Below are positions 1 through 64,000 of a stretch of 64,000 nt of DNA, piece by piece. Origin of the DNA: Cucumis sativus (lineage: Eukaryota; Streptophyta; Magnoliopsida; Cucurbitales; Cucurbitaceae); the NCBI RefSeq assembly GCF_000004075.3, contig NC_026658.2, forward strand, positions 13,938,075-14,002,074. Reading direction: 5' to 3'. Below the pieces are notes generated by a model. The model searched no databases. It was given only the letters and a program-made list of their open reading frames with translations, and was not told the DNA's origin. Position 1 is the stretch's first letter, and every line of letters starts with the position of its first letter. Position numbers and translations under genes: made by a program.

Positions 1-50
1 AAAAGTGTGAATAAATATTTATACAAAAGTGTGAATAAATATTTACAAAG
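1..50. repeat. 24-bp tandem duplication at window edge
   Basis: The motif AAAAGTGTGAATAAATATTT occurs twice in a row, starting at 1 and 25. The copies are nearly identical, and the array may continue beyond the left edge. Confidence 0.8.
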
Positions 51-1192
51 AAATGTTTTAACCTCACCTCAACAGCACATGCAGCTCTTGTTGGACCTGA
101 ACTGATCTGAACCTCGAAGCGCATCACGGAAGCAGCCCCCTCTTCCCCACACATTTCTTTCTCTTTGCCCATTTTTAGTTACTTGTTTTAATTTGACTAA
201 GTTTCTTTAGTAAGCTTGAGTTATTTTCCTTTTCCTCGTTGTTCTTCAGCAATTTGTGGTTAAAGAGTTTGTTTCTTTTACGATGTAGACTGTACGCATG
301 TGAGTGTAAGGACAAATAATAAAAGGATATCTTCCTTGACTAAAAATGATATACATGTGGCTTTTGCAATGTTTTCAACTGTTTACACAATAGAATCATT
401 GTTGAAATGGTTCCTTTAATTTATCTTTTCAGCTCTACTATACACACATTCTAGAATACACATGACAACCTTAAATCTTTATGCAAACAGATTTGCTCTA
501 TCAATTCGAAGAACATGAGAGAGGCTATCACTTTCAACATTGAGCACATTTAACAACACGTTCTTTAATATTGTTTGTTTTCTCTCCGATATTTTAACAA
601 TGAAAAACAGGTGAGATGATAAATAATATCCTCTAGCTATGGCTAACATGATTAACTTTAGGAATAGCTAACATAACAAAGGTTAAATGACCTTTAGCTA
701 TATCAAAAGTATTTAACTACAGGTATAGCTAAAGTTCATAGAAGTCAAGTAACAAAACTACAGATAACACAGAAAGCTTTGATAACCCAGTTCGGCGACC
801 TACATTTGAGGAGCTTCTTTGGTTCATATAAGAAATATTATTGAGATTCAAAAGTTTGTAATTTAACCCTAAAGTTAAGTTAACAAGTTATCACCACTAA
901 CGGTATAAACTCATGCTCCCCTCACAGTAAACTTGAATATCCTTGGAGACGAATTCAGGTTCCCCTTGAATTCATTGACTGCAATACAATTATCTCACCC
1001 TTCATTCATATTTCTTATCAATCGATACTCTATCAAATTCCTTCACATTCCTTCACGATCTTCAATAATCTGGCATAATGCAGAAGGTAAATTTTTCACC
1101 ATAAAATATATAAACTTTTGAACCACAGCTGTGAAGAATAAATTTTACGTTCCAAACTTCTGCTTTTTAAAGAGCCAAGGAAAAAGAACTTC

Positions 1193-1368
1193 TTTACCAT
1201 AAAATATTCATAAATATAAGAAATATCTTTTATCTTCTTATTTGAATGAGATATTTAAGTAAGATCTTTTAACTCCTCATTTACATAAAATATTCGTAAA
1301 TATAAGAAATATCTTTTATCTTCTTTTTTGAACGATATATTTAAGGAAGATCTTTCAACTCCTCATCC
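1193..1368. repeat. 86-bp tandem duplication
   Basis: Two adjacent copies of about 86 bp share ATAAAATATTC (1199 and 1285), TATAAGAAATATC and AACTCCTCAT. They differ by a few substitutions. No coding content is visible. Confidence 0.8.
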
Positions 1369-1384
1369 ATAAATGATCTTAAAA

Positions 1385-1500
1385 GTAAGGAAGATATTTT
1401 TTTTCTTTCTTTAAATAAAAATAAAACTAATTGTAAAGAGATATGGATGAGTCAATAGGTGCACTGAGACATCTCCACTAGAAGACACCTCCTTAGTATC
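1385..1500 (-). mobile_element. LINE 3' tail fragment, reversed
   Basis: The reverse complement reads GGAGGTGTCTTCTAGTGGAG then ATGTCTCAGTGCACCTATTG. This is the motif found at 4012, 7985 and 16390. A T-rich stretch precedes it on the plus strand, as expected for a reversed element with a poly(A) tail. Family assignment rests on the 16110-16460 copy, where the motif follows LINE coding sequence. Confidence 0.5.
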
Positions 1501-2219
1501 CTTATTATCACTAAGACATTGAAAAATGACGTTATATAGTTCAATTTTTGTACCAGTGATGAATGTTGTTTTAAAGTGATTATTTCAAACACAAATTAAA
1601 AGTGCCATTTTAACCCCTTTTTTTTCTTGGGAACTTATATATGTTGAAAATATCAAGAGAATTCAAAATCCCAATACAACACATAACTAAGTTTACTATA
1701 CTCATTGCTATTTTGTTTATTTGAGATATGCAATCTGAAGTTTTAATTTCTAATAGATATCAAAGACCTAAACAATTCAAATGCCTATTCAGTCAAAAGG
1801 AGAAATTTGATCCAATAATACATATAGTAAACTGTACAAAAAAAAAAAAAAAAAAGCATTATCTGATAAATAATGTTGATCTCACAATTTTTATCAAATA
1901 AATAAGCTCTAAGAATAATTGAATTAATGTAATATCATTTCAATTTATATGAAATAATTAGACATATATATTTAACAGATTTGAGTTTTGGGTATTGCAA
2001 GCCTACCATTTTAAAGGACTCTTAAGGAAAAGAATAGGGAAAAATAATTAAAAAAAAAGAGTTTAAATGGAAGAAAAGGTTGAGAATGATTAAGTCAAAG
2101 GATTATGAATGATTATTTATAATCTTTGTTTAAGAGAATGATTAAGTGATTATTTATAATCTTTGTTTGAGAGAATGATTTAAGTGAAAGTATTAGGGAG
2201 GATTATTGTAATTGTTGTT

Positions 2220-3130
2220 TGCGGGAAGGATTATGATAAAAAAAATTGTATTTCTTTTCATTTGTGTAATTTTTTTATTTATTTGTGTAATTTTTTTTAT
2301 TTGTATGTTAACTCCAAAATAATAAAAAATACATAATTATTTTTTTCCTAGAAATGAAATTATTTTTTTTTTTTTCACGAATCCAATACAAAATGAAAAA
2401 TGTACTAATATTTTTTACATTTCTAATGTACACTTAATATACTTTTAAATGTAAAGTTATTTTTTCCATTTGTACTATAGTTTTTTCTTTCTTTTTTAAC
2501 ATTAATTCAAGTACACAAAATAAAGTTTATTAATTTTTTTAATTGTGTAAAATATGTTTATGAAATTTATATTATAAATTCAATTCATACCGAAATTGTA
2601 TTATTTAATTTTTCATTTGTCTTCAATTTGTAGTTCAATTTGATTCGTAAATCCAATACATTAAAAATATGCTTTTTTTTTTTTAATTTATGGAAAATAT
2701 TTGTTTTTTTCTACCGCAATCCCATATGAGAAAGACGTTTTATTTCAAAGTATAAGAAATGTTTATGGAATGTATTTCGTAAACCAAATACAACAAAAAT
2801 TGTATTACTTTTTTTTTGCGTTTGTCTAAACTTATTTATTTTGTTCATATTGTTTTCCAAAACGACAAAAATTGTATTAAAATAATGTTTATACTTTATT
2901 TCTCCTGTAACCCCTATACACACAACAAATATGCATTAATTTTTAAAATGATTTTGTATTAAAAAAAATCAAATTGTACACACAATACACAATACAAACA
3001 AATTGGTTTATTATTTTTTTATTTATGTAAAATATGTTTCTTCAAATTGTACCGTAATTAGAATACAAAAAGAAATTTGTATTTTAAGTTTTTATCATCA
3101 ATACTTACAATAAAAAATTGTATTTTGTTG
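2220..3130. repeat. Degenerate AT-rich repeat tract
   Basis: The tract is extremely AT-rich and recycles short motifs such as AATCCAATACA, AAAAATTGTATTA, TGTGTAATTTTTTT and ACAATACACAATACAAAC at irregular spacing. It looks like decayed repeat sequence. I could not define a unit or element ends. Confidence 0.4.
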
Positions 3131-4011
3131 TTTTTATTTTTCTTTCATTTATTAATTTTTTTCTTCATGAAAACTATAAACAACATACTATAAAACGTGA
3201 CTAATTCATTTGACACAAACAGAATAAAGAAGAAGGGAGGGTAATTAATTTGTTTGAAAAAAAGAAAAAATAGAATGAATAATTTGGAGAGAAGAATAAA
3301 TAAACGAGGAAAGAGAAGAAGGAAAAGAAAGAGAATGATTATATTGGAAAGTGGAATAATTATATTGAAAAATGAAAAATTTAAGCGGAAAAAAGTGGAT
3401 AATAAACGAGGAAAGAGAAGAAATAAGAGAGATTAATGGTAGTATTTTTCCTCTTCTTAATCCTAATCGGCGAAACAAGGTTACTTTCCTTTCTTTTCCT
3501 TCCCGAAGCCGACCCTTAAGTTTTATTCTTTTTTTTTTTTGTATGAAAGTTGAGATCCTCCAAAAGAATGGTGCAGGAGTTACATCATGATCGAGTCACA
3601 ATCAAACTAAACCATGTGGAAAATGGAGACAATAGTAGACAGGACTAATTTGTCGAAAGCCTGTGATGGGATAACTCATAAATAATTTGCCAAATAGAAT
3701 ATACTTAAGAAAATAAAATTAAAAAAAACACTTATTTGAAAGGCTTCCATTGAAACTCTCTTTAATTTGTACACATTCATTCTTCTTCTCTTTAATAGGA
3801 TTGTGTCATGGGCACATCTAAAATACATAACTCACGCCACAATTAAACCTAACACACTTAAAATCCTACCTAAATTTAACTCTAATGTATTAACCTACTA
3901 CATTTAACTTCTATCCTTTAATTTGTTGTTTGCCAACTCTCATATAAATCAATTCACGTATAACTAGGTATAACTTATCTTTTCTCTCATTTATGTATCT
4001 TTTAGATTTGG

Positions 4012-4110
4012 TCCGTGACGAGGGCGTTAAGGGTGTGTCAACCTAGTTGAGATATCCGAGTGTGCTCGTTGATCTTTCAACCTCTAGTTCGATCTCCTTT
4101 CAAAAAAGAA
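4012..4110 (+). mobile_element. LINE 3' tail fragment
   Basis: It carries GGTGTGTCAACCTAGTTGAG followed by ATATCCGAGTGTGCTCGTTG, the dispersed tail motif. It ends in an A-rich run (AAAAAAGAAAATAAATC). No coding part remains attached. Confidence 0.5.
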
Positions 4111-4244
4111 AATAAATCAATTCACTTATAACTTATCTAATTAAAACATGTTTAATTTTCAACATAAACCTCTCATGCTTTCCTAACCAAACAAATATTG
4201 TGCTAGCTATTTTGGCTGCGATGAGCATTAAATAAAAAAGTCAA

Positions 4245-4355
4245 AATGAGTTTGGCTCAACGATAATTGATATGATCTTTCATTTTAAAGGTGGAAGGTT
4301 TGAATCCCTCAACCTCAAATGTTGTGTCGTATACAAACAAAACTAAGAGAAAAAA
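4245..4355 (+). mobile_element. tRNA-derived SINE-like element
   Basis: It contains an A-box-like TTGGCTCAACGAT (about 4252-4264) and a B box GGTTTGAATCC (4297-4307), the split RNA polymerase III promoter of a tRNA head. It is followed by CTCAACCTCAAATGTTG and an A-rich end. It is not a tRNA gene, because the flanks cannot pair as an acceptor stem and no anticodon arm is evident. Confidence 0.55.
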
Positions 4356-4559
4356 CAGACTCCATCTCGTCATCTCTATTCATCTCTATCATTAACCCAT
4401 CATAGTTAAAAAGACCAGACTTCAGAGAGAGATATGCATCAAACACAATCTACCAATGTTACAATCTTCAAGTAGCTAGCTAGTCAGACTCAACAACTAA
4501 CTAGGGTTCAAAACATTATTATTTGTCATTGATTTATTAAAAGTTAAATCAATATAACA

Positions 4560-4990
4560 ATATATTAGCATACTATTGATCTCTGCAAAGAGAGCTTGGA
4601 AAATATCAATCACACATTCATATCTTGCACTACGGCTCAAAAGCTTTGGGAAAAAGTTGAAAATATGATTAAGTAGATTTGTTTCATTAAACAAAAAGAA
4701 AAAAAAAAAAAAAACATAAAAGGCACCATTGTTGTGGTTATTTGATCTATTAGACTTGAGGGGAATAATAGAATTTTTAAGAACCATGAAAACCCCTCTG
4801 CTGAGATTTGGGAAGACATTCAAGTACTCACTCGATACTGGGCTAGCATATCTCTTTCTTTTTGTCAACTGTAGTGTTAGTTCTATTGCTTTAAATCTTC
4901 AAGCTTTTGTTTAAGTTACAACATGTGTGATACTTGTTTGAGTTTAACTTTATCCCTCTTGTTCTTATTCCCTGCTTCCTGTACTATATT
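4560..4990 (+). mobile_element. LINE (non-LTR) fragment, C-terminal end of the ORF2-like frame
   Basis: One plus-strand frame near 4750-4870 reads NNRIFKNHENPSAEIWEDI and then VLTRYWASISLSFCQL. This resembles the extreme C-terminus of plant LINE polyproteins, where a conserved RN-RIF motif follows the reverse transcriptase and zinc-finger parts. The fragment at 16110 carries the same NNRIFK...IWEDI...L.RYW pattern. It is 5' truncated and interrupted by a poly(A) run near 4700, so it is a dead remnant. Confidence 0.6.
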
Positions 4991-5262
4991 TCTTAGCTAT
5001 ACTACTCAACCTTATCTTTTCCAAAACAAAAGCAATATATTAATACTAATTTTACTTTGTATATATTTTTTATAAAATCAAACATATAGATACTTATAAC
5101 TTTCACGAAACATTATTTGCAATCCAATCTAGCACTATATTAGGCATGGAATTTTCTTAAAAATTGAAAAAATATATGGAGCATGTTTATTTTTTAATAG
5201 CCATATTGAGGAGATATTTCATTTAATTTACACATCCATGTACTTGGTGTTAATATGTGGTC

Positions 5263-5270
5263 TATAAATA
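5263..5270 (+). promoter_or_regulatory. TATA box of LOX1
   Basis: TATAAATA lies 83 bp upstream of the chosen ATG at 5353. That predicts transcription starting near 5295 and a leader of about 60 nt. This excludes the upstream in-frame ATG at 5257, which lies before the TATA box. Confidence 0.55.
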
Positions 5271-5352
5271 TCAAACACCATGGTTACTACTTGTTCATCC
5301 CAATTCTCTCATCTTCCCAAGTGTGCCTCAAAAATTAAAAAAAAATATATAT

Positions 5353-8300
5353 ATGCTAAACTCTTCAATACATTATAGGTCAAACCAAGCTTCGTTTGCG
5401 TATCAAAAGTCATTTATTCATAGAAATGTTGAACCTGTATTAGTCCATCTACATCAAGGGTTAAAACCAAATCCTTCTCATATTGGTTTCACCAATAATC
5501 TCAGTGTTGTTAAAGAGTCATCCTTTGCTATGACTTCCATCAACAGGCCAATTTCAATCAAAGTCGTGGTTACAATCAAACAGTGCATCAATGATTTGTT
5601 TCCACATTTTGGGTTCAAACCAAGGCTCGACCATATCACTAATTGGTGGCCAAGTCAAGCTCTTGGTTTGGAGTTTATTAGCAATGAGATGGATCCAAGT
5701 ATGTTAATTTACTTAGCTTTATATATCAATGTTTTTATATTTAAGACATAGATAATTTAGACTTCATATATATATAATGTATTGATCAGCAACAGGATTG
5801 GAGAAGGGAACAACAAAAGCTTATGCAGAGAGAGTGAAGAGAAAGGATAACGAGGTAATTGTGTATGAGACAAAGGTGGTAATTCCAGCAGATTTTGGTG
5901 CAATTGGAGGAGTTTTGGTTGAGAATGAACACAACAAAGAGATGTTTCTTATGGACATTGTGATTCATGGAATTCCAACACAATATCATCTTCATTTCCC
6001 ATGCAATTCTTGGATTCAGAGCAAAGATAGAAGAATCTTCTTCACCACTAAGGTCATTTAATTTCTATAATACATTATTATTATTCTTTTATCTCTTTCC
6101 CATTTATCCTCGCTGTAATCTTAACCCAACTAATTATCTATATTTGAAATAACATGAGCATGTTGTTTAAATTTGTTTACATTATATCTTTAACCACCTA
6201 AAAGATCTCCAGTAAACAAAATAAAAGAAAAAAAATTATGTAAGTTCTGATTTTTCCCTTTGAGGAAGTTTTGATTTTTTTTCTGCATTTTTTTAATAAT
6301 AATAGATGGGAAATAAATGATAAAAGCTCACTATTCTTTCATCTTTTTGGGTTACGTTCTTCAATTATACTGAGTTATTTGTTGTTTGAAGCGGGAACAT
6401 TACAATTAGTATTTGTAGAAAATATAAAAAACTAATCACTAATATTGCACTTAACTTCTAATAAGCCATTAGATCACATCCCTTTAATTTAGTTATTTTG
6501 ATTTGTTTTTTAACAGTTCACAAGAGGGAAATAATTGGTCGGTAAGAAGCACTCAGATATCTAAAATCTAACTAGAGGGTTCACTTATTTTTACCAACCA
6601 ATTATTAATGGCCCAAGTGATCAAGAAGGTAATTCGTGGCCACAAGAAAATAATTACAAATACTGAATACAATTACGTACTGAGCAGAAGACAATTATTG
6701 ATGACCCACAAGAAATAGTACAAGGTGTTGAATACACAATGGTTAATTCATTGCACAATATAGCAAAGCTCACACCCTGCAAAATTTGGCTCTCACATTT
6801 TTTTCCTATTCATGTTGTACACTTTTGTCCAATGTGGTTTTGAATAATTAGGTACTAATTCTAAAAACCAAACTCTATACTTAAATGTTTTTTCTAAAAA
6901 TCACTACTCCAATCCTAACTTTTAAACAAGAAAAAACTTGAAGCAATTATATACGTGCTTAACGATACGATTTGGTAATGTGATGGATGTTCAGTCATAT
7001 TTGCCGTCAAATACACCAGATGGACTAAAGAGATATAGAAGAGAAGAGCTTAGAAATTTGCAAGGCAATGGATATAAGAAACATGAGAGCCACCATAGGA
7101 TATACGATTATGACGTGTACAATGATCTCGGTGATCCTGACAAAGGTGTTCACCATTCAAGACCCATTCTTGGTGGTAAAAAATTTCCTTATCCTCGACG
7201 TTGTATGACGGGTCGTCCTCGAACCTCATCAGGTTTTCTTGCATAGTTTTCTTCTTCATATTATTTCTATTTTTCGAACCTTTTCTTTTTTGTGAATTGG
7301 GAAAGTAATAATTATTAATGTTAACTGTAGATTCATTATCAGAAGTCAGAAGTATGGAGTTTTATGTGCCACGAGATGAAGCGTTCTCCATATCAAAACA
7401 GGGAAATACATTGATGAAGGCATTTAATTCCATGTTACATGGCTTCTTATTACCAGCTTTAGAGGACAACTTCAATAAACATTATTCCACTCTCTTTGAA
7501 ACAAAACATGATCGTTCTCCTTGTCCTAAACTTGTTCAAATCCTTACTGATAAGGCCATGGATATCTTACTCTTGCATTCTTCGCAGACATCCTATGGTA
7601 AACATAACAACTTTATAATAATATATTTTGTCTTGTTTTATTTTATTTATTATATTGAGATGGAGTTTAATTTAATTTCTTCATTATTTTTCAGGGGACA
7701 AATTCTTTTGGTTTAGAGATGAGGAATTTGCTAGACAGACCCTTGCAGGTCTCAATCCGTATAGCATAAGACTTGTCACGGTACGACATGCAAGCTTGAA
7801 TCATTTTACTTCCATAGTAAATAAAAATAAAAATTATCCAAGAAAGATACTTGGGTGGTTTCTTTTGTTTCTGTGGATGATAAAAGTAGGATATATAAAG
7901 ATTAGTGCATCTTTGAGACGCACCTATAAAGTACTTTTTGATCTATGAATCATCTCTTTTGTAATCTCTTTTCTTGTCTATGAATCATCAGCACTTTAGG
8001 CCTTGGGGTGTGGTGAGGGTGTAAGGTGTAAGGTGATGTCAACCTAAGTTGAAATGTACGTCTTGATGCACTTTCGGATCTCTCTTACTTGCTGTGAATA
8101 TTTTTTAAAAGAAAAAAAAAGAAAAAAAAAAGACATACCCAAGTATTGCTCAAGAATCATTATTGTATCTACCTGTGCAACACAAACTGCACATTAAAAG
8201 AGTTGTGAAGGTTTTTCTCAAAAAGAAGAGTTGCACAAGTTGTATCTTAAGTTTTCTTTCTTAAATTTTACAGTAACACACTTGTACCTCACAACATTTA

Positions 8301-10733
8301 TAAGATATATACCAACAAATGATTAATATTCTTTATCGATTGATTTTGAGATGAAACTTTATAGTTTAATATTCAACAAAAATAAAAGTAAATATTATTA
8401 GTGAACCTAAAGAAACACTATCGATAATTGATATAACTTTGGAGTATAAATGAAAAGACTAATTATGCTAAAACAAAAATTTATCCAGGAATGGCCATTG
8501 AAGAGTAAGCTTGACCCTTCTATTTATGGTTCCCCTGAATCCGCAATCACTGATGAAATAGTTGAGCAACAAATAAAAGGAGTCATGAGTCTTGATGAGG
8601 TAATATATATTATATCAATATTAATATATATGGTTTCACTTAGATTATATTAATGATATAATTGTAGCAATTAATATTTGAATATGTATCATTTGTTTGT
8701 GAGAATGCAGGCATTGAAACAAAAGAAGTTATTTATATTAGATTATCATGATGTGTTCATACCATATGTAGCAAAGGTAAGAAAGCTGAAAGGGAGAACA
8801 TTGTACGGTTCAAGAACATTATTTTTCTTAAACCCAGATAGCACTTTAAGGCCACTAGCTATTGAGCTGAGCAGACCACCCATTGATAACGAACCACAAT
8901 GGAAAGATGTTTTCACACCATGTTGGGATGCCTATGGCCTTTGGCTTTGGAGGATCGCCAAAGCTCATGTTCTCGCTCATGACTCTGGTCATCACCAACT
9001 TATTACTCATTGGTCTGTATTAATTGATATGTTATTAAATTTTACTTGTACCAATTCAGCTGAAGTTTTTGGTTTTAATTGGTGATTTAAGAGTATATTT
9101 GTTGCAGGCTGAGAACTCATTGCTGCGTGGAACCTTATGTGATTGCTACACACAGACAACTAAGTGCAATGCATCCTATGTATAGACTATTGCATCCGCA
9201 CCTTCGGTATACCATGGCGATCAATGCAGCGGCTAGGGAAGCCCTTATCAGTGTAGAAGGGCTTATTGAGAATATCTTCTCAACAGGAAAATATTCTATG
9301 GAAATTAGTTCCTTGGTCTATGACAAACAATGGCAATTCAACTTAGAAGCTTTACCTGCTGACTTAATTCACAGGTAATTTTATCTTTAAGACTGAAAAA
9401 ACTAATGCAAAGTAACCTAACTCGATAAATATATTTTCATGCCTTAATCTCATACAAATATCAATTAAAACAAGGATAATTGTTTTAAGATATTCAAGAA
9501 GACTTAAAATACTAATGCATTTTTTATTTTCACTCTACTAAATTTTTATTTGTTTTTTTATTCTCTTTACCAATGTTTTCAAAGAGCAGAAATAATATTT
9601 TAAGAACTAAATTAACCATATTTAGTAGAGTGCATTTTTTTAAAAGAATATATAAGTTAATAGATGCATTCGAACATCTTTGCCAGGTAGACATAGCACC
9701 ATCCTTATTTTTGTTTCATTAATATCAAAAAATAAGGACATGAACCAAGGAATGTCCAAAGAAAAGGACTAGAGAGTATAGCCCAACAAACCCAAATAAT
9801 AGTTATTACAAAAGCATGAATGATTAATGCAATAGAACCTAGCCTACAAAAGTTTAATACAATAGAACTCGCCTATAAAATTAGCTCTACTACTCTAGAG
9901 GCCCGTGAGTACAAATTACCAATCGTTAACAAATGATCATATATGTTCTGTGCTTGTTCTTTAAAAGGGGATTAGCTGTTGAAGATCCAAATGCAGCTCA
10001 TGGTCTAAAGTTGAGTATTGAAGACTACCCTTTTGCCAATGATGGGCTAATTCTTTGGGATGCCATCAAAGAATGGGTTACAGAATATGTAGATCATTAC
10101 TATCCCAACCCAAATGTTGTGAATTCAGATGATGAACTTCAAGCATGGTGGACAGAAATTCGAACTGTAGGCCATGCAGATAAAAAGGATGAACCATGGT
10201 GGCCAATTCTCAACACTCCTAAAGACCTCATTGACATTGTCACAACCATCATCTGGGTCACTTCTGGGCACCATGCTGCCGTTAACTTCGGACAATATTC
10301 TTTCGCAGCTAGTTATTATCCGGCTCGACCTAGTCTTACACGGCTCAACATCCCTACAGAACAACCTAACTCACAGCTTTGGGATTGCTTTCTTGAAAAT
10401 CCAGAAAACGTGTTTTTAGAAACTTTTCCTACGCATTTTCAAGCGACGTTACTTTTGTCGATTTTGAAGATATTGTCATGTCATTCTCCAGATGAGGAGT
10501 ATTTAGGAGGGGATATGGAAGCAGCATGGGAAGATGAGGATGTTATAAAGGAAGCATTTTATAAGTTTAGAGCAAAACTGCAAAATTTGGAAGTGATTAT
10601 TGATGAAAGAAATGCTAATCCTAATTTGAGAAATAGACATGGAGCAGCTGGAATTGGGCCTTATCAACTTTTGAAGCCATTTTCAGAGCCTGGTGTTACA
10701 GCTAGAGGGGTTCCTAATAGTGTTTCCATTTGA
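5353..10733 (+). CDS. 13-lipoxygenase, plastid type 2, copy 1 (LOX1, 9 exons, 881 aa)
   Basis: A non-heme iron dioxygenase expected to add O2 to linoleic or linolenic acid in the plastid. Exons read by GT-AG sites and paralogue alignment: 5353-5698, 5790-6052, 6995-7232, 7331-7597, 7695-7780, 8489-8599, 8711-9012, 9108-9374, 9968-10733. The frame stays open throughout. The order is an N-terminal leader with no clear transit peptide signature, a diverged PLAT/LH2 domain, then the catalytic domain. Iron ligands by homology with soybean LOX-1 are His537 (in HQLITHW), His542, His729 and Asn733 (in [10 protein letters not shown]) and C-terminal Ile881. LRTHCCVEP and [15 protein letters not shown] resemble Arabidopsis LOX2. 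Exon 4 is 57 bp shorter than in LOX2 and lacks the [11 protein letters not shown] segment, so activity may be altered. Distinct exon divergence from LOX2 suggests an older duplicate. Confidence 0.88.
7900..8133 (+). mobile_element. LINE 3' tail in LOX1 intron 5
   Basis: The intron contains GATGTCAACCTAAGTTGAAA followed by TGTACGTCTTGATGCACTTT, the dispersed LINE tail motif. An A-rich tail (AAAAGAAAAAAAAAGAAAAA) closes it. A short GGTGTAAG duplication sits just before the motif. The insertion lies wholly inside the intron (7781-8488). Confidence 0.5.
9662..9715 (-). mobile_element. LINE 3' tail fragment in LOX1 intron 8, reversed
   Basis: The reverse complement reads GGTGCTATGTCTACCTGGCA then AAGATGTTCGAATGCATC, matching the tail family in diverged form. 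Intron 8 is 593 bp in LOX1 against 96 bp in LOX2, so insertion explains part of the size difference. Confidence 0.4.
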
Positions 10734-11489
10734 ATATTTTCTTACAAAATCGAATAGTAAAAAGTCATGTAAATAAAAGTTAATATTAGTTGAGAAGAAA
10801 ACAATATTGTGTATATGAATGATTTGAAATGATATTATATCTACCATTCTGTCTTGTTTTACCGTACATACAGTAATTCATTCACACAATCAAGCTTTTT
10901 TTAAAAGTCACTGCCATATTCAAAGATAATAATTGCTTGTAAGAAATAATATACATTTCATAAAATATTGATTACTAAAAATTACTTTTGAAAGAAAACA
11001 ATAACATATCTTGTTTTATGTGTATGGAAATTACAACTATAAGTTATAAATAATAGCTGATTTGACTTAAAGGTTTCCTAAGATCTATTCAATATTTGAA
11101 GTTTCACAATTTTCAATTATTGCATCTTTACAAGTAATTGATTTCATCTTCCTTGGAATTATTATCTGATCGTGTTGTGAAAATAAAAAATAAGTTAATG
11201 ATTTAAAAGAATGTGACACAAAAAGAGAAAATTAATTAGATAAACTAAAGTGTAGAGACGTGTTCTAACTAATTGGATTAATTTTCATAAATATAATTAA
11301 ACATAAAAAATATTTATGGTTCTCGCAACAAAATAAAAAAGTCCATGAAACATGTAATTTTTTTCCATAAATTTTAGATCTATCCTTAATATTGTGGACA
11401 ATTCGCCACTTATCTTCCTTCTTCTTTGTTGTGATTTATATATATTCTCTTCGGCTCTTTTTTCAAATTTTCTTTCTTCCATTTTTATT

Positions 11490-11580
11490 CTCTTTTTTTC
11501 GAGAAGGGTATGATGGGTCAATTGGGTGCGTCCAGACATTTCAACTAAGTGGACACCCCATAGCACCTCTTTTCTCCTTT
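11490..11580 (-). mobile_element. LINE 3' tail fragment, reversed
   Basis: The reverse complement reads GGTGTCCACTTAGTTGAAAT then GTCTGGACGCACCC, a good match to the tail motif. A T-rich stretch on its plus-strand left side fits a reversed poly(A). Confidence 0.5.
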
Positions 11581-11635
11581 TTCTTTCTTTATTTTTTCAT
11601 CTTCTATTTTTTTCTTACAACTCTTCTAGAATATT

Positions 11636-11960
11636 AAGATCGTTTAAATATCACTTTGATATAATTTAAATAATCGTTTAACCTGGTCAACACGATCATC
11701 TATATTTGAATCCATTTTTTCATCGTTTAAAAAAAATTACACGATCGTGTGGATATGATTTAAACAATCATTTATCTAGTCAACACAACCATTTACACCT
11801 TAAGCCATTTTTCTATCGTTTAAAAAAACTACACGGTCATGTGGATGTGTTTTAATGATCACTTACCTAATCAACACGATTATTGTTTAGATTTGTACCA
11901 TTTTTTCCATCATTAAAAAGAACTATACGATCGTGTTGATACTACCTACATGATCGAATA
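11636..11960. repeat. Tandem array of about 92 bp, roughly 3.5 copies
   Basis: Units restart near 11632, 11722, 11813 and 11907, each with (C/T)ATCGTTTAAAAAAA followed by ACTACACGATCGTGT and then CTAGTCAACACGATCAT. Copies are clearly diverged, so the array is not recent. Confidence 0.7.
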
Positions 11961-13084
11961 TCATGATGATTTAGAAGAAGAATTACATGCGCGTGTATGA
12001 CCGACTAATTACGTGTTGACTGTGATATTTTTGGTATTTTCATTGTGAGCCTATGAGCTTCTTTCTTTTTCGAAATTGTTCTACATAATGTAAATATTTT
12101 ATGGGTTTGTTATATATATTTTTAAAACCACTAACAAATAACCTATTTGTACTCATCTTTTCACTATGTTATTATTTTCTTTCAAAATATCATAATTTAG
12201 TCACTATTTTTGAAAATTGGCAAAAATAACACATTTTTTTAGATGACACCAAGGTTTTCCTAAAATTTTAATATTGTTCGACCTATCGATTATTTTGGGT
12301 TATCCACATCTGGTAGACAATTAGATCGAAATTCTACCATTTTTCAAATATTCTCGCATCGTATTTAATTTTTGCTATTTTGTCCAATTTCTTCAACTAT
12401 TTATTCTAAATTACCCTAATTTCTCAAAAATAAATATTCAGTGCTTCATAATGACAACGGAATTAATAAAGTAACATTGATCTCCTACACACTTCTAGCA
12501 AGATCAGAAAAAAATAGACATTAAAAAGAAAAATGGAAAAAAAATTATGAAATTCGTAGTTCAGTTATCTATTTATAGAGATAAAAAGTAACAATTACAT
12601 AAAGCGAGTAGATATGTTAAACAAAAATAAAGAAACAAAAACTTCTATATAAAAAAAAAAAAAAATCAACGTGAGCTTGAGCTCATTCTACATTTTAGAT
12701 TTAGATTTAGAAGATTTATATTTTGTAGGGTTTTTGATTGAAAACCATTTTAGAGTTTATCTTCCATATAACACATTTTTCAACAGACATTTATATGTTC
12801 TCGAGAACGAGAGGTATGAAGTTCATATTTCTTCACTCATATATATGTGTTGGAAAAAAGTTTAGAAAAACCTCCCATTAAAGCTCTTTTTAAATAGATG
12901 CACGTATAAATAGATAAAAGATAAACTAGGAATACCTAAAAATCTATTTAAGTTTTTTTAAAAAAATTATTCTCCCTACAAAAACTATTATATATTTTTT
13001 TAAGAAATTGGTCCGTGTGTGAATATTAAACCTTTTTTTTTAAATATTGTTCATTTTTAGTGAATATATACCAAAATTATTAAT

Positions 13085-13275
13085 TTTTAGACATTTTTAA
13101 AAACAGCAAAATAAATTAAAATATTCACAAGATATAACACAAATTTTGGATTCTATCGATGATAGTTATTGATAGACTTCTATCACTGGCTATCAAATGT
13201 TTGTTATTGATAGAATATAAAATTTTGCTATAGTTTGTAAATATTTTGTTACATTTGCTATTTTTGACAATTTTT
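13085..13275. repeat. Dispersed MITE-like element with TCTATC/GATAGA palindromes
   Basis: It starts with AAAACAGCAAAATAAATTAA and ends with ATTTGCTATTTTTGAC. Between them lie TTCTATCGATGATAG, TTGATAGACTTCTATCACTGG and ATTGATAGAA. The same layout recurs at 14090, 18775, 20660, 48127, 49007, 49368 and 58705. Confidence 0.55.
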
Positions 13276-13338
13276 TTAATTTTTTAATCAATTTGTTCCC
13301 GCGAAAAATCTATTATTAAAAAAAAAAAAATTGTTCCT

Positions 13339-13640
13339 TGTGTGAATATATTGAAATCAATTATTGAAAAAAAAATTAAATTTTACTTGTGAGACTAAAT
13401 AGTTGAAGAAAATGAGAATATATTGAAATCAATTATTGAAAAAAAAAAATTTTACTTGTGAGACTAAATAATTGAAGAAAATGTGAGAATATATTGAAAT
13501 CAATTATTGAAAAAAAAAATTAAATTTTACTTGTGAGACTAAATAATTGAAGAAAATGTGAGAATATATTGAAATCAATTATTGAAAAAAAAAATTAAAT
13601 TTTACTTGTGAGACTAAATAATTGAAGAAAATGTGATGGT
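13339..13640. repeat. Tandem array, 4 copies of 71-75 bp
   Basis: GAATATATTGAAATCAATTA starts at 13344, 13416, 13487 and 13562. Each copy continues through a poly(A) run into TTTTACTTGTGAGACTAAAT and TTGAAGAAAATG. Copies are nearly identical apart from poly(A) length, which points to a recent expansion. Confidence 0.9.
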
Positions 13641-13727
13641 TTTTTTTGTTTCTAATTTGTAAGGAGAAATTTTATAGGTCAATAACTCGTACCTTTTCAA
13701 ATAGTATACGTTTTTTTTATAAGAAAG

Positions 13728-13826
13728 CCGTAATAAATTAATTTATAAGTAGGTGACCACTATAGATCGAACTCATGATCTCTTAATTAATTATTGACAT
13801 TTTTACCACTAGGTCAACCTAGGACG
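13728..13826 (-). mobile_element. tRNA-derived SINE, reversed
   Basis: On the minus strand an A-box-like TGACCTAGTGGTA (plus 13804-13816) precedes a B box GAGTTCGATCTA (plus 13763-13774). The body then reads GTGGTCACCTACTTATAAAT. This matches the general form of a common plant SINE: GGTTGACCTAGTGGTA, a spacer, then GGTTCGATC and GTGGCCACCTA. Confidence 0.65.
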
Positions 13827-14089
13827 AATTTTTTTAAATAGTATAGATTAGTCTTTTTTTTTTTTTTTTCAATTACACTTGTAACATTAAAGACTATAAT
13901 GAGTTGTTTACAAATATAACTAAACAAAATATATTTACAAATATATTAAAATATCACTATCTATTAGTAGAATACATTAATTAACTATTATCATTTAATT
14001 AGTTGAATTGCGTGTTAGCTAGCTTAGATACTTGCGACCACAAAAAAATCAAAATAAACATGGTAGAATAAAAAATTATTATAAATAAC

Positions 14090-14225
14090 AAAATTGTTAA
14101 AAATATTTACAAATATATAACAAAATTTCAGATTCGATCAATAATAGACATTAATAACCACCAATAGACTTCTATACTTCAATATTTTCATTGTTAGAAT
14201 TTAAAATTTGAAAATGATCGTGTAA
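14090..14225. repeat. MITE-like element copy
   Basis: TTAAAAATATTTACAAATAT opens it and AATTTAAAATTTG closes it. In between are diverged GATAATAGACATTA and AATAGACTTCTATA motifs of the TCTATC palindrome family. Confidence 0.4.
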
Positions 14226-14469
14226 TAAAATCATAAAACTAATATATTAATTGATCAAAGTGGAATGAAAATGTTTCAACATATAATGTGTTATGTTGGT
14301 ATGTGACATGATAAAAAGGAAAACAACAAATTAAAAAGTGTAATTACAACTTATAACTAATTACATAAATAAATAATAAAAAAAAATAAAAACTTCCTGC
14401 TTTCAAAAAAAATGAAATTGAAAATGAGAGAGAGCTTTATCAGCAATAGCAATTAGATCATGTAGTTTT

Positions 14470-14565
14470 TTAGAGCAGATACATCGAAACATTTCCATTA
14501 AGTGAACACTTAATCTAAACATTTATGCTAAGTGAACACTTTTATAGCACTCTCGTCATTCTCAT
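14470..14565 (-). mobile_element. LINE 3' tail fragment, reversed and partly duplicated
   Basis: The reverse complement contains GTGTTCACTTAATGGAAATG and GTGTTCACTTAGCATAAATG, so the core of the tail motif occurs twice in tandem. GAGTGCTATAAAAG precedes it. Confidence 0.4.
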
Positions 14566-15001
14566 TACATTAATGATAAAGAAATGAAGCACGTAAAGCA
14601 AAGAAGACAAATACCATTACTCACTCTCAAATTGTGGACCATTTTTATAGACATGTGTTTTAAATTTGGGATTAAAAGGATATTTTCGTCATTTTCCTTT
14701 TGTTATAATAATGTTGTATATTATCTCAAAATACCATTTTTCATATTATACTATTATTATTATTATCATCATCCTTTCAAACCCTAGCTATGGATAAAAA
14801 AGCAATATCTTCTTGCTTCCTTACACAAATTATTGAGCCACTACTTCCAACTTCCACATGATCCTAATCTCAAATAATAATTCCTCTTGCTGCCTCCCTA
14901 TTACTCACAAGGTCCTACTTTCATTTATTGAGGACTTTTTTTTATATATATTAAATTCTCTTTTCTTTCACTTTCAAATCTCATTATTCAACATAACTAT
15001 T

Positions 15002-15002
<1 letters not shown>

Positions 15003-15032
<30 letters not shown>
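15003..15032. repeat. (TA)n microsatellite
   Basis: An uninterrupted TA dinucleotide run of about 28 bp. Confidence 0.9.
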
Positions 15033-15036
<4 letters not shown>

Positions 15037-15897
15037 CCTTTATACTTTTGGATTTACATATATAAATTCTGGTTAATTTTAATTAAGGGTAGATTTTTGT
15101 ACTTGGCAGAGAATGCATTGTGGAAAAGTATCTTTAGAGATGAAAAAGAGGAAAGAGGGTTGAGAGCTGGATCTGAAAGCTTTTATTGCATGAACAAATT
15201 TATCTTTGATCTCTCTCAAGGAATATGATAAAAACGCCTTCCTATTATGAAGACACAATCTTCAAAGCGTCAGACTCTTTGGTCTCTCAATTGACACACT
15301 ATTTCTTGTCTAACTCACATTCAATTGCAAGCGTTAAAGCTTCAGCTTCAAGGCTGGCCTAGCTAACACTCTAAGGACTGACTTAAATTTGCAACCACAT
15401 AAAATTGTACTATATCGTTCATTTCAAACAAGTATTCATATTCACTTATCTCTCAAAATGGCATGCACTATGTCTGTAGAATTTTCAAATCCATTTTAGG
15501 GTGCATTTGAGTTGACTTTCTAAACAATCAAAATCGTCACTTTTCGAAAGTTAAAATGACAAAAATTAACTAAAATTAATCATCAAAATGAACATTTTGA
15601 GACTATAAAACCAAAGTTAAAAAGCATATAAACATTGAAGTAGCATTTAAACCAATTACCAATAGATATTAATTGTACTAAGTCTATACTAACGAAATTT
15701 CATTTATAAAATGAATATAAATCTCAAACGTAATTGGAATTATTTTTTTTATCACATGCTTTTAAGTATTATGAAGTTGTCACAATGATTGTTATTGTTC
15801 TATAATTTTTTATTGTTCTATAATTAATATTTATAGTTACTGTTACTTTATTGTTACAACTAGACTCTAGCAATAATGAAAAGGATAATAGTAACAT

Positions 15898-16035
15898 TAA
15901 CCATAAATATATATCGACCTCTTGAAAGTACGGTCTAACCATAAATATATATCGACTTCTGGAGAGTACGGTCCATTGAGATGAAAGTAATCATTTTTGG
16001 AGAGTACGGTCTATTAAGATGACAAAGTAATCATT
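15898..16035. repeat. Short direct repeats around an AGTACGGTC motif
   Basis: AACCATAAATATATATCGAC occurs at 15899 and again about 38 bp on. Each copy is followed by GAGAGTACGGTC or GAAAGTACGGTC, and a third GGAGAGTACGGTC follows. This is local duplication with no coding content. Confidence 0.6.
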
Positions 16036-16109
16036 TGAATAGTGCTTCTCTCTCTAATGAACTTTGCTCCATCAACCAAATGAGTATAAAAGACACTATC
16101 ATCCACAAA

Positions 16110-16460
16110 TATTGTTGATCTCCTCTTTTCTTTGGTTACACACGACTGAAAAGAAATAATAGAATCTTCAAAGAACAAAAACATCTGGGAAGATATTTGC
16201 ACCCTCTCTAGATACTGGACAAGTAGATCTGTCCTCTTTGTCAACTATAGTCCGAGTACCATTATTGATTTAAATTTACATGTTTTTGTATAACTTTTCA
16301 TTATAGGGGCTAGCCCTCTATTGTTGTTCCCTTGCTTTGTTATACTTATCTTATATCTTTAATGAATCGAAAATAATGATGATGCTACGAGGGTGTTCAC
16401 CTAGGTGAAGATGTTGATGTGCACCTACTGACCCAACAAAAAAAAAGAAAAAACAATAAC
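16110..16460 (+). mobile_element. LINE 3' end: C-terminal coding remnant, 3' UTR and poly(A)
   Basis: A broken plus-strand frame reads LKRNNRIFKEQK, then shifts to IWEDICTLSRYWTSRSV, matching the 4750 remnant. About 180 bp further on, GGGTGTTCACCTAGGTGAAG and ATGTTGATGTGCACC give the dispersed tail motif, followed by an A-rich run (16438-16459). This copy links the tail motif to a LINE family. It is 5' truncated and not functional. Confidence 0.65.
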
Positions 16461-18774
16461 CATAAATATGACCTTTTATAATTCAAATACCATAACAATA
16501 ATAATAACAATATCTATACCGATAATCTTAACAAATTCAAAGTGGACCTCACATTTCATTAAGATCATAGAAGACAAATAAACAACAACAAACTTAATAA
16601 AATAGAATCTACTTTTTTAGATTACCATAGGACATCAACGTTTACACAAATACAACATTAATAATAATAAAAAGGAGATATATTCTTTTTTAGAATAATA
16701 AAAAGAAATACAAACTATTTACCCTCTATAAAAAAACCCACTAAAAAACAAAAACTCATTAAGTTTAATTTTAATAAATAGTTTGTTCATTTTGCTATTT
16801 TTGACAATTTCTCCTAAAAGAAGAGTATCGTACATCTTATACATTAAATAAATAAATAAAAAAAAGGCATTTAGAAGAAAAATAGATGATTAATTTTAAA
16901 ATGAAAAGGTTAAATTAAATAGTTCCAAGACCTTGATGAACAAAAAGAAAAACAAATATGAGAGGTGAACAAAATTATCTAAGTCGTCTTTCTATGATGG
17001 AGATTTTTTCATATACATATACATACACACACAGACACACACACATACTATATATATATTTGTATTTTTCAGTTAGTCCATCTATATGAAGGTGACACAT
17101 TGGCTGTACGATATTATTTAGATACACAGTGGTGTGGTTGAAATCCATATCTGATCCCAAACTCCACTAGATATTTCCTACACATTTGGCCTTACTATTA
17201 TTTCTTCCACAATCCAATTCCAAACGATTTTCTCGTGCTTCCCTTTTCTTATCCCATACAATATATATATATACACAAATATCATACCCATTCTACGTAT
17301 TCTTACGCTTAACTGTAAAATTTCGATAGGATCTGATGCACTGCAGTTTTAAACTTGGTAGAGTTACACCAACAATAGACTTTGATCAAATAATATATAC
17401 AGTATACACCACATGTTTATCATAACAATACCTTCAGTTAGTTTTAAAAACTAGTACAAGGATAAAACTAATGTTATTGAATTATACATTATTAATTAAT
17501 TAACTTTGGAACATATTTTATTATAAACAAGGCAAAAACATAGCATGAATGGTATTTTATTTGCTTAATTACACAAAATAATATCTAAACTTTGAATTAT
17601 ATTTTAATAACGTTTAATTTTTGGGCTCTAAATTCTTTTTTAATTTCTATCCAATTTTGAAATTGAATGATGGGTATATGATATTATACAGATTAACATC
17701 GCTATTATGTTTTTTTTATAATTATTATTATGGAAAATCATTTATTTTTATGAGTGCATATATATTTTTTTAATTTAAAAGAAAAAAAGGGTATTCAAAG
17801 TTCAAAAAATGAAATTAAATTCATGGTAGTGGATGGATATTTGAAAAATGAGAAAGATTGTAAAGAAAAATATCTTGTGAATAGGGACAAAGAAATCCTA
17901 TTCAAATTAAACCAAAAGAGAAAAATAAAAATTGCCAACTTCTCATTAACTCTATATTTTACATTATTCTATAATTCTACTACTTTTGGAATTTGGAATT
18001 TAAAAATATAATGAGTATGGGATGAAAAAACTTTAATTGGTATTAGGTGATATATATGTTCAAAGTTGATTTATTTTTTAGTAATAATAATGAGAAATTT
18101 GTCTCATTGTATTTAAAAGGTAGGTCTCCACTTACATTTTAAAATAATAATAACAAGAAATTTTTCGATGTTGGAGTATACCTAGTGATCCAAAGGCATA
18201 TATATTTTTTTTAAAAATGTATGTGTTCACATATTATATAGTTAATAATGTTGGTATAATAATTAATTTTAGTTGCTTCTTCTATAACTCTATTTAACAA
18301 ACTCAGTATATCTCTTTTTTTTCTTTCTCTGTGTATAGTTCAAATGTGTGTGGGAAGAAGATACGTGTTTGAAGTCTCTAAATAAAAATGTCCTTTTCTC
18401 ATATGTAACATATTATCCTAACCTATATCTAACTAGTTCGAATAGACTATGTTTTGAATAACGTAGCAAAATTAACAACAATCAACAATAAATTATCACA
18501 CAAACGTAACTCAAATTATATACATAAATTAAACAGGGAAGAGTTAATTATTCCACATGGGTGTAACATTATTGTCTTGAAAATTCTCAACCTTTGAAAA
18601 GGAAAAAAGATGAGATTTAACACCCTTCTAGTTTGTTTGGTTAAACATGGTAGAAAGAGGGACAAAGGTCAGTACTTTGAAAAATTCGCCATACCATCTT
18701 AGTAAGGAAGTTGTAATTATGTTATATTTATTAACCTTCATATATTTCTTTTCTATTTTTTTAACATTTTCAAA

Positions 18775-18850
18775 TACAACAAAATAAATCAAAATATTTA
18801 CAAAATATAACAAATTTTTAAATTCTATTATATATATATATATATTTTCA
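18775..18850. repeat. Partial MITE-like copy
   Basis: AACAAAATAAATCAAAATAT followed by TTACAAAATATAACAAATTT and AATTCTAT matches the left half of the TCTATC family. It runs into a TA microsatellite at about 18830-18845. Confidence 0.4.
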
Positions 18851-19334
18851 TCCATACTTTTCATGATAAAATTTGAGACATCATATTAACTTTGGATTGG
18901 CCTCTAGCTGACTACAAAAAATCTGTGCAATTTGAGATACGAATGGGAACACGGCAGATGGCTCCCATGGTCCATATCTCTTCTGTACTGACTTTTCAGG
19001 TTCGCTGTTTAACTTCAGTGAAATAACCATTCCCTTTTGTTTTTTTTTTTTTTTTTTGCATTCATTGTTTGAACATATAGAAGAGATTCCTAATCAATTA
19101 TAATCCCATTTCTTTCTATTTCCCCTTTCGGTACAATTTTAATTACCAAACAAAACTTAACTCTGGGGCCGCTTCAATCTGAAACAATCTCATTTGAGAA
19201 AGTTGTGTAATAAAAATTCGTCAACTAAACTTATAGCGGAACTCGTATTTACAACATAAAAGAGTGAATTTGCATTGTATGAGACAAATTCATTCATTAC
19301 TATTTGGGGTGTAAAACGAAACCAAATTTTCAAG

Positions 19335-19343
19335 TATAAATAG
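19335..19343 (+). promoter_or_regulatory. TATA box of LOX2
   Basis: TATAAATAG lies 80 bp upstream of the ATG at 19415, nearly the same spacing as in LOX1. Confidence 0.6.
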
Positions 19344-19414
19344 ACATACAAAGGCAAGGGAGTTCTCCGTGGAGGAAAGGAATTAAGTATCGTTTTAAGT
19401 TAAACTAAAGAAAA

Positions 19415-22400
19415 ATGCTGAAATCTCATCATGTGTCTTCCCATTCGAGTTTAGAGGCTGCAGCGTTTGTAAACCCAAAGCCATTTCTTTTGAGTAATGC
19501 AAAGACGACTTTGCTTCCAATAAGATGGGACGGTGGGAGACAAAATGCAAAGTCTCATCGTCTACGTTTGGCTGGGCGGCCTTCCACCGTTATCAAAGCC
19601 AGTACCGTCGCCAGTTCGACGGAGAAGGCGGTTGCGGTTAAAGTTTTTGTGACTGTAAAACGAGTTCTGGGGACTGGGTTGTATTTGGAACGAGGGCTTG
19701 ATGACCTTGCTGATCTTTTTGGTAAATCGCTTCTTTTGGAGCTTATCAGTGCTGAGGTTGATCCTGGTTAGTGCGTTCTTTTCTCAATTAATTTAACTTA
19801 AACTTAATCATGTGCTTTCTTTTCCCATTTTGGCATTCTAATGAAATCTCTTAAAAGTGACCATACCATGAATCGTAAGTACATTCACTCTCCTGTATGC
19901 TAAACCAAAATAGAAAAAGCTGTCCCATTACTTTTTTATTATTTGATTGAAGGTAAATGCATGAAGATGAGGGGGAAAAGTAAATTTGAAGTTTTTTTTT
20001 CTTTCTTTCTCATACTATATTATATTTGAGTGAAATTTATCAAAACAAAACCTCACTCACGTGGATGGATTCTTGCTTGCAGCTCTCTTCTCTTTTCCTA
20101 TCTCGCTCTCTTCACTCTCTCCAACTCGTCTCTCAGGCTCACGCTCACGCCTCTCTCTCTCTCCTTTTCTTTCTCTAGTGTACTTGTCTTGCTCTCATTC
20201 CGATCTCTCTATCTTGGTCTCATCTCTCTCTCATGTTGTCCCGGCCTCCTCTTTCTTACTCTCCCCGTTATCACCATCTTTCTCTTGATCTATTCACACA
20301 CACACACACTCTCTCTCTTTCTACTGCATCTAATAGTTTAGAGGAATATTACTATGAGCAACACAAATGGAGGAAGGAAAATGGTGAAGAAGAAGAAAAG
20401 GATGAGAAAAAAATGAAAAAAGAAAGAATGATAAATTAATTAAGGGATATTTTGTAACTCTCTAGCTAGATGATGAAGGTATGTACGTATATAAAATGTT
20501 GATAAATACGTATCACTGGTAGAAAGTAAAAATATTGTTATATTAGTAAATATTTTCAATAATTTTGCCATTTAAAATATTTTTTTTACATATTATCTTA
20601 AACTCTAACAAATTTAAGAGATACAAATAATTTTAAAGCTAACTAATTTTAAGGGCATTTTTACTTATAATGTACTAAACCAAAATATTTACAAATATAG
20701 CCAATTGTATCCGCTTCTATCACATCGGCGTTTATCGATGCATTTAATAGACCATGATAAAATTGGATACTTTCTTATATTTTGTAAATATTTTTAGTAG
20801 TTTTGCTATATTCAAAAATATTTTTTAAAAAAGAATATTGACAAGCTTAGATATTTATTAGCATCTTGTCTTTTATATTTATATATGTATACACAAACAT
20901 ATATAAACAAGATAATTGTGTTAGATGACAACTACTTAATATACTTTTAAAAATTGCAAAAAATGTTGTAAGCAAGTTGGTTCGTTTTATATTTTCATAT
21001 ATTTGAAAGTAGCTTAACAAAACGAACTCTACGTAACCCTTCTTTTCTTAGAATGAAATATGTAATGAATGAATATAACTAAAGAAAAAGTATGAATGTA
21101 TGATTGTTATAGTAACGGGATTGGAGAAGGGAACGATAAAGAAATATGCTCATAAAGAGGATACGGAACGTGATGAGATTATATACGAAGCAGACTTTGA
21201 AATTCCTCCTGATTTTGGTCCAATTGGAGCCATTTTCGTTGAGAATGAACATCACAAAGAGATTTTTCTCAAGGATGTTGTCATTGAAGGCCTCCCCTCT
21301 GGCCCTCTCAATTTCGTCTGCTCTTCTTGGATTAATGAGAAGGATTATGACGACAGCAGGAGAATCTTCTTCACCACTAAGGTAACTCCTCATTTTATTG
21401 CTCAGATACCAGTACAAGAAAAGAAAAAATAACTCCTCTTTTTGTCTAATTCTAAACTATTCCATGTTGGTTAGTCATATTTGCCATCCAACACTCCTGA
21501 GGGCCTAAAGAGACTTAGAGAAGAAGAGCTCAAAGTTTTGCAAGGGGATGGCGTTGGCAAGCGTGAGAACCACGAAAGGATATATGATTATGATGTCTAC
21601 AATGATCTAGGCGATCCCGATAGAGATCTCGCTCTCAAAAGACCTGTGCTTGGTGGAAAACAATTCCCTTATCCTCGTCGATGTAGAACCGGACGCCCAC
21701 GTTCTAAAAGAGGTGTCTGCTTTTTTTTTTTTTCTTTCTTTTTTTCTATATTATAAATCTAATTATATGATGTATACTATTGTAGATGCTTTATCTGAAT
21801 CAAGAAGTTCAGACAATTATGTGCCTCGAGATGAAGCATTCTCACCAGTGAAACAAGCAACTTTTAGTGTGAGGACACTGACCTCAGTGCTAAAGGGGCT
21901 AATACCGGCTTTGGAGTCAGTTTCTACTGACACTGATATACGTTTCCCACATTTCCCTGCAATAGATGATCTTTATGATAATGGAGTTCCATTGCCTGCT
22001 GCCAAAGACGGTTTAAGGCAGTTGGCTACTGTCCTTCCAAGGCTTATTGACACTGTTGCTGATAGGGCTGAGGATATCTTGCGTTTCGTTCCTCCTGAAA
22101 CATTTTATAGTAAGAAACTAAACTAACTATAACCCAAATATATATATGGTGTTTTATCATTCATGACATTGTTTTTGTTCCTTCTTATTATTCAGAGGAC
22201 AAATTCTTTTGGTTTAGAGATGAGGAATTTGCTAGACAGACACTTGCAGGTCTCAACCCGTACAGCATAAGGCTTGTTACGGTATGACATTGTGTTTCAA
22301 CCATGGCATGTTTTCTAATCGGTAGTCAAAATTGGTATAACTGTATGAGTTTCTTTTGATGTCTTAATTGCAAATGTAGTTGGATTGTTTTTTTTATCAC

Positions 22401-24459
22401 GTTTACTTGAGCGTTCTGACATTGATTACGATTTAGGCTATTTTCTTTGTGCTTGTCTAGTATCAGTATCTTTTTATCGTTACCCTTTTAGAGTCAATGG
22501 TAATTATTAACTAATGGTGAAAAATTAATAATTTTCTTAGTGTAGTCATCATGCTATATATAATAGCAACGTAAACTATCTAGGGACAAAAAACAAAAAA
22601 TTGTTCAAAATTATCTGAGAAAAAGCTAGTGGCTCTCCTGTAACTTCCAAATGCAATGGGATAACCATTTTCCTTGTATAATGTACTAAACACCATTAAC
22701 GCTAACCTGATGAGGAGTTTGATTAATGCAGGAATGGCCATTGAAGAGTAAGCTTGACCCCGCTGTTTATGGTGATCCTACATCAAAAATCACTACTGAA
22801 ATAGTGGAGCAACAAATCAAAGGTTTCATGACTCTGGATGAGGTATGCCCTTGGAGATTGTTCACATTTTGACTTAAAGATTGGATTCTTCAATCACGTG
22901 TTTTTTATGACATGTTTTCTGGGGGGTGCAGGCTTTGAAAAACAAGAAGCTATTTATACTAGATTACCATGACCTCTTCCTACCATATGTAGCCAAAGTA
23001 CGAAAACTTAAAGGCACCACATTGTATGGTTCAAGGACATTGTTCTTCTTACACAAAGATAGCACTCTAAGACCGTTGGCTATTGAGCTCACTAGGCCAC
23101 CCATTGATGGCAAACCACAATGGAAAGAAGTTTTCACACCCTTTTGGGATGCCACTCGTGTCTGGCTTTGGAGGGTTGCTAAAGCCCATGTTTTAGCCCA
23201 TGACTCTGGTTATCACCAACTTGTTAGTCATTGGTGAGTCATTTCCTTTCAAATCTCAACAATCTATGGTCAAGTTTTAGTTTCACTACTTTGATACTTC
23301 GCTTCTAAAATGATGTGTTTTTGGTTTTCTATGCAGGCTTAGAACTCATTGTTGTGTAGAACCTTACATCATTGCAGCAAACAGACAACTTAGTGCAATG
23401 CATCCAATCTATAGACTTTTGCATCCTCATTTTCGATACACCATGGAGATCAATGCACTTGCTCGTCAAGCTCTCATCAATGCAGATGGGATCATTGAGA
23501 CTTGTTTTTCCCCTGGAAAATACTCAATAGAATTTAGTTCTGTTGCTTACAAAGCTCAATGGCAGTTCAACTTAGAAGCTTTGCCTGCTGACTTAATTAA
23601 CAGGTGATTATTATCTTTAACTCTTGTTCATCTTAACTTGGCTTTAAACTGCTTTACTAAATTTCCTTACCATCTTGTGTCCATTGTTGTTATGGGAAGG
23701 GGGTTGGCCGTTGAGGACCCAAATGCACCACATGGACTGAAGCTTGCTATTGAAGACTACCCTTTTGCCAACGATGGCCTGATCCTTTGGGATGCCATCA
23801 AAGAATGGGCCACAGAATATGTCAATTACTATTATCCAGATCCAAGTCTTGTTAAGGCAGATGAGGAACTTCAAGCATGGTGGACTGAGGTTCGAACTGA
23901 AGGTCATGCAGATAAGAAGGATGAACCATGGTGGCCAGTTCTCAATACTCCTGAAGACCTTATCAATATTGTCACCACCATCATGTGGGTACCTTCAGGG
24001 CATCATGCAGCAGTGAACTTTGGCCAATACTCTTTCGCTGGATATTTCCCAAATCGACCTAGTATTGCTAGAATCAATGTTCCCCTGGAAGATGTAAATG
24101 AAGAGAAGTGGGAATACTTTATCAATAAGCCAGAGAATGTCCTTTTGGAGACATTTCCTACACAGCTTCAAGCGACGAAAGTCACGGCAGTTTTGAACGT
24201 ATTGTCAAGTCATTCTCCAGATGAAGAGTATATGGGAAAAGATATTGAAGCAGCATGGGCTGATGACCTTTTTATAAAGGGAGCATTTGAGAAGTTCAGA
24301 GGAAAATTGAAGGAACTAGAAGGTATAATTGATGAAAGGAATGCTAACAAAAATCTAAAGAACAGACATGGAGCTGGGGTTGCGCCTTATAGACTTTTGA
24401 AGTCTGAATCAGAGCCTGGAGTGACAGGACAAGGAGTTCCTTACAGTATTTCTATTTAG
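19415..24459 (+). CDS. 13-lipoxygenase, plastid type 2, copy 2 (LOX2, 9 exons, 902 aa)
   Basis: Predicted plastid lipoxygenase that makes 13-hydroperoxides feeding jasmonate and C6 aldehyde synthesis. Exons: 19415-19766, 21113-21381, 21475-21712, 21786-22109, 22196-22281, 22732-22842, 22932-23233, 23337-23603, 23700-24459, with GT-AG borders and phases identical to LOX1. The first 60 residues are Ser/Arg/Ala-rich with few acidic residues, as in a transit peptide. A PLAT/LH2 domain follows (about 70-200), then the catalytic domain. Iron ligands by homology are His560, His565, His752, Asn756 and C-terminal Ile902. Exon 4 keeps [11 protein letters not shown], which LOX1 lacks. The stop is only about 320 bp from the stop of convergent kinase gene A. 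It looks fully functional. Confidence 0.92.
20085..20325. repeat. CT-rich tract with (CA)n in LOX2 intron 1
   Basis: A 240-bp pyrimidine-rich stretch (TCTCTC and CTTTCT blocks) ends in an ACACACACACACAC run near 20294-20309. It lies inside the 1346-bp first intron. Serine/leucine-rich frames across it are composition artefacts. Confidence 0.7.
20660..20830. repeat. MITE-like element in LOX2 intron 1
   Basis: CCAAAATATTTACAAATATA is on the left and TTTTGTAAATATTTTTAGTA with GTTTTGCTATATTC on the right, giving imperfect inverted ends. The middle has CTTCTATCAC and a diverged half-site. It matches the dispersed family. Confidence 0.5.
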
Positions 24460-24782
24460 AACCCATGGCATATTTGTTTTGAAGTGGGTTCAATAACAAT
24501 CTCACTTAAATAAAGAGAAGGCCATTTGAAGGAAAGGGTTCCAAGAATGTTGAATGTGTCCAAACCACTTGAAACATTAAACATCGATTGAAAATGTTAA
24601 TGATATAGAAAATTAAAAAATACTATTTGACAAAGTTCAGTATAAATGGCAAATTACATATATATAAACATTTCTCATTTCTCACAGAGAATCTAAACAT
24701 CTATGGCGGCTAAATAGACATACTTCTACATCAGTTTATTCTTAGAATAATATATACCATCGACATTACAGAAAAGAAAGTA
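24460..24782. other. Convergent 3' flanks of LOX2 and kinase A
   Basis: About 320 bp of AT-rich sequence separates the two stops. It must hold both 3' UTRs. I see no additional gene. Confidence 0.6.
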
Positions 24783-27227
24783 TCAGATAATTGTACTAGA
24801 ACTCGTAAAGGAACATGGATCAGGTGGAAAAGAGACTTCAATAGCACCTTCCAGCATCTGTAGAACTTTCTTCATGGTAGGCCTTAGGGATGGTTCTTCT
24901 TGAATGCACCAAATTGCTATCATCACAAACTTCTTCACCCTCTTCAAGTCCATCTTTGCCTCCTCATCGTTTTCTACCAACATCTCCACTTTCATGTCTT
25001 TGAAGCAGTCATAAGCCCAATCTGTGAGCACCATTTGTTCTTCATCCTCTACTTTCTTCTCATAACTCCTTCTACAACATATAATCTCCAACATTATTAT
25101 CCCAAAACTGTAAACATCCACCTTCACTGTAATGGGAAGACTTCTAAACCACTCTGGAGCCACATATCCTTTGGTTCCTCTAATCGCTGTCAGAGTTCTA
25201 GTTTGATCTTTTTTCAAAAGTTTGGCCAAACCAAAGTCTGCAATCCGTGCGGTAAAAGAATCATCCAAAAGGATGTTATGAGGCTTAATATCACAATGAA
25301 TGGTCTGAGTGCTGCACTCTTCGTGTAGATAACATAGTCCTCTAGCTATCCCAAGAATAAGTTGAATTCTAGTGTACCAATTTGGTTTCGAAGTCCCAAA
25401 AAGGAAATCTGCAAGAGACCCATTATGCATGAATTCATACACCAACATTCTGTGCTCTCCTTCGTTGCAAAATCCAAGCAATCGAACTAAGTTCTTGTGG
25501 TTTGTTCCAACAATAGCACTCACTTCAGCTTTAAATTCCTGGTCTCCCTCTTGCACTAAATTGTCCAACTTTTTAACAGCAACCAAGTTATTGTTGTCCT
25601 CAGAGTCAATAGTCCCTTTATAAACAGTAGCAAAAGAGCCACGCCCCAACTGGTGGATGAATCCACTTGTGGCCTTGTTGAGCTCTTCATAGCTAAAGAT
25701 CCTCAAATTCACATCTAAAATGGATGGATCTCGTTGAACAGGCTTTGATTTCCTTTTCTTGAGTCGGTAGCCAATGAATAAAGTGAGAAGGAATAAGAAG
25801 AAGTTGAGAAATACAGAGCTTCCTAATAGAACTGATCCAACGACAACTATTGTAGGTTTATGGACAAGATCATTTGGTTGGAAAGAAGAGTTTTGTTTCC
25901 TAACTTTGAGAAGTGCTCTTCCACCAACACTAGGATCCATTCGTCCATCACCTAGAGGGAACCGCTTCTTCCAACATTCACCATTTCTAAAGAAGGCAAC
26001 CGCACAAAAACAATCGTTCAAACATTCGTTTCTGCACCATTCCTCACTTACTACTTTGAAATAGCCATAATTAGCACTAGGCCAATTAGTATTTTCCATA
26101 GCAACAAATTCAAAGTTATCAGTCTCATGAAAGGATTGATCGCAACTCTGAGCAACAAAGTTAGGTATACAACCCTTGATCTCATCATTTGGATCAAGCA
26201 AGATATAGCCAGGAGGACAAGAACAAAATGGCCTCTGATCATCACCAAGCCTACAGTAACTATTAAATCCACACACTCCAGATCCCCAACCAGTCTGCAC
26301 CAAGATACAAATGTTTATAGAGTCTGACACTTGAGACCAAGCTCTCGGCATAGACGAACTATGTGTGGGCTTCGGGTAAGCATACAGTCCAAAAATCCCA
26401 TTATGCTCGAGAATCGCCCGTAGGTAAAAATTTCGTGGCGAAAGGGTGGTTGATAGCACAGTTGAGAGAACGGTATTATTGTTTGCAATGACATCAACGG
26501 AACCAGAGAGGTTGAACACAAGTTGGAAGCCAGAGCCCATAGTGTTACTTGCCCAGTAAGCGTTACTTGCTTTATCCAAAGGGAATGCTCTTGGGTAAAT
26601 CACAAGATTCCCATCAGTTTGCATCACAAGTTGAAACCTTCCACTCTTATAAGTGGATTCTGAATAACGAGCAACAAGAGTTCCACCCATATTCAAAGTT
26701 TGTGATGGTAAAATTGTATCAGTAGGCACATCAAAGCTTTGCCACAAAATTTCAGAATCAGCCGCAGCCAACACAAAGTTTCCACTATCAAGCATCGCAG
26801 CATAGGAAACAGATCGATTAGAATTTCCAGAGGAACTTACAGTTGCCGTCCATATTTGATTGCCTCCAGGATCATTAAGCACAAGTTGACCGCCATTAGT
26901 AAATTGAAATGTGGAACCTTTAGGTACCAAATTATCACGATTAGCTGACCAAAGCACAGTTTTTTCATCAATTCTGTCGAACCAAATGGCCAACAAAAAA
27001 GTATTAGTTCCCAAGGGTAGAAACCCAAAAGCAAAATCACCAGATTGGGAGACCCAATAGTTGTGGTGATCATTTAGTTGAGTTGCTGTGAGAGATGAAC
27101 CCAGAGTTACATTTTTAAAAAGCTGAGAAAAGGAACAAGTTGGTAGAACAAGAAGAATAAAAAGAAGAAGAAGAGAATGAAGAAATGGGGGAAAGAGAAA
27201 GTAAGATGATGTGATTTTCAAAGCCAT
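24783..27227 (-). CDS. G-type lectin receptor-like kinase A (814 aa)
   Basis: A single-exon membrane receptor kinase of the LECRK/RLK1-like subfamily, expected at the plasma membrane. Signal peptide about 1-35. Bulb-lectin region about 40-215, with an intact mannose-binding signature QTDGNLVIY at 203-211. Cys-rich EGF-like part about 305-355 (CGFNSYC, FCSCPPGY). PAN/apple-like part about 360-440. Membrane segment about 458-486. Kinase about 520-795, with Gly loop GRGSFATV from 528, Lys552, HCDIKPHN with Asp646, DFG 664-666 and APE 690-692. Cys precedes the catalytic Asp, so it is a non-RD kinase, a class often linked to immune receptors. It is the most 3' member of the tandem cluster. The start at 27227 fits the signal peptide and a TATAAAA about 103 bp upstream. 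Confidence 0.93.
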   Translation of the reverse strand: MALKITSSYFLFPPFLHSLLLLFILLVLPTCSFSQLFKNVTLGSSLTATQLNDHHNYWVSQSGDFAFGFLPLGTNTFLLAIWFDRIDEKTVLWSANRDNLVPKGSTFQFTNGGQLVLNDPGGNQIWTATVSSSGNSNRSVSYAAMLDSGNFVLAAADSEILWQSFDVPTDTILPSQTLNMGGTLVARYSESTYKSGRFQLVMQTDGNLVIYPRAFPLDKASNAYWASNTMGSGFQLVFNLSGSVDVIANNNTVLSTVLSTTLSPRNFYLRAILEHNGIFGLYAYPKPTHSSSMPRAWSQVSDSINICILVQTGWGSGVCGFNSYCRLGDDQRPFCSCPPGYILLDPNDEIKGCIPNFVAQSCDQSFHETDNFEFVAMENTNWPSANYGYFKVVSEEWCRNECLNDCFCAVAFFRNGECWKKRFPLGDGRMDPSVGGRALLKVRKQNSSFQPNDLVHKPTIVVVGSVLLGSSVFLNFFLFLLTLFIGYRLKKRKSKPVQRDPSILDVNLRIFSYEELNKATSGFIHQLGRGSFATVYKGTIDSEDNNNLVAVKKLDNLVQEGDQEFKAEVSAIVGTNHKNLVRLLGFCNEGEHRMLVYEFMHNGSLADFLFGTSKPNWYTRIQLILGIARGLCYLHEECSTQTIHCDIKPHNILLDDSFTARIADFGLAKLLKKDQTRTLTAIRGTKGYVAPEWFRSLPITVKVDVYSFGIIMLEIICCRRSYEKKVEDEEQMVLTDWAYDCFKDMKVEMLVENDEEAKMDLKRVKKFVMIAIWCIQEEPSLRPTMKKVLQMLEGAIEVSFPPDPCSFTSSSTII

Positions 27228-27329
27228 AAGCTAAAAGAAAGTAAGGCCTTTGTGAAGATGAATGGCATGATACTGATATCTTTCTTTTCATTTTCCAAGT
27301 TAGTTTCTAATGGGTCATACATATCAAAA

Positions 27330-27336
27330 TTTTATA
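27330..27336 (-). promoter_or_regulatory. Candidate TATA box of kinase A
   Basis: TATAAAA on the minus strand, about 103 bp upstream of the ATG. B and C have TTTATAT at the matching place. Confidence 0.4.
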
Positions 27337-27402
27337 AACTTACTGTTTATATATCAAACATATTAAATTGAGAGGAAAGATGATTTTCGAAAGGACAAGT
27401 AG

Positions 27403-27443
27403 CCGACTTTAAAGACTAGAAATTTCAAGTCAACTTGGGTCGG
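27403..27443 (-). promoter_or_regulatory. Conserved promoter block with W-box core, upstream of A
   Basis: In gene orientation the block reads roughly CCCAAGTTGACTTGAAATTT followed by CTAGTCTTTAAAGTCGG. It contains TTGACT, a W-box-like core bound by WRKY factors. It lies about 180 bp upstream of the ATG. Related blocks occur upstream of B, C, D and E. Confidence 0.55.
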
Positions 27444-27552
27444 TAACGTGAGAGAAGTAATTATGTGTATGCATTAGAAAATACTTAGCAACTTCACAGG
27501 TATTGCGTGAGATTGTGCGATAGGTGAGATGATTCCTTGCTATGAAGATGAT

Positions 27553-27874
27553 TCATTTCCTCAACACACTTTTCTCATAAATTTTGTGGAACCAAATGGC
27601 CAACAAAAAACCTTTACTTCCCAAGGGTAGAAACCCAAAAGCAAAATCACCCGATTGGGAGACCCAATTTAGCTGAGTTGCTGTGGAAGATGAAGCCAGA
27701 GTTACAACTTTTATGAAGTTGAGAAAATGAACAAGTCGGTAAAACAAGAAGAAGAACAAAAACAAGAAGAAAATGAAGAAATGGTGGAAAGAGGAAGTAA
27801 GATGATGTGATTTCAAAAGCCACAGAAATGTAAGGCCTTTTGTATGAATGGTGTGATAAAGAGTATATATACAT
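27553..27874 (-). pseudogene. 5' relic of a G-type lectin kinase upstream of A
   Basis: A minus-strand frame reads EITSSYFLFPPFLHFLL then LPTCSFSQL, a signal peptide nearly the same as in A. A shifted frame continues GDFAFGFLPLGSKGFLLAIW and then stops matching. Only about 90 codons of the start of the lectin region survive, with a frameshift and a small deletion (the NDHHNY part is missing). Its upstream flank matches that of the relic near 31.9 kb. Confidence 0.8.
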
Positions 27875-29084
27875 ATATTATAAAGAGTAGGTGTAGAGTT
27901 GAACAGGTTTGAGAAAAATGAAGCCCAAAAGAGAGACTTGGAAATTCATTTTTCTTTCTATTGAATACTAATGACTTGGAATATGTACAATGAAGTCAAT
28001 ACTGTGGTGCTTTAAACGTTCAGTTTGACAAAATCAAAAACTTCTTAACTTCCTTTCACACCAAAGATTTTATATATTATTGAACATCCTTGTTTTCACT
28101 TATACTCTACTCATCTTATTTCTATCGCTATGATTATTAAGTGTTTAACATCTGTTTTGTTTCTCCAACTTTGAAACAAATTTACTTTTGTTTCTGCTTT
28201 TACAGTTTTGTTAACTTTTTAACGCCTCCCACTCTTTATACACTCTTTCTAAATCTTACTAATTTATTTTATAAATCTTAACAACTTGAATCAAATTATA
28301 AGAACCACATTAAGTAGATTTTTAAAAGAAATAGAACTTATATAAATAAAATAAGTACCACGGGTATAAAATAAACTCTACAAAATTGTTAACAAATATT
28401 CTCACAACGAAAAAAAAAAAAAGCAATGAGTCAATGGAGTCTTAAGACATGAACCAAAATATGTTATTTTTAAAAATTTAAGAATTGAAATAATATTTAA
28501 ACCTTAACTTTTATAATTGTCATCCGTTAATTAATTTAAACCATTTGAAAGACTTCTTCGATAGTCATATTAACGAAATGGACTATTAGACCGAATATTT
28601 TTAAACTAATTATAAACTATAATAAAATTCATGGAATTTCTTTTAGTCAATTTCAATTGTGTTTGTTAAATTTTGTAAACACTTTCCATCTTTTGTTATT
28701 CATAAGGATTCTCGTTTTGCAAATTTGAGTAGAAATTTTTTAACTCTCACAATGTTATTATTGACAAAAAATAATGGAAGATATAAATTAAGGCATTCAC
28801 TTATCAAAATTTAAATCGACGAAATTTTTAGTTAATAATATTTTTCTTTTTCGGTCGTACGCCATAACATCGATCAAGTTTCAAAGGTCATTAATAAAAA
28901 TAAATATTAGCTCATACAACCTTTGAAATTTGTGGTACAAATTGATATAAACTAATTTCGAACATGTTCTAAACTTTCAAATTAATTTCATTGGATCACA
29001 CTACAAAACTAAAAAGAATCCTAGTTTTGATCATTTTGATTTTGAAGAAGAAAATAATAGAAGTAAACAACTGAAAAGGAAGTA
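27875..29084. other. Intergenic region between the A relic and kinase B
   Basis: AT-rich and without a gene. The left part (about 27890-28110) matches 32150-32370, upstream of the second relic. The right part (about 28790-29084) matches the 3' flank of C at 33795-33830 and 34932-35429. Confidence 0.6.
28793..28836. other. Paralogous empty site for the MULE
   Basis: CATTCACTTATCAAAATTTA then AATCGACGAAATTTTTAGTT matches the two flanks of the MULE at 33831-34922 joined together. The target sequence is present once here (ACGAAATTT, 28819-28827), against two copies of ATGAAATTG around the MULE. Confidence 0.75.
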
Positions 29085-31541
29085 CTAAGAGATTGAACTA
29101 ATGAAGGAAGATGGATGAGGAGGAAAGGAAACTTCAATGGCACCTTCCATCATCTGTAACACTTTCTTCATGCTTGGCCTTAGAGATGGTTCCTCTTGAA
29201 TGCACCATATTGCTATCATCACAAACTTCTTCACTCTTTTCAACTCCATCTTTGCTTCTTCATCTTTCTCTACCAACATCTCCACTTTCATCTCTTTCAA
29301 GCACTCATAACCCCAATCTCTCAACACCTTTTGTTTTTCATCCTCTTCTTTTTCCTCCAAACTCCTTCTACAACATATCGTCTCCAACAACACTACCCCA
29401 AAACTATAAACATCCACCTTTACTGTGATGGGGAGGCCTCTGAACCACTCTGGAGCTACATATCCTTTGCTTTCTCCATTTGTCATTGTCATTGTCATTG
29501 GGGTGGTCCGAGCTCCATCATTTTTCAAAAGTTTGGCCAACCCCAAGTCTGCAATCCTTGCGGAAAACGACTCGTCCAGAAGGATGTTCTGAGGCTTAAT
29601 ATCACAATGAATGGTTTGAGTACTACACCCTTCGTGTAGATAACATAGTCCTCTGGCCGTCTCTAAAATAATTTGAATTCTGCTGTGCCAATTTGGTTTC
29701 GAAGTCCCAAAAAGGAAATCTGCAAGAGACCCATTAGGCATGAACTCATACACCATCATTCTGTGTTCTCCTTCGTTGCAAAAGCCAAGCAATCGAACTA
29801 AGTTCTTGTGGTTTGTTCGAGCAATAGCAATCACTTCAGCCTTAAATTCTTGTTCTCCATCTGGAACCACATTATCGAACTTTTTAATAGCTACCAAGTT
29901 ATTGTTGTTGTCAGAGTCAATAATCCCTTTATAAACAGTAGCAAAAGAGCCACGCCCCAAGTGTTGGATGAATCCACCTGTGGCATTGTTGAGCTCTTCG
30001 TAGCTAAAGATCCTGAGATTCACACCTAAAATGAAAGGGTCTTCCTCAACCACATCCGATTTCCTTTTCCTGAAATGGTAACAAATGAATAAAGTGAGAA
30101 GGAATAAGATGAAGTTTAGAAAAACAGAGCTTCCTAATAGAACTGATACAATGATTGTAGTTTTGTTCCTTCGATTCTGAATTAGATCATTAAGTTTGGC
30201 AGTAGAATTTAGTTTCCTGACTTTGAGATAAGATGTTATGCCAGCAGCCTCAGGATCCATGCGTCCAAAAACTAAAGGATATCTCTTCTTAAAACACTCG
30301 CCATTTCTGAAAGCGGCAAGCGTACAAAAACAATCATTCAAACATTCGTTTCTACACCATTCCCCACTTACTGGGCTGAAACTGGCGTAAGAACCTTGAG
30401 GCCAATTCGTTTCATCCATTGCAACAAATTCGAAGTCATCAGTTTCAAGAAAGGGATTGCAACTCTGAGCAACAAAGTTGGGTTTACAACCCTTGATCTC
30501 ATCATTTGGATCAATTAAGACGTAGCCTTGTGGACAAGAGCAAAATGGCCTTCGATCATCACCAAGCTGACAATAGCTGTTAAATCCACAAACTCCACTT
30601 CCTGTACCATCACTGACCATAATACAGATGTTTACAGGGTCTGATACTTGAGTCCAAGCTTTAGGCATTGTTGAATTACTTGTGGCTTTCGGATAAACAT
30701 ACAATCTAAAAACAGCATCGTGCTCAAGAATTGCCCGGAGGTAATAATTTTTTGGTGAAAGGGTATTGGGTACCACAGTTGTGAGAATGGTATTATTCTC
30801 TGCAATCACAGAAATGGAACCAGTAAGGTTGAACAGAAGCTGGAAGCCAGAGCCCGTAGTGTTACTTTCCCAGTAAGCTATGTTTGTTGTTTCAAAAGGG
30901 AATGCATTGGGAGAAAGCACAAGATTCCCATCAGTTTGCATCAAAAGTTGAAACCTTCCACTCTTGTAATTGGTTTCTGAATATCGAGCAACAAGGGCTC
31001 CACCAATATTCAAAGTTTGTGATGGTAAAATTGTATCAGTAGGCACATCAAAGCTTTGCCACAAAATTTCAGAATCAGTCGCAGCCAACACAAAGTTTCC
31101 ACTATCAAGCATCGCAGCATAGGAAACAGATCGATTAGTATTTCCAGAGGAACTTGCAGTTGCCGTCCATATTTGATTGCCTCCAGGATCATTAAGCACA
31201 AGTTGACCGCCACTAGTAAATTGAAATGTGGAACCTTTAGGTGCCAAATTATCACGATTAGCTGACCAAAGCACAGTTTTGTCATCAATTTTGTCGAACC
31301 AAATGGCCAACAAAAAAGTATTAGTTCCCAAGGGTAGAAACCCAAAAGCAAAATCACCAGATTGGGAGACCCAACAGTGGTGGTGATCATTTAGTTGAGT
31401 AGCTGTGAGAGATGAACCCAGGGTTACATTTTTATACAGCTGAGAAAAGGAACAAGTTGGTAAAACAAGAAGAAGAAGAAGAAGAAGAGATTGAAGATAT
31501 GGGGGAAAGAGGAAGTAAGATGATGTGATTTTAGAAGCCAT
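29085..31541 (-). CDS. G-type lectin receptor-like kinase B (818 aa), mosaic
   Basis: Single-exon receptor kinase. Signal peptide about 1-34, bulb-lectin about 40-215, EGF-like and PAN parts about 305-440, membrane segment about 462-488, kinase about 522-800 with Lys553 and HCDIKPQN (Asp647). The metal-binding motif is DLG (665-667) instead of DFG. The activation segment carries an expanded Thr/Met stretch PMTMTMTNGESKGY (681-694), where A has AIRGTKGY. The lectin signature has decayed (QTDGNLVLS, final Tyr lost). The first 180 residues, the promoter and the 5' relic resemble A. From about residue 250 through the stop and the 3' flank it resembles C, with about 5 differences in about 310 residues. 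It is probably an unequal-crossover product. Confidence 0.92.
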   Translation of the reverse strand: MASKITSSYFLFPPYLQSLLLLLLLVLPTCSFSQLYKNVTLGSSLTATQLNDHHHCWVSQSGDFAFGFLPLGTNTFLLAIWFDKIDDKTVLWSANRDNLAPKGSTFQFTSGGQLVLNDPGGNQIWTATASSSGNTNRSVSYAAMLDSGNFVLAATDSEILWQSFDVPTDTILPSQTLNIGGALVARYSETNYKSGRFQLLMQTDGNLVLSPNAFPFETTNIAYWESNTTGSGFQLLFNLTGSISVIAENNTILTTVVPNTLSPKNYYLRAILEHDAVFRLYVYPKATSNSTMPKAWTQVSDPVNICIMVSDGTGSGVCGFNSYCQLGDDRRPFCSCPQGYVLIDPNDEIKGCKPNFVAQSCNPFLETDDFEFVAMDETNWPQGSYASFSPVSGEWCRNECLNDCFCTLAAFRNGECFKKRYPLVFGRMDPEAAGITSYLKVRKLNSTAKLNDLIQNRRNKTTIIVSVLLGSSVFLNFILFLLTLFICYHFRKRKSDVVEEDPFILGVNLRIFSYEELNNATGGFIQHLGRGSFATVYKGIIDSDNNNNLVAIKKFDNVVPDGEQEFKAEVIAIARTNHKNLVRLLGFCNEGEHRMMVYEFMPNGSLADFLFGTSKPNWHSRIQIILETARGLCYLHEGCSTQTIHCDIKPQNILLDESFSARIADLGLAKLLKNDGARTTPMTMTMTNGESKGYVAPEWFRGLPITVKVDVYSFGVVLLETICCRRSLEEKEEDEKQKVLRDWGYECLKEMKVEMLVEKDEEAKMELKRVKKFVMIAIWCIQEEPSLRPSMKKVLQMMEGAIEVSFPPHPSSFISSIS

Positions 31542-31712
31542 AAGCTAAGAAAGGGAAGGCCTTTTTGAAGATGAATGGCATGATAACTGATATAAAAGTT
31601 GTTTCCAAGTTAGTTTTAAATGGGTTTTAAATATCAAAATAATATAAACTTATTATTTATTTATCAAACATATTAAATTGAGAGGAAAGATGATTTTGGA
31701 AAAGACAAGTAG

Positions 31713-31753
31713 CCGACTTTAAGGACTTGAAATTTATGGTCAACTTGGATCGG
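31713..31753 (-). promoter_or_regulatory. Conserved promoter block upstream of B
   Basis: Same block as at 27403. Plus-strand GCCGACTTTAAGGACTTGAA then ATTTATGGTCAACTTGGATC. GTTGACC is present in gene orientation, about 180 bp from the ATG. Confidence 0.55.
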
Positions 31754-31869
31754 TTAACGTGAGAATAATGAATATGTCTACGCGCATGAGAAATTACTTT
31801 AGCATCTTTACAAGTGTTGAGTTATTTATAAGATGGCTCATTTCCTCAACATATTTTTCTTATAAATTT

Positions 31870-32117
31870 TGTGCAACCAAATGGCCAACAAAAAACCATT
31901 AGTTCCTAAGGGCAGAAAGACATAAAAGCAAAATCACCAGACTGGGAGGCCCAAACTCATGAGTTGCTGTGACAGATGAACCCAGAGTTACAAATTTATA
32001 AAGCTGAGAAAATGAACAAGTTGGTAAAACAAGATGATGCGATTTCAAAAGCCATAAGCTACAGATAGGTGTGGTAAAGAGTCCAAATACATAGTATCTT
32101 TCCGACTTATTTCTCAC
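31870..32117 (-). pseudogene. 5' relic of a G-type lectin kinase upstream of B
   Basis: Minus-strand pieces read LPTCSFSQLYKFVTLGSSVTATH, then in another frame WASQSGDFAF, with internal deletions and stops. It is the counterpart of the relic at 27553 but more decayed. Gene plus relic therefore formed one duplicated unit. Confidence 0.7.
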
Positions 32118-33830
32118 GCAATAATATTAGAAAAATTGTGCAGTTTTATAAAGAGTAGTTGTTGAGTAGAGGTTTGAGAAAGAAAGATGAAGCCCAAAAG
32201 AGATGTGTTGGAAATTCATTTTTCTTTCTATTGAATAACAATGACTTGGAATATGTATAGCCAACAGTTCCTTTAAATGTTGAGTTTGACAAAATAAGAA
32301 ATACTTAAATTTGTTTCACACCAAAGACTTTATATTTATATTCAACATTGTTGTTTTCACTTATACACTATATGCATCTTTTTATCCATCTACTCTATCC
32401 AATATTACTACTAACACACTAGGGAGCTATTTGGAAACTCGAATAATTTTGGAGAGTCGGGTTGGGTGGATAAAAAACCTTATAATCTAAGAAGTTTATT
32501 ATCTCATTATTCACGTTAATTCACATTTTTTGCCTGTTTATTCGTGTCAACTTTCGAATTATTTCTCTATAATTATTACCAACTAAACTATGTGTTTTTA
32601 TTGCTAACTAAACACCTCCAAAATGTATCAATTTAATCATTAACTTTTGAGTTAAAAATACTATTTTGGTCCTTAAACTTTTAAAATTGTCTGTTTCGGT
32701 TCTTAAACTTTGAAAAAAAATTATTTTTGTCCATGTGGTTAGAATTTCGCTAACTTTTGAACCACGTGACTTTTGATATTTAGATTATTAGACCCTAGAT
32801 TTATAGTATTGATTAAATTGATAAATAACCAAAAATCAATTAACTAATTTATTCCATCAATCCAGGATGTCAACATAAAAATATAATTAAAATACTTGAA
32901 TCAAATAAACTCAAATTTAAAATTGATCTTTTTCTTTTTCTTGAGAACTTGAAATCTCTCACATCTCCTCTCGACTTTCCATCATTTGTTTTAATTGAAA
33001 TCTTGAAGCAAATCAGGACATTGAGTAGGATAAAAAAAACTAGAAATATCGTAATTGAAAGTTGAGATTAATCCAATTATGAAAATTTAGAAATAAGAAT
33101 TTTTTTAACATATATCAAAATATCGAATTTATTATTATTACTATTTTTTTTATTGTAGTACCTATGTATCTATCAATATATATATATAGATGTTTTTAAA
33201 TTCGATTTTGTATACTTTATAAGCAAAATTTTGAAGTTGTAAAATGGTATAATGTTACAAAGGCATTTTGAAGTTATAAAATGGTACAATGTTACGGCCT
33301 TTGTTCTAAGCTTACAATATTAAAAGTTTAAAATAACAAAATCCACGCACAAATAATTTTTTTGTAAAATTATTTTCATAAAATTAAATAAAATTATTTA
33401 CTTTTTATTCTTCAATCACACACATATACATATCATTCGTTTATTATTGATTTACACCGTATACTTAAATTTATCATTTCATCTCCTATTACCTTTATTT
33501 TTAATAATAAATAATTTTAAATTTTCATGAATTTAAAATTACTAAAAAAAATTTGTAACAAAATGAAACATTTGAAAATTGAATCTATATAATATTAAAA
33601 ATTACAAAGTTAGAAATTGAATCTATACAATATCAAAAGTTATAAAGATAAAAAAATAAAAATAAAAAACATCAAAATCACAAATACATCCCACTTTTAT
33701 TGGAATAGTTTTGAAAACATCCATTTTTTTCAATTTTTTTTTTAGAACACCTATTTTTCTTCAAATAACCCGGTAATGTATGAAATAAATTAAGTCATTC
33801 ACTTTTCAAAGATTTAAATAGATGAAATTG
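32118..33830. other. Intergenic region left of the MULE
   Basis: AT-rich with no gene. The left 250 bp match the flank of the A relic. Positions 33228-33297 hold a 37-bp tandem duplication (ATTTTGAAGTTGTAAAATGG and ATTTTGAAGTTATAAAATGG). TTTTGGTCCTTAAACTTT near 32660 is typical of dispersed plant repeats. Confidence 0.5.
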
Positions 33831-34922
33831 GGGTAGATAAAGACTTTTAGGATTGATTGTAAAAAAGTTGACATTTAGGACAAATTGAAGGTGAAATGAC
33901 GAAAATACCCTCATTTAATTTCCTTCCTCTTTTCTTCAACCCAAAGACAGAGAAGGCCGTTCAAAAAAAAAAAAAAACGTAAACCTCCCGCATTTGAACT
34001 CTCCCGCCTCTGCAGTTACCCCCTTCAACTCTCTCCCGCCTCCGGTGAACGTTTTTCTCTTCCGTCCATTTCTTCTCCACTTCCATCCATTTCTTCTCCA
34101 CGACTCTCCACTATATTTTCTGATTTCAACTTTTTCACCGAACATCTCCATTTCTTCTACACGGGTCTCTGTTTTAGTTTTGACTTCAACTCCGGTGAAC
34201 GCTTCTCCACTTCCATCCATTTCGATTTCAATTTAAGAACCTGCAAGATGTCTGCGAGATGTTTGCGAGATGTCTACCTGATGTTTGCGAGATATAATAA
34301 TAATAATAACAAATTGCTAACATCCTTTGAAACATCTCTAAAACAACCTTAAATCAACCCTAAATCAACTTGAAACAATAAAAAATAATATTTGATTTAT
34401 ACATTTAAGATGCAAATATATATACATATAACACAACACAATTCATATTCGGATTTAAAAAAATTAAAACAAACCACAATGCGTGAGATGTTCGCCGGAG
34501 TAGATGATGAACGACATCGAAGTAAAGCGGAAAGTTGACAAACTTTTGAGAGAGGAGAAGAATTGCAAATGGGTTTTTCTTTTTTCTTTTTCCTTTACAT
34601 AATCTATGAGAAGGAGAAATGCAACAAATGAGTTTTTCTTTTTTCTTTACGTAATCTATGAGACTGCAACAGAAGGATTTTTTTTTTCCCCTTTACGTAA
34701 TCTACGAGGAGAGGAGAAGAAGGTTGTCTTCGAAATTCTGTTTTTTTCCTTCAGATGAATGACATTGAAGAGAGAGAGAGGTTGGAAAAGAAGAGAAGAG
34801 CAAATGTGAATTGAAATTAAATGAGGGTATTTTCGTCATTTCACCTCCAATTTGTCCTATATGTCACCTTTTTTACAATCAATCATAGAAGTCTTTATCT
34901 ATCCCATTTTTGTCAATTCCCC
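33831..34922. mobile_element. Non-autonomous Mutator-like (MULE) DNA transposon, 1.09 kb
   Basis: Long terminal inverted repeats lie at 33831-33921 and 34813-34922. Both share GATAAAGACTT, GATTGATTGTAAAAAA, GGACAAATTG and AAATGACGAAAATACCCTCA. They are flanked by a perfect 9-bp direct repeat, ATGAAATTG (33822-33830 and 34923-34931), the target-duplication size of the Mutator superfamily. The left end lacks about 17 nt present at the right end, apparently deleted between two GGG triplets. No transposase is encoded. The interior has purine/pyrimidine-biased short repeats (TTCCATCCATTTCTTCTCCA; GCGAGATGT) and about three copies of a unit containing CTTTACGTAATCTACGAG, and may include captured host sequence. 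Confidence 0.88.
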
Positions 34923-35429
34923 ATGAAATTGTTAGTTCATTAATTTAATTTTTTTATTTTATTTTTACAATATGAAAGGTAGGTCGTAGGCCATAACATC
35001 AACTTTCAAAGGAGAGAATACAACTACAGGTCAGTTGATACAACCTTTTAAATTTGTGGTATAAATTACCTAGTCTATCACTTCAATTTCTCTTCAGATC
35101 TTCACCTTTTAGATAAAATTTTATATTTCAATTTAATACTGAAAATTAACAAGGTGAGATGATGTGACAAGCATTTTAAACAATTTCTAGGATAATATAG
35201 GATGTTAAGACTTACGTCGCAGAGAGCTTATAATAAGACTAACATTTAATGCTTTTTATTAGTTAGACTCACACACTTCATGTTCATAATTAATTGTATG
35301 GGACAAACATCTCCTCTACTTTCAAATTAGTTTCATTGGATCACACTATAAAATCTAAACAATCCTAGTTTTTTATCATTTTGATTTTCAAGAAGAGAAT
35401 AAAAAGAGTAAACAACTGAAAAGGAAGTT

Positions 35430-37883
35430 CTAAGAAATTGAACTAATGAAGGAAGATGGATGAGGAGGAAAGGAAACTTCAATGCCACCCTCCATCATCT
35501 GTAACACTTTCTTCATGCTTGGCCTTAGAGATGGTTCCTCTTGAATGCACCATATTGCTATCATCACAAACTTCTTCACTTTTTTCAACTCCATCTTTGC
35601 TTCTTCATCTTTCTCTACCAACATCTCCACTTTCATCTCTTTCAAGCACTCATAACCCCAATCTCTCAACACCTTTTGTTTTTCATTCTCTTCTTTCTCC
35701 TCCAAACTCCTTCTACAACATATAGTCTCCAACAACACTACCCCAAAACTATAAACATCCACCTTTACTGTGATGGGGAGGCCTCTGAACCACTCTGGAG
35801 CTACATATCCTTTGCTTTCTCCATTTGTCATTGTCATTGTCATTGGGGTGGTCCGAGCTCCATCTTTTTTCAAAAGTTTGGCCAACCCCAAGTCTGCAAT
35901 CCTTGCGGAAAACGACTCGTCCAGAAGGATGTTCTGAGGCTTAATATCACAATGAATGGTTTGAGTACTACACCCTTCGTGTAGATAACATAGTCCTCTG
36001 GCCGTCTCTAAAATAATTCGAATTCTGCTATGCCAATTTGGTTTCGAAGTCCCAAAAAGGAAATCTGCAAGAGACCCATTAGGCATGAACTCATACACCA
36101 TCATTCTGTGTTCTCCTTCGTTGCAAAAGCCAAGCAATCGAACTAAGTTCTTGTGGTTTGTTCGAGCAATAGCAATCACTTCAGCCTTAAATTCTTGTTC
36201 TCCATCTGGAACCACATTATCGAACTTTTTAATAGCTACCAAGTTATTGTTGTTGTCAGAGTCAATAATCCCTTTATAAACAGTAGCAAAAGAGCCACGC
36301 CCCAAGTGTTGGATGAATCCACCTGTGGCATTGTTGAGCTCTTCGTAGCTAAAGATCCTGATATTCAGTACACCTAAAATGGAAGGGTCTTTTTCAACCA
36401 CATCCGATTTCCTTTTCCTGAAATGGTAACAAATGAATAAAGTGAGAAGGAATAAGAGAAAGTTTAGGAAAATAGAGCTTCCTACTAGAACTGATACAAT
36501 GATTGTTGTTTTGTTCCTTTGATTCTGAACTTGATCGTTAAGTTTGGAAGTAGAGTTTAGTTTCCTGACTTTGAGAAGAGAATTTTCGCCAGCAACAGCA
36601 GGATCCACGCGTCCATAAACTAAAGGATATCTCTTCTTCCAACACTCACCATTTCTGAAAGTAGCAAGCGCACAAAAACAATCATTCAAACATTCGTTTT
36701 TACACCAGTCCTCACTTACTGGGTTGAAATTGGCGTAATCCCCGTGAGGCCAATTCGTATTTTCCATAGCAACAAATTCGAAGTCATCAGTTTCAAGAAA
36801 GGATTGATCGCAACTCTGAGCAACAAAGTTGGGTTTACAACCCTTGATCTCATCATTTGGATCAATTAAGACGTAGCCTTGTGGACAAGAGCAAAATGGC
36901 CTTCGATCATCTCCAAGCTTACAATAGCTATTAAATCCACAAACTCCACTTCCTGTACCATTACTGACCATAATACAGATGTTTACAGGGTCTGATACTT
37001 GAGTCCAAGCTTTAGGCATTGTTGAATTACTTGTCACTTTCGGATAAACATACAATCTAAAAACAGCATCGTGCTCAAGAATCGCCCGGAGGTAATAATT
37101 TTGTGGTGAAAGGGTATTGGGTACCACAGTTGTGAGAATGGTATTATTCTTTGCAATCACATAAATGGAACCAGCAAGGCTGAACACAAGCTGAAAGCCA
37201 GAGCGAGTAGTGTTACTTGCCCAGTAAGATATGTTTGTTTTTTCAAGAGGATGGGGGAAAAGCACAAGATCCCCATCAGTTTGCATCAAAAGTTGAAACC
37301 TTCCACTCTTACAATTAGTTTCTGAATAACGAGCAACAAGAGCTCCACCCATATTCAAAGTTTGTGATGGTAAAATTGTATCAGTAGGCACATCAAAGCT
37401 TTGCCACAAAATTTCAGAATCAGTCGCAGCCAAAACAAAGTTTCCACTGTCAAGCATCGCAGCATAAGAAACGGATCTATTAGTATTTCCAGAGGAACTT
37501 GCAGTGGCCGTCCATATTTGGTTGCCTCCAGGATCATTAAGCACAAGTTGGCCGGCACTAGTAAATTGAACTGTGGACCCTTTAGAAACCAATTTATCAC
37601 GATTAGCTGACCAAACCACAGTTTTTTCATCAATTTTGTAGAACCAAATGGCCAACAAGAAACCTTGACTTCCCAAGGGTAGAAACCCAAAAGCAAAATC
37701 ACCAGATTGGGAGACCCAATAGTTGTGGTGATCATTTAGTTGAGTTGCTGTGAGAGATGAGCCCAGAGTTACATTTTTATAAAGCTGAGAAAAGGAACAA
37801 GTTGGTAAAAGAAGAAGAAGAAGAAGAAGAGAATGAAGAAATGGGGGAAAGAGGAAGTAAGATGGTGTGATTTTAAAAGCCAT
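35430..37883 (-). CDS. G-type lectin receptor-like kinase C (817 aa)
   Basis: Single-exon receptor kinase. I start at 37883 (MAFKITPSYF...), which gives a signal peptide aligned with A and B. The frame stays open 42 codons further upstream but that part is unrelated. Order: signal peptide 1-33, bulb-lectin, EGF-like, PAN, membrane segment about 460-486, kinase. The lectin signature is changed (QTDGDLVLF: Asn to Asp, Tyr to Phe), so mannose binding is doubtful. HCDIKPQN has catalytic Asp646 (non-RD). DLG is at 664-666, and the same TPMTMTMTNGES activation segment as B is present. B and C share nearly the whole kinase domain, the stop region and the 3' flank. The MULE lies about 510 bp beyond its stop. 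Confidence 0.92.
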   Translation of the reverse strand: MAFKITPSYFLFPPFLHSLLLLLLLLPTCSFSQLYKNVTLGSSLTATQLNDHHNYWVSQSGDFAFGFLPLGSQGFLLAIWFYKIDEKTVVWSANRDKLVSKGSTVQFTSAGQLVLNDPGGNQIWTATASSSGNTNRSVSYAAMLDSGNFVLAATDSEILWQSFDVPTDTILPSQTLNMGGALVARYSETNCKSGRFQLLMQTDGDLVLFPHPLEKTNISYWASNTTRSGFQLVFSLAGSIYVIAKNNTILTTVVPNTLSPQNYYLRAILEHDAVFRLYVYPKVTSNSTMPKAWTQVSDPVNICIMVSNGTGSGVCGFNSYCKLGDDRRPFCSCPQGYVLIDPNDEIKGCKPNFVAQSCDQSFLETDDFEFVAMENTNWPHGDYANFNPVSEDWCKNECLNDCFCALATFRNGECWKKRYPLVYGRVDPAVAGENSLLKVRKLNSTSKLNDQVQNQRNKTTIIVSVLVGSSIFLNFLLFLLTLFICYHFRKRKSDVVEKDPSILGVLNIRIFSYEELNNATGGFIQHLGRGSFATVYKGIIDSDNNNNLVAIKKFDNVVPDGEQEFKAEVIAIARTNHKNLVRLLGFCNEGEHRMMVYEFMPNGSLADFLFGTSKPNWHSRIRIILETARGLCYLHEGCSTQTIHCDIKPQNILLDESFSARIADLGLAKLLKKDGARTTPMTMTMTNGESKGYVAPEWFRGLPITVKVDVYSFGVVLLETICCRRSLEEKEENEKQKVLRDWGYECLKEMKVEMLVEKDEEAKMELKKVKKFVMIAIWCIQEEPSLRPSMKKVLQMMEGGIEVSFPPHPSSFISSIS

Positions 37884-38075
37884 AAGCTGAAGAAAGGTAA
37901 GGCTTTTGTGAAGATGAATGGCGTTGATACTGAGATAACAGTTGGTATATAAATTTCTTTTCACTTTCCAAGTTGGTTTTTGTTGGGACGTCATACATAT
38001 CAAAATCATATAAATTTATTACTTATGTATCAATAACATTTAATTGAGAGGAAAGATGATTTTGGAGAAGAAAAG

Positions 38076-38116
38076 TAGCCGAGTTTAAAAACTAGAAATT
38101 TCTAGTCAACTTAAGA
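38076..38116 (-). promoter_or_regulatory. Conserved promoter block upstream of C
   Basis: Plus-strand AGCCGAGTTTAAAAACTAGA then AATTTCTAGTCAACTTAAGA. Gene orientation gives AAGTTGACTAGAAATTT, with TTGACT as W-box-like core. It lies about 200 bp from the ATG. Confidence 0.5.
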
Positions 38117-38814
38117 CTTAATTGCCCAGAAAGAAGAAAGAAAAGGAAGAAATGAGACGTTCAGAAGTTGGAGTCAATTGATGCATTCGTTTATCTATAG
38201 ATTAAATGTACCATTTGACACTTTTAAACTTTGAAGATATTTGTCAGTATCAGCTTGAATAAGACACCCATTATTATTTTTAACGACTATATAAATTCGG
38301 TTCCTCATCCACTTATCTTAAATTTGAATAAAAATTTATTAAATGTAGTTGGAAAAAAATTAACTTTCATCTCTAAAAACTTAACAAATTTGGATTAAAT
38401 TTGACTAAAATTTTCTTTTCAACAAATTAGATCTTAAACTTCAATAAGTGTAGCGATTTTCCTTAATTTAATCCTCACTTTTTTATGGGGAAAATGGTAG
38501 AAATCTTTGTAAATTTTCAGAGTAGTTTCATGGATTCCAACCAACTATAATTTTGCTAATTCTATGTTGAATGTATATTTGGTAATTCCTTGAAGGCATA
38601 AAAATGCTTCTTTTTCTTTATGATATTTGGAACAAGAACTATTATAAGTTTTCAACATGTTGTAAAGTTTATGGTTAAAATTGCAATACATATGGATACA
38701 ACTTGACAAGTGAGTCTTGATTTTTCAAGGTGCGATATTGCAACAGAAATAGCAACATCTCCGTAGTTGGTGGCCCCAGACTCGACACATCCATGGAAAT
38801 TCCTAACAATTATG

Positions 38815-41247
38815 TTAATGAATTGCAGTGATAAATGAATATGGGTGGGGTGGAGTGGAAACTTCAACAGCACCTTCAAGCATTTGCACCACTTTCTTCA
38901 TGGATGGTCTAAATGATGGCTCTTCTTGAACGCACCAAATTGCAATCTTAACAAACTTCTCCACTCTTTTCATGTCTTCTTTCGCTTCCTCATCATTCCT
39001 CACCAACATCTCTAATTTCCTCTCTTGGAACCAATCATAAGCCAAATCTGCCAACACCACTAACTCATCTTCTCCCTCTACCTCCAAACTCTTTCTGCAA
39101 CTGATAATCTCCAACAACACAATCCCAAAACTATAAACATCTACCTTTGTTGTTATGGCAAGATTTCTGAACCACTCTGGAGCCACATACCCTTTGGTTC
39201 CTCTGATTCCAGTCATGGTTCTAGTTTGGTTTTCCTTCAGAAGTTTGGCCAATCCAAAGTCTGATATTCTTGCAACCAAAGAGTCATCTAATAGGATGTT
39301 TTGAGGCTTAATATCACAATGAATGATCTGTATCTCACATTCTTCGTGTAGATAGCATAGCCCTCTTGCTGTTCCTAAAATCACTTCAATTCTCTCATAC
39401 CAATTTGGTTTTTTTGTACATCCAAAAAGATAATCCGCTAATGAACCCTTGTTCATGTATTCATACACCAACATTCTGTGTGGTTCTTCGTTACAAAAAC
39501 CAAGTAATTGAACCAAATTCTTGTGGTTTGTTCGAGCAATAGCACTCACTTCAGCTTTGAATTCTTGGTCTCCTTCTTTCACCATATTCTCCAATTTTTT
39601 AACAGCTACCAAGTTTTTAATCTCCTTGTCCATACAATCATCAATAACCCCTTTATAAACTGTAGCAAAAGCACCACTTCCCAATTTTTCTGTGAATCCA
39701 CTTGTGGCTTTGTGAAGCTCTTCATAGCTGAAAATTCTCAAGTTCATACCTTGGAGTACTGGCAAGTTTTTCTCAATGAGTAGCTCTGTTCTCTTTATAT
39801 TGAATTGGTAAGCAATCAGAAGAGTAGCAATCAGAAATCCACAAGTCCCTAAGAAAATTGACCCAACAAGGACCAAAGTCTTGTCCTTCACTTTCTTGTA
39901 GGCTTGATTAACAATTATGGAGGTTGAGTTCTGTTTCCTAACTTTAATCAAAGCTTTACCTTTAAACTCCAGATCAATTCTTCCAAATGAGAGAGGAAAT
40001 TTCTTCTTCCAACAATGCGTCCCTCTAAAAACAACCGCAGAACAATAACAATCATCCAAACAAACTCTTCTACACCAATCCTCATTTACACCATAGAAAG
40101 CCTCATAATCAGCATCAGGCCAATCTGAATTTTCAATTGAAAAGAATTCAAAGGCATCAGTTTCTTCATCATCACAGCTTTGAGGAGTGAAAATTGGTTT
40201 ACAACCTTGAATTTCATCATTTGGATCAAGTAAATCATAGCCTTGAGGACAATGGCAAGTTGGTCTTTGATCATCCCCAATTCTACAATAGCTATTGTAC
40301 CCACATGCTCCACTTCCTAAGCCATTGGTTATTGGCAAACACATATTTGGAGGAATGGAATCTGAGACCTGACTCCAATCCTTGGGCCAAGGAGAAGGAG
40401 TGGCATTGCCTGTAATCTTAGCAGTCTTTGGATACACGTATTGCCTGAAAACTCCATCGTATTCCAAAATAGCTCGATGGTAGAAATCGTCAGTTGAAGG
40501 TGTATTGGAGGACAAATTTTTAACTACGCTTCCATTTGGTGCAGAGATATAAATGGAGCCAGAGAGATTGAAAACAAGATTGAAGCCAGAGCCTGATGTT
40601 TCACTTTCCCAATAAATTAAGGGAGACCAACGCATAGGGACGATTCTGGGGTAAGATGAAACAAGATTTCCATCAGTTCCCATTGAGAAAAGAAATCTTC
40701 CTTCAGTGTAGTTGGTTTTTGAATAAGAAGAAACAAGATTTGAATTCAAAGTCTGTGATGGTAAAATTGTATCAGTAGGATGATCAAAGCTTTGCCACAA
40801 AACTTGGGAATCGGTGGCAGTAAGAATGAAATTGCCAGTATCAAGTATGGCAGCATAAGAAACTGATCCAAGTCCCACATTATTATTATCATTACTACTC
40901 CATATCTGTTTGCCTGCAGGGTCTTTGAGAACAAGTTGAGTGTTGGTAAGTTGAACTGTGGATCCTGCAGGTACCAAAGCACTTGGTTTGGCTGACCAAA
41001 CAATGGTTTGTTGAGGTATTTTGTTGAACCAAATGGCTAACAAAAAGCCTTTGCTTTCAAATTGTAGGAACCCAAAAGCAAAGTCACCAGAAAGGGAGGA
41101 CCAATAGGAGTCATTGTTGTTGTTGAGTGCAGTGAGAGTTGAGCCTAGAGTTACATTTTTATATGGCTGAGCAGAAACTGAAAAGGATGGTAAAAAGAGA
41201 AAAAGAAAAAGGAAGAAGAAGGAGAATGCATTCTGATGAGAAGCCAT
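38815..41247 (-). CDS. G-type lectin receptor-like kinase D (810 aa)
   Basis: Single-exon receptor kinase. I chose the start at 41247 because MASHQNAFSFFFLFLFLF begins a classic signal peptide. The 61 open codons upstream are unlike any paralogue. Bulb-lectin, EGF-like (CGYNSYC) and PAN parts precede a membrane segment and a kinase with Gly loop GSGAFATV, Lys in [13 protein letters not shown] (Asp645, non-RD) and canonical DFG at 663. The lectin signature is altered at its first position (GTDGNLVSS). D is more diverged from A-C than these are from each other, and stands between that group and E. Confidence 0.92.
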   Translation of the reverse strand: MASHQNAFSFFFLFLFLFLPSFSVSAQPYKNVTLGSTLTALNNNNDSYWSSLSGDFAFGFLQFESKGFLLAIWFNKIPQQTIVWSAKPSALVPAGSTVQLTNTQLVLKDPAGKQIWSSNDNNNVGLGSVSYAAILDTGNFILTATDSQVLWQSFDHPTDTILPSQTLNSNLVSSYSKTNYTEGRFLFSMGTDGNLVSSYPRIVPMRWSPLIYWESETSGSGFNLVFNLSGSIYISAPNGSVVKNLSSNTPSTDDFYHRAILEYDGVFRQYVYPKTAKITGNATPSPWPKDWSQVSDSIPPNMCLPITNGLGSGACGYNSYCRIGDDQRPTCHCPQGYDLLDPNDEIQGCKPIFTPQSCDDEETDAFEFFSIENSDWPDADYEAFYGVNEDWCRRVCLDDCYCSAVVFRGTHCWKKKFPLSFGRIDLEFKGKALIKVRKQNSTSIIVNQAYKKVKDKTLVLVGSIFLGTCGFLIATLLIAYQFNIKRTELLIEKNLPVLQGMNLRIFSYEELHKATSGFTEKLGSGAFATVYKGVIDDCMDKEIKNLVAVKKLENMVKEGDQEFKAEVSAIARTNHKNLVQLLGFCNEEPHRMLVYEYMNKGSLADYLFGCTKKPNWYERIEVILGTARGLCYLHEECEIQIIHCDIKPQNILLDDSLVARISDFGLAKLLKENQTRTMTGIRGTKGYVAPEWFRNLAITTKVDVYSFGIVLLEIISCRKSLEVEGEDELVVLADLAYDWFQERKLEMLVRNDEEAKEDMKRVEKFVKIAIWCVQEEPSFRPSMKKVVQMLEGAVEVSTPPHPYSFITAIH

Positions 41248-41611
41248 AAGGATAAGAGAGTGGTGGGATGAAAGTCCAAGTATGGTATTTGTATGCAATA
41301 TGAAAAAGGAAAGCATTAATTCTTTTCTAACCATTTTTCTTTGACACTTTTGTTTTGACTTGGTCATACTGTGCATATATAAAAAATTACATTTGGTTAT
41401 TTCTGTGATATTTCTAGTGAAATTGTTCAAAAACTACCTTAGAATTACTCACACGTATTAGCTCATGAATAAAAGTGGAGAAAGTTGTCGTTGTTCATTG
41501 AATTGTGAGTGGAAATAAATTCAAAGGACAAGGGTTGATCCCTCTGGTTGAAAATTAATTGCCTAGAAAGAAAAAAAATGAAGAAATGAGAGACTTTGAA
41601 AAGTTTAGAGT

Positions 41612-41648
41612 ATTTGATTGAAAGACTTGAAATTTGGAGTCAATTCAT
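41612..41648 (-). promoter_or_regulatory. Partial conserved promoter block upstream of D
   Basis: GAAAGACTTGAAATTTGGAG then TCAATTC on the plus strand matches the central part of the block. The W-box core is altered to TTGACTC/GAATTGAC. It lies about 370 bp from the ATG. Confidence 0.4.
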
Positions 41649-42119
41649 ACATTCATTTATCTATAAATTTAATGTTCCATTAGACACTTTCAAACTTTAG
41701 AGATAGTTGTACATCTAAGCTTACATAAGACACCCATTATTATTTTTAACAACAATAGTCCGATTGTGGGTTTTTGATCTTAAACCTTTAGAATATGAAA
41801 ATATTAGATTCAATATCTAATATGGCACAATTGATTATAATTCCATTATATCGTAAAAAAAAAAAATACTACTCTCGAGTATTGTGGCCACCTCACCTAA
41901 TAAAACAACTTCATATATCACTTGAGGAAATACATTAAGTGATGGAATTGAATTATTGAAATTATTTATAATGATTGTGATTGCATAAATAAAATACATC
42001 TCAAAACTTTAGCTGTTCATACAAATACAAATACAAATACACCAACAAAACTAAAAATTACACTTATGGAGAGTGATTCATATTACTAAAATTTATTCAT
42101 GTAAGAAAATTCGGATGTG

Positions 42120-44543
42120 TTACTGAATTGTGCTGATAAATGAAGATGGATCAGGAGGGATTGAAACTTCAACAACTCCCTCAAGCATTTGTAGAACTTT
42201 CTTCATGGAAGGCCTCAAAGATGGTTCCTCTTGAATGCACCAAATTGCAATCATAACCAATTTCTCCACTGTTTTCATATCACCCTTTGCTTCATCATCA
42301 TCTTTTCTTACTAACATATCAACTCTCCTCTCTTTGAAGCAATCATAAGCCCAATCAGCCAACACCATCTCATTTTCATCCTCAACTTCCAACTCAAAAC
42401 TTCTTCTACAACTTATAATCTCCAACAACACGATCCCAAAGCTATAAACATCAACTTTCACTGTAATGGGAAGGTTTGATCTAAACCATTCTGGAGCCAC
42501 ATACCCTTTAGTTCCTCTTATTGCAGTCGTGGTTCGAGTTTGATTTTCCTTCAAAAGTTTCGCCAAACCGAAGTCTGATATTCTTGCCCTCAATGACTCA
42601 TCTAAAAGGATGTTTTGAGGCTTAATATCACAATGAATAATCTGAGTTTTGCATTCTTCATGTAAATAACAAAGCCCTCTAGCTGTTTCTCTAGCTAGTT
42701 GAATTCTCTCGTACCAATTTAATTGGGATGGCCCAAAAAGAAAATCTGCAAGACACCCATTAGGCATAAACTCATACACTATCAGTCTGTGTAGATGTTC
42801 GTTGCAGAAACCGAGCAGTCGAACCAAATTCTTGTGGTTTGTTCGAGCAATCGCGCTCACCTCGGCTTTAAATTCTTGCTCTCCTTCTTTCACTTCAATC
42901 TCCAACTTCTTAACAGCTACCAATTTGTTGTCCTTGTCCAGACAATCATCATCATCAAGAATCCCTTTATAAACAGTGGCAAAAGCACCACTGCCCAACT
43001 TCTCTGTAAATCCATTTGTGGCTTTGTTTAGTTCTTCATAGCTGAAAGCTCTTACATTCACACCTATGGAGGCTGCTACCTTTCCCATAACACCTTCGGA
43101 TCTCTTTTTCTTTATACGGTAAACAATTAGAACAGCCAGCAATGAAATGAAGATTAGAAATCCAGAACTACCCAACAGGACTAATCCAATTATTAACAAA
43201 GTTTTGTCCTTTCCTCTCTTAACAAGATTATCATCTATCAAAGTAGAGTTATCCCTTCTAATTTTGATCAAAGCTTTACCTCTAAAATCAGGATTAACTC
43301 TACCAAATGAAAGAGGAAACTTCTTCTTCCAACAATTTCCGGTTTCGAAAACGACCGCAGCACAGAAACAATCATCCAAACAAGCCCTTCTGCACCAATC
43401 CTCATTTGTTCCTGAGTAACCTTCATAATCAGAATCAGTCCAATCTGATCTCTCAATAGAAAAAAAATCGAATGAATTTGCTTCAGCAAGTGAGCATATT
43501 TGAGGAATAAAACTTGGTCTGCAACCTTGCATCTCATCATTTGGATCAACCATGTAATACCCTTGTGGGCATTTGCAAATTGGTCTCTGATCTTCCCCTG
43601 TTACACAATAACTATTATACCCACAAACTCCACTTCCTAACCCATTATTTATACTCGCACAAATATTCAAAGGAATGAAATCTGAAACACTCTTCCAAGC
43701 CTCATCACTCTTGGAGTAAATGTATTGCCTGAAAACACCATCGTACTCAAAAATGGCTCGATGGTAGAAATTGTGTTGATTTGAGGAAGGATTTTTTGAG
43801 GTTAAATAGGTTAAAGCAGTTCCATTTTTTGCAGAGACATAAATGGAGCCAGACAAATCAAAAACAAGGTTAAACCCAGAACCCACGGTGTTACTTGACC
43901 AATAAGGATTCCCTTGAGAACCCAGAGGAACAATTCTTGTATACAGCACGAGATTCCCATCAGATTCCATCCTCAAATGAAATCTTCCGTCTGAGTAATT
44001 TGTTTTTGAAAAGCGAGCAATGAGAATGGTGTCCGGTTTCATAACCTGTGATGGTAAAATAGTATCAGTGGGTTCATCAAAGGACTGCCATAGAACTACT
44101 TGGGAATTGTTGTTAGCAGCGGCAAGGATGAAGTTGCCGGTGTCAAGCATGGCAGCATGGGAAACCGTTGTGTTTTCAGTTTGGAAATTTGCGGCCCATA
44201 TTTGGTTGGCTGCTGAGTCATTAAGCACCAGCTGACCATGAGTGGTGAGTTGGAGAATGGATCCAGAGGGGACTAAATGGTTGGGATTAGCGGACCAGAC
44301 GATGGTGTTTTCAGGGATTTTGTTGAACCAAATAGCAAGTAGAAAGCCATTAGTTCCAGTGTCTAAGAAACCGAAAGCGAAGTCGCCAGAAGGGGAGGAC
44401 CAGTAAGAATGATTGGTGTGGTTGCGTGGAGATGCAATGAGAGATGAGCCTAGAGTTATATTTTTGTATGGCTGGGAAAATGAAAAGGAGGGTAAAGAAA
44501 ACAAAGGAAGAAGAAGAAGAAGAAAGAAAGAGGGGAAAGCCAT
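42120..44543 (-). CDS. G-type lectin receptor-like kinase E (807 aa)
   Basis: Single-exon receptor kinase. The start at 44543 (MAFPSFFLLLLLPLF) gives a signal peptide. An in-frame ATG 13 codons upstream (44582) lies only about 20 bp from the candidate TATA box, so I reject it. Bulb-lectin (ESDGNLVLY: first Gln changed to Glu), EGF-like (CGYNSYC, ICKCPQGY), PAN, membrane segment about 455-480, kinase with [21 protein letters not shown] (Asp639) and DFG 657. The kinase has one extra residue in RSNLPITVKV. It appears intact and falls between D and the F-H group in sequence. Confidence 0.92.
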   Translation of the reverse strand: MAFPSFFLLLLLPLFSLPSFSFSQPYKNITLGSSLIASPRNHTNHSYWSSPSGDFAFGFLDTGTNGFLLAIWFNKIPENTIVWSANPNHLVPSGSILQLTTHGQLVLNDSAANQIWAANFQTENTTVSHAAMLDTGNFILAAANNNSQVVLWQSFDEPTDTILPSQVMKPDTILIARFSKTNYSDGRFHLRMESDGNLVLYTRIVPLGSQGNPYWSSNTVGSGFNLVFDLSGSIYVSAKNGTALTYLTSKNPSSNQHNFYHRAIFEYDGVFRQYIYSKSDEAWKSVSDFIPLNICASINNGLGSGVCGYNSYCVTGEDQRPICKCPQGYYMVDPNDEMQGCRPSFIPQICSLAEANSFDFFSIERSDWTDSDYEGYSGTNEDWCRRACLDDCFCAAVVFETGNCWKKKFPLSFGRVNPDFRGKALIKIRRDNSTLIDDNLVKRGKDKTLLIIGLVLLGSSGFLIFISLLAVLIVYRIKKKRSEGVMGKVAASIGVNVRAFSYEELNKATNGFTEKLGSGAFATVYKGILDDDDCLDKDNKLVAVKKLEIEVKEGEQEFKAEVSAIARTNHKNLVRLLGFCNEHLHRLIVYEFMPNGCLADFLFGPSQLNWYERIQLARETARGLCYLHEECKTQIIHCDIKPQNILLDESLRARISDFGLAKLLKENQTRTTTAIRGTKGYVAPEWFRSNLPITVKVDVYSFGIVLLEIISCRRSFELEVEDENEMVLADWAYDCFKERRVDMLVRKDDDEAKGDMKTVEKLVMIAIWCIQEEPSLRPSMKKVLQMLEGVVEVSIPPDPSSFISTIQ

Positions 44544-44599
44544 AACAAGACAAAGAAGCTGATATCCTATAGCTTTCTGCAATGCAAGATGATGATTCC

Positions 44600-44606
44600 A
44601 TTTATA
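44600..44606 (-). promoter_or_regulatory. Candidate TATA box of kinase E
   Basis: TATAAAT on the minus strand lies about 57 bp upstream of the ATG at 44543. It supports that start over the ATG at 44582. Confidence 0.4.
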
Positions 44607-45065
44607 ACAAAGATGGATTTCTCAATGAAATCTCAGGTTGGCAATGTGGTGAGATTTACTTAACTTTCTCTTTCCAACGTCACTTTTGAGACTTTTACTA
44701 CGTCTTACAACTGTTTTTTAAAAAAATACAAAAATAGCAAAAAAAAATTGTGATAAAAGTACACCCAATTTTCTTTGATGGTAAATATATAAATAATCTT
44801 ACTTAGATTAAAATTATTAAAAACGTTCACTATAGTCTAACTAAATTACCGTCTAAGTTTCATTAACAAATTATAACAATTTTCATAATTTTTTATCGAA
44901 CTTTTCATCTATGTGATTATTTTCATAAATTCGTGACCTTGATACTTTCATCGTCGTCAATATTTCAAACTCTAGTCTTGTCCAAGTGTGGGGTGGTCTA
45001 ATCTAAATGCTAAATGTAAATTTAAAGGAATGATGAAGGAATTATTAATGGGAGAAAAATGGGAC

Positions 45066-45102
45066 AGTTGAAAGACTTGAAATTTGTAGTCAACTTGGGT
45101 TC
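45066..45102 (-). promoter_or_regulatory. Conserved promoter block upstream of E
   Basis: GTTGAAAGACTTGAAATTTG then TAGTCAACTTGGGTTC on the plus strand. It is the same block as upstream of A-C, here about 520 bp from the ATG. TTGACT occurs in gene orientation. A longer match to this stretch lies at 53930-54200. Confidence 0.5.
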
Positions 45103-45419
45103 TTCAATTAAATGTTATGAGATACAGTCAAATAAGAATAATAAATTGTAAGGAGACATGAGATGAGTTAGCTCAACTTTTCAATAAACTCTTCCATTTA
45201 CTTCTAGCCAACCTCCTTAACTTTTTTTTAAATACAATCCAACAATTAGATAAAGATCACAAATTAGTTAATCTCAATTTAAAATTACATAGAAATAATT
45301 TGGCAATTGCAAATTTTACCTAATGCCAGATAGTAAGATGTATGTGACTATATGATGATGCAGCTGAGACATTGGATTATACATAACAATGGAAGAAGGG
45401 AAAGAGACAATGCTATTCC

Positions 45420-47847
45420 TTAATTAATAGCACTGATAAATGAAGATGGATCGGGAGGAGTTGAAACTTCAACTACACCTTCAAGCATTTGTATCACTTT
45501 CTTCATGGATGGCCTTAGCGATGGATCCTCCTGAATACACCATATTCCAATCTTAACAAATCTCTCCACTCTCTTCATATCACTCCTTCCTTCTTCATCT
45601 TCTCTTATCAACTTCTCCATTTTCCCTTCATTCATACAATCATAAGCCCAATCACTCAGTATCCTTTCATCTTCATCTTCTGTTTCCATTTCAAAATTCT
45701 TTCTACAACAGATCATCTCCAATAACATTATCCCAAAGCTATAAACATCAACCTTCACTGTAATTGGCAAGCTTCTAAACCATTCAGGAGCCACATACCC
45801 TTTTGTTCCTCTAATTGCAGTCGTCGTTCGTGTTTGATCTTTCTTCAGAAGTTTAGCCAATCCAAAATCTGAAATTTTTGCACCATATCTATCATCAAGA
45901 AGGATGTTTTGTGGCTTGATATCACAATGAATGATCTGAGTACTGCACTCTTCATGTAAGTAACTTAACCCTCTTGCAATTCCTAAAACAAGCTGAATTC
46001 TTGTATACCAGGTAGGTTTTGAAGGCTTAAAAACAAAATTTGCAAGAGACCCGTTTTCCATGAACTCATAAACCAACATTCTGTGTTCTCCTTCGTTACA
46101 AAAACCTACTAACTTAACCAAATTCTTATGGTTTGTTCGAGCAATAGCACTTACGTACTTCGGCTTTAAATTCATTCTCTCCTGATCCTTCACTCACTAT
46201 ATTCTCCAACTTTTTAACTGCCACCAAGTTGTTGTCATCAACAGAACCAAGAGTCCCTTTATAAACAGTAGCAAATGCACCACTTCCCAGTTGATCTCTG
46301 AATTCCTTAGTGGCTTTGTTCAGCTCTTCATAGCTAAAAGCTCTTAGATTCACACCTAAAATGAAAGGGTCTCCTCCATTAAACTTTAATTTCCTTTTGC
46401 TGAATCGACAGCCGATCAATAAAGTGAGTAGCAATAAGAGGATATTAAGGAATAAGCTTCCTAACAAAATTGATCCAATGATTATCTTAGTTTCGTTATT
46501 GCAATTCTTGTCAAGATTTCGAGATTGCAGAGTTGAATTGCGTCTCCTGACTTTGATAAGAGCTTTTCCTCCCACGCTATAATCCATTCTCCCAAATGAA
46601 AGTGGGAACTTCTTCTTCCAACAATTCCCATCTCTAAAAGTGGCTGCTACACAAAAACAATCGTTTAAACATTCGTTTCTGCACCAATCTTCATTGACTG
46701 GTATGTTATGGCCGTAATCACCGTAATCAGATTGCGGCCAATCCGAATTGTCCAAAGAAACAAAATCAAAGTCATCAAGTTCAGGAAACGCACAGCTTTG
46801 AGGAACAAAATTGGGTTTACAACTTTGTGTTACATCATTTGGATCAAACAAGACATACCCTTCTGGACAACTGCAAAATGGCTTTTGATCATCCCCAAGC
46901 TTGCAGTAGCTATTGAACCCACAAACTCCACCGTCCGAACTTTGACCAATTGTCATACAGATGTTGGAAGGAATGGATTTCGATATCGACCAAGCTTTAG
47001 GCCAAGATGAATTTCTTCCAGTGCCACCCCTTGGGTAAATATAATGTCTGAAAACCCCATCATGTTCCAAAATTGCTCGCTGGTAGAAACTTTGAGCTGT
47101 GGGATTATTTGATGAGAGAGTGTTGAGAATGGCTTTATTCTCATCGATGAGAACAATAGAACCAGAGAGGTTGAAGACGACTTGAAAGCCGAAGTTCACA
47201 GTGTCAGTTGACCAGTAATAGTTACTTATTGCATCGTAAGGAAAATTTCTTATATAAAGCAAAAGATTCCCATCAGTTTGCATATAAAATTCAAATCTCC
47301 CACTTGAGTAATTCGTTTCTGAATAAGAAGCAACCAGTTTGTTTCCCTTCTTAAGAATCTGTGACGGTAAAATCGTATCGGTTGGGTCATCGAAGCTTTG
47401 CCAAACAATTTCAGAATCGTTAGCAGCGAGAATGAAATTTCCATTATCAAGAAGGACCGCAGAGGAAACAGACTTATTAGGAGCCGTAGAAGTTGAAGAC
47501 CAGATTTGCTTGCCGGCAGGGTTGTTGAGGATGAGTTGACCACTTGTTGTAAGTACAACGGTGGAACCCCCCGGCGCCAATTTATCCCGATTAGCAGACC
47601 AAACGACGGTTTTTTCATCAATTTTGTTGAACCAAATTGCTAACAAATAGTCTCCCCCTACAGCTTGACGAAAACCGAAAGCAAAATCACCAGAAGCAGA
47701 GGACCAGAAGGAATCGCTAGAACGAGCAGTGAGAGATTTGCGTAAAGTTATATTTGGGCTTGTTGCCTGAGCAACGGTAAAAGAAGGGGTAAGAAGAAAA
47801 AGAAGAAGAAGAAGAAGAGATGGGAATGGAAAGCAGTGGGAAGCCAT
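45420..47847 (-). pseudogene. G-type lectin receptor-like kinase F, frameshifted in the kinase domain
   Basis: The first 573-codon frame (46126-47847) encodes signal peptide, bulb-lectin (QTDGNLLLY), EGF-like, PAN, membrane segment, Gly loop GSGAFATV and the VAVKK lysine. It then shifts after FKAEV to RKCYCSNKP and stops. The rest of the kinase ([15 protein letters not shown]-terminus) continues in another frame from 46193 to 45420. Against G and H there is a 4-bp insertion near 46153-46159 (TTACGTACTTC where they have TTACTTC), a simple duplication. If translated, the product is a receptor with a truncated, inactive kinase. Its 5' half and promoter are near those of H, its 3' half near G. 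An assembly error is possible. Confidence 0.85.
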
Positions 47848-48060
47848 GGAGGCGAGAATACGAAATTACATAAGGAAATGGAAGTGGGTTATTAAAATCA
47901 GAGGAAGAGAGAATTGAGGAGGAAATGGCAGGGCAGATTGATTGGAGGTTTTGAGAAGAAAGTTATGGTGAAATGCTTGAAGTTTGAAGAAGACGAAACA
48001 GGGGAAGTCAGTTGGTAAGCAGTTTGATTGACTTTGAATTCCTTTATTGGATTGAAAACT
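47848..48060 (-). promoter_or_regulatory. Promoter region of F, near-identical to that of H
   Basis: About 200 bp (AAATTACATAAGGAAATGGA, GGCAGGGCAGATTGATTGGA, GACGAAACAGGGGAAGTCAG) matches 57627-57840 upstream of H with few changes. The G promoter is different. A TTGACTTTGAATTC stretch lies at the outer end of both. Confidence 0.7.
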
Positions 48061-48126
48061 TTATTTTCCTTTTACTCTAACTAAAAATTAAAGATTACTT
48101 TCAAATTTACGAATTAAATTTAAATT

Positions 48127-48277
48127 AATTAAGTATATAACACAATTTTAAAAAATTTACAAATATAGTAAAGTTTGTCAAATTCTATCAATCATATAAG
48201 TCTATCACTCATAGACCATGTTAAAAATAGTTTTGCTATATTTGAAATTTTTTTAAAATGTTGTTATATCCTTAATT
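48127..48277. repeat. MITE-like element, short copy (151 bp)
   Basis: The left end AATTAAGTATATAACACAAT then TTTAAAAAATTTACAAATAT is the imperfect reverse complement of the right end ATATTTGAAATTTTTTTAAA then ATGTTGTTATATCCTTAATT. This gives inverted ends of about 45 bp. The middle carries TTCTATCAATCATA and GTCTATCACTCATAGACC. Confidence 0.65.
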
Positions 48278-49006
48278 ATTATTGCTAAAATAGTCATTAA
48301 TTGCAATTTCTCAAAAATTAATTAGTTTATCTAATTAACTATATCATTAAAAAAAATTAATCACCTTACCAATTAATTAATCGTATTTTCTTAAATCTAA
48401 CAAAATGTGAAAATATATTAGGGGATGTCAATTAATAGCAAGCATTTTGTGTATTTTCTATTGTGGGTGTGATCTTCCTTTATTCTATAAGTGTAAATAG
48501 GTCGCTTTTGTTCTATTTTATAAAAGGCCTCATTAATTAATTCATTTACTCGGTCAATATTGGAGGACTTCTGAAATCAAAAGATAAATATTTTTTATTA
48601 AAAGTATGATAAAAGATTAGTCCAATTTGGTTTGAATGAGTTAGTATATTATAGAGAAAAAAAATGATCTACCTCGACATTTAAAAGCTGTCAATTTAGC
48701 CAATTATAATACCAACATAATAAAATTTTCAAAGTATATACTTCTCTTGATATAGTGCTCCTAGACTCAGCAAAGTGTTTCAAAATCCTAGCAAGGTGCT
48801 CGTCCTACTACTGATCCTCATGATGGTACTTGAAAAGTGAAAAATATGTATCTCACTCCATTGATGAACACTCATCCCAAATGGTTTTCAACCGATAAAT
48901 TTCAACAATGTGATAACTGTGAACATATGCATTAAAAAAAATTAGTTGTAGTTAATCGACTATATCATTGATACTCATGGGAGATTTGAAATGATGGCCT
49001 GATAGC

Positions 49007-49150
49007 TTCTCAAAAATTGTAAATATAACAAAATTTGTTTGAGTCTATCAACGATAAAAATTAATTAATTTGTCATACCATAAGAGTCTATCAACTTTTT
49101 TGTATATGCAATATTTCTTATTAAAATGTTACTATACACTTTATTATTAT
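49007..49150. repeat. MITE-like element copy
   Basis: CAAAAATTGTAAATATAACA on the left, AAAATGTTACTATACACTTT on the right, with GAGTCTATCAACGATAAAA and GAGTCTATCAAC inside. Diverged member of the same family. Confidence 0.45.
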
Positions 49151-49367
49151 TCCTAAAATTTGTTATGGATTATAACTACTCGATAAAAAAATCTGGCGGT
49201 AATTTATCAATTGTCGTTGAAAATGATTTAACTCTGAAATAAACACTTAAATGAAATCAAACAAAAACAAGAATGATGTTGCTCATGAATTGATGATTAT
49301 AAACTGCATGGGTCAAACTGATTATAAAACTAGGATAATTGTAATTGATTGTCATTTGAGGAATAAT

Positions 49368-49574
49368 AATTAAGGATATAGCAACATTAAAAGAGAATTG
49401 CAAATATAGTAAAACTATCGTTGATAGACTTGTATCACTGATAAACTAGTATGATCTATCGGTGATAGATAAGTTTTTACAACATGATCTATCAGTGATA
49501 GACTCTATCATTGATAGAATTTGACAAATATTGCTTTATTTGCAATTTTTTTAAAATATTTTATATACTTAATT
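49368..49574. repeat. MITE-like element, best palindrome copy (207 bp)
   Basis: The left end AATTAAGGATATAGCAACAT and GAATTGCAAATATAGTAAAA pairs with the right end TTGCTTTATTTGCAATTTTT and TTATATACTTAATT. The core stacks GATAGACTTGTATCACTGAT, GATCTATCGGTGATAGAT, GATCTATCAGTGATAGAC and CTCTATCATTGATAGAA. Each is a short palindrome, so the strand can fold into several hairpins. Confidence 0.65.
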
Positions 49575-50159
49575 ATTTTGAATTTAATTACTAAATTTGC
49601 AACTATTCCTATAAACTACTAAGGAGGACAATATATATCTCATCTGCGGTGAACTATATTTTCTTACCAATGTCCCATGATTCTTCCATTTGAATCTGGG
49701 CTATATATAATCAAGTTTCCACCATACTTGTGTTCACCAATATGTGAAAATTGATGGACATAAGTTTGATCCTTCAGCCCTCTAAGTTCCATCTCTGGCC
49801 TCTTTAAGTTTTGAAACAAGAACTGATCCACATACACCATGTCTCTTTATCTCCTAAGGAATGAAAATGATAATATATTGGACTGAACAAAAGCACTAAT
49901 GATCATAACAATCAGATAAATATCAGAAATTAATTCATATCAATTAAAATTACATAGAAATAAGTGGCTTTTTTTAAAGATAATAATTATAAAAATTAAA
50001 AAAAAAATTAAAAAAAAAAAAAAACTACTATGCTTTGTGAAAAAAAAACAGTAAAGAACAAGAGCTTGATAATTTCTATTTCTGTGTACAACTATATTAT
50101 TCTACAGATGAGCCACTGGATTATGCAAACACAATGTGGAAGAAGAGAAAGAAACAATA

Positions 50160-52580
50160 CTATTGCTTAATTGTATTAATAAATGAAGATGGATCAGGAG
50201 GAGTCGAAACTTCAACTGCACCTTCAAGCAATTGTATCACTTTCTTCATGGATGGCCTTAGCGATGGATCCTCCTGAATACACCATATTCCAATCTTAAC
50301 AAACCTCTCCACTCTCTTCATATCACTCCTTGCTTCTTCATCTTCTCTTATCAACTTCTCCATTTTCCCTTCATTCATACAATCATAAGCCCAATCACTC
50401 AGTATCCTTTCATCTTCATCTTCTGTTTCAATTTCAAAATTCTTTCTACAACAGATCATCTCCAATAACATTATCCCAAAGCTATAAACATCAACCTTCA
50501 CCGTAATTGGCAAGCTTCTAAACCATTCAGGAGCCACATACCCTTTTGTTCCTCTAATTGCAGTCGTCGTTCGTGTTTGATCTTTCTTCAGAAGTTTAGC
50601 CAATCCAAAATCTGAAATTTTTGCACCATATCTCTCATCAAGAAGGATGTTTTGTGGCTTGATATCACAATGAATGACCTGCGTACTGCACTCTTCATGT
50701 AAGTAGCTTAACCCTCGTGCAATTCCTAAAACAAGTTGAATTCTTCTATACCAAGTTGGTCTTGAAGGCTTAAAGAGAAAATCAGCAAGAGACCCATTTT
50801 CCATGAACTCATAAACCAACATTCTGTGTTCTCCTTCGTTACAAAAACCAACTAACTTAACCAAATTCTTATGGTTTGTTCGAGCAATAGCACTTACTTC
50901 AGCTTTAAATTCATTCTCTCCTGATCCTTCATTCACTATATTCTCCAACTTTTTAACTGCCACCAAGTTGTTGTCATCAACAAAACCAAGAGTCCCTTTA
51001 TAAACAGTAGCAAATGCACCACTTCCCAGTTGCTCTTTGAATCCCTTAGTGGCTTTGTTCAGCTCTTCATAGCTAAAAGCTCTTAGATTCACACCTAAAA
51101 TGAAAGGGTCTCCTCCATTAAACTTTAATAATTTCCTTTTGCTAAATCGATAACTGATCAATAAAGTAAGTAGAAATAAGAGGATATTAAGAAATAAAGA
51201 GCTTCCTAACAAAACTGATCCAATGATTATCTTAGTTTTGTTATTGCAATTCCTGTCAAGGTTTTGAGATTGTAGAGTTGAATTGCCTCTCCTGACTTTG
51301 ATAAGAGCTTTTCCTCCCACGCTGTAATCCATTCTCCCAAATGAAAGTGGGAACTTCTTCTTCCAACAACTCCCATCTCTAAAAATGGCTGCCGCACAAA
51401 AACAATCATTTAAACACTCGTTTCTGCACCAATCTTCATTGACTGGTAGGTAATGGCCGTAATCGCCTAGAAGCCAATCCGTATTGTCCATAGAAACGAA
51501 ATAGAAGTCATCAGTTTCAGGAAACGATTTATCACAGCTTTGAGGAACAAAATTGGGTTTACAACTTCGTGTTACATCATTTGGATCAAACAAGGCATAC
51601 CCTTCTGGACAACTGCAAAATGGCTTTTGATCATCCCCAAGCCTGCAGTAGCTATTGAACCCACAAGCTCCACTGTCCGAACCTTGACTAATTGCCAAAC
51701 AAATGTTGGAAGGAATAGATTTCGACAACGACCAAGCTTTAGGCCAAGATGAAGTGCTTCCAGTGTCTCCCTTTGGATAAATATAATGTCTGAAAACCCC
51801 ATCATGATCCAAAATTGCTCGCTGGTAGAAAGTTTGAGCCGTGGGATTATTTGATGAGAGAGTGTTGAGAATGGTTTTATTCTCTGCGATGAGAACAATA
51901 GAACCAGAGAGGTTGAAGACGACCTGAAAGCCGAAGCTCACAGTGCCAGTTGACCAATAAGCTTGACTTATTAATTCGGAAGGGAAGTTTCTGGTGTAAA
52001 GCATGACATTCCCATCAGGTTGCACAGAAAATTCAAATCTCCCACTTGAGTAATTGGTTTCTGAATAAGACGCAACCAGACTGTCGCCCTGGTTAAGAAT
52101 CTGTGACGGTAAAATAGTATCGGTTGGGTAGTCGAAGCTTTGCCACACAATTTCAGAATTGTTTGCAGCGAGAATGAAATTTCCATTATCGAGAAGAGCA
52201 GCAAAGGAAACAGATTGATTAGTAGGTGAAGCCCAGATTAGGTTGCCGGCAGGGTCGTTGAGAAGGAGTTGACCAGTTGTTGTAAGTAGAACGGTGGAAC
52301 CCTCCGGCGCCAGTTTGTTCCGATTGGCAGACCAAACAACTGTTTTATCATAAATTTTGTTGAACCAAATTGCTAACAAATAGTCACCCCCTCCAGATTG
52401 ACGGAAACCGAAAGCAAAATCACCAGAAGCAGAGGACCAGAAGGAATTGGCGGAATGGGCAGTGAGAGATTGTCCTAAAGTTATATTTGGGTTTGTTGTC
52501 TGAGCAACAGTAAAAGCTGGGGTAAGAAGAAGTAGAAGAAGTAGAAGAAGAGATGGGGATGGAAAGCAGAGTGAGGCCAT
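50160..52580 (-). CDS. G-type lectin receptor-like kinase G (806 aa)
   Basis: Single-exon receptor kinase. Signal peptide (MASLCFPSPSLLLLLLLLL), bulb-lectin, EGF-like (CGFNSYC, FCSCPEGY), PAN, membrane segment about 452-478, kinase with [21 protein letters not shown] (Asp639, non-RD), DFG 657 and [10 protein letters not shown]. The lectin signature is QPDGNVMLY, with Val changed to Met. The start at 52580 is the only ATG that opens the signal peptide. Its kinase is nearly the same as the broken kinase of F, while its promoter differs from F and H. It appears intact. Confidence 0.93.
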   Translation of the reverse strand: MASLCFPSPSLLLLLLLLLTPAFTVAQTTNPNITLGQSLTAHSANSFWSSASGDFAFGFRQSGGGDYLLAIWFNKIYDKTVVWSANRNKLAPEGSTVLLTTTGQLLLNDPAGNLIWASPTNQSVSFAALLDNGNFILAANNSEIVWQSFDYPTDTILPSQILNQGDSLVASYSETNYSSGRFEFSVQPDGNVMLYTRNFPSELISQAYWSTGTVSFGFQVVFNLSGSIVLIAENKTILNTLSSNNPTAQTFYQRAILDHDGVFRHYIYPKGDTGSTSSWPKAWSLSKSIPSNICLAISQGSDSGACGFNSYCRLGDDQKPFCSCPEGYALFDPNDVTRSCKPNFVPQSCDKSFPETDDFYFVSMDNTDWLLGDYGHYLPVNEDWCRNECLNDCFCAAAIFRDGSCWKKKFPLSFGRMDYSVGGKALIKVRRGNSTLQSQNLDRNCNNKTKIIIGSVLLGSSLFLNILLFLLTLLISYRFSKRKLLKFNGGDPFILGVNLRAFSYEELNKATKGFKEQLGSGAFATVYKGTLGFVDDNNLVAVKKLENIVNEGSGENEFKAEVSAIARTNHKNLVKLVGFCNEGEHRMLVYEFMENGSLADFLFKPSRPTWYRRIQLVLGIARGLSYLHEECSTQVIHCDIKPQNILLDERYGAKISDFGLAKLLKKDQTRTTTAIRGTKGYVAPEWFRSLPITVKVDVYSFGIMLLEMICCRKNFEIETEDEDERILSDWAYDCMNEGKMEKLIREDEEARSDMKRVERFVKIGIWCIQEDPSLRPSMKKVIQLLEGAVEVSTPPDPSSFINTIKQ

Positions 52581-53099
52581 GGAAGCGAGAAAATAAAATT
52601 ACATAATGAAATATTTGGAGAAGGAAGAAGAAGAAAAGGACATGAGATGGGAATGCAAAAGAAGTAAGGAAAAAATGGAAAGAAGAATGGGTTTGTTTGG
52701 TGACTGAGTGTGTGTTGTTAAGTTAGAGCTCATTTTTCGTTTAGACTCTTCAAAGGGCAATCTATACATTTATTCCAACTCATTACTTCTCATAACAAAT
52801 ATAATTGTTGTTAATAGGAGTAATTTATCTTCTTACTTTTTCCATTTTACTCTATCTTCTTACTTTTTCCATTTTTTTCTACCTGTATTTTAATTTAAAT
52901 CTGATTTCAAATAATTTTGTTTTATTTTTTCACATTGGTTTTATTTTTATTTTACTTTTGTATCGATTTTGTATAACATTGTTGTGATGTACTTATATTA
53001 TATGTATTTGCTGGTTGATATACTTACTACATCATTTTTATTTTTTTCAAATTTTATGTAGTTTATTATAATTTATTGATTAAATAAGTATATAAACGA

Positions 53100-53600
53100 T
53101 ATAACTCAGTGTATTATTACAAAGTATATCAACAATATATTATTACAATATATCAGCATATTAGTAAAGTGAATTGTTATCAAGTATATCAATAAAGTTT
53201 ACAAGTGGTAGATTAATAGTGTGTCAAGTGTATAAGTAGGACTTCAAGCATATCAAGTGTATTGAATCAATCAAGTGTATCGATGGAGAATTCTAACTGT
53301 ATCTACGGTACATCAAGTCTATCAAACATATCACGTGTATCAAGCGTATCAAATTTGTTGAGTATACCAATGAAGCATAACAAGTTTATTAGCAAGGCAT
53401 CAATTGTATTAAACTTGTTAGTGAAGCATTAAGTGTAGCAAGTATATTAAAAAGAATCAAGTGTAAAGTGTATTAAGGTGTTTCAGGTGTATCAAAGAGT
53501 ATCATGGTCCAAAGGTTATCAAGAAGTATCAAATGTATGTCAAAGAGTATTATTAAGTGTATCAAATGATATTAGATGAATAAAATATGTATCAGGGCAT
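53100..53600. repeat. Degenerate minisatellite based on AAGTGTATCA
   Basis: A 10-12 bp theme (AAGTGTATCAA, CAAGTATATCAA, CACGTGTATCAAG, AAGAGTATCA) recurs more than 25 times at irregular spacing across 500 bp. Copies are too diverged for a clean array. It lies within the expanded spacer upstream of G. Confidence 0.65.
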
Positions 53601-53929
53601 TTGTTTTTGCCATTTTTTTGCAAAAAAATAAATGGGTGTGTTATGAACTTAATTATTATAACTTGTTTTATCTTTTTTTTGCAAGTGTCTCTAAAATATT
53701 AATAACTTTACTCTAACCGAATATTATAATTTTAATGACTTAAGCAATTAGGAGTTGTTTGATAACTTGGATAATTAAGAAAAGTTGAGTTAGGTGATTA
53801 AAAAAAATTAACCCACCATGTTCACAAATAATTAAAAGCATTTAATACATTCTTATTCGCATCAACTCATATTCCTCGTAAAGAAAATTCACATTATTTC
53901 TCATATTGTTATTCACGTCAACTTCCCAA

Positions 53930-54200
53930 GTAAAATAGTTAATTATAGTCTACCTAGGTTACCATCAAAGTTTCATTAACTAATTACACACAATTTCTAT
54001 CCATTTTCATAATTTTTTTTTTTTTTTGAAGTTTTCATCTAATATTGATATTTCAAATTTCAAACCGTGGAGTGGTGCTTTAAATGATAAACGTAAATTG
54101 AAAGGAAGGTTGATGGTTTTAGTGGGAAAGAAATGGCAGTAGAGTTGAAAGACTTGAAATTTTTAGTCAAACTTAGGTTCTTCAAATTAAATGTGATGCG
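53930..54200 (-). repeat. Duplicate of the distal promoter of E, 1.4 kb upstream of G
   Basis: TTACCATCAAAGTTTCATTA, TTCATAATTTTTT, GTTGAAAGACTTGAAATTTT and GGTTCTTCAAATTAAATGTG follow in the same order as at 44840-45120 upstream of E. It includes the conserved promoter block. The match suggests G once had an E-like upstream region from which about 1 kb now separates it. Confidence 0.6.
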
Positions 54201-55205
54201 ACTCATTATTGTCTTATATATTTATTTTTTAGTACAATCGAAAATAAAAGATTTGAATTAGTATATTTTAGTTCCCGGTACATATAGATGTTAACTAAAC
54301 TAAACTCGGATAGTCTCTAAATTTGTCAAACTTGTGACGAATCACACTATAGACTTTTATTTTATTCAATTATACCATACTTAAATAAGTGTTTTAAGCA
54401 TTTGATTCAATTTACCTTTTTTTAAACCTAAAATGCAATGTAAAAATTTGGGTAAATTCTTTTCTTTCAATAAAATTAGGTTTTTGCACCCGGGTGCTCT
54501 GTTTTCGGTCTTCTCAATGAAGAAGCACTTACTTCTCGTGGGTGCTCGGTGTCCCTGATAGCTCTATGGTCCGGAAATGAAATAAAACACATTATTAACC
54601 GATGATTAGTTTGTTAGAATTTGTTATCTTCACCCTTCTTGTAACAAACTCTATAAAGTAGAAATAAATAATGAACTCTCTATGAGAACTCAGTAGGAGG
54701 AAAAATGAGGAAGAAATAGAGGAAGAAGGCTCATATGTGAATACTCAATATTCTGCTTGATTCAGGAAAAAGATTAATAAAAGTTGCATGGTTGTTTCAA
54801 AGTGGACGTAGGGTTTAATAAGTTGAACCACTGTAATTTTGTTGTGTTCTTCTGCTGAAAGTTTCCGTAATGATCTTTATAGATGTTTTCTTTTTAGACC
54901 TAGAAATCAGATATGATGCTCAACAAGAGCTTCGCATCATTCCCTTCTTTACACTTTCTTTTCGATTGCATGTCTCGGGCAAGTTGAGGTTAAGAAATAA
55001 CTTTTGTTGAAATGAGTTAGTGCCTTAATTTCTTTTATCCTGCACGTGCTTAAGTTCATCTTTCAAATTTAACAGCAACAAATAACATTTAGACAGAGAT
55101 CACAAACTAATTAATATCAATTAGAAATTACATAGATATACGAATATATATATTATTGAGCCACTGGATTATGCATACAAAATGGAAGAAAAGAAAGAGA
55201 CAGTG
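54201..55205. other. Intergenic region 3' of kinase H
   Basis: No gene recognised. Ordinary AT-rich sequence. The stretch at 54480-54600 (CCGGGTGCTCTGTTTTCGG, GTGGGTGCTCGGTGTCCC) is more GC-rich and may be repeat-derived, but I could not assign it. Confidence 0.45.
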
Positions 55206-57626
55206 CTATTCCTTAATTGCACTAATAAATGAAGATGGGTCAGGAGGAGTCGAAACATCAACTGCACCTTCAAGCATCTGTACCACTTTCTTCATGGATG
55301 GCCTTAGCGATGGCTCCTCCTGAATACACCAAATTCCAATCTTAACAAATCTCTCCACTCTCTTCATATCACTCCTTCCTTCTTCATCTTCTCTCATCAA
55401 CGTCTCCATTTTCCTTTCATTCATGCAATCATAAACCCAATCACTCAGTATCATTTCATCTTCGTTTTCGGTTTCCATTTCAAAATTCTTTCTACAACAG
55501 ATCATTTCCAGTAACAGAATCCCAAAGCTATAAACATCAACCTTCACAGTAATGGGCAAGCTTCTAAACCATTCAGGAGCCACATACCCTCTCGTTCCTC
55601 TAATTGCTGTCATGGTTCGAGTTTGGTCTTTCTTTAGAAGTTTAGCCAATCCAAAATCTGCAATTTTTGCACCATAACTATCATCAAGAAGAATGTTTTG
55701 CGGCTTGATATCACAATGAATGATCTGAGTACTGCATTCTTCATGTAAGTAACTTAACCCTCTTGCAATTCCTAAAACAAGTTGAATTCTTGTATACCAA
55801 GTTGGTTTTGAAGGCTTAAAAATAAAATCTGCAAGAGACCCGTTTTCCATGAACTCGTAAACCAACATCCTGTGTTCTCCTTCGTTACAAAAACCAACTA
55901 ACTTAACCAAATTCTTATGGTTTGTTCGAGCAATAGCACTTACTTCAGCTTTAAATTCATTCTCTCCTGATCCTTCCTTCACTATATTCTCCAACTTTTT
56001 AACTGCCACCAAGTTGTTGTCATCAACAGAACCAAGAGTCGTCCCTTTATAAACAGTAGCAAATGCACCACTTCCTAGTTGCTCTTTAAATCCCTTAGTG
56101 GCTTTGTTCAGCTCTTCATAGCTAAAAGCTCTTAGATTCACACCTAAAATGAAAGGGTCTCCTCCATTAAACTTTAATAATTTCCTTTTGCTGAATCGAT
56201 ACCCGATCAATAAAGTGAGTAGAAATAAGAGAATATTAAGAAATAAAGAGATTCCTAACAAAACTGATCCAATGATTATCTTAGTTTTGTTTTTGCAATT
56301 CCTGTCAAGGTTTTGAGATTGCAGAGTTGAATTGCCTCTCCTGACTTTGATAAGAGCTTTTCCTCCCACGCTGTAATCCATTCTCCCAAATGAAAGTGGG
56401 AACTTCTTCTTCCAACAATTCCCATCTCTAAAAATGGCTGCCGAACACAAACAATCGTTCAAACATTCGTTTCTGCACCAATCTTCATCGACTGGTAGGT
56501 AATGGCCGTAATCAGCTTGAGGCCAATCCGTATTGTCCATAGAAACAAAATCAAAGTCATCAATTTCAGGAAACGCACAGCTTTGAGGAACAAAATTGGG
56601 TTTACAACTTTGTGTTACATCATTTGGATCAAACAAGACATACCCTTCAGGACAAGTGCAAAATGGCTTTTGATCGTCCCCAAGCTTGCAGTAGCTATTA
56701 AACCCACAAGCTCCACTGTCCGAACCTTGACTAATTGCCAAACAGATGTTGGAAGGAATGGACTTCGACACGGACCAAGCTTTAGGCCAAGATGAATTTC
56801 TTCCAGTGCCTCCCCTTGGGTAAATATAATGTCTGAAAACCCCATCATGATCCAAAATTGCTCGCTGGTAGAAAGTTTGAGCCGTGGGATTATTTGATGA
56901 GAGAGTGTCGAGAATGGTTTTATTCTCTGCGATGAGAACAATAGAACCAGAGAGGTTGAAGACGACTTGAAAGCCGACGTTCACAGTGTCAGTAGACCAA
57001 TAATGGTTACTTATTGCATCAGAAGGAAAATTTCTTGTGTAAAGCACGAGATTCCCATCAGTTTGCATATAAAATTCAAATCTCCCACTTGAGTAATTCG
57101 TTTCTGAATAAGAAGCAACCAGTTTGTTTCCCTTCTTAAGAATCTGTGACGGTAAAATCGTATCGGTTGGGTCATCGAAGCTTTGCCAAACAATTTCAGA
57201 ATCGTTAGCAGCGAGAATGAAATTTCCATTATCAAGAAGGACTGCAAAGGAAACAGATTGATTAGTAGCCGTAAAAGTTGAAGACCAGATTTGCTTGCCG
57301 GCAGGGTCGTTGAGGACGAGTTGACCACTTGTCTTAAGTAGAACGGTGGAACCCCCCGGCGCCAATTTATCCCGATTAGCAGACCAAACGACGGTTTTTT
57401 CATCAATTTTGTTGAACCAAATTGCTAATAAATAGTCTCCCCCTACAGCTTGACGAAAACCGAAAGCAAAATCACCAGAAGCAGAGGACCAGAAGGAATC
57501 GCCGGAATGAGCAGTGAGAGATTTTCCCAAAGTTATATTTGGGCTTGTTGTCTGAGCAACGGTAAAAAAAGGCCTAAGAAGTAAAAGAAGAAGAAGAGAT
57601 GGGAATGGAAAGCAGAGGGAAGCCAT
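55206..57626 (-). CDS. G-type lectin receptor-like kinase H (806 aa)
   Basis: Single-exon receptor kinase and the outermost member of the cluster. Signal peptide 1-24 (MASLCFPFPSLLLLLLLRPF). Bulb-lectin with an intact mannose-binding signature QTDGNLVLY at 188-196. EGF-like part (CGFNSYC, FCTCPEGY), PAN part (CRNECLNDCLC), membrane segment about 452-478. Kinase has [21 protein letters not shown] (Asp639, non-RD), DFG 657 and GTRGYVAPEW. Promoter and ectodomain are near those of F. It appears intact. Confidence 0.93.
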   Translation of the reverse strand: MASLCFPFPSLLLLLLLRPFFTVAQTTSPNITLGKSLTAHSGDSFWSSASGDFAFGFRQAVGGDYLLAIWFNKIDEKTVVWSANRDKLAPGGSTVLLKTSGQLVLNDPAGKQIWSSTFTATNQSVSFAVLLDNGNFILAANDSEIVWQSFDDPTDTILPSQILKKGNKLVASYSETNYSSGRFEFYMQTDGNLVLYTRNFPSDAISNHYWSTDTVNVGFQVVFNLSGSIVLIAENKTILDTLSSNNPTAQTFYQRAILDHDGVFRHYIYPRGGTGRNSSWPKAWSVSKSIPSNICLAISQGSDSGACGFNSYCKLGDDQKPFCTCPEGYVLFDPNDVTQSCKPNFVPQSCAFPEIDDFDFVSMDNTDWPQADYGHYLPVDEDWCRNECLNDCLCSAAIFRDGNCWKKKFPLSFGRMDYSVGGKALIKVRRGNSTLQSQNLDRNCKNKTKIIIGSVLLGISLFLNILLFLLTLLIGYRFSKRKLLKFNGGDPFILGVNLRAFSYEELNKATKGFKEQLGSGAFATVYKGTTLGSVDDNNLVAVKKLENIVKEGSGENEFKAEVSAIARTNHKNLVKLVGFCNEGEHRMLVYEFMENGSLADFIFKPSKPTWYTRIQLVLGIARGLSYLHEECSTQIIHCDIKPQNILLDDSYGAKIADFGLAKLLKKDQTRTMTAIRGTRGYVAPEWFRSLPITVKVDVYSFGILLLEMICCRKNFEMETENEDEMILSDWVYDCMNERKMETLMREDEEGRSDMKRVERFVKIGIWCIQEEPSLRPSMKKVVQMLEGAVDVSTPPDPSSFISAIKE

Positions 57627-57850
57627 GGAAGCAAGAATAGGAAATTACATAAGGAAATGGAAGTGGGTTATTAAGAAAATAGGGAGAGAGAATTGAGGAG
57701 GGAATGGCAGGGCAGATTGATTGGAGGTTTTGAGAAGAAAGTTATGGTGAAATGTTTGAAGTTTGAAGAAGAAGACGAAACAGGGGAAGTCAGTCTGGTT
57801 GACTTTGAATTCTTTTATTGGATTGAAATTTTTGTTTCATTTTATTATAA
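57627..57850 (-). promoter_or_regulatory. Promoter region of H, shared with F
   Basis: Counterpart of 47848-48060. The match ends near GATTGAAATTTTTG, which marks one edge of the F/H duplication. Confidence 0.65.
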
Positions 57851-59378
57851 CTGAAGATTAATTAGTTTATGTAATTAACTATAATACTTGATTATTATTT
57901 TGATTAAAATTATGATAAAAAATCCAATTTGGTTTGAATGATTTAATATCTAATTAAAAATTAATTAGAAGCTTGTTTTAGCTTTCAAATATTTTAATTC
58001 AAGTAACCTTTCCTTTTTTATATGTAAAACACTTTAAATCTAATCGATATATTTATAATGACAAAAGAATAACTTTGCCTTCAAATTTATTCTTAAAAAT
58101 ACACTATTTGAAATTTCAATATCTACTCGTATGCTTGGTGTGGACAACCAATTTCAATTTACCAATTTATTCCATTATACTATTCCAAGAGAATACTATT
58201 TGAAATTTTAATTTCTAGTTTTCTACCCGCATGCTTAGGGTAATGGGTAGTCTTCATTCAAGAAAAAAGATATTTTCTTTATGGATCTTTTAATTTTCTT
58301 TTCCTATGGAAGAAATGTACAAAGATATGTACGGTTTAGATTGCATTATTTACTAAATCTTGTATTGACAATTTGACATCGAGGAGCTCTACCTATCTCT
58401 TATCTCCAATAACAACTATCTTCCTTAGAGACCATGTTGCCCAATGCCCACCCTGAGTGAACATGGGTAGGTCATAGTGCTTTAAATTCAAATTTGAAAT
58501 CATTCTTTCATTTTCAAATTGTATTGAGTAGTTGTATATATCCATCTTTCTCCAACTAATTATATTATTAAGATTTAAAAGAATTAGCTTACACCAAACT
58601 AGTGTAGACCAAACTCAATAAACTTGTATATGAAAACATTTGAGAAAATTTTATCATATGAATGAATGGAAGAGTCGCAAATCTAACAATTTGATTCAAA
58701 ATATTAGTATATATAACAACATTTTTTAAAAAATTGTAAATACAACAAAGTTTACAAATATTGGTTTATCAACGATAGAAGTTTATTATTCTACCACTAA
58801 TAGACTTTGTCGTACACACTTTGTAAAATGCTGTTATGTAGTTTATTATTATTACTAAAATGACTCTCAATTACGATCATACGAATAATTATGAATAATA
58901 AAAAAAAAATGAAACTAATTTCAGTTTTATGCCTATGTATCATATAAAGTTGAGTTGAGCCTCTTAAATGGGTTGGTACTCCTATGTCTAATATTTATTT
59001 CCGATGTAGAAATACTAAGAATGAGAATCTAATGTGTGACAAAACAGAAGCTAAGAAGCTGTATAATTTCTTATAAATCCAAAGTACTGTTCAATAACAT
59101 CAAATCTGGACTTCTTGCAATTCCTAACTCATCATGTCAGTGAAATAAAAAGAAGTGAATGCAAGAAACATAGGAATCCAATAGTTCTAAAACCTCCCCA
59201 TCTAACTTAGTTATCAGTAATCTATAATCAAAAACAAAGAAAGAAACTGCAAAAATTTGGAAAGAGAAAAGAGAGATTGGTTTTGGTTGGTTCAATCTTT
59301 TCTCTTTCACTGGCACTCTAAGATGTTTGTACAAAAGAAAAAGGGGGTATACAAAAATTAAACAAATTTAGTAATCCA
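57851..59378. other. Intergenic region between H and the small peptide gene
   Basis: AT-rich without a recognisable gene, apart from the MITE-like copy at 58705. Positions 59100-59378 probably include the 3' UTR of the small minus-strand gene. Confidence 0.5.
58705..58845. repeat. MITE-like element copy
   Basis: TATATAACAACATTTTTTAA then AAAATTGTAAATACAACAAA on the left and CACTTTGTAAAATGCTGTTA on the right form inverted ends. The middle has ATCAACGATAGAAG and TCTACCACTAATAGAC. Confidence 0.5.
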
Positions 59379-59645
59379 TTACTTGTTCTGCGTGGGATTT
59401 GATTTGCTGGGTGGCGCCACTCTTAGACTTGCCTCTGTAGATCTACTACTGTTCATCTTGTTCCCATTAATGGAGAATGAGGAGAGTGAAGAAAGGAGCA
59501 ATCTTCTTGATTCAATTAGAGCTGCAGTGGGAACAAGATGGGTAGATCTGTGATGGTGGATTCTGATGGGGAAACAGATGAATATAGAGATGAGAACCAA
59601 GGCAATGAGACAGACAAGAGCTCCAATCGTCCGAGGAATTTTCAT
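59379..59645 (-). CDS. Small secreted peptide precursor, CLE-like (88 aa)
   Basis: Starting at 59645 the product opens MKIPRTIGALVCLIALVLIS, a strong signal sequence. A basic, Ser-rich variable middle (RRLLLSSLSSFS) follows, and the end is LRVAPPSKSNPTQNK. The last 12 residues before the final Lys (VAPPSKSNPTQN) align with the CLE peptide consensus at Pro4, Ser5, Asn8, Pro9 and Asn12, but lack the usual Gly6 and His11. Size and layout fit CLE prepropeptides, which are cleaved outside the cell and sensed by leucine-rich receptor kinases. The frame is open 51 codons further upstream (59798), but that part would bury the signal sequence. Other peptide families such as IDA-like remain possible. 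Confidence 0.6.
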   Translation of the reverse strand: MKIPRTIGALVCLIALVLISIFICFPIRIHHHRSTHLVPTAALIESRRLLLSSLSSFSINGNKMNSSRSTEASLRVAPPSKSNPTQNK

Positions 59646-60878
59646 AATGAGTGAGAGTTTACAGATCTGATTTGGAGTAAAAAATGAGCATTTGGGGAAG
59701 TTGAGGGTTTTGTGTTTGGTGGGTTGGAATGCAGAAAATGCAGGCAAGTGTGTTTGTTTGTTTGTTTTGTCATTGGAAAACAAACGTGTAGTTAACATTG
59801 TGGTGTGTTTTTTCTTTTCTTTCTTTTGTCACATGGGTCATGTGAGCTTATACGGCCCAAGTTTGGCCTAACTTAGTACATTCACTTTGGCTTAGGATGC
59901 AATTATGATAAGTAATACTCAACCATTTTGGACCTAACAATCCCAAATTAATAGTAAGATTGCAAAGAAACATTAGCTGAAGACTAAAAGAGAGGTTAGA
60001 TTTGTAGTGTGAATGTGAAATGACTAGCTGGGTAGTTCATGACTCCTCGAAATCTCTCATTCTTACTGATTGTGAGAGGGTGCAATTCTGTTGGCCCATC
60101 AAGATCCTTGAAGCCCTTGTTACGGTGAGAGGTCTAATTGCTTCTAATTGACAACTTTGCTCTTTTCTCTCCCAATTTTTGTTGAGTTTGAATGTAGTGA
60201 GCTTATTAATACTTTATCCCATAACTTTCCTTGGTTAGTCATGTGCTCAAGTGCTCTCTTTACTATATTTCTTTTTAACAAATTATATAGGTCACAAAAT
60301 ATCATCTTTAAGAGTTGTAATTCTTGCAAATTATGATATCATTATCAGTTGTGTAGGGCTCATTCTTGAGATTCATATGACATGATTAAGATTCTTATGT
60401 TCACATCAAATTATTTGTTAAATCTTGAAATGAAATGCATCTCAATTTCTCCACTAAAACCCATGAAAAAGTTGAACTCGGCTTTTAAGGATTCCATAAA
60501 TGAGGACAAAGGTGCATGTGAGGTGAGAAGATATTTTCCTCTTAATCTGGGTCGGCCCAGGCTGTCATGGCTTAATGCCATTAGCTTTGGTTAAACTTGA
60601 ACTCTCTTCTGTCTTTGCACTACTCAATTTGTTCCCATTACTTCAACACAACAAAAAACAAAAACAAAAAATAAAACTTCCAATTTCATTAATCTGGACA
60701 TGTATATTGTTGAATCAGCCAACCACAAAAAAAGTTCTTTCCTTCATCCCTTTCCCTGTTTCCCCTGTTTTGTAAGCTGTATGGCTGTAATGTAAGGTAA
60801 AGAAAATGGAAAACAGTTACAAGACAACTACATAATTTACATTATACAATAAGAATGAATCATAATTAACTAACTAAT
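59646..60878. other. Intergenic region between the peptide gene and the bromodomain gene
   Basis: No recognisable gene. The short frames at 60144-60775 on both strands have no domain features. The right 100 bp are probably the bromodomain gene 3' UTR. Confidence 0.5.
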
Positions 60879-63526
60879 CTATCTCCTTGAACGCTTCTGT
60901 GGTTTACTATTGCTCACTTCCTCCCTTTGCTGCCTCTTTACTGTCACTGTTTCTGTTTTCTTCGGCGGCCTCCCCACTGCTTTCTTCCCTCTCCCTCCTC
61001 CACCTCCTCCTCCGCCACTCCGTCGTACCCTTTCTCTTTTCCCTTCCTTCTGCCTCTTCACTTTTCTCTTCCCTTCCTCTTCCTCTTCCTCTTCCTCCTC
61101 TTCTTTTATACACTCATTCTCTGAAGCATCACCATCTTCTTCTGCAGCTTCATTTGGAGAATTCTGCTTCATTCTCTTCAAGAAGCTTACAGCCCCTTGC
61201 TTTTTCTTCGTCACTCTCTCTTTCTTTTCCATTCTAACCTCCATCCCATCGTGAGAGCTCAATTCGTTTCCTCCGTATTCGTGTTTCACTTCCCCATTGT
61301 TTTTACTCGTCGATGATGTTCTTGAGCTTCTCTGCCCTGAATTAGCCGGTGTCGGAGTGGATGTAGGTCTTAGTCTCTCTTTTGAATTCAACCCCTTCTT
61401 CCATGTACCCTTCTCGTATATTTTAATCTCAGAAGAATCAGACACCTTGGGTTTCACTTCAATATCTCTTGAGTTCTTATCGACTTTTTTGCAATCCGTC
61501 GCAACAGAGTCGCGTTTTCGACACCCCACTATGGTAGTAGTAGATGGTTTGGTAGTAGGCTTTGACGATGGAAGAGAAAGATCCGTTTCTTGCTTGGGTT
61601 TTGATTTAAGGACAATGGGTTGGGGTTTATCTATATGGTCTTTCATATCTTTCAATACGAGAGCTCGAAGCTTAAGTGCTGCACCATTTTCAGGGGAAGA
61701 TCTGTGGAAGAAAATGATGGCATTGTTGAAAAGGAGGAGGAGATCTCGGAAGAACCGGTGAATTGAATCCGCATACGCACCTTTAACCACTCGACAACGA
61801 ATCGTTCTCAGATCAATATGTTGGCGTATCAAATTTTTGTATCGATCAGATTCCTGCAGCCAAATTAAAACATCGGAAAATTGTAAGTGAGAATGTCAGA
61901 CCCACCACCAGTTCCTCTGCCCCCCCACTACTAAACCATCACTTTCAACTACTACCGACTCGGGTTGAACCGGACTAGATTTGATTTAGCGATTGAAACG
62001 ACGCAGTTTCACTAACGGAAGGATATACGGCGGTACTCCACCGTTTTGCGATGACAAGGCTCGAATTCCACGTACGCCCAGAGCATGTCACCTAACTGTC
62101 CTATTGTAAGGACCAAAATACCCTCTATATGTAGGTGTGAATGACAAGAAAGTCCTTTTAACGTATCCAAGGTGGCAAGTACATAGCCGTAGATTTAACA
62201 TCCACCTGGACGACCTGAGGACGAATCATCAAGGCCGTTCATAATGATAATGTGATTCCTACTTTCTTTACACGTTACTTTTTCTTATCCAGTGTTGAGA
62301 GAGAGAGAGAGAGAATTAATGGAGGGAAACGCACCTGGCTCCGTAGGCGGCGCTCGAAGGTAGAGCCAAGCTGATGGGAGCGAATGATGTCAAGAAGTTT
62401 GAGCAAGGGTTCGGTTTTGACGGCTAAGGCCTTCGGCTTGGGCTTGGCGGGAGAAACCTCGGGCTCTTCGCCGCTACTATTACGACACCGTTTCCTTTGA
62501 GACAAGCTGCCTGAGCTTTGCACGTCGCTGCTTTGCTGCTTCGACACCGCTCCTTCTTTCCCATCTTGCTTCGACTCGCTCACCGATTCCCACGCTTCGT
62601 TCGAATCAACCACCGCCGCTTTCAAATTCCCCCAATTTCTTTCTTTCTCTCTCCGTTTATATCCTCCGCTCGACTTCTTTTCTCTTTCTGGCTTTGCTTC
62701 TGGGTCTGGCTCCGGCTCCGGCTCTTGTCCTGCGCTCTCGAATGACCACTCTCTCCCCGGTTCATCTCCGGTTTTGGGAGGCCCGGTTTCTTCCATCTTT
62801 GACATATTGACTGATTCGATAATCGGGTTGTCCTCAACGACGCCGTTCTGTCGAACATCGTCTTTTTTACTTGTAGAATTGGATTCGTTGAGGGATCGGT
62901 TCTCGCGATCGTCGGAGTCGTCTCCAGAGGCGGCGGGATTTTGTAGGTGGAGATTTGTTTTGGCTTTGTCGGTGTCCAGATCAGATCCCTCAGGGGATTG
63001 GTTGGAACTCCGGTCTCTCTCCTCCTCCAATCGCTTCACCTTCATTTCCAATGACCTGTTGGCAGAAACAAAAAAGAAAAAAGAAAAAAGAAAAAAGGAG
63101 GGAAAGATAGATGTTTAGATCTCTGAACTGAGTTATAATGAGTTGGAGTCAGATCTCTGAGTGGAAGAGCAAAGAATTTTACACGATCAATACATCCCGT
63201 CGTTCAACATCACGGCGGAGTTCCTGGACTCGAATCTTTCTCAACTCGTCGAGCATAGGCATGAGAGTGGTGGGATCAGAATCAGAATCGAGGACGTTTT
63301 GAGAGAGGAATCGACGCTTGAGGTCATAAAACTTGTTCCTACAATCTTGGGGAGTTAGAGAAGAAGAGGATTGATGAGAGCATCTATTGTGTATTTCCAT
63401 GGCGACTGATTCCCAACTGGCGGTTCCATGGCGGTTCACGGCGGAGGCTAACAAAAGCTCCTCCAACGTGCCCCATCGTTTGGCGTTGGTTTCGCGTTGC
63501 TTAACCATGTTTGAAGCCACTCTCAC
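60879..63526 (-). CDS. SANT/Myb-like and bromodomain protein (3 exons, 679 aa)
   Basis: A nuclear chromatin-associated protein of the plant Myb-like plus bromodomain family. Exons on the minus strand: 63526-63183, 63055-62335, 61853-60879, with GT-AG borders and continuous frame. The SANT-like part is at about 17-75 (RWGTLEELLLASAVNRHG, WESVAMEI, CRNKFYDLKRRF), then a short coiled coil (MKVKRLEEERD) and a long acidic/Ser-rich linker. The bromodomain (about 328-425) spans the exon 2/3 junction (SQ|ESDRYKNLI) and ends LFNNAIIFFHRSSPENGAA. The Asn that usually contacts acetyl-lysine is Phe at the aligned position. The tail is basic, with a run of Glu, a run of Gly and an AT-hook-like VGRPPKK. 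ATG codons at 63526 and 63508 are both possible starts. Confidence 0.88.
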
Positions 63527-64000
63527 GTCATCATTGGCATTCGAATTTAGGGTTTATGGCGAATTCAATTCAAAAAAATAAAATAAAATTGAATAAGTAA
63601 ATCAATAAATAAATCCAAAAGCCCTTTTCTCTCTTTCTCTCTTTCTCTCTTTCTCTCTCTTTTAATTTTTTCAATCCTAATTTTATTTTATTTTGGTTGT
63701 TTGTTTCGTTTGTAGCCTTTTCTTGTGTATATTTGAGTTTTAGAAAGAAGAATTTGTTGTCATTTCATTCTTTAAAATTTTTAATTTTGTGTGAGATTTG
63801 CTTCCCATAAATATTTGGCCTCTTTTTCATCCATCATCCTCTTTGCAACCCCACACCACCCTCCCTTTGTAAAATAGAACTATATACTATTCAATTTTCA
63901 CAATTTCAACAACAACAATAAAGAGATCCGAATGCTATCGTTTTACACTTCATACGCAACCCAAAAATGGAATAAATAAGAGGTTTACATCATAGTTTGA
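63527..64000. other. Promoter and 5' UTR side of the bromodomain gene
   Basis: A (TTTCTCTC)n pyrimidine run at about 63628-63662 lies 100 bp upstream of the ATG, a common plant leader feature. The rest is AT-rich with no other gene seen. Confidence 0.5.

Follow-up and report, generated by a model that had tools for sequence, protein, structure and literature searches.

When neighbouring receptor genes resemble one another unevenly along their length, which of them is the gene that was changed? This question arises for genes A, B and C in the 64,000-nucleotide stretch of Cucumis sativus DNA analysed here (hereafter the window). An earlier note had described gene B as the hybrid, formed by one unequal crossover between its tandem neighbours that joined a ligand-binding half to a different signalling half. 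The evidence set out below leads us to favour gene A as the recombinant member of the triplet.

The Array and Its Gene Models

Eight plant G-type (B_lectin) receptor-like kinase (RLK) genes stand in tandem in the window, all on the minus strand and in the order A to H; the array ends at position 57626, and the translations of its genes can be aligned over the whole length. Gene A (24783-27227), gene B (29085-31541) and gene C (35430-37883) are intact open reading frames, and the tracts, relics and flanks of these genes that are described below lie on the minus strand as well. The coordinates of gene C are counted from the ATG that matches those of A and B; an additional in-frame ATG is present farther upstream, at 38009. 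Left of the array, duplicated gene pieces that we take to be lipoxygenase-like, a family name assigned from their translations, are found at 5788-10731 and 21111-24457 in blocks that are 68-91% identical.

Gene B encodes a protein of 818 residues. In a Pfam scan of A, B and C, the B_lectin domain (PF01453) of B was located at residues 89-178 (69.6 bits; cut-off 32.4) and its kinase domain (PF00069) at residues 525-797 (160.9 bits; cut-off 31.7), and both domains are present in A and C too. By its B_lectin domain and C-terminal Ser/Thr kinase, B is a plant G-type lectin (S-domain) RLK. PAN_2 reached 19.8 bits in B, just under its Pfam cut-off of 21.1, and no match to the S-locus glycoprotein family was found in A, B or C at E 0.001. 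Seven general kinase or lectin-like NCBIfam matches all remained under their cut-offs. Among the best 60 of 984 matches, the closest solved chain to the B kinase is the BAK1 kinase, and the translations contain a hydrophobic stretch ahead of the kinase, a candidate transmembrane segment. All eight array genes carry HCD in the catalytic loop of the kinase, which we presume to mark it as the non-RD type, and B and C share the replacement of DFG by DLG together with a short activation-loop insertion, features that are absent from the other six genes. Other domain combinations are likewise common among G-type lectin RLKs, according to the accessible part of a published account (PMC3616866).

Divergence among Genes A, B and C

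The counts from which B was first judged a hybrid are correct: over residues 51-130, B differs from A at 7 of 80 positions and from C at 13 of 80, and in the kinase (Pfam range 525-797) it differs from C at 4 of 273 positions and from A at 52 of 268, with 6 of 310 differences from C over residues 509-818. Absent from that reasoning was the comparison of A with C, which differ at 12 of 80 positions in residues 51-130 and at 54 of 268 in the kinase. A and C are hence also close in residues 51-130, and the 5' part is therefore nearly a three-way relation. When the genes are compared in 150-nt steps, A, B and C are mutually close over the first ~600 nt, and A then departs from both.

Across 2418 ungapped columns, A and B alone agree at 57, B and C alone at 290, and A and C alone at 54, and all three differ at 10. 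The sites at which A and B alone agree are concentrated in B CDS 151-450 (21, against 4 C-like sites and 4 at which B stands alone); B CDS 1-150 is mixed and not A-like (3 A-like and 4 C-like sites, and 6 at which B stands alone). A two-class change-point scan (MaxChi) of the sites at which B agrees with a single neighbour revealed a strong clustering of A-like and C-like sites in B, with the best break at CDS 453/463 separating a ratio of 25:8 on the left from 32:282 on the right (reached in 0/10000 permutations); limited to B CDS 1-640, the same scan yields a marginal break (504/10000 permutations). Shared-derived sites, with 8 and 11 ambiguous sites left aside, amount to 8 A-B-derived and 11 C-derived sites in CDS 1-600 and to 0:19 beyond (p 0.003). 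That A-B-derived sites occur solely in CDS 1-600 fits a transfer between A and B, which may have run in either direction.

The strongest discontinuity lies farther along the coding sequence. The divergence between A and B changes at B CDS 624 from 4.3 to 18.2%, and that between A and C changes at the same position from 6.6 to 17.6% (0/2000 permutations each); for B and C, the change-point is at 1525 (7.4 to 1.1%; 0/2000 permutations), and no significant break was detected for this pair within CDS 1-1521, the best one being reached in 357/2000 permutations. Since the A-B and A-C divergences jump together at CDS 624 and B-C has no significant break before 1525, the strongest break is that of A. 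Uniform divergence with no breakpoint, the outcome named by the earlier note as speaking against a hybrid B, is thus found for B-C within CDS 1-1521, whereas A-B departs from it. When the analysis was confined to codons specifying an identical residue in A, B and C, the break was placed at 699 for A-B (0/5000 permutations) and at 696 for A-C (11/5000); an unrestricted scan of synonymous codons only did not return a significant B-C break at the kinase (650/5000 permutations; 28/350 differences on the left, 1/229 on the right).

Tree-based analyses place the main partition break, expressed in B coordinates, at 30918-30998 (B CDS 544-624), across which the A-B and A-C divergences both jump. In a GARD-like greedy search on seven genes (A to E, G and H), the largest AICc gains came from breaks at B CDS 544 (195.8), 1522 (131.7) and 214 (29.8), and smaller ones followed at 700 (11.3) and 94 (9.9); AICc was still improving when the search ended at five breaks, the last with a gain of 9.9, so that their number may exceed five. 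The first break improved lnL by 112.9, none of 60 single-tree simulations gained more than 25.2, and unlinked branch lengths described the main break better than a pure change of rate (2dlnL 156.8). In AU tests, the grouping (B,C) is favoured from 544 to the end, its rivals being rejected at p below 1e-5 from 701 on, at 0.004 for 544-1098, and at 0.019 and 0.051 for 544-700 alone. With outgroups, (A,B) is marginally preferred in the 5' part (rivals at p 0.047-0.071 for segments 151-456, 214-543 and 1-543), and no tree is preferred for segments 1-150 and 457-600.

Synonymous sites bear the same mark. The A-C dS is 0.115 in CDS 1-600 as compared with 0.530 in 601-1560 and 0.377 in 1561-2454 (0.38-0.59 beyond the 5' part overall; Fisher 4e-8 for 1-600 against the rest), and the A-B dS is 0.062 in CDS 1-600. 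The 5' part shows no drop in dS for A-G (1.19 in 1-600, 0.95 and 1.01 beyond; Fisher 0.36), and for A-E its dS is higher than that beyond. The A-D value is lower in the 5' part (0.67 in 1-600, 1.49 and 0.99 beyond), and B-D and C-D behave alike; therefore, some of the 5' closeness could be regional, but the A-B and A-C drops, of about 3 to 8 fold, are larger.

From these patterns, recombination within the triplet is well supported, and their plain reading would be that the 5' end and the rear of A come from different sources. The B/C-like 5' part of A, the first ~624 nt of a gene whose remainder is deeply diverged, corresponds to 26601-27227, an edge that is approximate as it was transferred from B CDS 624 via the alignment.

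Tracts of Low Divergence

Two tracts stand out against this background. The A-like tract in B, at 31089-31324 (CDS 218-453, residues ~73-151), overlaps the B_lectin domain. Over CDS 151-456, A and B have 0 synonymous differences in 68.5 sites, all their differences being non-synonymous, as compared with 8.5/73.8 in the remainder of CDS 1-600 (p 0.007); A-C dS and B-C dS are both 0.182 in this segment. The notion of a ligand-binding half united with a different signalling half would describe A better than B, since the A-like tract in B is a piece of the lectin domain and the other parts of the ectodomain follow C; a less probable model with an added conversion of C, considered below, would keep B as the hybrid.

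The second tract, at 29085-30016 (B CDS 1526 to the stop codon), comprises the kinase domain, in which B and C have a dS of 0.028 and a longest identical run of 331 nt; in the three segments ahead of it, B-C dS is 0.150, 0.067 and 0.136. Synonymous differences between B and C number 5/183 in CDS 1561-2454 vs 38/345 before (p 0.0007), and dN/dS falls from 0.77 over CDS 601-1560 to 0.25 in the kinase. Homogenisation sets in near residue 509, shortly ahead of the kinase domain as delimited by Pfam (from 525), and stops close to the end of the coding sequence, given that the adjoining 3' flank is ~14% different. A stretch with 1.1% differences from CDS 1526 on, flanked by 7.4% before it and by ~14% in the 3' flank, has the pattern of gene conversion, and the close likeness of the two kinases, judged from these values, is most readily taken as a separate and younger homogenised tract.

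Flanking Regions and Relics

The proposal that the promoter and upstream region of B are those of A is borne out for the distal part with its relic, whereas the proximal part is not clearly A-like. The upstream block of B that is common with A (31542-32370, corresponding to 27228-28109; 74% identical in gapped BLAST) includes a relic of a gene 5' end at 31850-32070, whose partner upstream of A is found at 27565-27859. In their upstream DNA, A and B differ at 178/826 positions, or at 109/652 when two ~40%-different blocks that look misaligned are removed (17-22%). In the proximal promoter, the differences amount to 23/198 for A-B, 34/206 for B-C and 35/210 for A-C (12-17%; Fisher 0.20 and 0.16). 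The upstream region of C matches those of A and B over ~230 bp only: its proximal part (37884-38112) is common with both (76-78% in BLAST), and its distal part (38165-38291) is 83% identical to the D upstream segment 41631-41757 and marks a possible exchange boundary. This C-D likeness exists although the coding sequences are far more diverged (dS about 1.0), and it suggests a further exchange or a shared insertion.

On the 3' side, the flank of B (28772-29084) is of the C type, as had been noted: 28961-29083 matches 35306-35428 at 86%, and the patches 28853-28943 and 28772-28826 match as well. The homology of the two flanks is patchy, and that of C (33774-35429) is interrupted by the segment 33817-34918, which is bounded by 117-nt inverted repeats with 87% complementarity and looks like the remnant of a DNA transposon. 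The difference between the B and C 3' flanks is 14% by BLAST and 24/124 end to end (14-19%). No other match to the 3' flank of A (24460-24782) was found within the window at E 1e-4. Placed side by side, the flanks differ by 17-22% (A-B upstream) and 14-19% (B-C 3'), and the coding tracts have dS values of 0 to 0.18.

No observation speaks more strongly for an old unequal duplication than the mixed flanks of B, with an A-type distal upstream region and a C-type 3' side. The likeness of A and C from about -230 to +620 prevents the flanks from placing the crossover within that stretch. The relics were also considered as a marker of polarity and discarded: relic RA is 12.2-13.4% different from each of A, B and C, and this about equal distance therefore gives no indication as to which 5' type is native. 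An intergenic tblastn search for gene 3' halves with proteins A, C, D, G and H returned N-terminal pieces only (residues 1-92).

A Proposed History of the A/B/C Triplet

Two layers of relationship have to be accounted for, an old split of A from B/C with a dS of about 0.4-0.6 from CDS ~624 to the stop codon, and a much younger three-way relation that covers the first ~600 nt of coding sequence as well as the proximal promoter. The claim that one unequal crossover made B survives as far as recombination among A, B and C and the mixed flanks of B are concerned; a single crossover inside B is unsupported because it predicts A and C to be far apart throughout, yet they are close in CDS 1-600.

We consider it somewhat better than an even chance that the array was shaped by repeated exchange, in which an old unequal duplication was combined with gene conversion and A was the converted gene. 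The A-B-C triplet, and with it the mixed flanks of B, would go back to an A-like gene and a C-like gene that crossed over unequally at a point within about -230 to +620. Then, or at about that time, gene conversion would have placed a B/C-type 5' end onto A, leaving a protein whose lectin end and rear differ in history. Later conversion may have made a portion of the lectin region uniform between A and B, and the kinase domain uniform between B and C, with the likely effect that nearly the same kinase would be kept among neighbours while their ectodomains diverge. The polarity of the conversion is not fixed by the window, and a model with an overwritten C would, by our count, require an equal number of events.

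Such a model, to which we assign a distinctly smaller but still appreciable probability, has B arise by unequal crossover within the coding region (5' part from A, 3' part from C), the 5' end of C (about -230 to +600) being separately overwritten by the A/B type. It draws on the A-type distal upstream region and C-type 3' flank of B, on the excess of A-like over C-like sites in CDS 151-450 (21 to 4), on the restriction of A-B-derived sites to CDS 1-600, and on the similar neutral divergence on the A-B upstream and B-C 3' sides. However, it requires an extra conversion of C with an edge that coincides with the A-B/A-C break, and a B derived from two sources would lack a B-C break over CDS 1-1521 only by coincidence.

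We regard as unlikely a history in which A is a deletion fusion between an older left-hand gene, which contributed the rear and the 3' flank, and a former B/C-type copy at the position of A, with B being a plain copy of C in all but its converted kinase. The deeply diverged 3' part of A, its 3' flank with no match in the window, and its 5' and upstream parts that match B agree with such a fusion, but C has a D-like stretch in place of the relic-bearing upstream region, so that an extra event at C would be needed, and more duplications are required. An assembly artefact, by which near-identical copies were collapsed or mis-joined, seems very improbable: tandem copies are easily mis-assembled and tracts without synonymous differences between copies do exist here, yet all three open reading frames are intact, each copy has private changes, and the proximal upstream regions are 12-17% different. 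It is scarcely credible that selective constraint or mutation rate simply varied along genes that did not recombine. The kinase is more constrained than the ectodomain (B-G dN 0.20 in 1561-2454 vs 0.29 in 601-1560), and D is less distant in the 5' part, but the pattern is seen in synonymous sites and runs in opposite directions for different pairs. A proportional-rate model, in which nothing but the rate varies, is rejected at each of the two main breaks (2dlnL 156.8 and 70.3).

The F/G/H Triplet

Mixed histories are observed in both close triplets of the array. Gene F (45420-47847, minus strand) is frameshifted, consists of two overlapping open reading frames and is a mosaic: its upstream region is H-like (21/228 different from H, 106/210 from G), as is its 5' part, and its kinase end is G-like (1/150 and 2/150 differences in two windows of comparison), with 0/5000 permutations for each of the three contrasts. 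The 3' flank of F is nearer to that of H than to that of G (24/122 vs 73/167), and the pattern of F is therefore one of an interior conversion tract. The F-G intergene harbours an inverted pair of related blocks at 48093-48308 and 49337-49608 (82-83%).

Implications

The array offers a readable example of concerted evolution, with kinase ends homogenised, ectodomains diverging, and flanks that record an old unequal duplication. It also advises caution, in that a gene that seems hybrid from two pairwise counts need not be the one that was changed, and trees built from the kinase only could mis-order the copies of such arrays. The data of the original observation were right, their comparison was incomplete, and the kind of event is ordinary for such gene clusters; knowledge of G-type lectin receptors is left unaltered by this finding.

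Comparison with Known Receptor Kinase Clusters

The rice Xa21 family and other resistance-gene clusters with unequal recombination are familiar cases in which receptor genes in tandem exchange sequence and differ in history between their 5' and 3' parts; Xa21-type genes are LRR receptors, unlike the B_lectin genes considered here. In literature searches on RLK and lectin-RLK clusters with conversion or unequal crossing over, on Xa21, on OsLecRK/Bph3 and on SRK/SLG, the array was not described in the titles and abstract beginnings of the matches listed.

A close published precedent, by analogy, is the OAK cluster of Arabidopsis thaliana, which the accessible part of the report presents as a tandem RLK array with duplications and deletions (PMC3136440). 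Two neighbouring genes of that cluster share an identical 2.7 kb fragment attributed to gene conversion, which begins 13 bp ahead of the start codon and ends 60 bp inside the kinase; the homogenised part is thus the region ahead of the kinase in OAK, and the kinase itself in B and C. A promoter described there stems for the most part from a piece of RLK coding sequence, to which the relic found upstream of both A and B, putative promoter DNA, is comparable. OAK differs from the array genes by its malectin-like and LRR regions and its lack of a B_lectin domain, and it comes with accession and phenotype data (PMC3136440), the present array being known from its sequence. It is conceivable, though in our view improbable, that such an array could act as a device for assorting receptors, in which kinase ends are homogenised (B/C, F/G), lectin ends and promoters are moved between genes, a coding relic now serves as promoter DNA as in OAK, and A and B couple shared expression to different signalling halves.

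More broadly, 377 conversions in 626 multigene families are given in the accessible part of a survey of rice (PMC2277409). In peanut, the corresponding part of a genome-wide study records gene conversion for 19 out of 52 clusters of tandem RLK genes, with tracts of 16-1771 bp (PMC8215822). These are genome-wide counts, and the lengths of the A/B/C tracts described here fall within the peanut range.
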